From: Lutibacter sp.
GTDB taxonomy: Bacteria > Bacteroidota > Bacteroidia > Flavobacteriales > Flavobacteriaceae
Reading direction: 5' to 3'
Length of the DNA stretch: 64,000 nucleotides
Assembly (NCBI RefSeq): GCF_030692605.1
Contig: NZ_JAUYUD010000010.1
Span: 1 to 64,000 of the forward strand
The notes under the pieces were generated by a model. It saw only the letters and a program-made list of their open reading frames with translations. It ran no database searches and was not told where the DNA came from. A program made the position numbers and the translations under genes. Shown here piece after piece: positions 1 to 64,000 of the stretch (its first letter is position 1; each line of letters opens with the position of its first letter).

Positions 1-105
1 CTTGAAATCAAACAATATATAGACTATTATAATAACGAAAGAATTAAATCAAATCTAAACAAAATGAGCCCGATAAAATATCGAGCTCATTATTGTCAAA
101 ATTAA
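1..105 (+). CDS. IS3-family transposase OrfB, C-terminal 34 residues (partial)
   Basis: The frame is open from base 1 to a TAA at 103-105 and has no start inside the window. The peptide contains YIDYYNNERIKSNLN followed by MSPIKYR, the signature end of the IS3/IS150 integrase domain (rve_3): a YYNxxRIxxxL helix and then an SPxxYR motif. The DDE catalytic residues would lie upstream. The match to the family is strong despite the short length. Whether the full element is intact cannot be seen. Confidence 0.75.
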   Translation, partial: LEIKQYIDYYNNERIKSNLNKMSPIKYRAHYCQN

Positions 106-138
106 TTATAAATTTGTCTAACTTTTTGGGTTCAGTCT
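1..138 (+). mobile_element. Right end of an IS3-family insertion sequence
   Basis: The window opens inside an insertion sequence. Positions 1-105 encode the end of an OrfB-type transposase. About ten bases after its stop, positions 115-138 read as a terminal repeat (tgtctaactttttgggttca), which resembles the usual IS3/IS150-group end in Bacteroidota. The outermost bases look like 'ta' rather than the expected 'CA', so the tip may be altered or my boundary may be off by a few bases. The left end and any target duplication lie outside the window. Confidence 0.72.
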
Positions 139-177
139 AAAGGTTGCTTTTTTATAAATTTATTGGAATAATACTTT

Positions 178-1008
178 TTAATTATTTCCTAAAATTAAAG
201 GTAAACCATCTTTAGAACTACCTACAATAACCACTTTACTATTTGGTGATTTTGCAAGTTCTAAGGTAGCTTCAATACCTTTATCCTGTAAAATTTTATC
301 AGTTAATGATGCACTTAAAATGCGGTTTGCATCAGCTTTACCTTTGGCTTCGATAATTTGTTTTTGAGCTTCTTTAGATGCAGTAACTAATCTAAATTCG
401 TATTCTAGCGATTCTTGTTCTTGTTTCAGTTTACGCTCAATCGCATCTTTAATAGTAGCAGGCAAAGTAACATCTCTTACTAAAAGTTCATTTAATTGAA
501 CGTATTGATTATCTAAAATCTTTTTAGTTTCATCAAAAATTTCACTTTGTATGACATCTCTCTTACTTGCATATAATTGTTCAGGTGTATATCGCCCAAC
601 AACACTACGAGCAGCAGAACGAAGAGCAGGCTTTATAACTCTTTCTAAATAGTTTTCACCTTTTTCTTGATGTAGTTTTCCTAAGTTATTATAATCAGGA
701 ACAAACCAAGCCGATGTTTCTAAAATAATATCCAATCCGTTTGATGAAAGAACTTTCATTTTTTCAAACAATTCTTGTTGACGAACTTCATAAACTACTA
801 CATTATTCCAAGGTGCTACCACATGAAACCCTTCTCCTAATGCTGGCTGATCTACTACTACCCCACCATCAAAACGTTTCCACAAAACACCAGCTTCACC
901 AGCATCAATGTTAATTGTAGATTTTGAAATAAATATTATTAAAACTATCCCTAATAAAATTAAAGGCATTATAGTTTTAGGCAATTGCAATTGTCCATTT
1001 GTACTCAT
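178..1008 (-). CDS. Prohibitin-family (SPFH/Band 7) membrane protein
   Basis: The 276-residue protein has a single N-terminal membrane segment (about residues 12-28) followed by the SPFH core beginning with the typical start INIDAGEAGVLWKRFDGG. A helical, Glu/Lys/Ala-rich part (about 190-235) matches the coiled coil through which prohibitins form ring oligomers in the inner membrane. Family members organise membrane domains and modulate membrane proteases such as FtsH. A short C-terminal tail follows. It lies 84 bases downstream of the metal-efflux adaptor gene on the same strand, and could be read through from it or have its own promoter. The specific partner is unknown. Confidence 0.85.
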   Translation of the reverse strand: MSTNGQLQLPKTIMPLILLGIVLIIFISKSTINIDAGEAGVLWKRFDGGVVVDQPALGEGFHVVAPWNNVVVYEVRQQELFEKMKVLSSNGLDIILETSAWFVPDYNNLGKLHQEKGENYLERVIKPALRSAARSVVGRYTPEQLYASKRDVIQSEIFDETKKILDNQYVQLNELLVRDVTLPATIKDAIERKLKQEQESLEYEFRLVTASKEAQKQIIEAKGKADANRILSASLTDKILQDKGIEATLELAKSPNSKVVIVGSSKDGLPLILGNN

Positions 1009-1092
1009 TTTTTTAAATTTTTAAATTTCATCAAAAATACGAAACAGAATTTACATGATGATTATGTAAAATTTATTTAATTTATTTTAATA

Positions 1093-2223
1093 CTAATCAA
1101 CTGGTAAAAAAGCTCCTTTTATTAAGATTTTTTTATTTCCAATTTCTTCCGGAATAATTACTTCAATCCAATTTTCATTTTTTACTCCGACTTCTATTTT
1201 TGTTTTTTCAAATAGATAAATACCTTTTTTTTCTTCTTTAAGCATTAAAACATAAAATAATTCATCTTTTTCTATAACAGCTGTAGCTGGCAAAGCAGTT
1301 TTTTGCACTAAATCTGTAATTATTTCAGCTTCAACAAACATTCCAACCAAAAAGTTTTCTTTTTCATTATGCAAATGTCCGTGCACTTTTACAGTTCTAT
1401 TTGCATCGATAGATTTACCTACTAAATGTACTTCTGCATCATAAGTAATTGCAGATGATTCAGGAATGTTAAATTTTATAACTTGCCCTTTTTTAATTTT
1501 TAAAACATCTTTTTCAAAAACAACTAATTCAAGATGTATGTGAGTATTATTAATAATTTCAATAATAGCATCAGAGTCACTCATAAACTTTCCAACACTT
1601 CCGTAAACTGCTGTTATGCTACCACTTATTGGTGCGAAAACTGAAATTACAGATGTAATTTTACCAGCCTTAACATTAGTGGGATTGACATTTAACATTC
1701 TCAACTTTTGATCTAAACCATTCACTAATGCTCTTGCGCTTTTATAATCGCTTTCTGCTTTTAAATAACTTTTTTGTGATGTTATTTTTTCGTCGAATAA
1801 TGTTTTTTGCCTTTCATATTCCGATTTTAAATACATCAATTCCTCTGAAGTTTTTAAATAATTCTGTTGAATTTCAATAAAATCAAGATTTTCAATAGTA
1901 AAAAGCAATTGTCCTTTTTGTACATTATCACCTATTAGTAAAGGGATTTTTTTAATATATCCGCCCATTACAGCACTAACCATTGCTCTATTTGCTGGCG
2001 GAACATCAATTAAACCATTGATTTTTATACTTTCAATAAAACTTTGAGTTGATACACTACCAAGTTCCATTTTTGCACTTTTAAATTGGGCTGTTGTAAT
2101 TTCAATAGTTGAAGAAGTGTCTTTTTCTTGTGGAATAACTTCCGCTTTTTCCGATGAGTTACAAGCACTAAATAATGCTAAAAACCCAATAAATAGTACT
2201 ATGTTTATGTTATATTTTTTCAT
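1093..2223 (-). CDS. RND efflux periplasmic adaptor, CzcB/CusB-like lipoprotein
   Basis: This 376-residue protein is the membrane-fusion subunit of a tripartite metal exporter, bridging the inner-membrane pump and the outer-membrane channel. A lipoprotein signal ends at LFSAC, with Cys21 as the lipidated residue. Next come a barrel-sandwich (lipoyl-like) half motif near residues 75-110 (VMGGYIKKIPLLIGDNVQKG), an alpha-hairpin coiled coil around 115-180, the second lipoyl half and a beta-barrel. There is no His-rich N-terminal metal site. The gene starts nine bases after the pump stop, so it belongs to the same operon. The partner pump suggests divalent cations rather than Cu(I)/Ag(I). Confidence 0.88.
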   Translation of the reverse strand: MKKYNINIVLFIGFLALFSACNSSEKAEVIPQEKDTSSTIEITTAQFKSAKMELGSVSTQSFIESIKINGLIDVPPANRAMVSAVMGGYIKKIPLLIGDNVQKGQLLFTIENLDFIEIQQNYLKTSEELMYLKSEYERQKTLFDEKITSQKSYLKAESDYKSARALVNGLDQKLRMLNVNPTNVKAGKITSVISVFAPISGSITAVYGSVGKFMSDSDAIIEIINNTHIHLELVVFEKDVLKIKKGQVIKFNIPESSAITYDAEVHLVGKSIDANRTVKVHGHLHNEKENFLVGMFVEAEIITDLVQKTALPATAVIEKDELFYVLMLKEEKKGIYLFEKTKIEVGVKNENWIEVIIPEEIGNKKILIKGAFLPVD

Positions 2224-2232
2224 TATTATCTA

Positions 2233-5200
2233 TTATAAGTTTAAATAATTTATGTTTAAAACAATTTGATTGTAATTGTTTAAAGTAGTTATATAATTAA
2301 TTTTTATTTGACTCGAGTTTTCGATACTTTGTATGTATTGAAAGAAATCTATCTCACCACTTTTATAGCTAATTGAAGCTGTTTTTAAAATTTCAGAAGC
2401 TAATTTTTCACCACTTTCATAAAAGTAATTTAATTCTACCTCTGTTCTTTTTAGTTCTTCTAAAAGTAAATAATACGTTGCTTTTAACTTTACGTTTACA
2501 TCTATAATGCGCTCATTTGCAATATCTTTATCTATTTTAGTTGCAGCCATTTTAGATGCTTTCCCAAAGAAAAATAGTGGGATTGAAATCCCTGCTTGGT
2601 AACTATTTACAGAGACATTTGCAGCTATATCCTTACTAGAGAAATAATTAAAACTTAAATCGGGTAAAAGCTTTTGAGCTTCGAGAGAATTCACAGCTTT
2701 CAACAATCTACTGTTTTCCTTATAATAAGTAATTATAGAATTAGTGCCTAAATCAATATCATTTACTGTAACCTTTTTTAATTCAAAAGGTTGAACTTTT
2801 ATTTTTTCATCTGTTTGAAGCAATAAATTTAAAGATTCATACGCCAAATTTATATCATTTTCAAGCTGAGCTATAGCTACTTTAAACTGTCTATGCTTAG
2901 ATTGCGCTGTAATCATTTCTAAATAATTTGACTCTCCTAATTCGAATTTACGTTTTGCAGCGTAAGAAAAGGTTTCATACAAACTATCAACTTGTTTTAA
3001 GTACACTTTTTTAGCATTTAAGTAAGCAATCGTATAGTATTGCTTTGAAACTTCTTTTTCTAATTTATTTTTAGCAATAGTGTAGCTTATCTCTTCCATA
3101 GTTGCATTTATTTTACCAACTTTTCTTTTAGCAAAATATACTGTAGGAAACTCTATTAATTGTTCAATTCCATAGGTTTCGAAAGGCTTTCCGTCTATTC
3201 CTAAATTGGTTTCATCATTTAAATAATAAAAATGAGTTTTTGGAATATCGAACGCAGCACCAATAAGTTTGGTATTTTTAGAAACTTCCATTCTTTTAAT
3301 TAAAAGCTCCTTATTATTGTCAATTGCATTAGAAATTGATTCTTCTAAAGTCAGTGTTTTTTCTTGTGAAAATCCAACAACTGGAACTAAAAGAAACAAC
3401 AAAATAATAGTTGGTTTGAATTTCTTTTTCCTTTTTATTTTGAATTCTTTTGTGTCAAAAATTGCATATAATACGGGTAAAACAACTAGCGTTAATATTG
3501 TAGCTGATATTAAACCTCCAATTACGACTGTAGCTAACGGTCTCTGAACTTCGGCTCCAGCATTGGTTGAAATTGCCATAGGCAAAAATCCTAAAGCGGC
3601 TGCAGCTGCGGTTAAAATAACTGGCCGTAGTCGTTCTTTGGTACCTTTTAAAATTCGTTCATTTACATCATCCATTCCATGTTCTTTTAATTCTTTTAAA
3701 TGTTCAATAAGTACAATGCCATTTAAAACCGCTATACCAAATAATGCAATAAAACCAACACCTGCAGAAATACTAAATGGTAAATCTCGAATCCATAAGA
3801 AAAGTACACCACCAATAGCCGATAAAGGAATTGCTGAAAACACCATCAATGCTTCTTTTATAGATTTAAATGCAAAATGTAATAGTATGAATATCAACAA
3901 TAAAGCAATTGGTACTGCTACTTTTAATCGTGCTTTTGCACTATTTAAGTTTTCAAATTGTCCACCATAAGAAATGGTATAACCAACAGGTAATTTAACT
4001 TGATCTTCTATGATTTTCTGAACATCTTTTACCACTGATTCCATATCCCTATTTCTAACATTTACTCCAATAACAATCCGTCTTTTAGTATCATCTCTCG
4101 ATATTTTTGCAGGTCCTTTTGTATATTCAATAGTTGCTAATTCATGCAATGGAATTTTATCTCCAGAAGGAGCATCAACATATAAATTTTTAAGATTATC
4201 AATATTTTTTCTAGATTCTGGTTGTAAACGAACCACTAAATCAAATCTCCGTTCGCCCTCAAAAACATTTCCTACTATTTGCCCTGCAAAAGCCATTGAA
4301 ACTACCTGATTTAAATCTTGAATATTTAATCCGTAACGAGCTACTTTTTTTCTATTATAAGTAACTGACATTTGAGGCAATCCATCAATTTTTTCAACTA
4401 TTATATCTGCGGCTCCTTCAATATTTGCAATTTTAGTTTTGATTTCATCAGCCTTTTTAGCCAATATTGCTAAATCCTCACCAAATATTTTGATAGCAAC
4501 ATCAGCCCTAACACCTGTAATTAACTCATTAAAACGCATTTCAATAGGTTGTGTGAATTCAAAATCTACTCCAGGAATAATAGATAATTTTTCTTTAAAC
4601 TTATCTGCCAATTCATCTTTTGAGTTTGCTGAAACCCATTCACCTTTCGGTTTCAATTTTATAATAACATCACTTTCTTCCATTGACATTGGATCTGTAG
4701 GTACTTCAGCCGCACCAATTCTAGAAACCACTTGATCAACTTCAGGAAAGTTATCTAATAAAATTTGCTCTATTTGTGTTGTAATTTCTACAGTTCTTGA
4801 TAATGAAGTCCCCGTTTTTAAAACCGGCTGAATTACAAAATCTCCTTCATCTAATGTCGGTATAAACTCACCTCCCATTCTTGTAAATAATACTCCAGTT
4901 CCAATTAACAAAGCTATAGATGAAATGATAACAATGTTTTTATGATGTAAAGCCCATTTAATAGTTGGTTCATATAAATTCAAAAAGAAGTTCATTAAAC
5001 GTTGTGAAATGTTATTTTTAGAAACTTTTTCAGGTTTTAAAAAGATAGATGCAATAACTGGAACATAGGTAAAACATAAAAACATGGCACCAATTAGAGC
5101 AAAACTAAATGCCATTGCCATTGGTTTAAACATTTTACCTTCAACACCACTTAAAGACAAAATTGGAATAAATACAATTAAAATTATAAGTTGTCCAAAT

Positions 5201-6561
5201 ACTGCAGAAGTCATCATTTTAGAACTGCTCTTATAGGTAATTTCATCAATACTATCTTGTCTGTCGCTTTCAGACAACTGCATTAATTCTGTTCTATTAC
5301 TGGTAATTTTAAAGGCTATAAATTCGACAATAATTACGGCACCATCTATTATAATACCAAAATCTATGGCTCCTAAACTCATTAAATTGGCATCAACTCC
5401 AAAAACGTACATCATAGATAATGTAAACAGTAATGACAAAGGAATTACCGAAGCTACAACCAAGCCAGAGCGAAAACTTCCTAATAATAGTATTACCACA
5501 AAAATTACGATGAGAACTCCAAGAATTAGATTTTCAGCAACCGTAAAAGTGGTTTTTCCAATTAATTCACTTCGTTCTAAAAAACCATTGATAAAAACAC
5601 CTTCAGGCAATGTTTTTTGAATTTCAGCAATGCGCTCTTTTACTTCTTTAATAACTTTATTTGAATCGCCGTCTTTTAACATCATTACTTGTCCTAATAC
5701 CTTCTCGCCTTCTCCATTTCCAGTAATTGCACCAAACCGATTTGCAAAACCAAAATTTACTTCTGCAACATCTTTAATTAAAATTGGGATTCCATCAACA
5801 TTTTTTATAACAATATTTTCAATGTCTTCTATAGATTTTATCATTCCTTCACCTCGCACAAAGAAACTCTCATTTGTTTTTTCAATATAACCACCACCTG
5901 CAACACTATTATTCATTTCTAAAGCATCAATTATTTGAGTGGCTTTTATATTCATTGATTTTAATTTCTCAGGATTTATAGCAACTTCATATTGCTTTAA
6001 AAAACCACCCCAAGTATTCACTTCAACGACACCAGGAATTCCAGACAGTTGACGTTTCACGACCCAATCTTGGATAGTTCTTAGCTCCATTGCCGAATAT
6101 TTATCTTTAAATCCTGGTTTTGTATCTAATATGTATTGATAAATTTCACCCAAACCAGTAGTTATTGGACCCATTTCTGGAGTTCCAAAGCCTTCAGGAA
6201 TTTTATCAGCTGCTGTTTTAATTTTTTCAGCAATTAATTGTCTAGGTAAATAGGTTCCAATGGCATCGTCAAAAACAATAGTAACCACAGATAATCCAAA
6301 TTTTGAAATTGACCTAATTTCTTTAACACCTGGCAAATTTGCCATTTCAAGCTCTACAGGATAAGTTATAAATTGCTCTACATCTTGTGTAGATAAATTT
6401 CTTGATGTAGTTATAACCTGTACTTGATTATTTGTAATATCAGGTACAGCCCCAATTGGTATTTGTGTAAGTGAAAATATACCGAATCCGAAAATTGCAG
6501 CAGTCATTAATAAAATGATCAATTTATTTTCAATACTTATCTTAATTATTTTTTGTAACAT
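2233..6561 (-). CDS. CzcA-type heavy-metal RND pump fused to a TolC-like outer-membrane factor
   Basis: At 1442 residues this is about 400 longer than a stand-alone CzcA. Residues 1 to about 1030 are a complete HME-type RND transporter: 12 membrane segments, two periplasmic porter loops, and in TM4 the proton-relay triad D400, D406 and E413 with the spacing of CzcA. That sequence (DFGIIIDGAVIIVE) is of the Co/Zn/Cd/Ni branch and lacks the CusA pattern. About residues 1047-1063 form a hydrophobic, signal-peptide-like stretch ending in FSQ, and then residues 1065-1442 are a TolC-family channel (LEESISNAIDNN and coiled-coil helices). Such fusions are known in Bacteroidota. How the two halves reach different membranes, perhaps by cleavage, is an inference. 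The gene is second in an operon with a His-rich protein upstream and the adaptor downstream. Confidence 0.9.
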   Translation of the reverse strand: MLQKIIKISIENKLIILLMTAAIFGFGIFSLTQIPIGAVPDITNNQVQVITTSRNLSTQDVEQFITYPVELEMANLPGVKEIRSISKFGLSVVTIVFDDAIGTYLPRQLIAEKIKTAADKIPEGFGTPEMGPITTGLGEIYQYILDTKPGFKDKYSAMELRTIQDWVVKRQLSGIPGVVEVNTWGGFLKQYEVAINPEKLKSMNIKATQIIDALEMNNSVAGGGYIEKTNESFFVRGEGMIKSIEDIENIVIKNVDGIPILIKDVAEVNFGFANRFGAITGNGEGEKVLGQVMMLKDGDSNKVIKEVKERIAEIQKTLPEGVFINGFLERSELIGKTTFTVAENLILGVLIVIFVVILLLGSFRSGLVVASVIPLSLLFTLSMMYVFGVDANLMSLGAIDFGIIIDGAVIIVEFIAFKITSNRTELMQLSESDRQDSIDEITYKSSSKMMTSAVFGQLIILIVFIPILSLSGVEGKMFKPMAMAFSFALIGAMFLCFTYVPVIASIFLKPEKVSKNNISQRLMNFFLNLYEPTIKWALHHKNIVIISSIALLIGTGVLFTRMGGEFIPTLDEGDFVIQPVLKTGTSLSRTVEITTQIEQILLDNFPEVDQVVSRIGAAEVPTDPMSMEESDVIIKLKPKGEWVSANSKDELADKFKEKLSIIPGVDFEFTQPIEMRFNELITGVRADVAIKIFGEDLAILAKKADEIKTKIANIEGAADIIVEKIDGLPQMSVTYNRKKVARYGLNIQDLNQVVSMAFAGQIVGNVFEGERRFDLVVRLQPESRKNIDNLKNLYVDAPSGDKIPLHELATIEYTKGPAKISRDDTKRRIVIGVNVRNRDMESVVKDVQKIIEDQVKLPVGYTISYGGQFENLNSAKARLKVAVPIALLLIFILLHFAFKSIKEALMVFSAIPLSAIGGVLFLWIRDLPFSISAGVGFIALFGIAVLNGIVLIEHLKELKEHGMDDVNERILKGTKERLRPVILTAAAAALGFLPMAISTNAGAEVQRPLATVVIGGLISATILTLVVLPVLYAIFDTKEFKIKRKKKFKPTIILLFLLVPVVGFSQEKTLTLEESISNAIDNNKELLIKRMEVSKNTKLIGAAFDIPKTHFYYLNDETNLGIDGKPFETYGIEQLIEFPTVYFAKRKVGKINATMEEISYTIAKNKLEKEVSKQYYTIAYLNAKKVYLKQVDSLYETFSYAAKRKFELGESNYLEMITAQSKHRQFKVAIAQLENDINLAYESLNLLLQTDEKIKVQPFELKKVTVNDIDLGTNSIITYYKENSRLLKAVNSLEAQKLLPDLSFNYFSSKDIAANVSVNSYQAGISIPLFFFGKASKMAATKIDKDIANERIIDVNVKLKATYYLLLEELKRTEVELNYFYESGEKLASEILKTASISYKSGEIDFFQYIQSIENSSQIKINYITTLNNYNQIVLNINYLNL

Positions 6562-6641
6562 AATTTAATTAATTAATAATGTATATTATTGAGAAACAGA
6601 TTAATGCTACTCAAATTTAATTATAAAAAAATAGAACTATG

Positions 6642-7022
6642 TTACTTTTGTGGTGGTTGAAAAATAAATTTACGGAATAAACTTTTAAAAGAATTTTTGT
6701 AAAAAAAGTTAGAAACAGTAATAACTATGTCATTATATTTAAATTCGATATAATTAGTAACTATTATAAAATTAAATTGAAATGTAGAATCTAATTGATG
6801 GTGTTGAAATGGAAGGTTCTGATGCTCTTTATGATCTTCTTTATGTGAATTTTCTAAAGAACCGTAATGCATTGAGATAAATTCTGAAATAGAATCACCT
6901 TTTTCTAAATGTGTTATAAAATGACTTGCTAGTGCTGGAATTTTATAATAATCATTGAACTCAACGTTAAAACTTTGAAGTAAAACGGTTATTATTAATA
7001 TATAAGCAATTGCTTTTTGCAC
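6642..7022 (-). CDS. Small exported His-rich protein of the metal-efflux operon
   Basis: The 126-residue product starts with a hydrophobic segment (about residues 3-20) that could be a signal peptide or anchor. The middle (about 50-80) is rich in histidine and acidic residues: HYG, HKEDHKEH and FQHHQ. That composition suits binding of divalent metals. The gene comes first in the operon, 80 bases upstream of the CzcA-TolC fusion, a position in which small metal-sensing or metal-chaperone proteins are common. I do not recognise a named family. A periplasmic metal-binding role is inferred from composition and context only. Confidence 0.6.
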   Translation of the reverse strand: MQKAIAYILIITVLLQSFNVEFNDYYKIPALASHFITHLEKGDSISEFISMHYGSLENSHKEDHKEHQNLPFQHHQLDSTFQFNFIIVTNYIEFKYNDIVITVSNFFYKNSFKSLFRKFIFQPPQK

Positions 7023-7145
7023 TGTTAATTTATTAGATAATTAAAATATTTTGTAAATGTGAATATATAAAATTACAATAATTTAAAATTACTATAACTA
7101 ATATCAATTAAACTATTGATTAACTTTATCAGTGTGTCTAGCAAA

Positions 7146-9176
7146 TTAAATTTTACCATAATACTTTCTAGTAAACCATTCTAAACTAAGAAAAAACAGT
7201 AATAAACCCAATAACCACTTCCAATCTATTAATGGTGTATTTTCTGTTTTGGTTGATTGGAGTCCTTTAAATCTACTATCTTCCTCCAATTCTTTTAATA
7301 ACATTTCAATTTGATCTGCATAAAAGAGTTTTCCTTCGGTATTTTCTGAAAATTGTTTCAATACATCATCATTTGCATTTACAAATTGATGTTCAACTTC
7401 AAAAGGAATTATTTTAAATGTTCCATTAAATGAATCATCTTCATTTTCAACTGTTATAGAATAATTATAAATTCCAAATGGAAGATTGGGTAATTCTAAA
7501 TTAAATCTGGATTCAAATAAGGAGAACGGAATTCGCTTTTCAAATTTTTCATCCACTTTACTTAAATTTAGCCATAATTTTGCTCTATAATCAAAATTAT
7601 AATTATTATCCAAATAAATTGCTGAAATTTTTAGTTGATCATTTCCATAATAAAAAGGATTACTGAATACTTGTAATCTAGTGGCATTAGAATTTGAAGC
7701 TAGGTATTGAAATAAATTAGAAAAATAGGTATCAAATTCTTCAAAATGTTGATTTTTTTTGAAGCTTTCCATTCGCCATTTCCAAGAATTTTCTCCAAAT
7801 AAAACACCTATTTTTTGCTCTGAATTTTCAATAGTTACAGCCAATGGTTTAGTATTATTTAAATTTATATCTTTTTGATAAAGAAGTGTTTGAGATTCTT
7901 TATTTAAAGTAATATCGCCACTATTGTCTTCTAAAGGTGGAAATTTTTCAAAACCTAAATCAGTACTTAAAAACGTTGCATAGGAATTATTATAACTAGC
8001 AAAATATATTGATGATGAAGTACCATTCTTTTTTGAAAAATTTGGTTGAATTCCATTTAAAAAAGTCCAATCTGTACTTAACCCTGTAATAATAAAATAA
8101 TTTTTTTTGGTATCTTCTAAAATATTAAATATTGTCTTGAATTGCGAATTTGGCTGATATAAAATAACTAATTGATAGTTGTTTAAATTTTCTTTAAAAT
8201 CTTTTATTAATGAAACAGTTACTTTTCTTTGTTTTGAACTTTCAATCGATTTTTTGAACATTCCAACATCGGGGTGATTTATTGAAGAAAGTAATATTAT
8301 ATTTGTTTGATCTTCTATAACATTGATGCTAAATTCTTTACTATTGTTAAGTGTATTTTTTTCATTAGTAAGAGACTCTATTTTTGCAGTATAAAATTGA
8401 TTTCCTTTCATTGTCGCGTTAAGAAAGATTGAAACAGTTTTGGTATTATCTATACCATTGAAAAGAAGAATATCTGAATAAACGCTTTTATTTTTATAAA
8501 ATATTTCAATTTTTTTTGAAATAATTTTTGAACCAGTATAATTCACAACCAATTCTATAGGAAATTTATTATTGATGTAAGTTACTTGATTTATATTTAA
8601 TTGAGAAATTGAAATATCTTCAAGTTTAGTGGTATCACCCACAATCAATGAATAAACAGGGCTGGAATATTTGATGTGTTCTATACTTTTTCCGATGGTT
8701 TGATTACCATCAGAAATTAAAACAACTGGATTAATTCCTTTTTTATAGATTGATTGAAATTCAGTGAATGGCTTTGACAAATTGGTTTGTGATTCTTTAA
8801 AATTTAGAGAATCTAACAATTTTATGCCAGAACCGAAGGAGAAATATTGAATGTCAAATTTATCTATTAATTTTTTATTCTTCTGAAATAAGGTAATTAA
8901 ATTTATAATTACGTCTTCTTTCTTAAAATATTTTATGGAAGCTGAATTATCAGCAACAATTAGTAATTTCGGCTTGGTTATTTCAGATGATGTCGATTCA
9001 ATACTAGGATTAAACAATAAGATTATTACTAAAAAAATAGTGCAAAATCTTAAAAATGACAATAAATAAGCAATATTACTTTTAGCCCCAGTTGTTTTAT
9101 GAAAATATTGAAAATAAGAAACAAACAAGGCAATTAAAACAGCTAATATTACTTGGAAAACAGTTGCTAATCCCAT
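7146..9176 (-). CDS. Membrane-anchored von Willebrand factor A-like protein
   Basis: The 676-residue protein has two N-terminal membrane segments (about residues 7-25 and 36-55) and one near the C-terminus (about 655-670, before a short basic tail), so the bulk should face the periplasm. Just after TM2, D76 begins a DxSxS MIDAS motif (VADNSAS), and an ISDG motif follows near residue 155, together pointing to a VWA metal-dependent adhesion fold. The later part looks like beta-sandwich domains. The layout (TM-TM-VWA...TM) resembles BatA/BatB-like and other flavobacterial VWA proteins, but the N-terminal aerotolerance-type domain is not evident. It lies 42 bases downstream of fabG on the same strand. 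Ligand and function are unknown. Confidence 0.72.
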   Translation of the reverse strand: MGLATVFQVILAVLIALFVSYFQYFHKTTGAKSNIAYLLSFLRFCTIFLVIILLFNPSIESTSSEITKPKLLIVADNSASIKYFKKEDVIINLITLFQKNKKLIDKFDIQYFSFGSGIKLLDSLNFKESQTNLSKPFTEFQSIYKKGINPVVLISDGNQTIGKSIEHIKYSSPVYSLIVGDTTKLEDISISQLNINQVTYINNKFPIELVVNYTGSKIISKKIEIFYKNKSVYSDILLFNGIDNTKTVSIFLNATMKGNQFYTAKIESLTNEKNTLNNSKEFSINVIEDQTNIILLSSINHPDVGMFKKSIESSKQRKVTVSLIKDFKENLNNYQLVILYQPNSQFKTIFNILEDTKKNYFIITGLSTDWTFLNGIQPNFSKKNGTSSSIYFASYNNSYATFLSTDLGFEKFPPLEDNSGDITLNKESQTLLYQKDINLNNTKPLAVTIENSEQKIGVLFGENSWKWRMESFKKNQHFEEFDTYFSNLFQYLASNSNATRLQVFSNPFYYGNDQLKISAIYLDNNYNFDYRAKLWLNLSKVDEKFEKRIPFSLFESRFNLELPNLPFGIYNYSITVENEDDSFNGTFKIIPFEVEHQFVNANDDVLKQFSENTEGKLFYADQIEMLLKELEEDSRFKGLQSTKTENTPLIDWKWLLGLLLFFLSLEWFTRKYYGKI

Positions 9177-9218
9177 TGTTTGTTTTGAAAAATTATATCA
9201 ATTGTTAAAAAAATATTT

Positions 9219-9965
9219 TTAAGTAAGCATCCCTCCATCAACACTTAAAGTTTGACCAGTAATATATGAACTCAAATCTGAAGCTAAAAACACACATGCA
9301 TTTGCAATATCCTCAGGTGTTCCACCTCTTTTTAATGGAATAGCATCTGTCCAACCTTTTATGGTATCTGCAGGCAAACTTGCAGTCATTTCAGTTTCAA
9401 TAAAACCTGGTGCAATAACATTACTACGTATGTTTCTTGAACCTAATTCTAAGGCAACTGATTTAGAAAAACCTATAATTCCCGCTTTTGAAGCTGCATA
9501 ATTTGCTTGGCCGGCATTTCCTTTTAATCCAACAACTGAACTCATATTTATAATAGATCCTGAACGTTGTTTCATCATGGGTCTAATAACCGCTTTAGTT
9601 AAATTGAAAACCGATTTTAGATTCACTTCAATCACAGTATCAAAATCTTCTTCTGAAATACGCATTAACAAATTATCTTTTGTAATTCCAGCATTATTTA
9701 CTAAAATATCTATTGTTCCAAATTCTTTTAAAACTTCAGTAGCTAATTCTTGAGCTGCATCATAATTTGCGGCATTAGATTGATAGCCTTTAGCTTTTAC
9801 TCCATAAGATTCTAATTCTTTTTCTAATTCCATTGCAGCTTCAATTGAAGCACTATAGGTAAATGCTACATTTGAGCCTTGTTGGGCAAAAGTAACTGCA
9901 ATTCCTTTACCAATTCCTCTTGTTGCTCCTGTTATTAATGCTGTTTTATTTTCTAAAAGTTTCAT
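9219..9965 (-). CDS. fabG: 3-oxoacyl-[acyl-carrier-protein] reductase FabG
   Basis: This 248-residue short-chain dehydrogenase would reduce 3-oxoacyl-ACP to 3-hydroxyacyl-ACP with NADPH in fatty-acid elongation. It shows the nucleotide-binding TGATRGIGKG (residues 12-21), the NNAG motif (90-93) and the catalytic set S143, Y156 and K160 in YAASK. Length and the ending LSVDGGMLT match FabG closely. It is monocistronic or shares a transcript with the VWA gene downstream, and lies divergent from a TonB-dependent receptor across a 285-base regulatory region. Confidence 0.92.
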   Translation of the reverse strand: MKLLENKTALITGATRGIGKGIAVTFAQQGSNVAFTYSASIEAAMELEKELESYGVKAKGYQSNAANYDAAQELATEVLKEFGTIDILVNNAGITKDNLLMRISEEDFDTVIEVNLKSVFNLTKAVIRPMMKQRSGSIINMSSVVGLKGNAGQANYAASKAGIIGFSKSVALELGSRNIRSNVIAPGFIETEMTASLPADTIKGWTDAIPLKRGGTPEDIANACVFLASDLSSYITGQTLSVDGGMLT

Positions 9966-10068
9966 TTTTTATTTTCTATTTAATTTTTTAGATTTTTAGA
10001 AGTCAAATATACATAATTGTATAAAAATAAACTGCTCTCAATTTACATCAATTTTAAAATCACTAATA

Positions 10069-10202
10069 AACAACTAATAAATCAAGATATTCATCATAAA
10101 ATCACTTTTATGAATTAAAAATAAAATTATTCAATAAAAAATGATATTCATCACATTTTGCTTTATATGTGCCAAAAAATGCATGATTATTTATTAGTTG
10201 TT
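10069..10202. promoter_or_regulatory. Intergenic region with paired repeats between fabG and a TonB receptor
   Basis: The 285-base divergent intergenic region contains a perfect 14-base inverted pair (aacaactaataaat at 10069-10082 and its complement at 10189-10202) and two direct copies of gatattcatca (10086-10096 and 10143-10153). The right inverted arm lies about 50 bases before the receptor ATG. These may be operator sites allowing looping, but in AT-rich DNA chance cannot be excluded. Confidence 0.35.
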
Positions 10203-10250
10203 AAATTTTTGTTATATATTTCCCAAATTAATTAACAAAACAACAAAAAC

Positions 10251-13133
10251 ATGAATTCAAAAAAACAATTTATTTTAGGGATTTTCTCTTTTTTTACGGT
10301 CGCTATATTTGCGCAATCGTATCAAGTCACTGGGAAAGTAACAGACTCAGATAACCAGCCAATGCCAGGTGTTTCAGTGACCATTGAAGGAACATCAAGA
10401 GGAACTACGACTGATTTTGATGGTAAATATGCAGTTATGGTACAAAGTACTGAAAACCTTATTTTTTCATATGTAGGGTATAATGAAAAAAAATTACAAA
10501 TGGACGGCACAAAAATATTTAATATCGTCTTGGTTTCTGGAGTAGCACTAAAGGAAGTGTTAGTCGTTGGGTCGAGAAATCCAAACAGAACAGCAGTTGA
10601 CACTTCAGTACCTGTTGATATTATTGATGTTACTGAACTAATTACAGCTGGACCACAAGTTAACTTAAACCAAATATTGAATTATGTGGCACCTTCATTT
10701 ACGTCGAACACCCAAACTATTTCTGATGGTACAGACCATATAGACCCAGCTTCTTTAAGAGGTTTGGGCCCTGATCAAGTTTTGGTATTGATTAATGGTA
10801 AAAGAAGACACAATTCATCATTGGTAAATGTGAATGGTACATTTGGTCGTGGTAGTGTTGGTACCGACTTAAATGCAATACCAGCAGCCTCTATAGAACG
10901 TATTGAAGTTTTAAGAGACGGTGCAGCTGCACAATATGGTTCAGATGCCATTGCAGGTGTTATTAACATTGTATTAAAAAGAAGTACTAATGTGTTAAAC
11001 CTAAATGTTACAACCGGAGCAAATTTTACTAAAAATGCAAATGACCAAACTGGTGGTGTTGATGGAGAAACAACAAATGTTAGTGCAAACTATGGGCTCC
11101 AATTAGGTGACAAAGGTGGTTTTATAAACTTTACAGGAGATTTTGACGTTAGAGAAGACTACAGCAGAATGAAAGAATGGGAAGGTACTATCTTTAACAA
11201 ATATAATACTGTTGAAAGATTTGCAAATAATGCCGGGTATGATTTGTCTAAATTATTGGATGATAATGTTGCAGACGTAATTCAATATGGTAATGCAGCT
11301 GGTTTTGGTTTAAGCCCAAGTGCTACAAAAGCAGAATTACGAACTATCTTAGGAGCTGATAATACTGCTGCTGAATTAACGGCACGCGGATTGGAAAGAA
11401 GTGATTTTAATATGAGAGTTGGTCAGTCATCATTAAGAGGTGGTCGTTTCTTTGCTAACTTATCCCTTCCTTTAGATGAAAAAGGAACAGAATTATACTC
11501 TTTTGCAGGTATGAGTTCAAGAACAGGTAATTCTGCAGGATTTTATAGATTACCAAACCAAAGCAGAACTTATACTCCAGCTTATATCAATGGATTTTTA
11601 CCTGAAATCAATTCTAATATTTCAGATAAATCCTTCTCTGTTGGTATCAAAGGTAAAGTTTCTGAATGGGATGTTGATTTTAGCAATACTTGGGGAAAAA
11701 ATGCATTTATGTACACTATTGGAAATACATTCAATGCTTCTATGCAAAATACTTCGCCTACACTTTTTGATGCAGGTGGATTTTCATTTGCACAAAACAC
11801 TACTAATCTAGACATTAGCCAGTTTTTTGATGATACAATGGCTGGTTTAAACGTAGCTTTTGGTGCTGAATATCGAATAGAAAATTATGATATTATTGCA
11901 GGGGAACAACCTTCTTACGCACAATATACTGCTGATGGACAAGCCATTACTTTATCTACACAAGTTCCATCAAAAGATTTCTTTGGAAACTCAAGACCTG
12001 GTGGAGCTCAAGTTTTCCCTGGATTTAGCCCTGCCAACGAATTATCTCGCGGAAGAAGCAGCGTTGCTGGATATTTTGATTTGGAAGCCGATGTTACTGA
12101 AAATTTATTATTAAGTGGTGCCTTGCGTTATGAAGATTATTCTGATTTTGGTTCTACTTTAAATTTTAAAGTTGCCACTAGAATAAAAGCAGGTGAAAAC
12201 ACCAATGTTAGAGCCGCATTAAATACTGGTTTTAGAGCGCCTTCATTACACCAATTGAATTTCAATTCTACCTCCACAATTTTTAATAACTTAGGTAACC
12301 CTGTAGAAGTTGGTACATTTGCCAATGACAGCAGACCTGCAAAAATATTAGGTATTCCTCAATTAAAAGAAGAAACCTCAAAAAGCGTTAGTTTAGGATT
12401 TACCTCTAAATTACCTGACGCTCATTTAACATTTACTGTTGATGGCTATTGGGTAGGAATTGATGATAGAGTTGTATATACTGGGCAATTTGGTGGAGCT
12501 GCCATTGCGGCAGAATTAGCTAAGGCAAATGCATCAGCTGCTTCATTTTTCGCAAATGCAATTGATACAGAATCAAAAGGGATTGATATTGTAATAACGC
12601 ATGATGCTTTGATAGGAACTAATGCTAAGTTAAAATCTGACTTATCAGGTACTTTTTCTAAAACAATAAAAGTTGGCGACATTAAAGCCTCTGATGTTTT
12701 AATTAATGCAGGCTTAGTGGGAACATATTTTCCTGAAGACAGCAGGGTATATTTGGAAGAAGCTGTGCCTAGAACAAAAATTAATTTATCGAACAGTTTA
12801 ACGACTGATAAATTTAATGTGTTTTTAAGAAATGTTTGGTTTGGTGAAGTTACAGAAGCAACTACAACTGTTGCCAACCAACAAGTTTTTGGATCTAAAT
12901 TGGTAACTGATTTATCATTTGGATATAAAATGTCTGAGAGCACAACAATTACAGTCGGCGCAAATAACTTGTTTGACATTTATCCAGATAGAGCTACCCA
13001 AGATTTGCAGCCTGATGTGCCTCTTGACCAAAACAATAGAAGTGATGGTAGATTTGACTGGTCAAGAAGAGCGCAACAATTTGGTATTGGAGGTCGTTTT
13101 CTTTTTGCAAGATTGAATTTTATATTAAAATAA
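10251..13133 (+). CDS. TonB-dependent outer-membrane receptor with CarboxypepD_reg-like domain (paralogue A)
   Basis: The 960-residue protein has a signal peptide ending near FAQS (residue 22), a carboxypeptidase-regulatory-like beta-sandwich at about 25-105 ([18 protein letters not shown]), a plug domain (about 115-245) with the conserved [18 protein letters not shown] and [19 protein letters not shown] segments, and a 22-strand barrel ending in an aromatic-rich strand. It imports an unknown ligand with TonB energy. There is no SusD-like gene beside it, and it is not the longer SusC type. The plug is nearly identical in layout to that of the receptor at 51438-54161, so the two are paralogues. 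It is followed by a strong terminator and so is probably a single-gene unit. Confidence 0.9.
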
Positions 13134-13181
13134 TAACTAAATAAAAAGTCTTCAAAATAGAAGATTAAATTTTGAATATTT

Positions 13182-13217
13182 AAAACCCGTAAAGATATTT
13201 TGTTTACGGGTTTTTCA
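13182..13217 (+). terminator. Rho-independent terminator after TonB receptor A
   Basis: The stem aaacccgtaaa pairs with tttacgggttt around an eight-base loop and is followed by a T run, 50 bases downstream of the receptor stop codon. Confidence 0.85.
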
Positions 13218-13271
13218 TTTTTAAGAAAATTGGACTTTCAAAAAACAATTTAAAATATATTAATATGAAGG

Positions 13272-13365
13272 GTTGAATGCAATTAATTTTTAACGATGAT
13301 TTTTCGTTACTTCGAGTGATTTTCGTTTCGTTTTACTGCACAAAAAACATTCAAATAGAACAGGT
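13272..13365 (+). repeat. Dispersed repeat, shortened copy (partner at 61350-61499)
   Basis: This lies in the 340-base gap between the receptor and the TonB-C gene. Bases 13278-13325 match 61356-61403 with one difference. The match resumes at tttcgttttactgcac (13326 here, 61466 there), so this copy lacks a 62-base internal segment present in the other. The left edge gttgaatgcaatt is a degenerate form of the terminal repeat of the 61 kb element. No right terminal repeat is visible here. Apart from the terminator and promoter, the gap holds nothing else I can name. Confidence 0.75.
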
Positions 13366-13406
13366 TAATATGATATTTATCAATTCAATTAACAACTATT
13401 ATAGCG

Positions 13407-13414
13407 TATTTTTG
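13407..13414 (+). promoter_or_regulatory. Candidate -7 box for the TonB-C gene
   Basis: TATTTTTG fits the Bacteroidota TAnnTTTG consensus. It lies 59 bases before the ATG at 13474. No clear -33 TTG is seen at the expected distance. Confidence 0.45.
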
Positions 13415-13473
13415 CAGTAATTATTTTAAGCGAAATAATTTAACTCGTGAAAAGGTTATAGTTATAAAAAAAT

Positions 13474-13902
13474 ATGAAAACTACTTCAATTCTAATAATT
13501 CTGATTTTTTTAACTACACAAATCAATGCACAAAATACAATATTAAATATAAAGGATAATGCAAATTCAAGTGTTATAGAGCTTCCTTTAGCTTCAAAAA
13601 TCATAAATTCTCAACCTGAATTTCAAGGCGGTCATAAAGAGTTAGCCAAGTATTTAAGCAAAAACCTTAAATACCCAAGAAATTCAAATAATTCGAGTAT
13701 AAGAGGAAAGGTAATTGTAAGTTTTAAAGTTGAAGTAGATGGTGAAATTTCTGATGTAAATATAGTTGAAGGCGTTAACAAAATACTTAATAAAGAAGCA
13801 AAAAGAGTTGTTGAGAATATGCCAAATTGGAAACCTGCTTTTGAAAACGGTATTTCAGTAAGTAATGTCCTTATGATTTCTATTGTGTTTTTTAGAAATT
13901 AA
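13474..13902 (+). CDS. Small exported protein with TonB C-terminal domain
   Basis: The 142-residue protein consists of a signal peptide (residues 1 to about 20, ending INAQ) and a TonB_C domain from about residue 50 (PEFQGGHKELAKYLSKNLKYP, then GKVIVSFKVEVDGEISDVNIVEG and WKPAF). TonB_C domains contact the TonB box of outer-membrane receptors. It lacks the Pro-rich spacer of full-length TonB, and its N-terminal hydrophobic segment looks cleavable, so it may not couple to ExbB-ExbD directly. It follows receptor A on the same strand but after a terminator and with its own promoter. The role as an energy transducer is therefore uncertain. Confidence 0.8.
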   Translation: MKTTSILIILIFLTTQINAQNTILNIKDNANSSVIELPLASKIINSQPEFQGGHKELAKYLSKNLKYPRNSNNSSIRGKVIVSFKVEVDGEISDVNIVEGVNKILNKEAKRVVENMPNWKPAFENGISVSNVLMISIVFFRN

Positions 13903-13930
13903 AGCTTTCAGTAAGTCCATTTTATAAATT

Positions 13931-13960
13931 AAAAAGCTCCTCGTTTTGAGGAGCTTTTTT
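13931..13960. terminator. Bidirectional terminator between TonB-C gene and GH31 gene
   Basis: A perfect stem, aaaaagctcctc with gaggagcttttt, around a short loop, has A/T runs on both sides. It lies between convergent genes and can stop transcription from either side. Confidence 0.88.
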
Positions 13961-13983
13961 CTTGAGGTAATAGAGTAAAACAG

Positions 13984-16398
13984 TTAAATAAGAATTGTTT
14001 TTTTACCAATAATATGAAGCTCAGTAAATTCCTTTGAAATTACCAAAACATTTCCTTTAAGACTGGAACTCAAATCAATTTTAACATTATCAACTTCTAC
14101 TTTTCTGATTTCAAAGGGCAATCCAATTAAATTAATTTCAAAAGTTTCATACGAAGTAATAAATTTTCCTGATCTAAATTGTTGAATGGTCAAGGAATCT
14201 TCTTTGCCCAATAAATTAAAGTTTCTCAAGCTAAATCTTCCCTTTTTGTAATCGAATCCATCTTCTGCATCCTCATAAACCTGGGATTTTTCTTGTCCGA
14301 ATTTAAAAAAGACATCTAAATGAAGTTCCCCTATTTGTTTTTCCCCTACATATTGCTGAATGGGATATTTTGGGATTATGGCGCCTTCTTTCACAAAAAT
14401 TGGCATACTGTCCAAATCGGCATCAACCCAAACTTCATTTCCTCCTTTTATCAAGGAATTGTCCCAGAAATTATACCAATTTCCTTCAGGCACATACATT
14501 CTTCTTCCTTTGGCATTTGGCTCGGTAATTGGACAGGCCAATATTTTTTCCCCAAAAATAAATTCATCGTTCCTATAATGCGTATGTGCGTCGGCTTGGT
14601 CATATAAAACCAAAGATTTCAAAATAGGAATCCCTTCTGTTGCATAACGCCAAAATGCCGTATATAAATAAGGCAACAATTGGTACCTGATTTCAATGAA
14701 TTTTCTTACAATATCAGTAATGTTATCGCCAAAAGCCCAAGGTTCCTGGTCACCATGGTCGCCGGATGAATGCGTTCTGCAAAACGGGTGAAAAATTCCC
14801 AATTGAATCCAGCGTGCATAAAGTTCCCCGTTGGGCTGTTCTGCAAATCCGCCAATATCTGAACCCACAAATGAAAATCCGGACATGCACATTCGTTGTG
14901 CCTGTGCATTTGCAATAGATAAATGTTCCCAAGTAGCTACATTATCACCTGTCCAAGTGGATGTATATCGTTGAGTTCCAGCGTATGCGGCTCTTGTAAT
15001 TACAAAAGGTCTTTTTGGATACGAAAACTTTTTTAATCCGTGATAGGTAGCTCTCGCCATTTGCATTCCATATATATTATGTGCTTTTCTATGGCTACAA
15101 TGGTTCCCATCATAATCATGCCTTACGTCATCTGGAAATGTTTTACCAGGAACGTCCATAACGGCTGGCTCGTTCATGTCATTCCAAACACCCTTTACAC
15201 CAATATCTTCAATTAATTCTTTAAATAAACCTGCCCACCATTCTCTTACTTTAGGATTTGTAAAATCTGGAAAATAACATTCTCCTGGCCAAACTTTACC
15301 TTTCATATAAGGACCGTCTGCTCTTTTACAAAAATAATCTTTGTCGAGAGCTTCTTTAAAAACGCTATAATCTTTGTCAATTTTTATGCCGGGGTCAATT
15401 ATAGCTATAGTTTTAAAACCATTATCTAAAAGTTCTTTAACCATTCTTTTAGGATCTGGGAAATACTTCTTATTCCAAGTAAAGCACCTAAATCCCTCCA
15501 TATAATCTATATCCAAATAAATGGCATCACAAGGTATTTTTAACTCTCTAAACGTATTGGTAATTTCTTTTACCTTACTTTCTGGATAATAACTCCACTT
15601 ACATTGATGATAACCCAAAGCCCACAGAGGGGGCAATTGATGTGGCCTTCCAGTCAGATCTGTATAATTGGCAACAACATCTACCATATTTGGCCCGTAC
15701 ATAAAATAATAATTCATTTCTCCTCCCTGAGCCCAAAAACTAGTGACGTTTCTTCGCTCATGACAAAAATCAAAAAAAGATCTAAAGGTATTATCAAAGA
15801 AAATTCCGTACGCTTTTTTATCGTGAAGCCCTACATAAAAAGGAATGGCTTTATAAATAGGGTCTGTATCTCTACCATAGGCATAAGAATCTGTTACCCA
15901 ATTTTCAAATCTTTTTCCTTTTAAATTATTTTGAACAGGTTTATCGCCCAAACCATAATAGCTTTCACCAATTTGAGACATTTTTGACATTTTAACAATG
16001 TCACCACCATTTTCATGACTCTCTTCCCAATGAAAACCCAACTCATCTTCACAAATTAAATAATTATCAACAGCATCAAATAAAGAGATACGCATATCCA
16101 ATTTTGAGACTTTACATATTATTTTTGAAGTTTGAATACAGTAATATTTCTCATTTTCAGTAATGTCTAACTGATTAAATCCTCTACTCGCATACTTTGT
16201 AATGGCATAAGAGAAATCGTTTTCAAAAATAGAAGTTGTTGTAAATCTAAAACGAAAAATACTATCCCGTTGCACTGTAATTTGCAATACAACTCCATTT
16301 TCGCTTGTAAAATAAAGTGTATCTACATCTTTTTTGTATGATATTATTTTAGTTGGAAATAAATTTCCTTTAAGCTCTAATTCAGTATTTAAAATCAT
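13984..16398 (-). CDS. Glycoside hydrolase family 31 alpha-glucosidase
   Basis: At 804 residues this is a normal length for GH31. It has an N-terminal beta-sandwich (galactose-mutarotase-like), a TIM barrel and C-terminal beta domains. The nucleophile is D407 in GVWNDMNEP and the acid/base is D485 in WTGDN. It should remove terminal alpha-linked glucose from oligosaccharides by retention. No signal peptide is seen (MILNTELELKGN), so it is probably cytoplasmic, consistent with a place at the end of the glycogen cluster. It starts 132 bases after glgB with its own TACGTTTG box. Other GH31 activities (alpha-xylosidase, glucan lyase) cannot be excluded from sequence alone. Confidence 0.88.
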   Translation of the reverse strand: MILNTELELKGNLFPTKIISYKKDVDTLYFTSENGVVLQITVQRDSIFRFRFTTTSIFENDFSYAITKYASRGFNQLDITENEKYYCIQTSKIICKVSKLDMRISLFDAVDNYLICEDELGFHWEESHENGGDIVKMSKMSQIGESYYGLGDKPVQNNLKGKRFENWVTDSYAYGRDTDPIYKAIPFYVGLHDKKAYGIFFDNTFRSFFDFCHERRNVTSFWAQGGEMNYYFMYGPNMVDVVANYTDLTGRPHQLPPLWALGYHQCKWSYYPESKVKEITNTFRELKIPCDAIYLDIDYMEGFRCFTWNKKYFPDPKRMVKELLDNGFKTIAIIDPGIKIDKDYSVFKEALDKDYFCKRADGPYMKGKVWPGECYFPDFTNPKVREWWAGLFKELIEDIGVKGVWNDMNEPAVMDVPGKTFPDDVRHDYDGNHCSHRKAHNIYGMQMARATYHGLKKFSYPKRPFVITRAAYAGTQRYTSTWTGDNVATWEHLSIANAQAQRMCMSGFSFVGSDIGGFAEQPNGELYARWIQLGIFHPFCRTHSSGDHGDQEPWAFGDNITDIVRKFIEIRYQLLPYLYTAFWRYATEGIPILKSLVLYDQADAHTHYRNDEFIFGEKILACPITEPNAKGRRMYVPEGNWYNFWDNSLIKGGNEVWVDADLDSMPIFVKEGAIIPKYPIQQYVGEKQIGELHLDVFFKFGQEKSQVYEDAEDGFDYKKGRFSLRNFNLLGKEDSLTIQQFRSGKFITSYETFEINLIGLPFEIRKVEVDNVKIDLSSSLKGNVLVISKEFTELHIIGKKTILI

Positions 16399-16421
16399 TT
16401 ACTTGTATTTAAAACAAGGTG

Positions 16422-16429
16422 CAAACGTA
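16422..16429 (-). promoter_or_regulatory. Candidate -7 box upstream of the GH31 gene
   Basis: Read on the minus strand this is TACGTTTG, a match to TAnnTTTG, 24 bases upstream of the GH31 start codon. It suggests the hydrolase can be expressed separately from glgB. Confidence 0.5.
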
Positions 16430-16530
16430 CTAAATTTCTTGTTTTTAATAGGTATTTTTTTAGCAAAAAAATCTATGTTTTTTTAATTTAAATACATTTT
16501 TACACTTAAATTATCCTTTTTTTATAAGTT

Positions 16531-18438
16531 TTATTTAAATTTAAAAATAGTAATTGCTAATGACGCAAGTTTAACTTCAGCTGAAAAGAGTTTAGAATGG
16601 TATGGTATCTCTTTTATTTTTAATTCATTTTTATTTATAAACCCACCTCCTCCGTATATTTCAGAATCACTGTTAAAAACTTCAATAAGAGTTCCATTTA
16701 TTGGAATTCCTACATTATAAGCTGTTATAGAAGAAGGGGTAAAATTGCAAATAACCAATACATCATTTTCTATTTGGTTTCCTTTTCTAATATAGGAAAT
16801 TACAGAATTTTCAGTATCATCATAACTAATCCATTCGAAACCTTCATTGCTAAAACCTTTTTCATACAATGCTGGTTCAGATCTATAAAACAAATTTAAT
16901 GCTTTAAAATAATTTTGAGTGTTTATATGTGGATAGAAATTGAGTAAATTCCAATCTAAACTTGTTTCAAAATCCCATTCTTCATATTGTCCAAACTCAC
17001 TTCCCATAAATAATAATTTTGTGCCTGGATGTGTAAACATATAACCATACATTAATCTAAGGTTAGCAAATCGTTGCCACTCGTCACCAGGCATACGTCC
17101 TAAAATTGATTTTTTACCATAAACAACTTCATCATGAGAAAGTGGTAACATGAAATTTTCAGTAAAGGCGTAGGCTAAACTAAATGTTATTTCATTTTGA
17201 TGGTATTTTCTGTAAATTGAATCTTTAGAAAAATATTCTAAAGTATCATGCATCCAACCCATCATCCATTTCATTCCAAACCCTAAACCACCCATTGTAG
17301 TTGGTTTTGAAACCATTGGAAATGCAGTAGATTCTTCAGCAATTGTTTGCACATCAGGAAATGATTTATATACTTCTTCATTCAATTCTTTGAAAAATGA
17401 AACCGCATCTAAATTTTCTTTTCCTCCATATATATTTGGTTCCCATTCACCATCCTCGCGAGAATAATCTAAAAATAACATGGAGGCAACGGCATCAACC
17501 CGCAAACCATCGGCATGGTATTGGTCTAACCAAAATAGTGCATTACTGATTAAAAAGGAACGGACTTCATTTCTTCCATAATTAAAAATTAAACTTTTCC
17601 AATCTGGATGATATCCTTTTCTTTTATCGGGATGTTCGTATAAATTAGAACCGTCAAAAAAACCTAATCCGTGTGCATCTTCTGGAAAATGAGATGGAAC
17701 CCAATCTAAAATAATTCCAATGTCATTTTGATGCAATTTATCTACTAAATACTTAAATTCATCGGGGTACCCAAATCGGGAAGTTGGGGCAAAATATCCT
17801 GTAATTTGATATCCCCAAGAAGGATCATAAGGAAATTCCATAATTGGCATCAATTCTACATGTGTAAAATTCATTTCTTTTACATAGTTTACCAAATCAT
17901 TGGCTAATTCAACATAAGATAGAAAACGATTTTCTTCCAAATGTTTTTTCCATGAGCCTAAATGAACTTCATAAACTGAATATGGTGCGTCTAACGCATT
18001 ATGTTTCTTTCTTGTTTTTAACCAATTAGAGTCTTTCCACTTATAAGAATCTTCCCAAACAATTGATGCAGTTTTAGGTGGATGTTCACATCTGCGTGCA
18101 TATGGATCTGCCTTTTCAGAAATATAATTGTCTTTTTCTGAATGAATTTTATATTTATAAGAAGTCCCCTTTTTAACAAATGGGATAAATCCTTCCCATA
18201 TTCCGGAAGAATCCCAACGAACATTTAATTGATGTTCACCATCTGACCAATAATTAAAGTCTCCTATTACTGATACTTGTTTAGCTGTTGGAGCCCAAAC
18301 TGCAAAATAAGTTCCAGAAATGTTATTAACTGTAACTATATGAGAACCAAATTTCTCATATAGTCTAAAATGTTTCCCTGCCTTAAATAAATTTATGTCA
18401 AAATCTGTAAATAAACTATATACTTGAACGTTAGCCAT
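16531..18438 (-). CDS. glgB: 1,4-alpha-glucan branching enzyme GlgB
   Basis: This 635-residue GH13 enzyme cuts alpha-1,4 glucan chains and rejoins them in alpha-1,6 linkage, making glycogen branch points. An N-terminal CBM48 domain (about 20-120, with YFAVWAPTAKQVSVIGDFNYW) precedes the catalytic barrel. The nucleophile is D315 in GLRVDAVASM, the acid/base is E368 in TIAEES, and the third carboxylate is in the LSHDEVVYGK motif. A C-terminal beta domain ends the protein. It starts one base after the glgC stop, so it is translated from the same mRNA. The extra N1 domain found in E. coli GlgB is absent. Confidence 0.94.
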   Translation of the reverse strand: MANVQVYSLFTDFDINLFKAGKHFRLYEKFGSHIVTVNNISGTYFAVWAPTAKQVSVIGDFNYWSDGEHQLNVRWDSSGIWEGFIPFVKKGTSYKYKIHSEKDNYISEKADPYARRCEHPPKTASIVWEDSYKWKDSNWLKTRKKHNALDAPYSVYEVHLGSWKKHLEENRFLSYVELANDLVNYVKEMNFTHVELMPIMEFPYDPSWGYQITGYFAPTSRFGYPDEFKYLVDKLHQNDIGIILDWVPSHFPEDAHGLGFFDGSNLYEHPDKRKGYHPDWKSLIFNYGRNEVRSFLISNALFWLDQYHADGLRVDAVASMLFLDYSREDGEWEPNIYGGKENLDAVSFFKELNEEVYKSFPDVQTIAEESTAFPMVSKPTTMGGLGFGMKWMMGWMHDTLEYFSKDSIYRKYHQNEITFSLAYAFTENFMLPLSHDEVVYGKKSILGRMPGDEWQRFANLRLMYGYMFTHPGTKLLFMGSEFGQYEEWDFETSLDWNLLNFYPHINTQNYFKALNLFYRSEPALYEKGFSNEGFEWISYDDTENSVISYIRKGNQIENDVLVICNFTPSSITAYNVGIPINGTLIEVFNSDSEIYGGGGFINKNELKIKEIPYHSKLFSAEVKLASLAITIFKFK

Positions 18439-18439
18439 A

Positions 18440-19702
18440 TTAAATTGTAAATCCGTTTGGAATTATTGCGCCTTTTTTAACTACAACAATGCCATCTCTT
18501 ATAACATAAGTATCACTTTCTGTATCTTCTAAATGTTTTCCTCCATTAATTCTAACATCATCACCAATGCAACAATTTTTATCTAAAATTGCATTTTTAA
18601 TAAAACAACGAGCTCCAATTCCCATTGAAACTACACTTGAATCTACTATTTCTTTTAAAGGCTGATAAAAATCACTTCCCATCATATATGTATTAATAAC
18701 GGTAGATTCCTTATCAATTCGAGATCGAATTCCAATAACTGAGTGTTCTATTTTACCTGCATTTATAATACAACCATCTGCAATTACAGTTTTTTCTAAA
18801 ATGGTTCCTGAAATTTTGGTTGTAGGCAACATTCTGGCATGTGTATAAATACGTTTGGAAACATTGTATAAATCAAATTGTGGAAAATCATCTGTTAACC
18901 CTAAATTAGCTTCAAAGAAAGAATCTATATTACCTATATCTGTCCAGTAACCTTCGTACTGATGACTTATAACTTTATGTTTATCAATAGCTTGAGGAAT
19001 TATTTCTTTACCGAAATCATTGGTATTAGGATTACTCATTAACTCAATAAGCAGATCTCTATTAAAAATATAAATACCCATAGAAGCAAGATAAATACGC
19101 CCTTCTGCTTTCATTTCATCACTTACTTCTGAAGACCAATCAGGCAATAATGCAGCAGCTGGTTTTTCAATAAAAGAAGTAATATCATTTTTGCTATTTG
19201 TTTTTAATATACCAAATGATGTAGCATCTTTTGCATTTACTGGTATGGTTGCGATAGAAATAGCAGCTTTCTTTTTAATATGTTTTTCAACCATTTCTTC
19301 AAAATCCATCTGATACAATTGATCTCCAGATAATATTAAAGCATAATCAAAATCATGATTTAAAAAATGGTGCATACTTTGTCTCACCGCATCTGCAGTA
19401 CCTTGAAACCAGGTACTATTTTCAGGAGTTTGTTCAGCTGCTAAAACATCAACAAATGCAGAGCTAAAAAAACTAAAATGATATGTATTTTTAATGTGTC
19501 TGTTTAAAGATGCTGAGTTAAATTGTGTTAAAACAAACATTCTTTTGATATCTGAATTAATACAATTTGATATAGGAATATCAACTAATCTATACTTCCC
19601 AGCAATTGGTACCGCAGGTTTAGATCTGGTTTGTGTTAGTGGATGTAATCTTGAACCTTGTCCACCACCCAATATAATTGCTAAAACTTTATTACCTATC
19701 AT
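18440..19702 (-). CDS. glgC: Glucose-1-phosphate adenylyltransferase GlgC
   Basis: The enzyme makes ADP-glucose from ATP and glucose-1-phosphate, the committed step of bacterial glycogen synthesis. The 420 residues comprise a nucleotidyltransferase domain with GGGQGSRLHPLT and RSKPAVPIAGKYRLVDIPIS near the N-terminus, the substrate motif IEKP, and a C-terminal left-handed beta-helix with hexapeptide-like repeats that usually carries allosteric control. It sits six bases downstream of glgA and one base upstream of glgB. Confidence 0.95.
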   Translation of the reverse strand: MIGNKVLAIILGGGQGSRLHPLTQTRSKPAVPIAGKYRLVDIPISNCINSDIKRMFVLTQFNSASLNRHIKNTYHFSFFSSAFVDVLAAEQTPENSTWFQGTADAVRQSMHHFLNHDFDYALILSGDQLYQMDFEEMVEKHIKKKAAISIATIPVNAKDATSFGILKTNSKNDITSFIEKPAAALLPDWSSEVSDEMKAEGRIYLASMGIYIFNRDLLIELMSNPNTNDFGKEIIPQAIDKHKVISHQYEGYWTDIGNIDSFFEANLGLTDDFPQFDLYNVSKRIYTHARMLPTTKISGTILEKTVIADGCIINAGKIEHSVIGIRSRIDKESTVINTYMMGSDFYQPLKEIVDSSVVSMGIGARCFIKNAILDKNCCIGDDVRINGGKHLEDTESDTYVIRDGIVVVKKGAIIPNGFTI

Positions 19703-19708
19703 AATTAT

Positions 19709-21115
19709 CTATTTAAGAGATTTGTATAATTTAATGTATTCATTTGCTGAAGCACTCCAAGAGTGATCTATACTCATTATTTTTTTTCTTATTTTTTTAA
19801 ATTTCGGGTCATCATTAAATAATTTAATACTCCTACCAACGGCATCAACTATCTGCTGTACCGTAGTTCTTTCATGGCAAATTCCAAATCCACCAATTTG
19901 GTCAATATCGGTAATGGTATCTTTCAATCCACCCACATTTCGAACAATTGGAACGGTTCCATAACGTAATGAATACATTTGATTTAATCCACAAGGTTCA
20001 ACTCTTGAAGGCATTAATAAAAAATCTGCACCAGCATAAATAATATGGGATAATTTTTCATCATACCCAATAAATACATTGTATTCTCTTATAAAATTGG
20101 GTTTTAATGCCTTTAATTCATCTTCAATTTCCTTATGCCCTGAGCCTAACAATAAAATGGTGCAAGATTTTTCCTTTAGTATATTTCTAAAAGAAACTGG
20201 GAACAAATCAGACCCTTTTTCTCCAACCAACCTTCCAATAAAGGCAACCATTGGTTTTTTTTCATCTAAATTAAAATGTTTGCAAAGCCACTTTTTATTT
20301 GTTTTTTTACCAGATTGAATTGTGCTGGATTTATAATTTTTAACAATATAAGAATCATTTTCAGGATTCCATACCTCAGTATCTATTCCATTTAAAATTC
20401 CAACACATTTTTTGCTTTCATGGTTTAATAAATTTTCCAAACCATTTGCTTTTATTTTTAATTCTTCCATATAACTTGGAGATACCGTTGTTACCCGCCA
20501 AGCACATTTAATTGCAGCAGCCAAAGGATTGATAACTCCACCCCAATCTAATAATCCTACTTTAGCAAAATTAAATTCTGGAATCACATTAATAATATCA
20601 TGTGAAAACCATCCTTGGTATTGAGCATTATGAATTGTTAAAACTGTAGGAATGTTTTTAAGTGATTGGTATTTGTATGACTGGGTCATCATAAAAGGAA
20701 TAAGACCTGTATGATGGTCATGACAATGTATTATGGAAGGTTTTTCATTCTGTGTTAGCATCCAATCTAAAAATCCTATTTGAAAAGCCAAAAAACGAAT
20801 GGTATCGTTGTTAGAATATACAAAATCTTTAAATAATAGCTTTGGCACATCTACCAAAAATAAATCAAACCCTAGATTGTTGTTTTTAAGGGTTAATATC
20901 CTACATTCAAAATCTGAATCGCCTATTGTGATTTTCGATTCATGAAGTACTGAAAATTTATTATTTCTCCGAAAGTCGTTGTTATAAAATGGCATAACAA
21001 CCTGTGAGACAATAGTTGAACTTTTTTGATATTTTGGTAATGAACCAACCACATCTGCAAGCCCGCCAACTTTAGCAATTGGGTAGCACTCTGCACTAAC
21101 ATGATATATTTTCAT
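19709..21115 (-). CDS. glgA: Glycogen synthase GlgA (ADP-glucose type)
   Basis: This 468-residue GT5 glycosyltransferase extends alpha-1,4 glucan from ADP-glucose. The N-terminal Rossmann half carries the ADP-glucose binding motif KVGGLADVVGSLPK (residues 16-29). The C-terminal half has FIGRLVGEKG and the catalytic region MPSRVEPCGLNQMYSLRYG with its conserved Glu. It is the first gene of the glgA-glgC-glgB operon. The 193-base upstream region contains the aconitase terminator and presumably the operon promoter, which I could not place with confidence. Confidence 0.95.
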   Translation of the reverse strand: MKIYHVSAECYPIAKVGGLADVVGSLPKYQKSSTIVSQVVMPFYNNDFRRNNKFSVLHESKITIGDSDFECRILTLKNNNLGFDLFLVDVPKLLFKDFVYSNNDTIRFLAFQIGFLDWMLTQNEKPSIIHCHDHHTGLIPFMMTQSYKYQSLKNIPTVLTIHNAQYQGWFSHDIINVIPEFNFAKVGLLDWGGVINPLAAAIKCAWRVTTVSPSYMEELKIKANGLENLLNHESKKCVGILNGIDTEVWNPENDSYIVKNYKSSTIQSGKKTNKKWLCKHFNLDEKKPMVAFIGRLVGEKGSDLFPVSFRNILKEKSCTILLLGSGHKEIEDELKALKPNFIREYNVFIGYDEKLSHIIYAGADFLLMPSRVEPCGLNQMYSLRYGTVPIVRNVGGLKDTITDIDQIGGFGICHERTTVQQIVDAVGRSIKLFNDDPKFKKIRKKIMSIDHSWSASANEYIKLYKSLK

Positions 21116-21255
21116 GGTGATTATTTAAAAGTCAAAAATTACAAAAAAAAAATGATAAAATTTATAATTTCAATTTAAATATTAATATATTTTCCAATAT
21201 AATAAGTAACTCACAATCAAAAAATTGAACTTAATTAAAATTTAAAAGAATAAAA

Positions 21256-21280
21256 AAGAGAGGTAAAATTACCTCTCTTT
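21256..21280 (-). terminator. Terminator after aconitase
   Basis: A perfect hairpin (aaagagaggta / tacctctcttt) around a short loop, followed on the minus strand by a T-rich stretch, 29 bases past the aconitase stop. Confidence 0.85.
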
Positions 21281-21308
21281 AAAATATTTACAAAAAAAAA
21301 TCTAAATA

Positions 21309-23573
21309 TTAAAAACCGTTCTGCTTTTTAATTAAATTTAATGCAGACCCTTCTTTAAACCATTCTATTTGACCTTCATTATAGCTATGGTTCAATTTAA
21401 TTATTTCTTTAGAACCATTTGAATGAACAAGTTCAATAGTTAATTTTTTATTAGGGGCAAATTCATTTAAATCTAAGAAATTTATCGTATCATCTTCTTT
21501 AATTAAATCATAATCAGCTTCATTCGCAAAAGTTAATCCTAACATACCTTGTTTTTTTAAATTAGTTTCGTGAATTCTAGCAAATGACTTCACAATTACA
21601 GCAGCAACACCTAAATGACGCGGTTCCATGGCGGCATGTTCTCTAGATGAACCTTCGCCATAATTATGGTCTCCAAAAACAATCGAATAAATTCCAGCCG
21701 CTTTATAATACCTTGCAACATCTGGCACAGGTCCATAAACTCCAGTCAATTGATTTTTAACAGAATTTGTTTCAGTGGTAAATGCATTTACAGCGCCAAT
21801 TAAGCAATTGTTAGAAATATTGTCTAAATGTCCTCTATATTTTAACCAAGGCCCTGCCATAGAAATATGGTCTGTTGTGCACTTCCCAAAGGCTTTTATT
21901 AATATCTTGGCTCCCTTAATTTCATTGGAAATTGGCTTGAATGGATCCAAGAGTTGTAATCTATCAGAATTTGAATTTACAATAACTTCTACTTTTGAAC
22001 CATCTGCAAATGGTGCAACAAACCCTGGATCTTTAACATCAAAACCCTTTGGCGGTAATTCAAAACCAGTTGGCTCATCGAAAGAGACTTCTTCTCCATT
22101 TTGATTGATTAATTTATCCGTTATTGGATTAAAATCTAACCTTCCACTAATTGCAATGGCTGCAACCATTTCTGGAGAAGCCACAAATGCATGAGTGTTT
22201 GGGTTTCCATCAGCTCTTTTTGAAAAATTTCTATTAAACGAATGTATAATCGAATTTTTTTCTTGTTTATCGGCCCCTTCTCTTGCCCACTGACCAATAC
22301 ATGGTCCGCAAGCATTGGTAAAAATTTTCGCATTTAAACTTTCAAAAATATGTAACAAGCCATCTCTATCTGCAGTATATCGCACTTGTTCAGAACCTGG
22401 ATTGATACCAAATTCTGCTTTTACTATTAAATTTTTATCTAAAGCTTGTTTTGCAACAGAAGCTGCTCTAGATAAATCTTCATACGATGAATTTGTACAA
22501 GAACCTATCAATCCCCAATCCACCTTTAAAGGCCAATCATTTTTTGTTGCTTTCTCTGTCATTTCACCCACTTGTGTTGCTAAATCTGGTGTAAATGGAC
22601 CATTAATATGTGGTTTTAAATCTGACAAATTAATTTCAATTACTTGGTCGAAATATTGAGTTGGATTTGCATATACTTCATCATCACCTGTTAAATAGGA
22701 AGCTATTTTATTTGCTTCATCTGCAACTTCATTTCTATCCGTAGCGCGTAAATAGCGTTCTATTGATGTGTCATATCCAAAAGTTGAAGTAGTTGCTCCA
22801 ATTTCGGCACCCATATTACAAATTGTTCCTTTTCCAGTTGCTGATAAAGCTTTTGCGCCTTCACCAAAATATTCTACAATACAACCTGTTCCTCCTTTTA
22901 CGGTTAAAATACCAGCAACTTTTAAAATAACATCTTTTGAAGAAGTCCAACCAGATAATTTACCTGTTAATTTAACACCTATTAATTTAGGAAATTTTAG
23001 CTCCCAAGCCATACCTGCCATCACATCAACCGCATCTGCACCTCCAACACCAATAGCAATCATACCTAATCCGCCAGCATTTACGGTGTGCGAATCTGTA
23101 CCAATCATCATACCACCGGGGAATGCGTAATTTTCCAATACAACTTGATGAATAATTCCGGCACCTGGTTTCCAAAATCCAATTCCATATTTATTGGAAA
23201 CTGAGGCTAAAAAATTAAATACTTCACTACTACCATTAAGAGCATTTTGCAAATCTACATCTGCACCAATTTTAGCTTGAATTAAATGATCGCAATGCAC
23301 AGTTGTTGGAACTGCAACTTTATTTTTACCTGCTTGCATAAATTGTAATAATGCCATTTGAGCTGTTGCATCTTGACAAGCAATTCTATCTGGTGCGAAA
23401 TCTACATAATCTTTACCTCTACCAAAAGCAGCTGTAGGAGTACCTTCCCATAAATGATTGTATAATATTTTTTCAGCTAAAGTTAGTGGTTTTCCTACAA
23501 CAGTTTTTGCAGCATCAACTCTTTCTGCCATTCTATTATACACACTTTTAATCATTTCTATATCAAAAGCCAT
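21309..23573 (-). CDS. acn: Aconitate hydratase, mitochondrial type
   Basis: The enzyme interconverts citrate and isocitrate in the TCA cycle through a [4Fe-4S] cluster. The 754 residues fit the mitochondrial-type family typical of Bacteroidota rather than the ~890-residue AcnA type. Visible motifs are the cluster ligands in [15 protein letters not shown] and [10 protein letters not shown], the early active-site run [12 protein letters not shown], and the C-terminal swivel domain with [15 protein letters not shown]. It stands alone, with a terminator after it. No signal or frameshift is seen. Confidence 0.95.
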
Positions 23574-23829
23574 ATTTCTATATTTTTAAATTAATTTTAT
23601 TTGACGAAGGTACAAAAAAGGTTTTTTTCATTGATTAAATACCTTTAATATGCACCTTATTTTTTTAATAGCATTTTTGAGATATCTTTTTTTTTCAATA
23701 ATGTAATATTTTGAAGAAAAACTCTTGTTTTTTTGATAAAATGATAAATTTTTTATTTTAGTTAAATAATGTTTATCACAAAAATCAATTAAATAGTACC
23801 TTAAAATGTGTAGATCCATCCACCTATTC
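23574..23829. other. Gene-free AT-rich stretch between acn and the acyltransferase pseudogene
   Basis: A 63-codon open frame (23628-23819, minus strand) has Lys/Ile/Tyr-rich composition typical of random AT-rich DNA and no recognisable motif. I see no convincing gene or RNA. The aconitase promoter presumably lies at the right-hand (low-coordinate) end. Confidence 0.5.
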
Positions 23830-24949
23830 CTAGTATTTTCTATTTCTATAATTTAATATGGGTAATTCAAAATACTTATAAAGCAGTATTGAAAAAAAAC
23901 ATGGTGCAACTTAAAAACAATAAAATTAGGCCAAACTTTTGAAGAAAAGAAAAATTAATACTATCAAAAAATTCCCGTAACCCAAGAAATACAATGGAAT
24001 AGTTTACTAAGTAAATCGAATAGGAATGCACACTTATAAATTTTACAGGTTTTAATAAAACCCCTGAATAATTTAATGCGTACAAATAAGGAAACAATAG
24101 TGCTAAACTTAAAATTACAACTTGAAGATATACAAACACATAAAAACCTAGATTTATTTCTGGAACTAGCTTAAAATTGAAGATTGAAAGGTGAACAAGA
24201 AAAAATAATAGTAATCCAAAAATAAATAATACAATTTTATGTTTATGAAGAAAATTTGTCCATTTTCGGATAGCATAAACCAGTAAAAAGCCAATATAAA
24301 TGGAATCAACTCTAAATATAACTACTTTTCTAAAAGAGGAACTCCAATCGCTATCTGAAGCACTATTTGCATGTAAATAATACTTAACTTTTAATGCGGT
24401 AAAACCTAAAATTAACAAGAATGTAACCCAAATAAAAATTCTTTTTTTGTCTATTCTTTTTAACAACTTAAAACTCATAAATAATGAAAAAGGTAGTACT
24501 AAGTAAGCATATTCTTCAATGGATAAACTCCAATCTTCTGTGAAAAAATCGGGATGTGGGGTTGAAAAATTTTGAAAAAAAGGTAAATATAATAAGATCT
24601 CTTTTGGTATATTTTTATCCAATAACAATAAAATTATTACATTCAACAATAAAATAAGATAATAATTAGGTAGCGTTCTCAACTACCTTCGTTTCCAAAA
24701 TCGAAATAAATCTGATAATCTTGTTTTGTTTTGATCAATTTGTTTTAAAAGAATTCCTCCTATTAAAAATCCACTTAAAACAAAAAATAAATCTACACCA
24801 ATTACTCCTAAAATTTTAATCAATATTACAATCGCATGTTCAGAATAAGGAAACAGTAACAATGTGGCATGTGACATTACAACCAATAGAATTGCAACAG
24901 CTCTAATTAAATCCAATCCGAAAATTCTGTTAATTTGATTAGAATTCAT
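23830..24949 (-). pseudogene. Acyltransferase-3 family membrane protein, broken by an amber codon and a frameshift
   Basis: The gene encodes an acyltransferase-3 (OafA/NodX-type) membrane enzyme that would O-acylate an envelope glycan. The start has the family features RIFGLDLIRAVAILLVVMSH and GVDLFFVLSGFLIGG. Codon 89 is TAG, between FWKRR and LRTLPNYY. Homologues normally have Trp here, so a TGG to TAG change explains it. The frame then stays open for about 268 codons, after which a T8 run (23892-23899) shifts it: adding one base restores FFSILLYKYFELPILNYRNRKY up to a stop at 23830. The gene starts only 18 bases after the RNase P RNA. Two independent lesions indicate real decay rather than one sequencing error. 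Confidence 0.82.
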
Positions 24950-24967
24950 TCATAACAATTTAAAAAA

Positions 24968-25267
24968 TAAGTAGGTCTATAAGCCGGATTTTGTACTTCA
25001 AAAGAAATTCTTATCATTTATCTAGACCTTAAATTACTCTAAGGTTCCAACTGCCTACCCCTTGAAATAAAGCGAGTAACTTTAAAATTTCAATATACAT
25101 GGCATTTCACCGCATAGAGTTTACCTGGTTTCACTACAGCCGAACTGTACTTGCTTTCTGTTGCACTTGTCCTCAACTTACGCTGGACGGATGTTATCCG
25201 CTATGCTACTCTTTGGTGTCCGGACTTTCCTCTTCATTAAAATGAAGCGATAAGACGACCTACTTAC
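24968..25267 (-). ncRNA. rnpB: RNase P RNA (rnpB), bacterial type A
   Basis: On the minus strand the transcript begins ccgtaagtaggtc and ends gacctactta, forming the P1 helix. Diagnostic conserved parts are gaggaaagtccggacacc (CRI), agagtagcata, acagaaagcaagtac, ggtaaactc with gcggtgaaat, and gccggcttatagacc-like closing sequence. It processes the 5' ends of tRNA precursors. The length, about 300 nt, is slightly short for type A. A U-rich stretch follows P1. The -7 box TACATTTG lies just upstream. Confidence 0.95.
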
Positions 25268-25272
25268 GGCTG

Positions 25273-25280
25273 CAAATGTA
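25273..25280 (-). promoter_or_regulatory. rnpB promoter -7 box
   Basis: TACATTTG on the minus strand matches TAnnTTTG exactly and lies about six bases before the predicted 5' end of rnpB, the expected spacing. Confidence 0.65.
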
Positions 25281-25290
25281 CATATAATTA

Positions 25291-25320
25291 AATAAAAAAC
25301 CCACTCATTAGATGAGTGGG
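25291..25320 (-). terminator. Terminator after dnaJ
   Basis: cccactcat pairs with atgagtggg around a tiny loop. On the minus strand it is followed by six T residues. It lies about 90 bases past the dnaJ stop and just before the rnpB promoter. Confidence 0.88.
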
Positions 25321-25408
25321 AAAATTGCTATGAAAAAGAAAAAGTGTGTTAGAATTAATCTAACAACTTCTCAAAGATACTTTTTTAATTTAAATAAAAA
25401 AATATTTT

Positions 25409-26533
25409 TTACTGAAACATGTCCTTTACCTTTTCAAAAAAAGATTTGTCAAATTTAGAAGGATTTGGAACGAAATTCTCATCATTTATATTTTTCTCAA
25501 AAAATTCTTTTTGTTCTTTCGACAAACTTTGTGGTGTCCAAACATTTACGTGTACCAATAAATCTCCATTTCCATATTGATCTAAACTTGGTAAGCCTTT
25601 TCCTCTTAATCTTAAAATTTTTCCAGATTGTGTTCCCGGTTCAAGTTTAATTTTAACTTTTCCAGAAACAGTATCAATATTTTTAGTTGCACCTAAAACA
25701 ACTTCAGCTAAATTTGCATACAAATCAAAATGTAAATTAGTTCCTTCTCTTTTAAGTGTTTCGTGAATTTCTTCTTCAATAACAACTATTAAATCTCCAT
25801 CAATCGCATGCGTGCCAGGTGCGGCATTTCCTTTTCCATTTACTTTTAACTGAACTCCTTCAGAAACTCCTGCAGGTATTTTAATTGAAACTGTTTCTTC
25901 AGCATGGTCCATACCGTTAGCATCAGAACCTTTTCCTCTTTTATCTATAGATTCACCCGCTCCATGGCAGGTTGGACATGTACTTGCCGTTTGCATTCTG
26001 CCTAAAATAGTATTGGTAACTCTCATTACCTGTCCATTTCCATTACAAGTTGAACAAGTTTTGAATGATGTGCCTTCAGCAACTACTTTTCTTCTAACTT
26101 TTACTTTTTTCTCTACTCCGTTCGCAATTTCAGCAAGCGTTAACTTTACACGAATTCTTAAATTACTTCCTTTTACACGAGCTCTTCCTCTAGAGCCACC
26201 ACTAAAACCACCAAAACCTCCAAAACTTCCACCACCTCCGAAAATATCTCCAAACTGACTAAAAATATCATCCATGTTCATGTGTCCACTTCCGTGTCCA
26301 CCACCAGCACCTTCAAAAGCCGCGTGACCATATTGATCATAACGTGCTTTTTTATTTTCGTCACTTAATATTTCATACGCTTCAGCCGCTTTTTTAAACT
26401 TTTCTTCTGCTTCTTTATTGCCAGGGTTTTTATCTGGGTGGTATTTGATAGCCTTACTTCGATACGCCTTTTTTATTTCGGCAGGTGTGGCATTTTTTGC
26501 AATTCCCAATATTTCGTAATAATCTTTCTTCAT
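25409..26533 (-). CDS. dnaJ: Molecular chaperone DnaJ (Hsp40)
   Basis: The 374-residue co-chaperone stimulates the DnaK ATPase and delivers unfolded clients. The J domain carries HPD at residues 32-34. A Gly-rich linker (about 75-115) follows, then the zinc-binding region and two C-terminal beta-sandwich domains. The zinc region shows only two CxxCxGxG motifs (CSTCNGNG and CPTCHGAG) in place of the four found in E. coli DnaJ, so only one zinc centre seems possible. From memory other flavobacterial DnaJ proteins share this. The gene starts 11 bases after grpE and forms an operon with it. Confidence 0.95.
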
Positions 26534-26543
26534 GATGTTTTCT

Positions 26544-27080
26544 TTATTGCCCTATCACTACTTTTGGGTACCTAATTATTTTATCTCCTAATTTATATCC
26601 TTGCTCTAAAACGTCTATTATTTTCCCTTTCAAATCTTCTGAAGGAGCTGCAATTTGAGTAATAGCCTCATGTTTTTCAACATCAAACACATCTCCTGTA
26701 TCAACATCCATAATATTCAATCCTTTTTGTAGCAACGCATTTTTTAATTTATTGCTAATCAATTCCATCCCTTGCAGCACTTCTTCCTCTTTGGTTTTTC
26801 TCATTTCATTTAAACCTCTTTCAAAATCGTCTAAAACTGGCAAAAGCACTGACATTAATTCTTTATTGGCAGTACTAAATAATTCTATCCTTTCTCTAGA
26901 TGTTCTTTTCTTGTAATTTTCAAATTCGGCAAAAAAACGTAAAAACTTTTCCTTTTCTTGAGCTAATTCTTGTCTTAACTGGTCTTCAATGCTAATTTCA
27001 ATAGGTTCTGCAGCATTCTCTTCATTTTCAATTATTTCTTTTTCTTTTTTTCTTTCTTTCTTATTGCTCATGTTTTTCAC
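26544..27080 (-). CDS. grpE: Nucleotide exchange factor GrpE
   Basis: The 178-residue protein swaps ADP for ATP on DnaK. A charged, disordered N-terminus ([15 protein letters not shown]) leads into the long dimerisation coiled coil (about 35-100, [20 protein letters not shown]) and the C-terminal beta domain with the typical [22 protein letters not shown]-like end. It is the upstream gene of the grpE-dnaJ operon. No CIRCE element was seen upstream. Confidence 0.95.
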
Positions 27081-27204
27081 TTAATAAATTTTCATTAAAA
27101 TAGGTAGCAAAAGTATTGCCATTTTTTTGAATTATGCCAATATGACATTTGAAAATATTAAAATATTAAATAATTAAACAATTGAAAATTTAATCTTTGT
27201 TGAA

Positions 27205-27250
27205 TAAAAAATAAAAGATGGATAATTAGTGTTCGTAATTACCCATCTTA
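27205..27250 (-). terminator. Terminator after murA
   Basis: An imperfect hairpin pairs gatgg-ataatta with taatta-cccatc around a seven-base loop, with a T-rich run following on the minus strand. It lies 20 bases past the murA stop. Confidence 0.75.
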
Positions 27251-27268
27251 TTTATATTGTTTTAAAAC

Positions 27269-28582
27269 CTAAATTGCTCCTACCCTTGTTATTTTAGCTC
27301 CAATGGCTCTTAGTCGTTCGTCTATATTTTGGTACCCTCTATCTATTTGTTCTATATTATGAATGGTACTTGTACCTGAAGCTGATAATGCGGCAATTAA
27401 CAATGAAATTCCAGCTCTAATGTCAGGTGAAGTCATTGTAGTTCCTTTTAAACTATATTCATGATTCATTCCAATTACAGTAGCTCTATGCGGATCGCAT
27501 AAAATAACCTTAGCACCCATATCTATTAGTTTATCGACAAAGAACAAACGACTTTCAAACATTTTTTGATGAATTAAAACACTTCCCTTTGCTTGTGTAG
27601 CTACCACCAATATAATACTTAATAAATCTGGAGTAAATCCCGGCCATGGAGCGTCTGAAATTGTTAAAATAGAACCGTCCATAAAATTTTGAATTTCATA
27701 ATTTTCTTGGGCTGGAATAAAAATATCATCTCCTTTACGCTCTAAATTAATTCCCATTTTTTGAAAAACACGTGGAATAACTCCTAAATCATCCCAGCTC
27801 ACGTCTTTTATAGTAATGGAGGATTTAGTCATTGCAGCCATTCCAATCCAGCTACCAATTTCAATCATATCTGGTAAAACCCTATGCTCACAACCAGATA
27901 ACTTTTTAACACCTTCAATGGTTAATAAATTAGAACCTATGCCTTTAATACTAGCTCCCATACTATTTAGCATTTTACAAAGCTGTTGTAAATAAGGTTC
28001 GCAAGCTGCATTATAAATGGTTGTGATTCCTTCAGCCAGCACTGCAGCCATCACAATGTTTGCAGTTCCTGTAACTGAAGCTTCATCTAATAGCATATAA
28101 GTTCCTTTCAATTTTTTGGCTTCAACACCATAAAAATGTTCTTCTTTATTATACCTAAAAGTTGCACCTAATTGAATAAAGCCTTCAAAATGGGTATCTA
28201 ATCTTCTTCTTCCAATTTTATCACCTCCAGGTCTTGGAATGTATCCTTTTCCGAAACGACCTAAAAGTGGTCCAACAATCATGATAGAACCTCTTAATGA
28301 ACTTCCATCCTTTTTAAATTTTTCGGATTCTAAATATTTTAAATTTACTTCGTCTGCTTGAAACGTGTATGTACCTTCTTTTACTTTATTAACTTTAACA
28401 CCTAATTCACTTAAAATAAATATTAATTTATTAACATCTACAATATCAGGAATGTTGCTAATGGTAACCTTTTCTGGCGTTAATAAAACTGCACATATAA
28501 TTTGTAACGCTTCGTTTTTAGCACCTTGTGGTGTAATGCTTCCATTTAACTTATGGCCTCCTTCTATAACAAAAATTGACAT
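27269..28582 (-). CDS. murA: UDP-N-acetylglucosamine 1-carboxyvinyltransferase MurA, Cys-to-Asp variant
   Basis: MurA transfers enolpyruvate from PEP to UDP-GlcNAc, the first committed step of peptidoglycan synthesis. The 437 residues show the substrate-binding K22 N23 pair (QGAKNEAL) and the long flexible loop. At the position of the E. coli catalytic Cys115 (PGGCAIG) this protein has D121 (PGGDKIGRRRLDTH). That residue is the target of fosfomycin, and Cys-to-Asp MurAs are known to be fosfomycin insensitive. The gene follows the DUF4290 gene by 15 bases and is cotranscribed with it. Confidence 0.94.
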   Translation of the reverse strand: MSIFVIEGGHKLNGSITPQGAKNEALQIICAVLLTPEKVTISNIPDIVDVNKLIFILSELGVKVNKVKEGTYTFQADEVNLKYLESEKFKKDGSSLRGSIMIVGPLLGRFGKGYIPRPGGDKIGRRRLDTHFEGFIQLGATFRYNKEEHFYGVEAKKLKGTYMLLDEASVTGTANIVMAAVLAEGITTIYNAACEPYLQQLCKMLNSMGASIKGIGSNLLTIEGVKKLSGCEHRVLPDMIEIGSWIGMAAMTKSSITIKDVSWDDLGVIPRVFQKMGINLERKGDDIFIPAQENYEIQNFMDGSILTISDAPWPGFTPDLLSIILVVATQAKGSVLIHQKMFESRLFFVDKLIDMGAKVILCDPHRATVIGMNHEYSLKGTTMTSPDIRAGISLLIAALSASGTSTIHNIEQIDRGYQNIDERLRAIGAKITRVGAI

Positions 28583-28597
28583 AATTGCTGTTAAATA

Positions 28598-29236
28598 TTA
28601 TTGTTGATGTTTCTTTTTATTTCTATTTCCACCTGCATTTCCTCCACCACTAGTCGGCGCTTTCTTTTTACGCAACAAATCTTTAACTTCAGAAAGGGTT
28701 TCATTTTTATCTATTAAGTCTATCTCTCCTTTAGAAAGCTCTTTTAAATGCGCATAAATTACTTCATCATCAACCGTATCTTTATTCCAATTTAAATAGC
28801 ATTTTTTCATATGGTTGGCAATGGCGAAATACAATGCTTCTCTTGCTTCACCTTCTTCCCATGTTAGCGCAGTTTTAATCATTGTTTGAATATTATTTCC
28901 ATAAAAACGATATTTTGAATCGTAATTTGGATATGCCAATTTTTCTGGTTTTGCCTGTAATACTTCTTTTTCTAATTTTTCGTAAGGTGAATCAACATCC
29001 AATTTAAATTCAGACATAATAAAAAGTTGATCCCACAATTTATGCTTAAAATCAGGCACATCTCTTAAATGAGGTTGTAAATTTCCCATTACATGTACTA
29101 TTGCTCTGGCCATTTTGTTGCGCTCTTCAATATCTTCTAATAGCAAACAATGATCTACTAATTTTTGAATATGTCTACCATATTCTGGAATTATTAAATG
29201 AGGTCTTTCTGAATTATATTCTAAATCGAAATTCAT
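28598..29236 (-). CDS. DUF4290 family protein
   Basis: A 212-residue protein that I recognise as the Bacteroidota-specific DUF4290 family: start MNFDLEYNSERPHLIIPEYGRH, then QKLVDHCLLLED and MGNLQPHLRDVPDFKHKLWDQL. It looks cytoplasmic and helical, with a basic, Gly/Asn-rich C-terminal tail (GGGNAGGNRNKKKHQQ) that could bind nucleic acid. It sits directly before murA, an arrangement that suggests a link to the envelope or simply a housekeeping operon. Function unknown. Confidence 0.85.
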   Translation of the reverse strand: MNFDLEYNSERPHLIIPEYGRHIQKLVDHCLLLEDIEERNKMARAIVHVMGNLQPHLRDVPDFKHKLWDQLFIMSEFKLDVDSPYEKLEKEVLQAKPEKLAYPNYDSKYRFYGNNIQTMIKTALTWEEGEAREALYFAIANHMKKCYLNWNKDTVDDEVIYAHLKELSKGEIDLIDKNETLSEVKDLLRKKKAPTSGGGNAGGNRNKKKHQQ

Positions 29237-29300
29237 TAATTTATTGTGTAAGTTATTTGGTGCAAATTACAACTAAATAATTTGTTTTACAATTCTAATA

Positions 29301-31628
29301 TTAGCTTATAATTTTAAGCTTGGCAAACTGTAATAATAGTTTTTTATTACCTACAGAGGTAAACAGTATTTCCGCTTTTTGGTTAGGTCCACTACCTTCC
29401 AAACTAACAACTGTTCCATATCCAAATTTAGCATGTTCTACCACATTCCCTACACAAATATTATGGTCGGGTAAATCCGAATTTAACCCATTTTGGGGCA
29501 GAACTTTTTTTAAATTTTTAGGTGGCGTAAAATTCACTTTAGGCTCAATTTTGGATTTAATTGGTGTTCTATCTAACGGTTTTTTAAATCGAATCATATT
29601 TTTTGGAACGGTGCCAAAAATATCTTCATTTAAAAATTTATTTTGAACTGGAGCCACAAATCTTACCGTTAAATTTTCGACAAATTGTTCATCTATTTCA
29701 TCCAAAAAACGGCTTGGTTCGCAATCAACTAATTTACCCCAACGGTACCTCATTTGGGCGTGTGTTAAGTATGCTTGCTTTTCTGCTCTAGTTAAAGCCA
29801 CATAAAATAAACGACGTTCTTCTTCCAGTTCATTTCTAGTGCTCATTGCCATTGCCGAAGGAAAAAGGTTTTCCTCTAAACCAACAATATAAACATATGG
29901 AAATTCTAGTCCTTTCGCCAAATGAATGGTCATTAAAGAAACTCTTGGCTTGTCATCTTTTGTAATTACATCCGAGCTTGTTTCTAGTGCCGCTGTTTCT
30001 AAAAAAACGGCGAGTGAATCTGGTTCACCTTTTTCTTTTTGCTCCTCTGTAAAATTCTTAGCTTTATTTAGTATTTCTTGAATATTTTCAACTCTACTGA
30101 CTCCTTCAGGAGTCCCGTCTTGTTCTAAATCTGCAATAAAACGAACTTGTTTAATAACAAATTCTGCAACTTCAAAAGCATTTTTAGTTTGAGCTTCAAT
30201 TTGAAAATGTTGAATCATGGTAACAAAATTCATCAATTTGGTTTTAATCCCAGAATTTACACCGACATCAAACTGATTTAAATCTAGTAATATTTCAAAA
30301 ATTGATTTTTTATGCTGATTTGCTACCACCACCAATTTGTCAATAGTTGAAGCCCCAATTCCTCTTGCAGGATAATTGATTATCCGTTTTAAGGCCTCTT
30401 CATCATTTGGGTTTATGAGTATTCTTAAATATGCGACAATATCTTTAATCTCTTTACGCTGATAAAAAGAAATTCCCCCATAAATAATATAATCGATATC
30501 CTTTTCTCTTAAAGCATCTTCTAAGGCTCGTGATTGTGCGTTGGTTCGGTATAAAATTGCAAAATCAGAATTTTTAAGTTGATCATTCATTTTATTTTCA
30601 AAAATTGAACTTGCAACAAACCTGCCTTCCGTTACTTCATTTACAGTTTGCTTTATTTTTACTTTTGAGCCATCACTATTTTCAGTCCAAATTTCTTTAT
30701 CCAATTTGGTTTTATTTTTAGCAATCACACTATTTGCCGCTTGTACAATATTATTTGTAGAGCGGTAATTTTGTTCTAACTTAAATATCTGAACATTATC
30801 ATAATCGCGCTGAAAATTCAAAATATTTTTAATGTTGGCTCCTCTAAACGCATAAATACTTTGAGAATCATCTCCTACCACACAGATATTTTGAAACCGA
30901 TCAGCCAACGCTTTTACAATTAAATATTGAGAATGATTGGTATCTTGATACTCGTCAACCAAAATATATCTAAAACGATTCTGGTATTTTGCCAAAACAG
31001 CTGGAAAACGAGTTAGTAATTCATTGGTTCTTAGTAATAAATCATCAAAATCCATTGCTCCAGATCTAAAACAGCGATTTACGTATTCTTGATATATTTC
31101 ACCAATTTTTGGTCGTTGTGCCATTTTATCGGCTTCAATTAACTCAGGATTAGCATAATAGGCTCTAACTGTAATTAAACTATTTTTAAAAGCAGAAATG
31201 CGACCTAAAACTTGTTTCGGTTTATACAACTCCTTATCTAATTGCATTTCTTTAATAATGGAAGTAATTAGTTTAACTGCATCTTGGGTATCGTAAATTG
31301 TAAAGTTTTGCGGAAAACCGAGATGCTCTCCTTCAGACCGTAAAATACGAGCAAAAATGGAGTGAAACGTTCCCATCCATAAATTTTTAGCTTCTGATAT
31401 TCCAACAACGCTAGCAATCCTATTTTTCATTTCCCGTGCCGCTTTATTGGTAAAAGTCAATGCTAAAATATTAAAAGCATCAACCTTTTCACTCATTAAA
31501 TGAGCAATCCGATACATTAATACCCTTGTTTTTCCAGATCCTGCACCCGCAATAATTATCATGGGCCCATTTTTATGTAAAACAGCAGCTTTTTGAGATT
31601 CGTTAAGATTGTTAAGGTAATTATTCAA
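29301..31628 (-). CDS. uvrD: UvrD/PcrA-type ATP-dependent DNA helicase
   Basis: This 775-residue superfamily 1A helicase unwinds 3'-tailed DNA in repair and replication. The motifs are Q motif LNESQKAAV, Walker A GAGSGKTR (about residues 28-35), motif II DEYQDTN, motif III GDDSQSIYAFRGA, motif IV-V region with EQNYRST and TIHLAKGLEF, and motif VI VALTRAEKQAYL. The C-terminal about 60 residues (VVEHAKFGYGTVVSLEGSG) form the Tudor-like RNA-polymerase-binding domain seen in PcrA/UvrD. It is complete. A well-spaced promoter lies upstream. Confidence 0.94.
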   Translation of the reverse strand: MNNYLNNLNESQKAAVLHKNGPMIIIAGAGSGKTRVLMYRIAHLMSEKVDAFNILALTFTNKAAREMKNRIASVVGISEAKNLWMGTFHSIFARILRSEGEHLGFPQNFTIYDTQDAVKLITSIIKEMQLDKELYKPKQVLGRISAFKNSLITVRAYYANPELIEADKMAQRPKIGEIYQEYVNRCFRSGAMDFDDLLLRTNELLTRFPAVLAKYQNRFRYILVDEYQDTNHSQYLIVKALADRFQNICVVGDDSQSIYAFRGANIKNILNFQRDYDNVQIFKLEQNYRSTNNIVQAANSVIAKNKTKLDKEIWTENSDGSKVKIKQTVNEVTEGRFVASSIFENKMNDQLKNSDFAILYRTNAQSRALEDALREKDIDYIIYGGISFYQRKEIKDIVAYLRILINPNDEEALKRIINYPARGIGASTIDKLVVVANQHKKSIFEILLDLNQFDVGVNSGIKTKLMNFVTMIQHFQIEAQTKNAFEVAEFVIKQVRFIADLEQDGTPEGVSRVENIQEILNKAKNFTEEQKEKGEPDSLAVFLETAALETSSDVITKDDKPRVSLMTIHLAKGLEFPYVYIVGLEENLFPSAMAMSTRNELEEERRLFYVALTRAEKQAYLTHAQMRYRWGKLVDCEPSRFLDEIDEQFVENLTVRFVAPVQNKFLNEDIFGTVPKNMIRFKKPLDRTPIKSKIEPKVNFTPPKNLKKVLPQNGLNSDLPDHNICVGNVVEHAKFGYGTVVSLEGSGPNQKAEILFTSVGNKKLLLQFAKLKIIS

Positions 31629-31646
31629 AAGAAATATTTAGAGTTC

Positions 31647-31678
31647 AAAAATACTATTCCCTTTTTAGTTGAACAATA
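31647..31678 (-). promoter_or_regulatory. Promoter of the UvrD-type helicase gene
   Basis: On the minus strand a TTG (31676-31678) is followed after 20 bases by TATTTTTG (31647-31654). Both the boxes and the spacing fit the Bacteroidota housekeeping sigma factor consensus TTG-N17-23-TAnnTTTG. The start codon lies 18 bases further on. Confidence 0.65.
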
Positions 31679-31702
31679 AAAGTTATTGACAATGGTAATT
31701 TC

Positions 31703-32923
31703 TCATGCTTTTTTAGTATGCAAGAATAGAGTGCTAAAAACACCAAGAATTCCTAAAACAATTACAAAACTAAAAATAAACAAAAAGAAGTTATATTTTT
31801 CAATTGGCTGAAAACCACATAAGTATAAAAATCCTTGTAAAAATAATATAACTTCTGTAAAAAGTACCCCAATCAAAAATAAAACTATTCCAACCCTTGA
31901 AAGCACTGTTGAAAATGATATTTTTTTTAATTGAGCTAAAATTAAAAATAAAAAAACACTCATAAAAGCTAACGTAAATAAATGCAAATAACCAATAATG
32001 AAAAATGTCTTTAATAATATACTTTTTTCAATGAAATACGGAAAAGAGGATAAAATTTGACTTCCTATTTTTAAACTGTAAGCGACTATCACAAAAATCA
32101 GTAATAATTTTGAAATAAAATTCCAATTTAATTTGGAGTGAACATTGCTTATTATTTTTAATAAAAACAACAAGGAGATTAGCTGAAGAATGGATGAAAT
32201 AAATCCGATAACATAGAAAAATGAAGATACATTACTCCATAAAACAGATAAAAAATAGGCAGGTATACAAGCACTATTTAAATAAATAAAAAACAGCTTT
32301 TTGTATTTTTCAGAAATGTTAATATTTTGACTTTCAAAAATTTTAAATAACAATCCGAATAGTGCAAAAACAAAAAAACCATTATATAAAAAATGTAAAT
32401 AAAAATATATGGTATTGTAATATAAATCTGTTTTTCCTTGAGAAATAATTACGTATACTAAAAACCACGTTGCCAAACTTGAAAGCAAGTAATAATAAAT
32501 TCCATATTGAATTAATTTACTTGAAGTCCCAATTATAGTCATGTCTTTTAATATTCTGAAAGACAATACATAAGATGTTATTCCGAAAACTGCCAATAAA
32601 ATTATAGAAAATGTTTTATAACCACTTGTTGGAAAACTAATAAGCATCAAAGTAACAACTATAAGTATTATGATTAAGGTTATTTTATAGGTATTATTTA
32701 ATTTATTACTTGGAACAAAAAAATGAATAATGGCCCCAATAGTTGCCAAATATCCCCAACCCAAAAAGGCAACATGAGAATGGCCTTGAACTAAATGATT
32801 GTACCGACCAATTTGAAAAGGAAATGCAAAATTAAAGCGTATTAACAAACCTGTAATTCCAGATAATAAAAATAATAGAATTGCAATAATGAATAATTGT
32901 TTTGAAATAAAATTTTGTAACAT
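31703..32923 (-). CDS. Multi-span membrane protein resembling heme-copper oxidase subunit I
   Basis: The 406-residue protein has about 11-12 hydrophobic segments spread over its length and no soluble domain. The clearest motif is near residues 42-58, NHLVQGHSHVAFLGWGYLAT. His-rich motifs of this type (HxH near the start of TM2) occur in NorB/cbb3-like subunit I proteins as a low-spin heme ligand. Further histidines appear in HFFVP and YFYLHFLYNGFF, as in that fold. The full set of metal ligands of an active oxidase is not evident to me. It is probably a degenerate or novel member. It stands alone between uvrD and the FadL-like gene. Confidence 0.5.
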   Translation of the reverse strand: MLQNFISKQLFIIAILLFLLSGITGLLIRFNFAFPFQIGRYNHLVQGHSHVAFLGWGYLATIGAIIHFFVPSNKLNNTYKITLIIILIVVTLMLISFPTSGYKTFSIILLAVFGITSYVLSFRILKDMTIIGTSSKLIQYGIYYYLLSSLATWFLVYVIISQGKTDLYYNTIYFYLHFLYNGFFVFALFGLLFKIFESQNINISEKYKKLFFIYLNSACIPAYFLSVLWSNVSSFFYVIGFISSILQLISLLFLLKIISNVHSKLNWNFISKLLLIFVIVAYSLKIGSQILSSFPYFIEKSILLKTFFIIGYLHLFTLAFMSVFLFLILAQLKKISFSTVLSRVGIVLFLIGVLFTEVILFLQGFLYLCGFQPIEKYNFFLFIFSFVIVLGILGVFSTLFLHTKKA

Positions 32924-32982
32924 TCTTGATTTTTAAGGTTACAAATTAACAAGAAAATAAAATAGATAGGTGTAATTTTTAT

Positions 32983-33010
32983 AAAAAAAACGGCTTCTAT
33001 TGAAGCCGTT
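32983..33010 (-). terminator. Terminator after the FadL-like gene
   Basis: aacggcttc pairs with gaagccgtt around a four-base loop and on the minus strand is followed by a run of eight T residues. It lies 22 bases past the stop codon. Confidence 0.9.
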
Positions 33011-33031
33011 CATATTTGATACTTTAAAAAA

Positions 33032-34372
33032 TTATTTAGTAAAGGTATAAGTTACTCCTAACATAATCATATCTGTTGTCATTTCATAACCAACTTTAGT
33101 TCCTGGAATTGCACCATAAGGATTAGATGCAGAAGCCATTCTAGGATCCATAATTTTACCTTCTGTTTTTCCATCACTTGCGCCATGGTGATAAACACCA
33201 TTTAATGTAAAGTTTTCGGTTAATGGATGACTAAATCCAAATTGGAATGCATTTTTAATGACTGCTGTAGCGGGAGTTGAGAAAAAGGCTAATTCTTCAT
33301 CAATTGGATTGCTACTGTATGTATAACCTATTCTTAAAGGAAGTTTAGAAAATCCTTTATATTGTAAACCTAATGATAGTATTTGAACATTTTTCCATCC
33401 AAAACCTTTTACTGAACCTGTTGGATTCCATCCTTTTTCTTCAAAACCAGCAGTATTTTCGTAATCTACTTGTCTAAAATCTGCAGCAAAATCAATAATT
33501 TCATTTGAATAACCAAAACCTACAGAAATAATAGCTGGATAATCCATATTAAAAGCATTCTCAGTTGTAGCATTATTTAAATGAGTATTAGTGAATTCTA
33601 GATCACTGAATTTTTGAGCAGTTTTATAAGAAGCACCTAATTTTATTCCACCTTTTGAATGATAAAATACTCCAAATTGTGCACCATACCCTATCGCAGA
33701 TGCCTTGTCACTTATTCCATAACCAGCTGCATTTGGACTAGCTGTTGGATTTGGAGCTAATTCTAATGCACCATAATTAATGGTAGGTTGTACCCCAATA
33801 GAAAAAGATTCAGAAACTTCATAAGCCCAAGTTAATCCTACTTGCAATAACATATAATCTGATTCTAAAAGACCAAATCCCATTGCTTGTTGTGGGTAAT
33901 TAATTGGGTTTGAGTTTATTGTAGGGTTAAAACTTGGACTCATTGGATTATTTGCTTCTTCTGGAAAAGTAACTCCAAAACCACTAATACCAAAAGCAGA
34001 TGCTCCAAAAGTGTGTTTGCTTCCTTCTTTACCCCAAACCATTGCCAATGCAGGCATAGGTGAAACTCCTCTATCATCTTTAGTAACTCCAGATACCGCA
34101 GGCGCTCCTGGTCCTAACATATTTGCAGGTAAACTTGAGCTCAATTCTGGTGAAGAAAAGAAAGCTCCAATGTTAAAGTCAATTATTTTGCTGTCGAATA
34201 CCGATAACGCTGCAGGATTCCATTGAATTGCACCGCTAATATTTAATGGTTGTGCCGTAGAAGCTCCCCCCATAGACATGTTAACAGCTCCAACGCCTTG
34301 CATAATATGCCCTGCTTGGGCAAAAGTTGCAGTTGTAAAAAGTACTGCTACAAATTTTAATAAATTTCTCAT
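33032..34372 (-). CDS. OmpP1/FadL-family outer-membrane transport protein
   Basis: The 446-residue protein has a signal peptide (cleaved near FAQA, about residue 20), then GHIMQGVGAVNMSMGGASTA, the FadL-type hatch region that precedes the barrel. The ending TTDMIMLGVTYTFTK is a typical terminal beta strand. FadL proteins admit long-chain fatty acids or other hydrophobic compounds across the outer membrane. A perfect 16-base palindrome 39 bases upstream of the start suggests control by a dimeric repressor. It is monocistronic with a strong terminator. Confidence 0.86.
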   Translation of the reverse strand: MRNLLKFVAVLFTTATFAQAGHIMQGVGAVNMSMGGASTAQPLNISGAIQWNPAALSVFDSKIIDFNIGAFFSSPELSSSLPANMLGPGAPAVSGVTKDDRGVSPMPALAMVWGKEGSKHTFGASAFGISGFGVTFPEEANNPMSPSFNPTINSNPINYPQQAMGFGLLESDYMLLQVGLTWAYEVSESFSIGVQPTINYGALELAPNPTASPNAAGYGISDKASAIGYGAQFGVFYHSKGGIKLGASYKTAQKFSDLEFTNTHLNNATTENAFNMDYPAIISVGFGYSNEIIDFAADFRQVDYENTAGFEEKGWNPTGSVKGFGWKNVQILSLGLQYKGFSKLPLRIGYTYSSNPIDEELAFFSTPATAVIKNAFQFGFSHPLTENFTLNGVYHHGASDGKTEGKIMDPRMASASNPYGAIPGTKVGYEMTTDMIMLGVTYTFTK

Positions 34373-34410
34373 AATTATTAGTTCAATTTAAATTAATGTT
34401 TTTATTACTT

Positions 34411-34426
34411 TGTAACAATTGTTACA
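34411..34426. promoter_or_regulatory. Perfect palindrome upstream of the FadL-like gene (candidate operator)
   Basis: TGTAACAATTGTTACA is a perfect 16-base palindrome ending 39 bases from the FadL-like start codon. It has the size of a site for a TetR/GntR-type dimer. A second, shorter dyad (tgataaatatca) lies at 34492-34503. Confidence 0.55.
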
Positions 34427-34535
34427 TATTGATTATCAATATGTTATATTTATTACATAGCAAAAATAACAGGTTTAAAACATTAAATAACTGATAAATA
34501 TCATCGTTCATAGTGTTTTTTTAATTTCAAGTAAT

Positions 34536-34543
34536 TAACTTTG
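34536..34543 (+). promoter_or_regulatory. Candidate -7 box for the 34561 gene
   Basis: TAACTTTG fits TAnnTTTG and lies 17 bases before the ATG, which implies a very short 5' leader. Confidence 0.5.
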
Positions 34544-34560
34544 GATTTTAATTTAAAATC

Positions 34561-35082
34561 ATGAATTTACAATTATTTTTTGATATCATTTCATATACGA
34601 TCCCATCAGTTATTACGGGAACCGTAGCTTATTATTTTTTTCTAACACATGTTAAAAGTGAACAGAATAGGCATCGATTTTTATTATTAAAAGAAAATCA
34701 AAAAGATGCACTACCTATAAGACTTCAAGCTTATGAGCGAATGGCATTATTTTTAGAACGAATGAATCTTTCTAACCTTTTAGTGAGAATAACTTCTGTA
34801 AATAACGATAAACAAGCGTATGTAGTAAGTATTATAAACACTATTGAACAAGAATTTGAGCACAACTTGTCACAACAGATATATATGACCGATCAATGTT
34901 GGAGTGTAATAGTAGCATCAAAAAATGCAACCATACATAGTATCAAAAAAACTGCTGAAAACGAAAAGATTATTACCGCTCAAGATTTACGTGAAGAAAT
35001 TTTAAGAAATAGTTTAAATTCAATTTCTCCAGTACAGCATTCATTAACTTTTATTAAAAGTGAGGTAGCTTCTATATTTTAA
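34561..35082 (+). CDS. Conserved flavobacterial membrane-anchored protein of unknown function
   Basis: The 173-residue protein has one N-terminal membrane segment (about 8-28, FDIISYTIPSVITGTVAYYFF) and a helical, charged cytoplasmic part with ALPIRLQAYERMALFLERM and EQEFEHNLSQQIYM. I recall this pattern from uncharacterised flavobacterial proteins, but I cannot give a function. It stands alone, with its own promoter box and a terminator shared with the convergent BtuB-like gene. Confidence 0.75.
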   Translation: MNLQLFFDIISYTIPSVITGTVAYYFFLTHVKSEQNRHRFLLLKENQKDALPIRLQAYERMALFLERMNLSNLLVRITSVNNDKQAYVVSIINTIEQEFEHNLSQQIYMTDQCWSVIVASKNATIHSIKKTAENEKIITAQDLREEILRNSLNSISPVQHSLTFIKSEVASIF

Positions 35083-35113
35083 AGTGATTCCTGTTAAAAT
35101 CAGGAATCACTTT
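35081..35113. terminator. Bidirectional terminator between the 34561 gene and the BtuB-like gene
   Basis: A 13-base-pair stem, aaagtgattcctg with caggaatcacttt, around a seven-base loop lies between convergent genes. Confidence 0.88.
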
Positions 35114-35121
35114 ATATTGCA

Positions 35122-37029
35122 TTAAAACTTAAAATCTAAACCAATTTTAAAATTTCTCCCTTTTGTAGTATAACCTATGGTTTCTACATAACCGTTATTA
35201 AATATATTATTTATTTGTGCAAAAACCAATATTTTATTTTTTATAATGGAATAACTTCCATAAAAATCAACCAAATTATAGGCCGCTAATTCAATATTTG
35301 AACCTGTTCCCCATTGATCAAAGTAAGTTCTTTGCGAAATATTCTTAAAATTCAAAGACAAGTACGTGTTTTTTAAAACTGTTGTTTCAACCATAGCTGT
35401 AAATTTGTTTTTAGGAATATAATCAAAATCAGCACTTTTGTTGGTGTAAGTATATCCAAGTTTAAAATTTACATCTTTTATTACATCAATTTTTAATTCA
35501 CTCTCAATTCCTTTAGCATTTATTGTTTTGTTAGCATTTTGATACGTTATATAATCGGGTAAAATAATGGCATTGCTTATTTCTCTATAAAAGAACACGG
35601 TATTTAATTCAATTTCTTTTTTAATTGAATAAATAAAACCAGCTTCAAAGGCACTATCTTCTTCAGGTTTTAAATCTAAATTTCCGTATTGAGAAAATAA
35701 TTGATACGTACTAGGCGCAATAAAAGCAGTACTATAAGAAGTTATTAAACGTAAATTATTTGAAAAATTATAAGACGGATTTACATTGTAAACTAAATGA
35801 TTTCCATACTCACTATGCAAATTTAACCGAACACCCGAATTTATATTAAATCCTGAAGTGGAATTGTAAACCACCGTAAAATAAGGATCAATCGTATTAT
35901 AATTTGCTACACTTTCATCAATATTGCCATACGGACTACTAGTTTTATTGTTTTGATCTTGAAAATTTACACCTGTAATTAATTGAAATTTTTCAGAGAA
36001 TTTATAATCATTTACTACATCCGCATACAAACTTTCTCCTTCATATTCAAAATGATCTACCCCATTTGTCCAAGCATTAAAACTATCAAATGTTCTTTCA
36101 TTTTTATTAAAAGATGCTACTAGTTTTAAGTTTCCCTTGTTGTATTTAAAGTTTGAAGTTAGTCCAAATCTATTTTGAGTGTTTTTACCTTTGTTTATAT
36201 CTGAATCTGTAAAAGCACCTCCATCATAATCATACACATCTTTATCATAATTATTGAATAAGGTTACACTCCAATTGTTTGAAAAATTATAGCCCATTCT
36301 TACATAGCTATTAATTGGTTGAAACTTATCGTTTTCAAATTTTATAGCGCTTTTTTCATCACTTGCTTCTGAAAGTCCATTAATATTTGAAGCATTTACA
36401 GATACCAAATAGTTAAACTTTTTTAAACTTCCATTCAACGCTATATTTTGATTGAAATCCAATAAATTTATAGAATTCTCTTTTTGAGAATTATTAGTTC
36501 CTGCAGAAACCTGATAATGTAATGAAATTGATTTTTTTTCTGACTCTTTTAGTTTAATATTTATTACCCCTGTAGCGGCCCCAGAACCATATAAAGTGCT
36601 TGCTGCACCATTCATAATTTCAATTGATTCAATTTGAGAAATGGTGAGTAAACGCAAATCAAATTCATTGTTAATGCCTGAAGGGTCGCTTAGTGGAACG
36701 CCATCAATAAGAACCAATGTTTGGTAACCTCTACCTCCTCTTACAAAGGCACTTTTGTTTTTCCCAGCTGAGCTATTATTTCCATTAATTTGAATTCCGG
36801 CTAAGTTATCCAACACATCAGCAACGGTTTTACCTTGTAAATTAACTAAATCCTCTGCTTTAATTTGGTAAATAACTTTACCTATTTTTTCCTTTTCAAT
36901 GGCAAATTTTGTTGCTACTAGTACAACTTCTTTTAATTCTTCTACTTTTTCAGTTTTTTCTTGAGCTTTTAAAGTACTTACTATTAAAAACATACAAATA
37001 ACACTAACATAAAATGATCTTTTTTTCAT
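35122..37029 (-). CDS. btuB: BtuB-like TonB-dependent receptor (cobalamin uptake)
   Basis: The 635-residue receptor has a signal peptide ending LKAQ (residue 22), a plug domain at about 30-140 (EVVLVATK, then GKTVADVLDNLAGIQING and ESIEIMNGAASTLYGSGAATGVINI) and a 22-strand barrel ending in NFKIGLDFKF. Length is that of BtuB/FepA-type receptors without the extra CarboxypepD_reg domain. The cobalamin riboswitch in its leader identifies B12 or a related corrinoid as the regulating ligand, and therefore the likely cargo. The divergent neighbour is a BtuF-like binding protein. BtuC/BtuD are not in this window. Confidence 0.88.
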   Translation of the reverse strand: MKKRSFYVSVICMFLIVSTLKAQEKTEKVEELKEVVLVATKFAIEKEKIGKVIYQIKAEDLVNLQGKTVADVLDNLAGIQINGNNSSAGKNKSAFVRGGRGYQTLVLIDGVPLSDPSGINNEFDLRLLTISQIESIEIMNGAASTLYGSGAATGVINIKLKESEKKSISLHYQVSAGTNNSQKENSINLLDFNQNIALNGSLKKFNYLVSVNASNINGLSEASDEKSAIKFENDKFQPINSYVRMGYNFSNNWSVTLFNNYDKDVYDYDGGAFTDSDINKGKNTQNRFGLTSNFKYNKGNLKLVASFNKNERTFDSFNAWTNGVDHFEYEGESLYADVVNDYKFSEKFQLITGVNFQDQNNKTSSPYGNIDESVANYNTIDPYFTVVYNSTSGFNINSGVRLNLHSEYGNHLVYNVNPSYNFSNNLRLITSYSTAFIAPSTYQLFSQYGNLDLKPEEDSAFEAGFIYSIKKEIELNTVFFYREISNAIILPDYITYQNANKTINAKGIESELKIDVIKDVNFKLGYTYTNKSADFDYIPKNKFTAMVETTVLKNTYLSLNFKNISQRTYFDQWGTGSNIELAAYNLVDFYGSYSIIKNKILVFAQINNIFNNGYVETIGYTTKGRNFKIGLDFKF

Positions 37030-37092
37030 TTTTGAATTGATTTAAATTAATAAATTAAATCAGGTAAATTTTTCAAGTATAGAAAACCATAC

Positions 37093-37317
37093 TCAAACCT
37101 TTCGCCCGAAAGTTTGAACTATTTTGATTGTGGCAGGTCTCCTGGCTTGCGTATTGTTATTTACCTTCCCATTCACATTGAACAGTGGTTTAAAGTGTAA
37201 TAACAACCATCGAAATAAATCGACAAAGCATACAGTTGCGGGAACAGCGTTGGAATTTAACCAACTTCCCTTTTCACTCTTGCATACTGAAGTATACGCG
37301 AGAACCATAATCTGGCG
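37093..37317 (-). promoter_or_regulatory. Cobalamin riboswitch in the BtuB-like leader
   Basis: Read on the minus strand the leader contains the B12-box region gccaggagacctgcc (37132-37146), the upstream core with ttcccgcaactgta (about 37230-37244) and gggaag elements, and paired outer arms beginning at gcgccag. Downstream, a hairpin (37093-37115, caaac-cttt with aaa-gtttg around cgcccg) may be the switch that hides the translation start or forms a terminator. Its exact mechanism is unclear, since no strong U run follows. Adenosyl- or other cobalamins should lower btuB expression. Confidence 0.93.
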
Positions 37318-37325
37318 CAAAATTA
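37318..37325 (-). promoter_or_regulatory. Promoter -7 box for the riboswitch transcript
   Basis: TAATTTTG on the minus strand matches TAnnTTTG and abuts the first paired region of the riboswitch, so transcription would start right at the aptamer. Confidence 0.55.
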
Positions 37326-37376
37326 ATTAATTCAGACTAATTAGTATCATTTATTTCTATTAAATTTCTAAAATAG

Positions 37377-37384
37377 TACATTTG
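37377..37384 (+). promoter_or_regulatory. Promoter -7 box for the BtuF-like gene
   Basis: TACATTTG matches TAnnTTTG and lies 15 bases before the ATG at 37400, leaving a leader of fewer than about ten bases. The gene is therefore outside the riboswitch. Confidence 0.6.
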
Positions 37385-37399
37385 CACAAAAAATAATTT

Positions 37400-38539
37400 A
37401 TGCGCTCTTATAGTATAATTTGTATTGTGTTAATATTAAGTAGCATAGCTCAATCATCATGCAATGATATTACAAATTCAAAGAAAAAAGAAGAAGTAGT
37501 TGGAGTTAAAACCCAACTAAAATATGCCAAAGGTTTTGAAATAATTACCTACAAAAATTACAAATTACTTCGTATAAAGGCGCCATATCAAAATGCAACT
37601 GAAACATTCGAGTATGTTTTAACTACCAACAAAACTAAAACTAATTCTGAACTAAATACCATTCAAATTCCTGTAAAAAAATTGGTGGTAACTAGTACAA
37701 CGCATATACCGATGTTAGAATTATTAGAAAGCGAATCCAAATTAATTGGGTATCCAAATACCGATTATATTTCGTCTGAAAAAACAAGAAAATTAATTGA
37801 AAGTGGAACAATTACTAATTTAGGCAATGAAGAACAAATAAATACAGAGTTGTTGATTAACCTACATCCTGAAGTTGTAATAGGTTTCTCTTTATCAAGT
37901 AATAATAAAATGTTCGAAAACATTCAACAATTAGGAATTCCAGTACTGCTAAACGGCGATTGGTTGGAAGAAAGTCCGCTGGGAAGAGCTGAATGGATTA
38001 AATTTTTTGGTGTTTTGTTTGATAAAGAAAAAGAAGCAGATCGTATTTTTAATAAAATTGAAAAAAATTATGCTGAAGCAGCGTCTCTTGCTAAAAAAGC
38101 AACTACAAAACCTACCGTAATTTCTGGAGGTTTGTTTAAAGATATATGGAATTTACCTGCAGGAGATAGCTTTGAAGCCCAATTTTTGAACGATGCCCAA
38201 ACCAATTATTTATGGAAAAATTCTAAAGGAAAAGGAAGCCTTACCTTAAATATTGAAAATGTGTTTGAAAAAGGCCAACAAGCAGAAATTTGGATTTCTC
38301 CTAGTTACTTTACAACCCTCAGTGAAATGGAACAAAGCAATGCAATTTATAAAGAATTTAAAGCCTTTAAAATAAAAGAAGTTTATTCGTTTGTTAAAAA
38401 GAAGGGTGCAACAGGTGGAGTTATTTATTTTGAACTAGCTCCTACCCGACCAGATTTGGTGCTAAAAGACCTTATTAAAATTGCACATCCTGAATTGTTA
38501 AAAAACTATGAATTAACTTTTTATGAAAGATTGAAGTAA
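37400..38539 (+). CDS. BtuF-like periplasmic binding lipoprotein (ABC transporter substrate binder)
   Basis: The 379-residue protein has an N-terminal export signal with a Cys at residue 20 (AQSSC), a slightly atypical lipobox. The body is a class III periplasmic-binding fold (Peripla_BP_2) with VVTSTTHIPMLELLESESKLIGYP near residue 100, LINLHPEVVIGF, and the long connecting helix after LGRAEWIKFFGVLF. Family members bind cobalamin or iron-siderophore complexes. Its divergent neighbour under a B12 riboswitch makes corrinoid the likely ligand. No permease or ATPase follows in the window. Confidence 0.85.
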   Translation: MRSYSIICIVLILSSIAQSSCNDITNSKKKEEVVGVKTQLKYAKGFEIITYKNYKLLRIKAPYQNATETFEYVLTTNKTKTNSELNTIQIPVKKLVVTSTTHIPMLELLESESKLIGYPNTDYISSEKTRKLIESGTITNLGNEEQINTELLINLHPEVVIGFSLSSNNKMFENIQQLGIPVLLNGDWLEESPLGRAEWIKFFGVLFDKEKEADRIFNKIEKNYAEAASLAKKATTKPTVISGGLFKDIWNLPAGDSFEAQFLNDAQTNYLWKNSKGKGSLTLNIENVFEKGQQAEIWISPSYFTTLSEMEQSNAIYKEFKAFKIKEVYSFVKKKGATGGVIYFELAPTRPDLVLKDLIKIAHPELLKNYELTFYERLK

Positions 38540-38856
38540 GTTTATAGTTAAAAAGTCCTTTTTGTCCTCGTCATTGACGAGTACCCCAGCTCGCGCTAGC
38601 AGGGATTCTTTTAAATTCATACTGCTAATTTAACTTATTTTTTTGAATTTGGGAGTTACCATATTTGTTTTAGCCGCGTTGCAAACGCTACGTTTTATGT
38701 GCTAATTTATTAGGTACTTGTCACAGACGAGCCAGAGGGATAAAGTAAATTTATTGTTATCAAATGTAAACATTAAATCATTTCGCCAATGTTAAGTTTT
38801 TCCCTAATTATAAGGAATAACAATTGATTTTTAGAGAAAGTTGAGATTATTATAAA
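38540..38856. other. 317-base gene-free gap with REP-like palindromes
   Basis: The gap holds a hairpin ctcgtcattgacgag (about 38573-38587), a following GC-rich stretch ctcgcgctagcaggg, and repeat copy A at 38651-38740. No protein-coding frame stands out. It marks the left edge of a minus-strand module that ends at the matching repeat at 45.4 kb. Confidence 0.6.
38651..38740 (+). repeat. REP-like direct repeat, copy A
   Basis: From 38672 the sequence matches 45356-45425 at roughly 62 of 70 positions in the same orientation, with weaker similarity extending about 20 bases to the left. It contains two small palindromes: gcgttgcaaacgc and a degenerate form of ctcgtcacagacgag. Confidence 0.8.
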
Positions 38857-40302
38857 TTAGAATCGTGTAGTCCAGCGGAGTTCGACACCTTTGTAATCTA
38901 ACACTTCGTAACAAATTCCTGCATTGCAAGCAGGACCACCACGACGCTGTCCAGCAAATAATTGCAAACTATTTTCGTTGTTGATTTGATACTTGAGATT
39001 ACTTCCAAACCAAGTTTTCCACGTTTTATCTGTTAAAAACGGATCATTGGATAGCTCACTAACTAAAGAGAATATCCATTTGGATTTGAAGGCGTAACCC
39101 AATGTAAGAACCTGATTTTGCACATTGATGCCTCCTCGATTGAAATGTTGAAATTCATATTCTGTTCTTAAAGATGATTTTTCAGATGTTTTCCAATCAA
39201 CATAAATTCCTGATGATATACGGTTGCTTTGGTCCTTGAAAGGATCTTCGGCATAATCTACAAATAATTTGAAATCGTGATGGGAAGCTGTCGAAAAAGA
39301 ATATTCAGCGAAATATTCTTGAAAAATAAAATCTTTATTTAAAGCATTTTTTGAAATAGCATTGTTTACAGTCAAAACTGAGGCGTCTGGAAAGGTATAA
39401 TAGGCTTCGATTTGGTAACCAGATTCATTTATAGGTTGTACCACGTGAGTACTTCTGTTTAGCAATCTGTAACTGTGTTCTTTAATCAAAGCTGGAACTT
39501 CGTTGAATCCAGATCCGAGAAGAAAATTGTTATAGTCTTTAACTTCAGCCGTTATACCTATATTCGCAAAAGTAAAATTGATGTTTCCGTAGTAGGCGTG
39601 ACTCGATGCATTATCAATATCGTTGGCAATTTCAGTATAATAATTTATTTTTGGCGAAATAACTCCAGACAAACTAAGCATTGTGTAATTGCTATTCCCT
39701 TTGTCATTATTCAGCGATAGGAATGAAGCACCCAAGGTTTGTTTTTTGAAGGTATAATCAGAATAAATGGCTTTTATTTCATCGATTCTTCGAACGGAGT
39801 TGTCTTGATTGGGTGGAAAGACGTTATTTAGAGGTTTTCCCCAAATTACTTTGGTTGTAAAGTCTTTTAGTTTCAATTTGGCACTAATTCCTTGTACATC
39901 TCTAAAAAAATAGTTTCGAGAACGATACCCTTGGTCTTCAAGTATGGCACCGGGAATCTCAAACGACCGCAATAATATTCCACGTCCTATAGTTTCGTTA
40001 AAGTTTCCTAAAGAAACATCCAGAATGTCGGAATTGTATTTTAGCGAATATTGGGTGATTTTGGTATAATTCCTTTCTTCGTAGCGGGTGTAATATTGCT
40101 CTAATGTTACGCCTGCGGTAAATCGATTATAGGTATATCCTAATAATGCTCGATCGTAGGCCGTGCCAAAATTGATTGCATCGCTAGGTAGTTTTCCATA
40201 TTGAGTTTCTAATAGATTGCTGCCATAAAATTGGGCAAAACCTCGGGTTGTACAACATAGAAAAAGCATTAGAACTGCAAAAGATATTATTCTATTTTTC
40301 AT
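38857..40302 (-). CDS. DUF6029-type outer-membrane beta-barrel protein
   Basis: I place the start at the ATG at 40302 (481 residues), giving MKNRIISFAVLMLFLCCTTRGFAQ, a proper signal peptide; the frame stays open upstream but overlaps the TlpA-like gene. The mature protein starts FYGSNLLETQYGKL and is full of alternating aromatic strands (YTRYEERNYTKITQYSLKYN), typical of a porin-like barrel. It ends with a Cys pair in PACNAGICYEVLDYKGVE and a terminal RWTTRF. I recognise the pattern as Bacteroidota DUF6029. The start overlaps the end of the thioredoxin gene by 11 bases, so they are translationally coupled. Function unknown. Confidence 0.75.
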   Translation of the reverse strand: MKNRIISFAVLMLFLCCTTRGFAQFYGSNLLETQYGKLPSDAINFGTAYDRALLGYTYNRFTAGVTLEQYYTRYEERNYTKITQYSLKYNSDILDVSLGNFNETIGRGILLRSFEIPGAILEDQGYRSRNYFFRDVQGISAKLKLKDFTTKVIWGKPLNNVFPPNQDNSVRRIDEIKAIYSDYTFKKQTLGASFLSLNNDKGNSNYTMLSLSGVISPKINYYTEIANDIDNASSHAYYGNINFTFANIGITAEVKDYNNFLLGSGFNEVPALIKEHSYRLLNRSTHVVQPINESGYQIEAYYTFPDASVLTVNNAISKNALNKDFIFQEYFAEYSFSTASHHDFKLFVDYAEDPFKDQSNRISSGIYVDWKTSEKSSLRTEYEFQHFNRGGINVQNQVLTLGYAFKSKWIFSLVSELSNDPFLTDKTWKTWFGSNLKYQINNENSLQLFAGQRRGGPACNAGICYEVLDYKGVELRWTTRF

Positions 40303-40774
40303 TGCTGTATTTTTCGATTTGAGCAATAATTTCTTTTTCGTCACCGGAAATAAAACCTTCGTGGAACCATACAATCTTGCCTTTGGCGTTGACAATAATC
40401 AATGTTGGAAATGCCGAAAGATTCAGTTGTGTTTTGACTGTAGAATCAATATCTAATAGTACAGGGTATTGTATTTTAAGTGATTGGCTCATTGGTCCCG
40501 CCTTAGCAATACTTCTCGGTCCATCACAATTGATGCTTATAAATGAAACTCCCTTGTCTTTGTATTGTTCGTAAATTGTATTGATTGCAGGAATTGATTT
40601 TAAACAAGGTTTGCACCAAGTGGCCCAAAAATCGATAACAGTGAGTTTTTCACCTTTTAGTTCGTCAAAACTTTTAGTGCTGTTTTGAGTATCTTTTAAG
40701 CTGAAATTTTTTATCGATTGGGCTTGAAGTTGTATGCCAATGAAAAATAGAAACACTAAATAGATTGATTTCAT
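40292..40774 (-). CDS. TlpA-like exported thiol-disulfide oxidoreductase
   Basis: The 160-residue protein has a signal peptide (to about AQS, residue 20) and a thioredoxin fold with the active-site pair C54/C57 in ATWCKPC. The TlpA/ResA-type cis-Pro region is FPTLIIVNAKGKIVW. It would reduce or isomerise disulfides, or reduce metal-centre proteins, in the periplasm. It is coupled to the DUF6029-type barrel gene, whose C-terminal Cys pair is a possible but unproven substrate. Confidence 0.88.
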   Translation of the reverse strand: MKSIYLVFLFFIGIQLQAQSIKNFSLKDTQNSTKSFDELKGEKLTVIDFWATWCKPCLKSIPAINTIYEQYKDKGVSFISINCDGPRSIAKAGPMSQSLKIQYPVLLDIDSTVKTQLNLSAFPTLIIVNAKGKIVWFHEGFISGDEKEIIAQIEKYSNEK

Positions 40775-41042
40775 ATGTAGGTATTTATTGTTTTTTTAAA
40801 GGTCATATGTAATTCGCATATCTTCATTGGATGTTTGCGACCAATTTTAAGGTTATGCTCATTTCATACTGTTTGATTTTAAAATTTAATGTGACTTCAA
40901 ATGTCTTTTGTGAAAACTTGTTTGTGGGATGGCAATAAACCGCCAAAATTCCTCAATATCCTTACATAGTGTAAAAAGAACCAAATAAGTACAGCTGTTT
41001 TGGTTGTTTTTACGAATGTATAGGGCAAAAAGGGTTTTAAAT

Positions 41043-41615
41043 TTACTTTAAAAGTTCATCAATTTTTGCTTTGGCAGCATTGACATCTGAGCTCGCTCCT
41101 TGAGTTCCGGAAAACGCAATTTTGCCTGCTTTATCAATCACAACCAAACGGTCATAAGTAGTTTTGTAACTTGCAGCTACACTTGACCCCATTAGTAATA
41201 ATGGAAATCCAACACCGGTGATCGTTTTAAAACTTTGAACTTTGGCAGCGTTGCCATCCCATTGGTCTATACCATAAAATTTAAAATTGGCATTTGAAGC
41301 ATAAGGAGCATATAAATCTGAATTTATTTTTGGAGCCGCAGCTTTGCAAGAAGGGCATTCGTTGCCAAAAAAGAAAATTACAACTACTTTGTTTGGAGAA
41401 TCCGATAGTTTTACTGTAGTGTTATCCAAAGAAGTTAGCGAAAAATCGGGTGCTGTAACACCATTCGAACCTGTTGGTGGTGGAGTTGTTGTGTTGTTTG
41501 AACTATCATCGTCTCCAGAACAAGAATTTAGGGCTATAAGTAATAGCGCGACTAGAGATGCTTTAAGCATATTTTGAAATATACTTGTTGCCGTTAAATT
41601 TTTAGCTGTGTTCAT
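41043..41615 (-). CDS. Redoxin/TlpA-like lipoprotein
   Basis: The 190-residue protein carries a lipobox ending ALNSC (Cys32), a Pro/Thr/Ser-rich linker (NNTTTPPPTGSNG) and a redoxin domain from about residue 55 (APDFSLTSLDNTTVKL). The active-site pair is C87/C90 in FGNECPSC, followed by a peroxiredoxin-like arrangement. The first 16 residues before M17 are unusual for a lipoprotein signal, so translation may begin at 41567 (MLKASLVALLLIALNSC). It lies between the sensor kinase and the TlpA-like gene on the same strand. Its substrate is unknown. Confidence 0.82.
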   Translation of the reverse strand: MNTAKNLTATSIFQNMLKASLVALLLIALNSCSGDDDSSNNTTTPPPTGSNGVTAPDFSLTSLDNTTVKLSDSPNKVVVIFFFGNECPSCKAAAPKINSDLYAPYASNANFKFYGIDQWDGNAAKVQSFKTITGVGFPLLLMGSSVAASYKTTYDRLVVIDKAGKIAFSGTQGASSDVNAAKAKIDELLK

Positions 41616-41733
41616 AAATTTTTTTTTTAAAGTTTTAAATTTATTTAATGTTTTATAAAATTCTTTGTGTTTTTATTTGTTAGATTGAGTAGAGAGTCTA
41701 TTTTAAAGCTCTTAATTTTGGTTCATAAAATTG

Positions 41734-43200
41734 CTACACACATTTTAATTTGAAAATAAAAGAGCTTCCAGCGTTTTCTTTACTTACTAAATCTAGCGTG
41801 GATTGGTGTAAATCGAGTATTTTTTTTGCGATAGCAAGTCCAAGTCCCGTACTGTTTTTTAAATCGGTGAAATTGTTTGCTTTGTAATAGCGCGCAAAAA
41901 TTTGTTCTCTGTCGTTTTCAGGTATACCAATACCATTGTCACTCACCGATATTTCCACATCATTATTGTTACTTTGAACCGTTTTAATTTCTATTTTTCC
42001 GCCGCTAGGAGTAAATTTCAAAGCATTATCAATCAGATTTTGCATCACACGCTCAATCAACGAAACGTCAGCAAATACTGGCGATAGTCCTTTATCAAGT
42101 ACCGTTTCTATAGAAATATTTTTGGTTTCGGCAATAAGCTTGTATTTGTTACTTATGTCACTCACTAATTCACTAATGATGAACGGTTCTTTTTTTGCTA
42201 AAACTTGGTTGGCCTCAAGTTTAGACAATTCGAAAAGTTCATTGACGAGTTTCTCTAATTTCTCTGCGCTTTCTTTTACAGTGTTGATGTATTGTTTACG
42301 TTCTTCGACTGTTATGGTTTCTTCTTTCATTTGCAATGTTTCCACATAACCGCGAATAATCGCAATTGGCGTGCGTAAATCGTGAGAAACATTAGCAATT
42401 AGTTCTCTTCTTAGGTTTTCGACTTCATTGAGTTTATCGATATTCAATGTTAGAATATCTGCCATTTCATTAAACATTTCCCCCAATTGTCGTTCATCAC
42501 CCATAGATTTAAATTCGATTCTTGCCTTTAAATCGCCTTCTCTAAATTGATTCATAACTGTGAGTATCTTCGAATAATTATTGGTTATTACTCGGATAAT
42601 TAGCAACCCAATTAAAAAGGTAAAAATCAATGTGATTCCCATAGTTCTTGCGCTCAATTTCAACAAATAGCTTTCGAAAAGAGAATCGGATGCTGCTTCT
42701 TGTTTCTCTCCATTGAGTACCACGTAAATATAGGCGTACAGCATATTATTCATTGTCAGCGGTGAGGCTGAAAACACTTTTTGCTGCGATGGATTAAGAG
42801 GGTCATCTCCCTTTATAAAAGTATTTTTCTTGTCGTCTATAAAACTTAAAACAGGGGCTAAGTTTATTTGTTGTAGAGCGATTTTTCGTTCTGGTGGATA
42901 CCAGGCGATGATTTTGCCTTTAGGATCAACAAGATACACTTCAAGACTTGGATTTATTGCTCTCACGTGATGAAACATTTCTTCAAGGGCCGGTTTTATA
43001 ACTTCTCCGTTATAAAAAGGAGTAGAGTTTTCGACAATGTTCTTGGCAGTATCGTGATTGAGTCGCTGATTTACTTCCTCTAAATACGTTTTTGAATATT
43101 CGTGGCTTAGATACGTATACATTAAACCTACCACTGCAAGTAGTAAAAAAAATACTATTGATATTTTCCAAAATAAACTGTTAAATGTTGATTTCTTCAT
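41734..43200 (-). CDS. HAMP-domain sensor histidine kinase
   Basis: The 488-residue kinase has TM1 (about 11-30), a periplasmic sensor loop of about 150 residues with a PAS/Cache-like look (VYLVDPKGKIIAWYPPE), TM2 (about 187-205), HAMP (to about 255), HisKA with H273 in ANVSHDLRTP, and an HATPase_c domain with LIDNALKFTPSGG, DNGIGIP and GLGLAIAKKI boxes. It is translated just after its cognate regulator (two-base gap). The signal is unknown, but the adjoining redoxin genes suggest a redox or envelope cue. Confidence 0.92.
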   Translation of the reverse strand: MKKSTFNSLFWKISIVFFLLLAVVGLMYTYLSHEYSKTYLEEVNQRLNHDTAKNIVENSTPFYNGEVIKPALEEMFHHVRAINPSLEVYLVDPKGKIIAWYPPERKIALQQINLAPVLSFIDDKKNTFIKGDDPLNPSQQKVFSASPLTMNNMLYAYIYVVLNGEKQEAASDSLFESYLLKLSARTMGITLIFTFLIGLLIIRVITNNYSKILTVMNQFREGDLKARIEFKSMGDERQLGEMFNEMADILTLNIDKLNEVENLRRELIANVSHDLRTPIAIIRGYVETLQMKEETITVEERKQYINTVKESAEKLEKLVNELFELSKLEANQVLAKKEPFIISELVSDISNKYKLIAETKNISIETVLDKGLSPVFADVSLIERVMQNLIDNALKFTPSGGKIEIKTVQSNNNDVEISVSDNGIGIPENDREQIFARYYKANNFTDLKNSTGLGLAIAKKILDLHQSTLDLVSKENAGSSFIFKLKCV

Positions 43201-43202
43201 AA

Positions 43203-43904
43203 TTAATTTATTTCATCAGTAAAACGATATCCAATACCCCAAGTGGTCAAAATGTATTTTGGGGTTGTAAGATCAGCTTCAATTTTGGTTCGTAATCTAT
43301 TTATGTGTGAGTTTACTGTGTGTTCGTAACCGGAGAATTCATATCCCCAAACTATATTTAGTAAATTTTCTCGGGAATAGTTTTTTCCAGGATTTGACAT
43401 AAATAGATACAACAAATCAAACTCTTTCGGAGTCAGTTCTACCTTATTGCCCTCCAGTGTTACCTTTCTTTTTACAGGGTCGATGACTAATGATCCACTT
43501 GTTATGATTTCTTCTGCAATCTCATTTTCCGATTTTACCATTTCGGTTCTTCGCAAAATGGCTTTTATTCTAGCAATGAATTCTCTGATACTAAATGGTT
43601 TTGTTAAGTAATCATCTGCTCCAGTTTCTAGCCCTATTATTTTATCAATTTCCTCACTGCGAGCGGTTAGCATTAAAATTGGTGTGAAAATTTTAGCTGC
43701 TCTCAATCGTCTGCATATCTCAATTCCGTCCATTTCTGGAAGCATAACATCAAGTATAATCATATCATACTTATTTTTGGTGGCCAAGTTTAAGCCTTCG
43801 GTCCCAGTATGTGCTTTGGTCAAATTACAATAAATGTCTTTTAAATGTATCGCAACTAGTTCCACTATCGAAACATCATCTTCAATCATTAAAATGTTTT
43901 TCAT
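43203..43904 (-). CDS. OmpR-family response regulator
   Basis: The 233-residue regulator has a receiver domain with the acidic pair D9/D10, phospho-acceptor D52 (IILDVMLPEMDG) and K102-region KPF motif, and an OmpR/PhoB winged helix (LTPKEFDLLYLF and HTVNSHINRLRTKIE). It pairs with the kinase that follows. Both are probably transcribed from a promoter in the 43905-44266 gap, which I could not place. Likely targets are the neighbouring envelope genes, an inference from synteny. Confidence 0.93.
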   Translation of the reverse strand: MKNILMIEDDVSIVELVAIHLKDIYCNLTKAHTGTEGLNLATKNKYDMIILDVMLPEMDGIEICRRLRAAKIFTPILMLTARSEEIDKIIGLETGADDYLTKPFSIREFIARIKAILRRTEMVKSENEIAEEIITSGSLVIDPVKRKVTLEGNKVELTPKEFDLLYLFMSNPGKNYSRENLLNIVWGYEFSGYEHTVNSHINRLRTKIEADLTTPKYILTTWGIGYRFTDEIN

Positions 43905-44062
43905 AGTCTATTGTTATTTAAATTTAATTCTTCGACAGAAGTTATTTTGCTTTACAAATATGAGACTTAGTTATCACAAAATAATCACGTAATTATTTTT
44001 TTTTGAAAAATTAGGCTAAAAATCCTCAATTAAAAGGTTTGTTTTTAGCCTAATGTATCATA

Positions 44063-44238
44063 ATCCCAGAATCCGCATTAGAAATCTGCTGCATCTGAAT
44101 TCTTCTTCAAAACCAAGAACTTACTCCTATTTTTAAAATCAAAATTCAAAAGTATTCCTCATCTAAAAATAGTCCGTGAGCTCTTGTTTTTATTGAATTA
44201 TTCAGCTTCGTTACGATGTCTAATGCGGATTCTGGGAT
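44063..44238. mobile_element. MITE-like element with 18-base perfect terminal inverted repeats
   Basis: Left arm ATCCCAGAATCCGCATTA (44063-44080) is the exact reverse complement of 44221-44238, and the next six bases match 5 of 6. The element is 176 bases long, non-coding, and lies in the 362-base gap before the response regulator gene. Short flanking similarities are not long enough to call a target duplication. Confidence 0.6.
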
Positions 44239-44266
44239 AATTTGCATTTTGATTGTTTTTTCTACC

Positions 44267-45151
44267 TTATTTTTTTGCAGTTCCTGTTGGATTGGTTGCA
44301 ATGGCATTATTAGCCATCGAATATACTACGTGATCCATTGCGGTTGCTGAAATAGTGGCTAAAAGCGGCTTTAATAAAAACGGTTTTGGACTATTGTCCG
44401 GGAAAGGTTCGATGCTGATTACTGCAGTTTTGCCCGACAAATCCGTTGGAAACGTTACTCCTGAAGGTGCATTTTTTATAAAATCTTCTCCTGGAAAAGG
44501 AGGAGTTCCTAAAGCTCCACTGAATCCATTGAACGCATCTGCTCCTGAGGGAGTTGTGAATGTTCCCGTAGTTACAGGTGTTCCGTTGATGACTACCCAA
44601 CCTTCATATTTCCATCCTGCTGGTAAGGTAGGTAATTCTAATCCTGCAGTTGGAGGGAGAGAACCAATAAACCAAAGTCCACTTTTTTCATTTGTATTGT
44701 CTGCGTCAGAAGGTGTAGCTAACACATATTTTCCTTTAGCAGCTGTAAAATTATTAGCCAAAGCTTCAGGAGCTCCAATAGATAGAGCGGCATTATCTGA
44801 TGCAAAATCACCAGCTAGTAAATGTGTAGCCGTTGGCGCTGGATTTGAATCGGGAAAAGGTTCAATTGTCAGGATAAATTTTGAGGCTTTACTTAGATTA
44901 GTTGAAGAAATTGGAAAAGAAGTTTGCGAAAGAACGCCAGTTGAATTTACTGAAAAAGTTCCCGTTGTTACTGGACTACCATCTACCATAATCCATCCTT
45001 CGTATTTGTAATTTGGACCTAAGTCCTCTAGTCCGGTGATGTTTAATGTCAAATTTTGACTTTGAGGAGAATCATTAGAATCATTTGTGCAGCTTGCCAA
45101 AAGCGCTACCATAAAAAGTCCTACTAAGGAAAGGTTTTTTTTTGTTTTCAT
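44267..45151 (-). CDS. Lipoprotein with two copies of an RskA-like beta-domain
   Basis: The 294-residue protein has a lipobox ending LLASC (Cys21) and a short Asn/Ser linker. It then carries two related segments of about 130 residues: YKYEGWIMVDGSPVTTGTF (about 48) and WKYEGWVVINGTPVTTGTF (about 180). Each is followed by an IEPFPDSNPAP- or IEPFPDNSPKP-type strand. The pattern GWxxxDGxPVxTGxF and the later IEPFPD resemble the C-terminal domain of anti-sigma-K-type proteins. I see no membrane-cytoplasm anti-sigma segment, so it is a surface or periplasmic lipoprotein of unknown role. It is first of the minus-strand module. Confidence 0.7.
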   Translation of the reverse strand: MKTKKNLSLVGLFMVALLASCTNDSNDSPQSQNLTLNITGLEDLGPNYKYEGWIMVDGSPVTTGTFSVNSTGVLSQTSFPISSTNLSKASKFILTIEPFPDSNPAPTATHLLAGDFASDNAALSIGAPEALANNFTAAKGKYVLATPSDADNTNEKSGLWFIGSLPPTAGLELPTLPAGWKYEGWVVINGTPVTTGTFTTPSGADAFNGFSGALGTPPFPGEDFIKNAPSGVTFPTDLSGKTAVISIEPFPDNSPKPFLLKPLLATISATAMDHVVYSMANNAIATNPTGTAKK

Positions 45152-45331
45152 TTTGTTAGTGTTTTATTTAGCTTACTTCTCTTTAATGTCTTTTTTCAGC
45201 AAATTCAGACTTGTTTGTTTTTGTTGGTACAAACCTAGTTTGAAGTTATCACGAAAAGATTGCAGAGAAATAAACTTTTTTGAACGGAAATAATACAAAA
45301 CAAAAATCTCACCTATCAGGGTTAAAAAAAA

Positions 45332-45425
45332 GGGCGGATTACAATATTTATAGTAAGCCGTGTTGCAAACGCTGCGTTTTATATGATAATTTATTAGGTA
45401 CTCGTCACAGACGAGCACCAGAGGA
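45332..45425 (+). repeat. REP-like direct repeat, copy B
   Basis: This is the second copy of the repeat at 38651-38740, in the same orientation. It has the intact palindrome ctcgtcacagacgag (45401-45415) and a cgttgcaaacg dyad. It lies in the 305-base gap between the lipoprotein and parC, which holds nothing else I can name. Confidence 0.8.
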
Positions 45426-45456
45426 ATTAGTTAGCTTTTCTGTGGTTAGGGGGCTT

Positions 45457-48087
45457 TTAAAACAACTTAATTTGCCCAGCCTCATCGGGCAGATTGTCAT
45501 TTTCAGAATCCGAATCTTCATCAGAAAAATGGGTTCCATCATCGATTACTTCTTCATCATTCACTTCCACTTCTTCCAAAATAGGTGCTTCATAAACAAG
45601 TGATTCTAACAACGTAACTTGTTTAATTTTATCGGTAGTTAATTGATTTCCAAGAGCCTTAATTCCCTTTATTGCAATAAATTCTTCAAAATTAACTACT
45701 ATATTTTCAATAGTTCGTTTTGAATGTTGAACTTCTGCCATTGGCCTGTAATCGGTTGAAACAATTTCTAATTGAGATTTTGGATGTTCCGATATAAAAA
45801 GCTCGTCTTTATTTGGATTGTCGATCATAAATCGTTTTACAAAGTATTTTTCCTTGTCGCCATCATAATAAATGACTGAAATCGGTTTTTCAGGAATCCA
45901 TTTTTCCAGCACAATCATATCGTTATCGAAATGAGTTGTTAATTCAGGTTTTACGGTTTTAACAATTCCTTTTTGATTGATTATTAGCAATCTATCTTCG
46001 CCTTTAAATTCGCCTAACAATTCGCCTCTTTCGTCAACATTCAAGCGTTGTACCGTTTCATCGAACCAAATTTTTCGAGGTTTTAGGGTTGAAACTCCTT
46101 CCGATTTTAATTCAATTTTTTTAATAGAATTTTTTGAAACAATGTTTCCTTTTGAACTTCTTCCTTTAATGGCTAAATCGGAAAAATCAATATCCCATTT
46201 CAACTTTTTAATACTACCAACAGCCCGCAAATTAATGGTAATCGTTTCGGCTTCTCCATTCGGATTTTCAGTAAAATATAATACTGACGAAGCCTTGGTA
46301 CCAGCAGTTAAATCATATTCTTTATCTCGGGTAACGCCCGTAACATTAAAGCGCTTCATATAACTTGGTCCGTTTTTCCCATCGCGATAAATCATATTGT
46401 AAACGGTACGTTTGTCGTTCTTTTTAAATACGGCAACGTGAATAATATCTTTTCCAACAAATGTCTTGGCATCAACTTTTGTAATCATCATTACTCCATC
46501 GCCTCTAAAAATTATAACATCATCAATATCAGAGCAATCATCTACATATTCATCTTTTTTTAATGAAGTTCCAACAAAACCTTCTTCTTTATTTACATAT
46601 AGCTTTGTATTACGCATCACTACTTTTGTAGCTACAATATCGTCGAACATACGAATTTCAGTCAAACGATCTTTTCCTTTTCCGTATTTTGACTTTAGAT
46701 TTTTAAAATAGTTGATGGCATACTCTATTAAATTTGCCAAATTACTTTTTACTTCTGCAATTTTATCTTCTAAACTTTCAATGAATTGTTTGGCTTTATC
46801 AATATCGAATTTTGATATTTTTTTAATTCTAATTTCCGTTAAACGAATAATATCTTCTTCTGTAATGGCTCGTTTTAAATGCTTAATAAAAGGTTTTAAA
46901 CCTTCATCAATGGCTTTAATTACACCTTCCCAAGTTTCTTGCTCTTCAATATCTCGATAAATTCTATTTTCAATAAAAATTCGTTCCAATGATGCAAAAT
47001 GCCATTGTTCTTCTAATTCATTTAATTGAATTTCTAACTCTAATTTTAACAATTCAACTGTATGATCTGTTGATCGTCTTAAGACTTCTGAAACGCCAAT
47101 AAAAACAGGACTATTATCGTCAATAACACAACATAAAGGTGAAATTGGATTTTCGCAACTTGTAAAGGCAAATAAAGCATCAATGGTTTTGTCGGGTGAA
47201 ATACCACTTGGCAAATGAATCAATATTTCAACATTGGCAGCAGTATTATCTTCAATTTGCCTAATTTTTATTGTTCCTTTATCGTTAGCCTTCAAAATAG
47301 AATCTATTAATGAGGACGTAGTTGTTCCGAAAGGAATTTCAGAAATAACCAATGTTTTTTTATCCAGTTGAGAAATTTTTGCTCTTACTCGTACTTTTCC
47401 ACCTCTTTTACCATCTCTATAATCAGCAGCATCAGCTACACCACCAGTTAAAAAATCTGGAACGAGCGTAAAGGGTTTTCCTTTTAAATGCTTGATTGAA
47501 GCCTCAATTAGTTCATTAAAATTATGTGGTAATATTTTGGTTGAAAGTCCTACTGCAATTCCTTCAGCACCTTGAGCCAGTAACATTGGGAATTTTACAG
47601 GTAAATCTACTGGTTCTTTTCGTCTGCCATCATAAGAAGATTGCCATTCGGTTGTTTTTGGATTAAATACAACGTCTAAAGCAAATTTTGAAAGTCGTGC
47701 TTCTATATATCTAGAAGCCGCAGCGCGGTCACCGGTTAAGATATTTCCCCAGTTTCCTTGCATATCAATCAGCAATTCTTTTTGTCCAATTTGCACCATT
47801 GCATCAGCAATAGAGGCATCACCGTGAGGATGATATTGCATGGTATGGCCAACAATGTTTGCTACTTTATTATACCGCCCATCGTCTAAATCTTTCATAG
47901 AATGTAATATTCTACGTTGCACTGGTTTAAAACCATCCTTAATAGCTGGTACAGCCCGTTCTAAAATAACATAAGAAGCATAATCCAAGAACCATTCTTT
48001 GTACATTCCTGTAACCTTGGTAATGGTTTCTTGAATACCAAAATCTTCGTTTATTTCTTCATTCAAATGTTCGTTATTTTCTTCCAT
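45457..48087 (-). CDS. parC: DNA topoisomerase IV subunit A (ParC)
   Basis: The 876-residue subunit cuts and passes DNA strands to decatenate chromosomes. The active-site Tyr is Y127 in AAASRYIEARL. The quinolone-determining region reads HPHGDASIADAM, with Ala91 at the place of E. coli GyrA Ser83. A C-terminal beta-pinwheel region follows, ending in an acidic tail (DEDSDSENDNLPDE). The ORF pair parE-parC, both minus strand 137 bases apart, and the Bacteroidota order mark it as topoisomerase IV rather than gyrase. The identification as ParC over GyrA rests on the pairing. Confidence 0.88.
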   Translation of the reverse strand: MEENNEHLNEEINEDFGIQETITKVTGMYKEWFLDYASYVILERAVPAIKDGFKPVQRRILHSMKDLDDGRYNKVANIVGHTMQYHPHGDASIADAMVQIGQKELLIDMQGNWGNILTGDRAAASRYIEARLSKFALDVVFNPKTTEWQSSYDGRRKEPVDLPVKFPMLLAQGAEGIAVGLSTKILPHNFNELIEASIKHLKGKPFTLVPDFLTGGVADAADYRDGKRGGKVRVRAKISQLDKKTLVISEIPFGTTTSSLIDSILKANDKGTIKIRQIEDNTAANVEILIHLPSGISPDKTIDALFAFTSCENPISPLCCVIDDNSPVFIGVSEVLRRSTDHTVELLKLELEIQLNELEEQWHFASLERIFIENRIYRDIEEQETWEGVIKAIDEGLKPFIKHLKRAITEEDIIRLTEIRIKKISKFDIDKAKQFIESLEDKIAEVKSNLANLIEYAINYFKNLKSKYGKGKDRLTEIRMFDDIVATKVVMRNTKLYVNKEEGFVGTSLKKDEYVDDCSDIDDVIIFRGDGVMMITKVDAKTFVGKDIIHVAVFKKNDKRTVYNMIYRDGKNGPSYMKRFNVTGVTRDKEYDLTAGTKASSVLYFTENPNGEAETITINLRAVGSIKKLKWDIDFSDLAIKGRSSKGNIVSKNSIKKIELKSEGVSTLKPRKIWFDETVQRLNVDERGELLGEFKGEDRLLIINQKGIVKTVKPELTTHFDNDMIVLEKWIPEKPISVIYYDGDKEKYFVKRFMIDNPNKDELFISEHPKSQLEIVSTDYRPMAEVQHSKRTIENIVVNFEEFIAIKGIKALGNQLTTDKIKQVTLLESLVYEAPILEEVEVNDEEVIDDGTHFSDEDSDSENDNLPDEAGQIKLF

Positions 48088-48101
48088 TTAATTCACTTAT
48101 A

Positions 48102-48121
48102 ATTCCTGAGTAGGCAGGAAT
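48102..48121. repeat. Short palindrome of a common Bacteroidota type
   Basis: attcctg-agtagg-caggaat forms a seven-base-pair hairpin in the parE-parC gap. I have the impression that similar 'attcctg..aggcaggaat' palindromes are scattered in many Bacteroidota genomes. Only one copy is in this window. Confidence 0.5.
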
Positions 48122-48224
48122 GTATCTAAACTTTTCAATCGTAAATTATAAATATCAAAATTAATACTCGCTATTCAAATTTTTTCAATCTTAATTCATA
48201 AATCGTAAATCGTAATTCTAAAAA

Positions 48225-50078
48225 TTACTCTTCTAAAATATCTAATTCAATTTTTAAATTACTGATGATAAATTTTTGTCGGTCTGGGGTATTTTTACCC
48301 ATATAAAATTCCAACATTTTTTCGATAGGCATTTCTTTATCCAACATTACAGGGTCTAAGCGAATATCATCTCCAATAAAATGAACAAATTCGTCAGGTG
48401 AAATTTCACCCAATCCTTTAAAACGTGTAATTTCAGGTTTCCCTTTTAATTTTTTAATTGCATTTTGTTTTTCTTCAGGAGAATAACAATAAAAAGTGTC
48501 TTTTTTGTCTCTCACTCTAAACAATGGTGTATCTAAAATATACAAATGACCTTCTTTAATTAATTCAGGGAAAAACTGTAGAAAGAAGGTAATTAACAAC
48601 AATCGAATGTGCATACCATCTACGTCGGCATCGGTAGCAATTACAATATTATTATAGCGTAAATCTTCTAAAGATTCTTCGATATTTAACGCCGCTTGCA
48701 GTAAATTGAATTCTTCATTTTCATACACGATTTTTTTATTCATCCCGTAGGAATTCAATGGTTTTCCACGTAAACTAAAAACCGCTTGGGTATTTACATT
48801 TCTCGATTTTGTGATGGAACCACTTGCTGAATCTCCTTCGGTAATAAATAAGGTGCTTTCTAACCTTTTTTCGTGTTTTAAATCGTTGAAATGAGCACGG
48901 CAATCTCTTAATTTTTTATTGTGAACACTTGCTTTTTTTGCTCGTTCTCTAGCTAATTTTCTTATTCCGGAAAGATCTTTACGTTCTTTTTCGGCTTGCA
49001 TAATTTTTCGTTGAATATGTTCTGCTACATCAGGATTTTTATGCAGGTAATTATCTAAATTCTTTTTTACAAAATCGGTAATAAAAGTTCTTACTGAAGG
49101 TAGCCCTCCGCCCATTTCTGTAGAACCTAATTTTGTCTTCGTCTGGCTTTCAAAAATAGGCTCCATTACCTTTACACTAACTGCAGAAACAATAGATTTA
49201 CGAATATCGGAAGGTTCGTAATTTTTACCAAAATACTCTCTAATTGTTTTAACAATAGCCTCTCTAAAAGCGTTTTGATGTGTTCCCCCTTGGGTTGTAT
49301 GTTGCCCATTTACAAAGGAATGATATTCCTCGCTGTATTGCGCTTTGCTAAATGTTATAGCCACTTCAATATCTTCCCCTTTTAAATGAATTATTGGAAA
49401 TAATTTTGAATCTTCATCAATATTTTCATCCAATAAATCTCTTAATCCGTTTTCTGAATAATATTTTTCACCGTTAAAAACAACCGTTAATCCAGTATTT
49501 AGATACACATAGTTTTTAACCATTTTAGAAATGTATTCATTTCTGAATTTATACTTTGTGAAAATGGCTTTATCGGGTACAAAACTTACTTTAGTTCCTT
49601 TTCTTTGGTTAGATTCAACAGGTTTTTCTTCTAAAACTATATTTCCTTGCTCAAAAGAAGCAACAACGGTTAAGTTATCTCTAAAAGATTGCACTGTAAA
49701 ACTAGACGATAAGGCATTTACAGCTTTGGTTCCAACCCCGTTTAATCCAACCGATTTTTTAAATGCTTTTGAATCGTATTTTCCGCCAGTATTCATTTTA
49801 GAAACTACATCTACCACTTTGCCTAATGGAATTCCTCTACCATAATCACGTACCGTAACAACCTCTTCCTTTACCGACAACTCAATGGTTTTACCTGCAC
49901 CCATCACATACTCATCTATGGAATTGTCTAGAACTTCTTTTATTAAAATATAAATTCCATCATCTGGTGAAGACCCATCACCTAATTTTCCAATATACAT
50001 ACCTGGACGCATTCTAATATGCTCCTTCCAATCAAGTGAACGAATATTATCTTCGGTATATGCTGTTTGCTCTATCAT
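48225..50078 (-). CDS. parE: DNA topoisomerase IV subunit B (ParE)
   Basis: The 617-residue ATPase subunit works with ParC. It has the GHKL ATPase domain ([15 protein letters not shown], then DYGRGIPLG and [14 protein letters not shown]), the transducer domain, and the TOPRIM fold with TEGDSASGS and DADVDGMH, which coordinates Mg2+. It begins [30 protein letters not shown], typical for the family, and ends at the end of the TOPRIM/tail region as usual. It precedes parC on the same strand. Confidence 0.92.
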
Positions 50079-50133
50079 TTATTTATGCATGCTTTTTTGG
50101 AGAGGTGCTAAAGTACTATATTGCTTTAAGAAA

Positions 50134-50170
50134 TAAAAAAAAGTCTGCTAAAATAATTATTAACAGACTT
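50134..50170 (-). terminator. Terminator after ychF
   Basis: aagtctg pairs with cagactt (one mismatch extends the stem to ten) around an AT-rich loop, and on the minus strand a T run follows. It lies 26 bases past the ychF stop. Confidence 0.75.
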
Positions 50171-50195
50171 ATCAAAATAATATTAAACTTTATTT

Positions 50196-51290
50196 TTAAA
50201 CATTAAATCTGAAATGCATCACATCACCATCTTTTACAATATATTCTTTTCCCTCAACGCGCATTTTCCCAGCTTCTTTTACTTTTGCTTCGCTACCATA
50301 TTTTACATAATCTCCATATGCTATAACTTCTGCTCTAATAAATCCTTTTTCAAAATCACTATGAATAACCCCAGCCGCTTGAGGAGCAGTGTCACCGATA
50401 TGAATAGTCCATGCTCTCACCTCTTTAACTCCTGCCGTAAAATAGGTTTGAAGGTTCAATAATTTATATGCAGATCTTATTAAAACAGATGCTCCAGGCT
50501 CTTTTAATCCTAAATCCTCTAAAAATAATTGACGCTCTTCATACGTTTCTAATTCTGTTATATCCGCTTCAGTTCCAACTGCCAACACAATAACTTCAGC
50601 TTTTTCATCTTTAACGGCTTCTTTAATTGCATCTACATATGCATTTCCATTTACTGCCGATTCTTCATCAACATTACAAACATATAAAACAGGCTTGTCT
50701 GTAATTAAATTTAAAGGAGTAACAAATTCTTCTCTATCTTTTGCTGAAATTTCAATTGCTCTAACAGAAATAGCAGCTTCTAATCCAATTCTAACTTTTT
50801 CTAAAACTTCTTGTTCTTTTTGAGCTTCTTTATTACCTGTTCTTGAAGCCTTTCTAACTTTATCTAATTTTTTTTCTAAAGATTCTAAATCCTTTAATTG
50901 TAATTCAATATCAATAGTTTCTTTATCTCTTATTGGATTTATAGAACCATCAACATGCACAATATTATCATTATCAAAACAACGCAAAACGTGTATTATA
51001 GCATCCGTTTCTCTAATATTGCCTAAAAACTGATTTCCTAAACCTTCGCCTTTACTAGCTCCTTTTACTAAACCTGCAATATCAACAATATCAACTGTTG
51101 CCGGTAACACACGTTGAGGATTTACTAATTCTTCTAACTTATTTAACCTTGAATCTGGTACATTAACCACTCCAATATTAGGTTCTATAGTGCAAAATGG
51201 GAAATTAGCACTTTGCGCTTTTGCATTTGATAAACAATTAAATAAAGTCGATTTCCCTACATTTGGTAATCCTACAATTCCTGCCTTCAT
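50196..51290 (-). CDS. ychF: YchF-family P-loop ATPase (Obg family)
   Basis: The 364-residue protein binds ATP and ribosomes; its role in translation or oxidative stress is known only in outline. The motifs are P-loop GLPNVGKST (residues 6-14), switch II-type DIAGLVKGASKGEGLGNQFL, NVDE in place of the GTP-specificity NKxD, a helical insert, and a C-terminal TGS domain ending VKDGDVMHFRFNV. Length and ends match the family. A TATATTTG box lies 20 bases upstream. Confidence 0.95.
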   Translation of the reverse strand: MKAGIVGLPNVGKSTLFNCLSNAKAQSANFPFCTIEPNIGVVNVPDSRLNKLEELVNPQRVLPATVDIVDIAGLVKGASKGEGLGNQFLGNIRETDAIIHVLRCFDNDNIVHVDGSINPIRDKETIDIELQLKDLESLEKKLDKVRKASRTGNKEAQKEQEVLEKVRIGLEAAISVRAIEISAKDREEFVTPLNLITDKPVLYVCNVDEESAVNGNAYVDAIKEAVKDEKAEVIVLAVGTEADITELETYEERQLFLEDLGLKEPGASVLIRSAYKLLNLQTYFTAGVKEVRAWTIHIGDTAPQAAGVIHSDFEKGFIRAEVIAYGDYVKYGSEAKVKEAGKMRVEGKEYIVKDGDVMHFRFNV

Positions 51291-51310
51291 TTTTTAAATT
51301 TTTGGAGGTG

Positions 51311-51318
51311 CAAATATA
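51311..51318 (-). promoter_or_regulatory. Candidate -7 box for ychF
   Basis: TATATTTG on the minus strand fits TAnnTTTG and lies about 20 bases from the ychF start codon. Confidence 0.5.
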
Positions 51319-51408
51319 CTATTTACTAAGTTATAAAATTAAGTTTACATGTTTAAAAAAATATTATATTGAAATTAATTAAAAATAAATAAATATCGTA
51401 ATAAATTG

Positions 51409-51416
51409 TATATTTG
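51409..51416 (+). promoter_or_regulatory. Candidate -7 box for TonB receptor B
   Basis: TATATTTG fits TAnnTTTG and lies 21 bases before the ATG at 51438. It is divergent to the ychF box. Confidence 0.5.
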
Positions 51417-51437
51417 ATTTAAACATTAATCAAACTT

Positions 51438-54161
51438 ATGATGAAAAAATTACATATTTTACTACTAATTCTATGTTTTATTACAAACATTGCAATAGCA
51501 CAAGAAGTTATAACTGGAACTGTAACTGATACTTCCTCAGAACCTTTAGCAGGAGCCAGTATTGTTGAAAAAGGAACTTCAAACGGTACCGTTGCCGATT
51601 TTAATGGAAAATACAAAATTACAGTTAAACAAGGAACAACTTTAGTATTTAGTTATATCGGATTTCAATCGAAAGAAATTATTGTTAAATCTTCTATTAT
51701 AAATGTCACTCTAGCAAGTGGCGAACAATTAAATGAAGTACAAATAGTAGGTTCAAGAAGTACAAAAAGAACAGCTATCGACACTCCTGTTCCTGTTGAT
51801 GTTATTGATGTTGCAGAACTTGCCACCAAAAATGGAAATGTAGAAATTACCCAAATCTTACAATATGCGGCTCCATCATTTAATGCTACAAAACAATCGG
51901 GATCTGATGGTGCAGATCATATTGTACCCGCATCTTTAAGAGGTCTTGGACCAGACCAAACATTGGTTTTAATCAATGGAAAAAGAAGACATCAATCTTC
52001 ACTGGTAAATATTTTTGGAACACGTGGTAGAGGTAATTCTGGAACAGATTTAAATGCAATTCCAGCGGCTGCCATAAAAAGAATTGAAGTTTTAAGAGAC
52101 GGTGCTTCAGCACAATACGGCTCAGATGCTATTGCGGGAGTTATTAATATTGTTTTAAAAGATGATACTGATGGTTTAACAGGTGGTTTAACTTATGGAG
52201 CTTATAGTACCAAAGTCGGAGGTAATTATGCAAAGGAAATTTACGATACCCAAGGCGAATGGGAACCTGAACTTTTTAATGTTGAAGGTAAAAACAGATT
52301 AGACGGAAAAGATAAAAGTTTTGATGGTGAAACAACTAAATTAGACCTAAACTATGGTGTGAAAATTGGTGAAAAAGGATTTATAAACTTTACTACTGAA
52401 CTCTTATCCAAAGAAAAAACATTACGCCCAAGTTTTGATTGGAGACAGGGCTACGGAAGTGCAGCTGTAGACGGATTTAATTTTATGATAAATGCTTCTA
52501 TACCAGTTACTGATAATACAGAATTTTATACTTTCGGTGGTAGAAATTATAAGGATACCAATGCAAATGCTTTTTCAAGATATGCATATATAGATGGAAA
52601 TCCTGATGATTCCGACAACCGTTCAGTTCCAAGTTTATATCCAAATGGTTTTACACCACAAATCACTTCAATTATTACTGATGTATCTATATCTACTGGT
52701 TTAAAACATCAAATGAAAAATGGTTGGCATGTAGATTTTAACAACACTTTTGGAAAAAATAATTTCCATTATTACATCAAAAATTCGAATAATGCTTCTA
52801 TGAAAGATGCTTCACCTACAGATTTTGATGCTGGAGGGCATAGTTTATCTCAGAATACAACAGGAGTTGATTTCAATAAATATTTTGAAGAGGCTGCTAG
52901 TGGAGTTAATCTAGCTTTTGGAATGGAATTTAGAACCGAGAATTTCTTAATTTTTTCTGGTGAAGAGGCTTCTTATGCCTTATACGATGAAGATGGATTG
53001 CCAATTACAAATCCAGCAACACAAACTGTAGCTTATGATTCAAATGGTGAAGATTTATCTGGAGGATCACAAGGATTTCCAGGATATAGTCCCGATAATG
53101 AAGTTGATAGAAATAGAACCAATGTTGGACTTTATGCAGATGCTGAATTCAATTTAAGCGAGAGTTTTTTAGCTGCCGTTGCAGTACGTTATGAAAATTA
53201 CAGTGACTTTGGAAGTACTTTTAACTATAAATTAGCAAGCAGATTAAAAGTGAATGATAATTTATCATTCCGTGGTTCGTTATCAACAGGCTTTAGAGCT
53301 CCTTCTTTAGCTCAATTATATTACAACTTAATATTTACAAATATTGTAGGTGGAACCTCACTTACTTCACTACTCTCTGCAAATAATAGCACTGTTACAA
53401 AAGCTTTTGGAATAGAACAATTGAAAGAAGAAAAAGCATTTAATGGAAGTATTGGATTCACCTTTAAAAAAGATGGATTTACAGCAACTGTTGATGCGTA
53501 TTCTATTAGTGTTGATAACAGAATCATCCTAACTGATAATTTTGATGCTTCTGGTTTAGGAATACCAGGTGTTGAGGCTGCTCAATTTTTTGCAAATGGT
53601 GTAGATACCAGAACTCAAGGTGTTGATTTAGTATTTACCTACAACGCTACATTAAACAGAGAAAGTTCATTAAATATTGGATTGATAGGAAATATTAATG
53701 ACTTGAAAATCAATAAAATTCATAATGGAACTTTGAATGAATTTACCTTTTTTGGACCATTTTCTCAAGCTTATTTAAAAGCCGCAGCACCAGATTATAA
53801 ATTTGGATTAAACTTAGGTTATAAAAATAAAAAGTTTAGTGCAAATGGAGTGCTAACACAATTTAGTCAAGTTAAATTGCAAGACTTTCAATGGGTAGAC
53901 AGTCCTGCAACTAATCAAGCAGAAGCAAATGATTTATATGCAATTGCTACTGATGTTTATAAAAAAGCAATGACTGTTGATTTAAATGTTTCATATGAAT
54001 TTTCTGATGCATTAACTTTTACCATTGGTGGTAACAATATTTTAAATAAATATGCTACTCCACAATTTGATGGATGGACTGACCAAGGTGGTTTTGCAGA
54101 TTCAGTACAAATGGGATCAGATGGGGCTTATTTCTTTGGTAGATTAAGTTTTAAATTGTAA
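51438..54161 (+). CDS. TonB-dependent outer-membrane receptor with CarboxypepD_reg-like domain (paralogue B)
   Basis: The 907-residue receptor has a signal peptide (to about IAQ, residue 22), a CarboxypepD_reg-like domain (about 25-100, ITGTVTDTSSEPLAGASI) and a plug (about 110-240) with [22 protein letters not shown] and [17 protein letters not shown], then the barrel ending in YFFGRLSFKL. It is a paralogue of the receptor at 10251-13133, with long stretches near-identical in the plug. Ligand unknown. It is followed by a terminator, and the GH92 gene on the same strand 132 bases downstream may or may not share its substrate. Confidence 0.9.
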   Translation: MMKKLHILLLILCFITNIAIAQEVITGTVTDTSSEPLAGASIVEKGTSNGTVADFNGKYKITVKQGTTLVFSYIGFQSKEIIVKSSIINVTLASGEQLNEVQIVGSRSTKRTAIDTPVPVDVIDVAELATKNGNVEITQILQYAAPSFNATKQSGSDGADHIVPASLRGLGPDQTLVLINGKRRHQSSLVNIFGTRGRGNSGTDLNAIPAAAIKRIEVLRDGASAQYGSDAIAGVINIVLKDDTDGLTGGLTYGAYSTKVGGNYAKEIYDTQGEWEPELFNVEGKNRLDGKDKSFDGETTKLDLNYGVKIGEKGFINFTTELLSKEKTLRPSFDWRQGYGSAAVDGFNFMINASIPVTDNTEFYTFGGRNYKDTNANAFSRYAYIDGNPDDSDNRSVPSLYPNGFTPQITSIITDVSISTGLKHQMKNGWHVDFNNTFGKNNFHYYIKNSNNASMKDASPTDFDAGGHSLSQNTTGVDFNKYFEEAASGVNLAFGMEFRTENFLIFSGEEASYALYDEDGLPITNPATQTVAYDSNGEDLSGGSQGFPGYSPDNEVDRNRTNVGLYADAEFNLSESFLAAVAVRYENYSDFGSTFNYKLASRLKVNDNLSFRGSLSTGFRAPSLAQLYYNLIFTNIVGGTSLTSLLSANNSTVTKAFGIEQLKEEKAFNGSIGFTFKKDGFTATVDAYSISVDNRIILTDNFDASGLGIPGVEAAQFFANGVDTRTQGVDLVFTYNATLNRESSLNIGLIGNINDLKINKIHNGTLNEFTFFGPFSQAYLKAAAPDYKFGLNLGYKNKKFSANGVLTQFSQVKLQDFQWVDSPATNQAEANDLYAIATDVYKKAMTVDLNVSYEFSDALTFTIGGNNILNKYATPQFDGWTDQGGFADSVQMGSDGAYFFGRLSFKL

Positions 54162-54186
54162 TTATTTTTAATTTTTAATTTAAAAA

Positions 54187-54222
54187 AGAAGGTGTATAAA
54201 TGTAAATACACCTTCTTTTTTT
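54187..54222 (+). terminator. Terminator after TonB receptor B
   Basis: aagaaggtgtat pairs with ata-caccttctt around a short loop, followed by a T run, 25 bases past the receptor stop. Confidence 0.85.
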
Positions 54223-54293
54223 TATTCCTTTAAATGTGAATTATTCTAATATTAATTTTATATTTATTAATCCTATCAATAAATATATAACCA

Positions 54294-57245
54294 TTGAAAT
54301 CAGCAATCAATCTTCACCACATTTTTATTTCAGTTTTATTTTCATTTTCAATCACATCATGTTCGGATAATTTCAACAAAAATGACAATGCTAAATCAGC
54401 GTATGATTATGTAAATCCATTTATTGGTACTGGTGGGCACGGACACACTTTTCCTGGTGCAACATTGCCTTTTGGAATGGTTCAATTAAGTCCAGATACT
54501 CGTTTAACGGGTTGGGATGGATGTTCTGGCTATCATAATTCTGATTCTATAATTTACGGCTTTTCACACACGCATTTAAGCGGAACAGGAATTTCAGATT
54601 ATGGTGATATTTTATTAATGCCTTTTAATCATTCCGAAACGATTTCAATTGAAGACATTGAAAATCAGCAACTAATTCCTTCAGAATTTAGAAAAGAAAC
54701 TGAAAGTGCAAAACCAGGTTTATACAACGTTCATTTAGACAAACCAAATATTGATGTTGAATTAACAGCAACAACCCGAGTAGGAATTCATAATTATATT
54801 TTTAACAAAGAAAAAAATAATAAAATACTGCTCGATTTAAATCATAGAGATAAAGTGCTGAATTTTAACATAAGTATTGAAAATGAAACTACGATTTCTG
54901 GTTTCAGACAATCAGAAGCTTGGGCAACAAATCAGCACGTTTATTTTTATATGGAGTTTTCAGAACCTTTTTTAGTTGATGAAATTATAAATAAATCGAA
55001 GAAAGAAACTGAAAAATTGTATAAAATATTGGCTTTCAACGCTGGTTTAAAAGAAATAATGGTAAAGGTTGGGATATCAGCAGTTAGTGTTGAAGGAGCC
55101 AAAAAAAACTTAAAAAAAGAAGCTGCTAGTTGGGATTTTAGCAGTTACAAAGAAAATGCAAAAACTGTTTGGACAAAAGCATTGCAAAAAATTGAAGTAA
55201 AAAGTAAAGATGAGGAAAAATTAACCGTTTTTTATTCCGCGCTATATCACACAATGATTGCTCCAAATACTTTTTCTGATGTCAACGGAAATTATAGAGG
55301 GATGGATCAAGAAATTCACAATGACAATCTAAACACAACATACAGCGTTTTTTCTTTGTGGGATACTTTTAGAGCCGCTCACCCACTCTATACGATTATT
55401 GAGCAAAAACGCACCAACGAATTTATCAATACTTTTTTAAAGCATTATAAACAAGGTGGAAGATTGCCTGTTTGGGAATTATCCAGTAATGAAACGGAAT
55501 GTATGATCGGTTATCATTCTGTCTCCGTTATTGCCGATGCTTTCAACAAAGGAATTACAAATTTTGATTCAAAAACGGCTTTGGAAGCTATGATATATAG
55601 TGCTAATTTGAACCATTTTGGTTTAGAATCGTATAAAAAGTATGGATATATAAGAGCTGGAGACGAATCGGAATCTGTTTCAAAAACCTTGGAATATGCG
55701 TATGATGATTGGTGTATTGCTCAGTTTGCAAAAACTCAAAGAGATACAAAAACATACGCCGAATTTATGCTAAGAGCACAATCTTACAAAAATAGTTTCG
55801 ATCCAACTACCAATTTTATGAGAGCGCGTTTAAATGGAGGCTGGTTTAAACCTTTTGAACCTTCAGAAGTAAACTTTAATTATACCGAAGCAAATTCTTG
55901 GCAATATTCATTATTTGTACCTCAAGATGTTTCTGGTCTCATAAATTTATTTGGTGGAAACGAAAAATTTGAACAACGGTTGGATGATTTATTTACAACT
56001 AGTTCAAACACCACTGGACGTGAACAGGCAGATATTACTGGCTTAATTGGGCAATATGCACATGGAAACGAACCGAGTCATCATATGGCATATTTGTACA
56101 ACTTTATTGGCAAACCTTGGAAAACTCAAGAACGAGTAAAACAAATTATAGATGAGCAATATTGGAATGCTCCTGACGGACTTTCAGGCAACGAAGATTG
56201 TGGACAAATGAGCGCTTGGTTTGTTCTTAGTGCTTCTGGCTTTTATTCTGTAACGCCTGGGAAAAATTATTATGTAATTGGCGCCCCAACCTTTGAGGAA
56301 GTTATTTATAATCTCGAAAATGGAAAGAAATTTAAAATTAAAACTAAAAATGTATCAGATGAAAATAAATACATACAATCCGCTACTTTAAATGGTGAAA
56401 AATACACAAAATCGTATTTGCTGCATCAAGATATAATGAATGGAGGGGAATTGGTTTTTAAAATGGGAAAAACGCCTTCAAAAGAGTTTGGAGTTGGAAA
56501 AGCTAATATTCCAATTTCAGAAATTACAGATAATTTGATTATTTCTGTTCCTTTTATAGATGCTAAAAAGAAAACTTTTACAAAATTTTTAGAAATTAAC
56601 ATAGGAAGTAATTGTACCGATTGCGAATTAAAATATTACGTAGGTGAGCAAAAAAAACCTACTTGGTTGAAATATGAAAGTCCCATTAATATTACTAAAA
56701 CTTCAACAATTACAGCTCTTGCAATAAATAAAGATGGGATAAAGAGTAAGACCGTTACAAGTGAGTTTTTGAAAATTAAATCTGGAAGAAATATTACCCT
56801 AAAAGCTAAATACGACAATCAATATGCAGCTGAGGGTGATGGCGCTTTAATTGATATGCTAAAAGGAAGCAATAATTTTAGAACTGGTTTTTGGCAAGGC
56901 TATCAAGATCAAGATGTTGAAGTGATAGTGGATTTAGGTAAATTAGAATCAGTTTCAAATATTTCAACAGGTTTTTTACAAGACAACCGTTCTTGGATTT
57001 GGTTTCCTAAATACGTTGATTATTATGCATCAAACGACGGTAAAAATTTTACGAAATTAAAAAATATTGTGAATGATTTCAGCCTCAAACAAGAAGGTTC
57101 TTTCACTAAAGAATTTGGTTTTAAAACAACTATAAAAACACGTTATCTAAAAATGATTGCTAAAAATTTTGGTGTTTGCCCAGATTGGCACTTAGGCGCT
57201 GGTGATAAATCCTGGATTTTTATTGATGAAATAACTATTGAATAA
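54294..57245 (+). CDS. GH92 alpha-mannosidase lipoprotein with C-terminal hexosaminidase-like and F5/8-type C domains
   Basis: The 983-residue enzyme should remove mannose from alpha-linked oligosaccharides as an exo-enzyme (Ca2+-dependent, inverting GH92). The start is TTG at 54294 and gives MKSAINLHHIFISVLFSFSI-TSC, a lipoprotein signal with Cys23. GH92 motifs include GTGGHGHTFPGATLPFGMVQ, GFSHTHLSGTG, GDESESVSKTLEYAYDDWC and GNEDCGQMSAWFVLSASGFY. After about residue 760 come a chitobiase C-terminal-like beta domain (TKTSTITALAINKDGIKS) and a discoidin/CBM32-like domain (RTGFWQGYQDQDVEVIVDLG), which may bind host glycan. Its last 11 bases overlap the end of the convergent GH2 gene. Catalytic residues were not assigned. 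Confidence 0.92.
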   Translation: MKSAINLHHIFISVLFSFSITSCSDNFNKNDNAKSAYDYVNPFIGTGGHGHTFPGATLPFGMVQLSPDTRLTGWDGCSGYHNSDSIIYGFSHTHLSGTGISDYGDILLMPFNHSETISIEDIENQQLIPSEFRKETESAKPGLYNVHLDKPNIDVELTATTRVGIHNYIFNKEKNNKILLDLNHRDKVLNFNISIENETTISGFRQSEAWATNQHVYFYMEFSEPFLVDEIINKSKKETEKLYKILAFNAGLKEIMVKVGISAVSVEGAKKNLKKEAASWDFSSYKENAKTVWTKALQKIEVKSKDEEKLTVFYSALYHTMIAPNTFSDVNGNYRGMDQEIHNDNLNTTYSVFSLWDTFRAAHPLYTIIEQKRTNEFINTFLKHYKQGGRLPVWELSSNETECMIGYHSVSVIADAFNKGITNFDSKTALEAMIYSANLNHFGLESYKKYGYIRAGDESESVSKTLEYAYDDWCIAQFAKTQRDTKTYAEFMLRAQSYKNSFDPTTNFMRARLNGGWFKPFEPSEVNFNYTEANSWQYSLFVPQDVSGLINLFGGNEKFEQRLDDLFTTSSNTTGREQADITGLIGQYAHGNEPSHHMAYLYNFIGKPWKTQERVKQIIDEQYWNAPDGLSGNEDCGQMSAWFVLSASGFYSVTPGKNYYVIGAPTFEEVIYNLENGKKFKIKTKNVSDENKYIQSATLNGEKYTKSYLLHQDIMNGGELVFKMGKTPSKEFGVGKANIPISEITDNLIISVPFIDAKKKTFTKFLEINIGSNCTDCELKYYVGEQKKPTWLKYESPINITKTSTITALAINKDGIKSKTVTSEFLKIKSGRNITLKAKYDNQYAAEGDGALIDMLKGSNNFRTGFWQGYQDQDVEVIVDLGKLESVSNISTGFLQDNRSWIWFPKYVDYYASNDGKNFTKLKNIVNDFSLKQEGSFTKEFGFKTTIKTRYLKMIAKNFGVCPDWHLGAGDKSWIFIDEITIE

Positions 57246-59523
57246 TCCTAAAAACATCTGAAAAAACCATATAATTTGTACTATCTTTTAAAACAATTTT
57301 TAATTCAAAAATTTCTGAATTTGAAGATTCTATCAAAGGAAATTTTAGTTTAATTCTTGAAGAATATTTTACAAAAAAAGGTTGATCTAAAATTATTTTT
57401 GAAGACTGTTTTTCAACTAATGAAACCGCTATTTTACCTGTGAAATTTGAAACTAAATCAGAAATTATTTCAATTTCATTTTTCTCATAATTCAAAACAG
57501 CAATTATTGGTTTGAAATTTTCTTTTATGGTATTAAAAGCATCCTTTTCTTGACCGTAATAATCTAAAATACTCCACGAAGGTCCAGGCCAACAATCGTT
57601 TAATTGCCAAAATAGCGTTCCCATACAATGGGGAGATTGTTGTCTGTGACTTTGAATAGCTGTTTGCAACGCAATTGTTTGGGTTTTCTGGCTTTTTACT
57701 ACAAAGTCATCAAAGGAAGTTGGTTTCTCAAACCAAGTATTTATATGCTTTAAAATTAAACCATTGCCAATATAACTTTTTTGGCGGTTCTTCATGGTTT
57801 TTGATTCTAATGAAAAACTCGCTTCTGATGCAAAGGTTTTTATTGTTTTTATAGAAGGAAATGATTGAAAACCATACTCAACCATAAAACGACCAACATT
57901 TGTTTTATAATTTTTAAATGGTTCTTTTCCGTGCCAAATTCCCCAATAATGCATACTTCCATTATTAAAATTTTCAGAGGTGCCCCAATTACTTAAAGGT
58001 GATGTGCCTACATAATTAGCTTTTGAGTCTAATTTCTTTAACGTATTTGGAATTATATTATGAAATAAATTTTTATAAGAATTCCATAATTGTATTGAAT
58101 CTTTTTTAGTATAACTATATTGTTTTTGCCAACCCCAGTTTTTCCAAGCAACTTCAATTTCATTATTTCCACACCATAACGCAATGCTAGGGTGCTTTTT
58201 AAGTCGGTTTACATTATCCTTTACTTCCTGTTCAATATTCTTTAAAAATTCTGAATCATTGGGGTATAAACTTCCTGCGAACATAAAATCTTGCCAAATT
58301 AAAATTCCGTTTTTATCGCATAATTCATAAAAAATATCTTTTTCATAAATACCTCCACCCCAAACTCGAAGCATATTCATGTTGGCTTTTATAACCTTTT
58401 CAATTATTTTTTTATAAGCGCGATCTGTAACCCGAGGTAAAAAAACATCTTGAGGAATGTAATTTGCACCTTTAATAAACAATGCCTTTCCATTAATTTT
58501 GAAATAAAATGAAGTCCCAATAGTGTCTTTTTCCTGAATTAATTCAACGGTTCTTATTCCAAACTCATCTGTTTTACCATCGAGTAATTTACTTCCTCTT
58601 TTTAGTTGAACGGAAATTTCATATAAATGTGGTTTCCCCATTCCATTTGGCCACCATAAATAAGGATTTACAATTTCAAATTTTTGCTGAATTGTTTGTG
58701 TTCCTTTTTTAATTTTTATTGGAATAGTGTTACTTATATTTTCCTCAGTATTTTCACCCAAATTAATCAACAATTTTAAATCATTAGACTTAGTAGACTC
58801 TGCTCCTTCAACTTCAATAATTGTTGTTAAATAGGCTTTATTATTGCTTATTGAATCTGTTTGAACATAGAGATTCGTTATTCTTGCTTCATTCCATGTA
58901 TTAATTTTTACGTTTTTCCAGATTCCAGAAGTTACAAAACGAGGTCCAAAATCCCACCCAAATTGATACGCTGCTTTTCTTGTAAAGGAGCTTACTTTTA
59001 AATCTACAGTTTCATTTCCAGAAGGTAATTTATAAGGTTGGTTTTTAACTTTTTCGGAATTATATTTTAAAGGTGAAGTAAAACGTACTTCTAGTTTGTT
59101 ACCTCCTACTTTAGCGAACTTTTTAATGTCAGCCTTCCAACTTCGAAACATATTGATTGCCTCAATTATTTTTTCTCCATTAAAAAAAACCGTTGCGTAA
59201 GTATCCAATCCTTCAAATTCTAGTTCTATATTTTCCTGTGAAAGCTGATCTCTTGTTAAATTTATTGTTGTTTTATAATTCCAATTTTCGTTTTCAATCC
59301 ATTGTAATTTTAGTTCATTGGTTTCCCAAAAAGGATCTTCAATTAAATGATTTGCCAATAAATCGGTGTGAACAACTCCCGGAACAGTAGCTTTATAATA
59401 TTTATCATCGCCTTCTTTTGAAAATTCCCAATTAGAATTTATTAGAATCGATTTTGCAGGTTCCGTTTTAGAACAAGATAAGATTGCAAAGGAAATACAA
59501 ATAAATGCTAAAATTCTATTCAT
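57235..59523 (-). CDS. GH2 beta-mannosidase lipoprotein
   Basis: The 762-residue enzyme would release mannose from Man-beta-1,4-GlcNAc or mannooligosaccharides. Lipoprotein signal MNRILAFICISFAILSC (Cys17). Sugar-binding and immunoglobulin-like domains precede the TIM barrel, where MLRVWGGGIYEKDIFYE and WQDFMFAG are typical of the beta-mannosidase branch. The acid/base is E455 in GNNEIEVAW and the nucleophile E549 in VEYGFQSFPS. The start codon overlaps the CutC stop (ATGA), so it is cotranslated with CutC and the glycosylasparaginase. The 3' end overlaps the convergent GH92 gene. Confidence 0.9.
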   Translation of the reverse strand: MNRILAFICISFAILSCSKTEPAKSILINSNWEFSKEGDDKYYKATVPGVVHTDLLANHLIEDPFWETNELKLQWIENENWNYKTTINLTRDQLSQENIELEFEGLDTYATVFFNGEKIIEAINMFRSWKADIKKFAKVGGNKLEVRFTSPLKYNSEKVKNQPYKLPSGNETVDLKVSSFTRKAAYQFGWDFGPRFVTSGIWKNVKINTWNEARITNLYVQTDSISNNKAYLTTIIEVEGAESTKSNDLKLLINLGENTEENISNTIPIKIKKGTQTIQQKFEIVNPYLWWPNGMGKPHLYEISVQLKRGSKLLDGKTDEFGIRTVELIQEKDTIGTSFYFKINGKALFIKGANYIPQDVFLPRVTDRAYKKIIEKVIKANMNMLRVWGGGIYEKDIFYELCDKNGILIWQDFMFAGSLYPNDSEFLKNIEQEVKDNVNRLKKHPSIALWCGNNEIEVAWKNWGWQKQYSYTKKDSIQLWNSYKNLFHNIIPNTLKKLDSKANYVGTSPLSNWGTSENFNNGSMHYWGIWHGKEPFKNYKTNVGRFMVEYGFQSFPSIKTIKTFASEASFSLESKTMKNRQKSYIGNGLILKHINTWFEKPTSFDDFVVKSQKTQTIALQTAIQSHRQQSPHCMGTLFWQLNDCWPGPSWSILDYYGQEKDAFNTIKENFKPIIAVLNYEKNEIEIISDLVSNFTGKIAVSLVEKQSSKIILDQPFFVKYSSRIKLKFPLIESSNSEIFELKIVLKDSTNYMVFSDVFRIIQ

Positions 59524-60215
59524 TTAAAAAGATTTATGATACTCTTAATTTTTTCTTCATCAACAACCGTTTCCTCACCCATTGAAAGTTTGGTTGAATT
59601 TTGAATTGATTTTCGTGCTGTAAAATGCAAATTTTGAATTCCTGAACTGGCTATTTTTAAAGCATTTGTTTCATTAACACCACTACCAGCCATAATTTGA
59701 ATTTTATTGCCATAATTGGCCTGTAACTCAGTAATTACGGATAATCCTTTTTCTGCAGTAGATTGTAAACCTGATGTTAACAGCCTGTTAACTTTCATTT
59801 CAATTAATTTTTCTATTGCCAATTTATAATTTGAAACGAAATCAAAAGCACGATGAAATGTAATTTCTAAACTCAATGATTTTGATAAATCAACCAATCT
59901 TTTATTTAGTATAGAAACCTCATTATCAGCAGTTAATATACCGAAAACAACTCCCTTGGCTCCTGCTTTTTTAGCAGCAATAATGTCAGCTTTCATTAAC
60001 TCAATATCTTCTTTAGAATAACAAAAATCACCTTCTTTTGGGCGAATCATTACATGAACTTCAATAGATGATTTCTCGACACATTGCTGAATTAATCCAT
60101 AACTAGGAGTTAACCCACCAACTGATAAAGCTGAACATAATTCGATACGTTTGGCACCATATTTTTTAGCAATTAACGCCCCTTCAACACAATCTGTACA
60201 AATTTCAACTATCAT
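59520..60215 (-). CDS. cutC: CutC family protein
   Basis: A TIM-barrel protein of the CutC family. I choose the ATG at 60215 (231 residues, start MIVEICTDCVEGALIAKKYGAKRIEL), as family members begin like this; the upstream in-frame ATG at 60266 would overlap the glycosylasparaginase gene. Seen motifs are SVGGLTPSYGLI, VMIRPKEGDF and the LTSGLQSTAEKG/IMAGSGVNETNA pair. The copper-homeostasis label comes from E. coli and is weakly supported. Here the gene is wedged between a glycosylasparaginase (13 bases) and a beta-mannosidase (4-base overlap), which suggests a carbohydrate-related role. Confidence 0.85.
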   Translation of the reverse strand: MIVEICTDCVEGALIAKKYGAKRIELCSALSVGGLTPSYGLIQQCVEKSSIEVHVMIRPKEGDFCYSKEDIELMKADIIAAKKAGAKGVVFGILTADNEVSILNKRLVDLSKSLSLEITFHRAFDFVSNYKLAIEKLIEMKVNRLLTSGLQSTAEKGLSVITELQANYGNKIQIMAGSGVNETNALKIASSGIQNLHFTARKSIQNSTKLSMGEETVVDEEKIKSIINLFK

Positions 60216-60228
60216 ACATTCACCATTT

Positions 60229-61221
60229 TTACCAGTTCCTATCAAATTTAGCATCAACCATTTCATTTTGAGAACTTGATTTTAACGCATAATTAAACCC
60301 TGCATAAACGCTATATCCACCTGTTTCACCGTATTTATTTAGCGCTATAAAACCGACTTGCATATTTGTTAAATCTTTATGTTTTTTGATAATTCTCTGT
60401 ACAGCTTCTTTACAGGCGTCATTTGGTGACAATCCATTTCGCATTAATTCAACCACAATGGCACTTCCTGCAATTCTAATCACAGCTTCCCCAACGCCAG
60501 TAGCACAAGCTGCGCCAACTTCATTATCAACAAATAAACCAGCTCCTATTATAGGTGAATCTCCAACCCTACCGTGCAATTTATAGGCCATTCCACTGGT
60601 GGTACAAGCTCCTGCCAAATTACCCTTTTCATCTAAAGCTAATAATCCTATGGTATCATGGTTCTCACTATTGATTACTGGTTGATATTTTGATTCTTCT
60701 TTCCATTTTTCCCAAGCTGTTTTAGAACTATTGGTTAATAAATTGGTTTCTTTAAATCCTTTTTCCAAAGCAAATTGCTTTGCCCCATCGCCTACTAACA
60801 TAACATGTGGTGTATCTTCCATCACTTTTCTTGCAACAGAAATTGGATTTTCAATATCTTGTAAACACGCAACTGCCCCACAATTATTTTCGTGATCCAT
60901 AATACAGGCATCCAATGTTACTTTTCCATCTCTATCAGGTAATCCTCCAATACCTACACTTGAATTCTCTGGATCAGATTCTGTAACTCTCACACCAGCC
61001 TCTACGGCATCAATCGAATTGCCTTTTTTAGCTAAAATTTCCCAGGCGGCTGCATTAGCTTCCATGCCATGTATCCACGTAGAAATTACAATTGGTTTAA
61101 TTACATTTTTAGAAGTGTCATTTATTTTTACCGATTCATTCTCTTTACTAAAACAAGAGTTTGATATTATAGCTACACCTCCAAGTGCCGATAGTTTTAA
61201 AAAATTTCTACGGGTTTTCAT
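60229..61221 (-). CDS. Glycosylasparaginase (N4-(beta-N-acetylglucosaminyl)-L-asparaginase), Tat-type signal
   Basis: The 330-residue Ntn-hydrolase precursor cleaves the GlcNAc-Asn bond left when N-glycans are degraded. It is autoproteolytically split at the nucleophile T190 in NHDTIGLL, and the substrate region GRVGDSPIIGAGLFVDN with the later GAACATGVGEA fit the family. The N-terminus MKTRRNFLKLSALGGVAI has a twin-arginine (RR) pattern, followed by Cys24 (ISNSC), which may also be a lipidation site. Length fits. It is the first gene of the operon with cutC and the beta-mannosidase. Confidence 0.92.
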   Translation of the reverse strand: MKTRRNFLKLSALGGVAIISNSCFSKENESVKINDTSKNVIKPIVISTWIHGMEANAAAWEILAKKGNSIDAVEAGVRVTESDPENSSVGIGGLPDRDGKVTLDACIMDHENNCGAVACLQDIENPISVARKVMEDTPHVMLVGDGAKQFALEKGFKETNLLTNSSKTAWEKWKEESKYQPVINSENHDTIGLLALDEKGNLAGACTTSGMAYKLHGRVGDSPIIGAGLFVDNEVGAACATGVGEAVIRIAGSAIVVELMRNGLSPNDACKEAVQRIIKKHKDLTNMQVGFIALNKYGETGGYSVYAGFNYALKSSSQNEMVDAKFDRNW

Positions 61222-61291
61222 AAATTTTTATCAATAAAAGTAATGTTGAAGAACGGAATTATTTTTAACCTGTACAAAGTTTAGTTACAAA

Positions 61292-61323
61292 AAAAAATCC
61301 CAAATTTTAATTTGAGATTTTTT
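61292..61323. terminator. AT-rich hairpin upstream of the glycosylasparaginase gene
   Basis: aaatc-caaatt pairs with aatttg-gattt, with A/T runs on both sides. Both neighbouring genes run on the minus strand, so it could end a transcript from the PEGA gene, more than 500 bases upstream. Low-GC stem, so the call is tentative. Confidence 0.5.
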
Positions 61324-61348
61324 ATATAAAACGTTTCTAATTAAAACG

Positions 61349-61652
61349 CGTTGGGTGCAATTAATTTTTAACGATGATTTTTCGTCACTTCGAGTGATTT
61401 TCGCTAGAAAATTGCATCGAGAACAGAAAAAGGATTGTTAAAAACGGTTCTCGATACATTTTTTGTTTCGTTTTACTGCACAAAAAAAACTCGAACAGAC
61501 GTTTTTAATAATTCTAACTAACGTTTTTTTAATACTTTGTAAATCAATTATTTAATTTTTTTATTTTTCTATAAAAATTTATTCCTATTTACACTTTCCA
61601 CCGTTAGCTGAAGGAGTCAATTTGGTGCGAATATGTGGAATTACACCCAACG
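61349..61652. mobile_element. Terminal-inverted-repeat element with internal dyad (MITE-like)
   Basis: In the 624-base gap between PEGA and glycosylasparaginase genes, cgttgggtgcaatt (61349-61362) matches the reverse complement of 61639-61652 in 13 of 14 positions. Inside lies a 9-base stem, atcgagaac (61416-61424) with gttctcgat (61447-61455), around a 22-base loop. The left half is shared with 13272-13365, where 62 bases containing the dyad are missing. No coding frame is seen. The rest of the gap holds a ferredoxin relic. Confidence 0.6.
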
Positions 61653-61663
61653 GGTTAATTAAA

Positions 61664-61732
61664 CTATTCTTTAATCAAAAATTGTTGTTTCGCTAGTAAC
61701 GCTTCTTCCCTTTCTACATTGATATCAACTGG
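61664..61732 (-). pseudogene. C-terminal relic of a 4Fe-4S ferredoxin paralogue
   Basis: Minus-strand translation gives PVDINVEREEALLAKQ and then QFLIKE before a TAG. The functional ferredoxin at 63209-63556 ends [21 protein letters not shown] and KKYLHT. The shared PVD, NVExEExLLxK and FL/YL steps with a seven-residue gap (CCVPDDE missing) indicate a duplicated or recombined tail. A stop lies immediately upstream of PVD, so no start is left. Confidence 0.6.
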
Positions 61733-61845
61733 TTACCTTGAAATTAAAACGAACTGATTTTTTTTATAAAAAAGCTGAACAAATGAACTAATCTAAACTG
61801 CCAAATATTTTTAAAAATAGATTCATTAAATTTGTTGAGAAATGG

Positions 61846-63153
61846 TTACAATCTTGATTGAGCTTCTTCAATAATATTTTTATATTTTTTTAAAATACGA
61901 TTCCATTCTTCAAATTTTTCATCTTCTTTTACACTTGCCAAGCCATCTGCCCTTTCACTACTTATTTTAATAACATATTTAAGAGGATTCGAGTCTCCTA
62001 ATTTTACTATAACCCTAGTTCTTATTGTACTTCCTTTAAAATTATGAACTTGCCAAGCAGTTCTTAAATAGCCAGTTTCTTTATCTATTACTTCAAGAAC
62101 ATCAAATTCTGTAGTAACAATTGAACTTAATAATTTCCAAGAATCACTTGCATTAAGCTGAGGTTTAACAACAATTGAGAAATTCACATTTGCTAAATCT
62201 GTCGAAATTGAAGTTTTATATGCTTCGTCTTCGCTTAATTCAAAATGTTCCCTTAGTGGAGGTACTTGATAATCCTTTGAATTGCAATAATTCTTTTTAA
62301 CAGATAAAAAACTTTCTTTAAACAATATTACTTCAACACAAGTATTTTCAGGAACTTTCAATTCATAATTACCGACTCCAACAATTTTTCCGTCAACTTT
62401 AATTTCAGCAGTTTTTGGTGTAACTTCCATTTTTACTAACCTATCTTTTAATAAAAAGTTGAAAGCAAGTGGAGGCTCGTCATCATTTTCTTTATTACAA
62501 AATACCTTTTCTTCCAGCGTAAATCCTTCTTTTTTTGCTTGAATAAATGTGCATTCTCCTTTTGGAATTACAACCTCAGCTGAACCAACTCCAATTAATT
62601 TTTGATTTGAATAAATTTCCGCATCTGCCGGTGAAATTTTAACTTGAACTGCCCTGTCTTGGAGAGAAAAATTATCAATAATAGGTGGAGCACTTTCGCT
62701 TTCTTTATTAAAGTATGTTTTTTTCAATGTTTTAAATCCTTTCTTTTTTATCTCAACAGTTAAGGCAGCATCCTTCTTAATAATTGCAGTGAAACTTTTT
62801 GACCCAACAAAAACACCGTCAATAAAAATCTCTGCATCATATGGTTCTACTTTAATTTCAACCATTCTATTCTCTAAAATTAGTTGAACTACTGAAGGCC
62901 ACTTAATTGTTTTAGGAAAATCTTTTATCAAAGGCTGGAAACCCTCCTTAACAATCATTATTCTATTTAATTCATTCTTAACTAACTTATGTTCTGCGGT
63001 ACCAACACCTAACATAGGCTTAATAACTTCAGAATCCCTCATTTTAAAAATTTGCGCGTCTGAATAATTGGTGGTAATTTTAATTTTATTCTGAGATTGT
63101 AAAAATGTAACGCTCAGCACTATAAATAAAAAGACGAATTTTCTATTTTTCAT
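61846..63153 (-). CDS. Secreted protein with four PEGA-like repeats
   Basis: The 435-residue protein has a signal peptide (to about LQS, residue 20) and then four tandem beta-rich repeats of 60-70 residues, each with a DAEIFxxGxxxGxG-type core (about residues 30, 104, 176 and 247). Repeats are separated by an APP/EPP/VPP step. Repeats 3 and 4 each have a Cys pair 18 apart (C201-C219 and C272-C290), absent from repeat 2. A C-terminal mixed domain of about 130 residues follows (TSISTDLANVNFSIVVKPQ). PEGA domains are thought to bind cell-wall or surface glycans. Function unknown. Confidence 0.75.
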   Translation of the reverse strand: MKNRKFVFLFIVLSVTFLQSQNKIKITTNYSDAQIFKMRDSEVIKPMLGVGTAEHKLVKNELNRIMIVKEGFQPLIKDFPKTIKWPSVVQLILENRMVEIKVEPYDAEIFIDGVFVGSKSFTAIIKKDAALTVEIKKKGFKTLKKTYFNKESESAPPIIDNFSLQDRAVQVKISPADAEIYSNQKLIGVGSAEVVIPKGECTFIQAKKEGFTLEEKVFCNKENDDEPPLAFNFLLKDRLVKMEVTPKTAEIKVDGKIVGVGNYELKVPENTCVEVILFKESFLSVKKNYCNSKDYQVPPLREHFELSEDEAYKTSISTDLANVNFSIVVKPQLNASDSWKLLSSIVTTEFDVLEVIDKETGYLRTAWQVHNFKGSTIRTRVIVKLGDSNPLKYVIKISSERADGLASVKEDEKFEEWNRILKKYKNIIEEAQSRL

Positions 63154-63208
63154 AACAAAAAAGATTTGGTTTATTGATTAGCTAATATAAAAAAACTTTA
63201 TACACTAA

Positions 63209-63556
63209 TTACGTGTGCAAATATTTTTTTTTAACTAGTAATTCCTCTTCACTTTCTACATTCTCATCATCTGGAACACAACAATCTACCGGACAAACAG
63301 CAGCACATTGAGGTTCATTATGAAAACCTTTGCACTCAGTACATTTATCTGCCACAATAAAGTAAACTTCATCATCAATTGGTTCCTGATCTTCATCGGC
63401 ATTAAAACTTTTACCATTTGGTAGCATGCCTTTTCCTGATAAATTTGTTCCATCAGAATATTTCCAATTTTCAGCAGACTCATAAATAGCATTATTAGGA
63501 CATTCTGGCTCACAAGCTCCACAATTTATACATTCGTCTGTTATTTTTATTGCCAT
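63209..63556 (-). CDS. Two-[4Fe-4S] ferredoxin
   Basis: The 115-residue electron carrier has two cluster motifs: [12 protein letters not shown] (residues 11-22), and [13 protein letters not shown] with AAVCPVDCC further on. The long insert between the second Cys pair and the last Cys is of the Alvin-type or flavobacterial 2[4Fe-4S] kind. It is divergent from the acyl-CoA reductase start, and their promoters overlap. This pairing is familiar in flavobacteria, and the ferredoxin may supply electrons there. Confidence 0.9.
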
Positions 63557-63578
63557 AATTTAAATTCGATTAATTTTG
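63550..63578 (+). promoter_or_regulatory. Promoter of the acyl-CoA reductase gene
   Basis: TTG (63550-63552), an 18-base spacer and TAATTTTG (63571-63578) fit the Bacteroidota consensus, 35 bases from the ATG. The -33 box overlaps the ferredoxin start codon. Confidence 0.6.
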
Positions 63579-63581
63579 CAA

Positions 63582-63589
63582 CAAACCTA
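63582..63589 (-). promoter_or_regulatory. Candidate -7 box for the ferredoxin gene
   Basis: TAGGTTTG on the minus strand fits TAnnTTTG, about 25 bases from the ferredoxin start. It is divergent from and adjacent to the reductase promoter. Confidence 0.5.
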
Positions 63590-63612
63590 CATATATTTTT
63601 AAAACATTAAAA

Positions 63613-64000
63613 ATGACTTTAAATCAACGAATAAAAGCTTTTTCAAAATTAGGGCAATTCTTATCGCAATTTTCAAATGAAAAAATTGAAAAAAAAGATA
63701 ATTCAGACCTAAATACCCTATTTTTCGATGGTTTTAAAATGCAAATTGAAAGAGCTCATGAGTTAAATGGCTGGTTCAATAAAGAAAATGTTTTAAAAGC
63801 TGTGAAAGGTTGGAGTGATGAATTAACTGAAGAAAATTTAATTACTTGGACCTCAAAATATAATTTTCCAACTAAAACTTCCAATAAAACTGTTGCAATA
63901 GTTATGGCAGGGAATATTCCGTTGGTAGGTTTTCACGATTTTTTAGCTGTTTTAATTTCTGGTTATAAAGTAGTTGTAAAACAATCATCTAACGATAAAA
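63613..64000 (+). CDS. Acyl-CoA reductase (LuxC-like), 5' part
   Basis: The first 129 codons from ATG at 63613 are open to the end of the window. The peptide starts MTLNQRIKAFSKLGQFLSQ and contains IVMAGNIPLVGFHDFLAVLISGYK, the nucleotide-binding start of LuxC-type fatty acyl-CoA reductases. These convert acyl-CoA to aldehyde, with a catalytic Cys that lies beyond the window. The rest of the gene is not seen. Confidence 0.85.
   Translation, partial: MTLNQRIKAFSKLGQFLSQFSNEKIEKKDNSDLNTLFFDGFKMQIERAHELNGWFNKENVLKAVKGWSDELTEENLITWTSKYNFPTKTSNKTVAIVMAGNIPLVGFHDFLAVLISGYKVVVKQSSNDK

Follow-up and report, generated by a model that had tools for sequence, protein, structure and literature searches.

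A conserved triad of a TlpA-like protein, a DUF6029 barrel and a thioredoxin-fold partner suggests that some bacteria pass thiol chemistry through the outer membrane

We report that a TlpA-like protein, a barrel of the family DUF6029 and a partner of thioredoxin fold form a conserved unit (66 of 81 loci), a pattern suggesting that thiol (redox) chemistry crosses the outer membrane in some bacteria. The mechanism that we infer as the best, and hold tentatively at somewhat less than even confidence, is a thiol-disulfide relay: the periplasmic TlpA-like protein would swap thiols with a cysteine pair of the barrel, and this pair would in turn exchange with a surface-located protein of thioredoxin fold, namely a redoxin lipoprotein in the window and Omp28 or a type IX-secreted redoxin at other loci. 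Literature searches turned up no published description of this set, in agreement with the sequence-only reading that preceded this work and knew of no named system with such genes.

The window (the whole stretch of 64,000 nucleotides that was analysed) contains six consecutive open reading frames on the minus strand; reading of the frames and Pfam confirmed their order and domain make-up as initially described. They had been taken for one system; in fact they are two joined modules, a redox half consisting of the redoxin lipoprotein (Rdx), the TlpA-like protein (Tlp) and the DUF6029 barrel (Bar), and a regulatory half consisting of a response regulator (RR), a histidine kinase (HK) and an RskA-like lipoprotein (Rsk). 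The proposed count of their joint occurrence was made: kinase, regulator and RskA-like genes accompany the triad, giving the complete set, at only three of the 81 DUF6029 loci, and the regulatory half also occurs elsewhere without a barrel; the six genes were rejected as a conserved unit. In the window the six genes are bracketed by 61-nt direct repeats (92%; 38672..38732 and 45356..45416, by repeat comparison), and no third copy was found in the genome; for this reason the genes probably moved as one cassette. A link to cobalamin was rejected, since the riboswitch precedes a BtuB-like gene (35122-37029) outside the repeats; this neighbouring receptor scored below its profile cut-off.

The conservation of the redox half was studied in 296 sampled genomes of the phylum, 80 of which have DUF6029. 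In 72 of the 81 loci a Tlp gene (over 100 bits) lies no more than 3.5 kb from the barrel, and 670 kb of more distant flanking sequence from these loci gave no hit of that score. The thioredoxin-fold partner (Omp28 or redoxin, over 80 bits) is found within the same distance in 72 loci as well, and both stand beside the barrel in the 66 mentioned above; when the loci are sorted into 29 groups, made up of 27 numbered families with L008 and L009 standing singly, 24 groups have the full triad at one or more loci. Nine loci lack a Tlp gene within this distance, including all four of family f46 and one (L055) that ends at a contig end; the barrels lacking a nearby Tlp retain the cysteine pair. Nine loci have no partner within 3.5 kb. 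As for further recurring genes, 108 other neighbours were scanned with the view limited to families matched by at least two of them, and no Pfam family was matched by more than seven.

Bar (38857..40302, minus strand) has a signal peptide ending in GFAQ and a C-terminal Phe, and is a member of PF19494 (DUF6029) with 89.3 bits against a cut-off of 27; its locus is one of the 81 compared. Judging from the sequence, its start is most likely the ATG at 40302, which gives 481 aa, rather than the TTG at 40395. The corrected start overlaps the Tlp gene by 11 nt, which makes the claimed translation of the two proteins together plausible. The cysteine pair described as terminal is present, and its position is corrected, the two cysteines preceding the last residue by 17 and 22 residues; it is a C-x4-C motif (38911..38928, minus strand; codons 38926-38928 and 38911-38913) of the presumed last hairpin, or C455/C460 in the 477-residue numbering of a comparison of 40 barrels, where these two cysteines are the sole invariant residues apart from glycine. 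The motif is present in 79 of 81 loci, always equally far from the C-terminus. We believe that the pair is not due to chance, considering that all 79 full-length barrels have it, against 24 cysteines in a total of 36,920 residues elsewhere in them (the first 40 and last 30 residues excluded), and that the neighbourhood recurs across the phylum. The earlier proposal of an envelope thiol system is supported, with this pair as a key feature of its barrel.

By barrel parity the pair would belong to the final hairpin on the extracellular side and may fold inwards into the lumen; with the pair extracellular and Tlp periplasmic, the two would have to meet in the lumen or through loop movement. AlphaFold models of Bar, full and mature, made with three sequences (the window, L008 and L009) had mean pLDDT of 43 and 37; they are unusable and support no claim on the fold. 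A PDB profile search with the 40 barrels gave no beta-barrel match, just two weak RecA chains.

Tlp (40292..40774, minus strand) matches the Pfam family AhpC-TSA with 74.2 bits; the motif WCKPC and a signal peptide without a lipobox were found by reading, so it belongs to the TlpA/ResA-like thiol oxidoreductases of AhpC-TSA/Redoxin fold with WCxPC, and is predicted to be periplasmic. Its PDB relatives include ResA; its NCBIfam scores are below the cut-offs for both ResA (91.1 of 170 bits) and TlpA (41.8 of 230 bits), and by sequence we call it ResA-like, not ResA. All 69 Tlp proteins taken from the loci have WCxxC, and 68 lack a lipobox according to a simple, rough pattern. One genome (L066) carries a natural fusion of Tlp to the DUF6029 barrel, which would put the thioredoxin on the periplasmic N-terminal side of the barrel. 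The distances of Tlp and Bar correlate with r 0.92 over 67 pairs, to which the shared history of the organisms contributes.

Rdx (41043..41615, minus strand; AhpC-TSA, 53.2 bits) has the motif CPSC and, at the lipid cysteine, CSGDDD. Its N-terminus (LNSC-SGDDD) is of lipoprotein type by eye and was missed by the scripted lipobox pattern; it looks like the export signals SDDFE/SDDDD in the available part of PMC5080379, and these acidic residues after the lipid cysteine suggest that Rdx is perhaps surface-exposed. Simple, rough patterns identified either a lipobox or a type IX tail in 33 of 35 partners of the Rdx profile and in 45 of 55 of the Omp28 profile, and assigned neither signal to the remaining ten Omp28-profile proteins. 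The one Omp28 partner scanned matches PF11551 and PDB 2r2c. The same place in the module is filled by two different Pfam families of thioredoxin fold; barrels accompanied by Rdx form one clade, that of the window, in which the redoxin replaces Omp28. The partners hold CxxC, save two large Rdx-profile hits in L143 and L145.

The main rival to the relay, which we regard as rather unlikely, is that TlpA serves solely to mature or repair the barrel, reducing or isomerising its disulfide during assembly, or that it gates an ordinary pore by reducing it, the third protein being mere cargo or a client. A factor with one client fits the overlapping or abutting Tlp and Bar genes and the L066 fusion, a structural or gating disulfide fits the fixed C-x4-C spacing, and the conservation pattern would be much alike if TlpA just made or repaired a structural disulfide. 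This explanation, however, leaves unaccounted for the frequent thioredoxin-fold third gene, drawn from two Pfam families and mostly bearing, as judged by pattern, a lipoprotein or type IX signal. In the relay that we prefer, the likely direction is an outward flow of reducing power, since WCxPC proteins of the TlpA/ResA type are usually reductants; surface proteins would be repaired or external disulfides reduced.

Another reading takes DUF6029 for an export porin, either a Wzi-like one for polysaccharide or a translocon for its thioredoxin-fold neighbours. According to the available part of PMC9603273, many of 28 Wzi-type barrels encoded close to export genes resemble DUF6029 by HHpred, and a role with polysaccharide is suggested for them; among our 108 neighbours, two have matches to sugar-nucleotide epimerase families (RmlD_sub_bind, GDP_Man_Dehyd, Epimerase, Polysacc_synt_2). 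Poly_export (OPX) is nevertheless not among the Pfam families matched by at least two of the 108, the cysteine pair and TlpA are left unexplained, and we consider this reading improbable. Metal uptake or export, with the pair as a ligand in a metal-specific pore and TlpA and the redoxin as Sco/TlpA-like chaperones, is very improbable: TlpA/Sco-type proteins can serve copper insertion and the cysteines are paired in every full-length barrel, but no metal transporter or chaperone is among the families matched by at least two of the 108 neighbours (so that the suggested metal handling gains no support from them), the partners hold CxxC with the two exceptions above, and the cobalamin riboswitch with its sub-cut-off receptor is outside the repeats. 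The polysaccharide and metal readings were set aside, having little or no recurring neighbour among the 108.

In this genome the regulatory half is joined to the presumed relay and may control it. HK (41734..43200, minus strand; HisKA and HATPase_c) has a single cysteine, the residue before the last, and was therefore rejected as a thiol sensor. RR (43203..43904, minus strand; Response_reg and Trans_reg_C) is of the OmpR/PhoB type. Rsk (44267..45151, minus strand) matches RskA_C (PF10099) in two stretches with 44.5 bits against a cut-off of 29.4, and 58 of 199 genomes within the family contain relatives; it has no other Pfam domain up to E 1 and instead carries a lipobox at its N-terminus. It scores 27.3 of the 100 bits required by the NCBIfam anti-sigma profile, and Pfam found no sigma factor among the six genes.

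The single hint of the proposed signal control is a 13-nt element, TTTHGTGATAACT, upstream of both RR (TTTTGTGATAACT, 43969..43981, minus strand) and Rsk (TTTCGTGATAACT, 45244..45256, minus strand); in the window the redox genes have no such element in front of them, but at one other locus, L040, the intergenic gaps along HK-Rdx-Tlp-Bar amount to just 24, 33 and 1 nt. There are three matches in the genome, the third being inside an open reading frame and taken as chance. L008 and L040 have the element at the same two places, with a mismatch in one of these four sites. A 27-nt inverted repeat (93%) around 128 nt (44060..44241) lies between Rsk and RR; it was not seen by reading in the corresponding gaps of L008 (179 nt) and L040 (116 nt).

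Considering known families, Omp28 (PF11551, PDB 2r2c), known mainly as a surface antigen, is the usual third member of the module in the rest of the phylum, while the redoxin takes its place in the clade of the window; if the relay is true, a redox role is assigned to Omp28 and a function to DUF6029 (PF19494), to which Bar belongs by Pfam score. The Wzi-type barrels differ in that TlpA and the cysteine pair are unmentioned in the available part of PMC9603273, and Poly_export does not recur among our neighbours. Rsk shares two RskA_C-like domains with the anti-sigma factor RskA (PF10099); unlike it, Rsk is a lipoprotein by its N-terminus and stands beside a two-component pair, not a sigma factor.

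To our knowledge, the redox supply to proteins outside the Gram-negative outer membrane is largely an open problem, and the known conduits use haem. MtrCAB, an outer-membrane electron conduit of the porin-cytochrome type, is similar in having a barrel with redox proteins on both sides; the haem motif CxxCH of its multihaem proteins is, however, absent from Bar, Tlp and Rdx of the window on reading their sequences, and the chemistry here would be thiol-based. A conserved barrel with two invariant cysteines, tied to a TlpA-like protein and to another protein of thioredoxin fold, is a simple and testable candidate for such a supply. A close parallel is given by TlpA/ResA/CcmG, periplasmic thioredoxins fed by the inner-membrane helical proteins CcdA/DsbD: Tlp has the same fold, WCxPC and a signal peptide, and a membrane protein would again pass thiols between compartments. 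In contrast to CcdA/DsbD, the membrane partner here is an outer-membrane beta-barrel with one cysteine pair, and the acceptor is probably surface-located. With considerable reserve, we propose that DUF6029 barrels could be the outer-membrane counterpart of CcdA/DsbD, i.e., haem-free thiol conduits carrying reducing (or oxidising) power from TlpA in the periplasm to a thioredoxin at the surface.

The six minus-strand genes at 38857-45151 of the window are all there, as the sequence-only reading claimed; Pfam assigns them, in the order of transcription, as Rsk, a lipoprotein with two RskA_C-like domains; RR, an OmpR-type regulator; HK, a histidine kinase; Rdx, a redoxin lipoprotein; Tlp, a TlpA/ResA-like protein; and Bar, a DUF6029 outer-membrane barrel. 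The start codon of Bar is most likely ATG 40302, from which Bar shares an 11-nt overlap with the Tlp gene. The proposal that the six genes make one conserved set has to be abandoned: of the 81 loci compared, only the window, L008 and L040 hold the complete set.

We believe that the set most likely reached this site as a single unit, considering the repeats around it, its G+C content and its different site in L008 and L040. Direct repeats of 61 nt (38672-38732 and 45356-45416, 92%) flank the block, and its G+C is 0.350 versus 0.312 for the window. Searching the genome with 88 bases (E up to 0.001) gave no third place for the repeat, and no long match was upheld in other loci. The stretch of the right copy (45356-45416) forms a strong hairpin. 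L008 is filed as Lentimicrobium; its contig is probably misbinned, since the gene order of its flanks (the names pepT, yajC and nusB were assigned by eye) is the same as in L040, which comes from the window's family. The adjoining stretch 35122-38539 is a separate locus, probably for B12; it holds a BtuB-like receptor preceded by a Cobalamin riboswitch (37115-37324, minus) and, on the opposite strand, a Peripla_BP_2 binding protein.

A quick tree of 79 barrels, rooted at the midpoint, places the 21 barrels of the Rdx type in one group (SH-aLRT 100), which holds the window, L008, L040, L039, L009 and families f37 and f43; the remaining Flavobacteriales barrels in the tree are of the Omp28 type or lack a partner, and are distant from it. 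The window-type barrel is rare among the window's own relatives: 2 of 38 genus genomes, the window's included, have it. A draw of 397 family genomes (E up to 1e-20) yielded it only for the window and, as a broken fragment, for G533; G275 and G011, known from other draws, would both have matched and so lie outside this one. The fragment (L204, 8338-8670) is a remnant of a window-type barrel, and the 19-kb stretch around it gave no Tlp or Rdx match.

The regulatory half (Rsk, RR and HK) is separable from the barrel set. Rsk has relatives in 58 of 199 genomes from the family (the window's among them), and 20 of the 63 matches were read as loci: RR/HK relatives lie beside Rsk or one gene off in six of them, a ResA-like gene in nine, and a barrel match in none of the 20 stretches. 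Family f7 contributes three loci that carry RR, HK and Rsk in a stretch free of any barrel. L210 has an RR-HK pair (76%, 75%) that follows a pepT-like gene and two further genes; the contig stops about 1 kb past HK, and that genome has no DUF6029 match. The 13-nt element TTTHGTGATAACT stands upstream of Rsk and of RR in the window (three genome matches, the third within an ORF) and at both places in L008; L040 has one exact copy and one with a single mismatch. It is not general to Rsk genes, because its core GTGATAA precedes Rsk in only 2 of the 20 loci (L186 and L194). Between Rsk and RR there is also a MITE-like 27-nt inverted repeat around 128 nt (44060-44241), whose 18-nt core has no other copy in the genome with up to two mismatches allowed.

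A search of 296 phylum genomes for DUF6029 (PF19494) at E up to 0.001 gave matches in 80, with the curated cut-off exceeded in 78, and 14 control genomes gave none; the window barrel as query matched in 59 of the 296. Loci were selected by the barrel alone, and neighbours were never a criterion. The 81 loci comprise the window, L008, L009, five from other genomes, and 73 from 72 other DUF6029-bearing genomes, one of which supplies two; they cover 73 of the 80 genomes, the window's included, and G096, G112, G157, G170, G193, G284 and G289 lie outside.

What recurs is a triad of Tlp, barrel and a thioredoxin-fold partner (Omp28 or Rdx). In 70 of 81 loci the barrel has a Tlp match above 100 bits no more than 400 bp away or fused to it, and the count rises to 72 at a distance of up to 3.5 kb; the farther flanks of these loci (670 kb, versus 557 kb of near flank) contain none, and weaker Tlp-profile matches to other thioredoxins are present. 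Over the same distance of 3.5 kb, 72 loci have an Omp28 or Rdx match above 80 bits, and 66 have Tlp and such a partner together; the partner is less exclusive to the barrel's vicinity than Tlp, since 8 Omp28 matches and 1 Rdx match above 80 bits occur in the farther flank. The Tlp and Rdx profiles were made from the first 40 loci, and in the last 40 (L109-L148), independent of both, Tlp is near the barrel in 34; the Omp28 seeds were drawn from both halves. At least one locus with Tlp and partner exists in 24 of 29 groups (27 numbered families, L008 and L009), family f37 by itself supplying 15 loci. Among the exceptions, L055 is cut off by the end of its contig, Omp28 without Tlp is seen in all four f46 loci, and L061 and L115 have neither. 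WCxxC is present in all 69 Tlp proteins taken. The pairwise distances of Tlp and Bar correlate with r 0.92 (67 pairs, shared species history still included; best of 500 permutations 0.10). L066 carries a natural fusion of 667 aa (6939-8942), a single open frame with a thioredoxin domain (21-140) followed by DUF6029 (158-667).

Other neighbours were scanned with Pfam: 108 proteins of at least 110 aa, same-strand, within three ORFs and outside the labelled classes. They come from 62 of the 81 loci, the other 19 being near-duplicates or (window) already known; 122 qualified, of which 14, mostly very long, stayed outside the scan. Por_Secre_tail occurs in seven, DUF6588 and PD40 in three each, and 15 families, including epimerase families, Rhodanese and AhpC-TSA, in two each. 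In L062, Omp28 is followed by a DUF6588 protein (5879-6829), with look-alike genes after Omp28 in L063 and L064; on the Marinilabiliaceae contig of L009, genes for DUF1800 and DUF1501 (type IX tail) at 11723-15052 immediately follow Rdx-Tlp-Bar. Near Tlp-Bar, loci of f30/f48 (L054, L056, L057, L058, L072, L074-L077) have proteins of one profile; 8 of these proteins, from 7 of the loci, show a W..S-C-F-type paired-Cys motif, and a Pfam scan of two gave a type IX tail in both. They are candidate substrates of the thiol system.

An alignment of 40 of the 81 barrels, chosen by eye for spread and as low as 16% identical to the window's, has as invariant columns seven glycines and the cysteines C455 and C460. 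Counted from the C-terminus, the C-x4-C motif lies at 18/23 or 19/24 residues in 79 loci; L068 and L129 are cut or split frames. Cysteine is otherwise scarce: without their first 40 and last 30 residues, the 79 barrels have 24 in 36,920 residues, and 62 have none. The last strand of outer-membrane barrels runs to the periplasm, so the preceding hairpin, which carries the pair, should face outward. A PDB search gave no barrel matching the DUF6029 barrels.

On our best reading, itself tentative, the triad would work as a thiol relay that crosses the outer membrane. It builds on the observed families, linkage, fusion and Cys pair; the topology, the surface location, the transfer, its direction and its control are inferred. 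The main rival explanation, that TlpA only makes or repairs the disulfide of the barrel, we rate as somewhat less likely.

Simple patterns find no lipobox in 68 of 69 Tlp proteins. Counts for the partners are rough, because CxxC itself scored as a lipobox in several proteins: 35 Rdx-profile proteins divide into 15 with a lipobox, 18 with a type IX-like tail and 2 with neither (those of the window and L008, where LNSC is visible by eye), and 55 Omp28-profile proteins into 25 with lipobox only, 12 with tail only, 8 with both and 10 with neither. Three of the 18 tailed proteins (L143, L145 and L146) are large, come from Omp28-type loci and are not plain redoxins; Por_Secre_tail was verified on the tail of one redoxin.

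The literature searched (Omp28, TlpA and disulfide relay topics; reports beyond that coverage are possible) contained no description of the gene set and no mention of PF19494; DUF6029 is mentioned in one paper, PMC9603273. In the window's Rdx, the lipid Cys is followed by acidic residues similar to the surface export signals described in PMC5080379; together with the lipobox and tail patterns, this suggests that the partner is likely on the cell surface.
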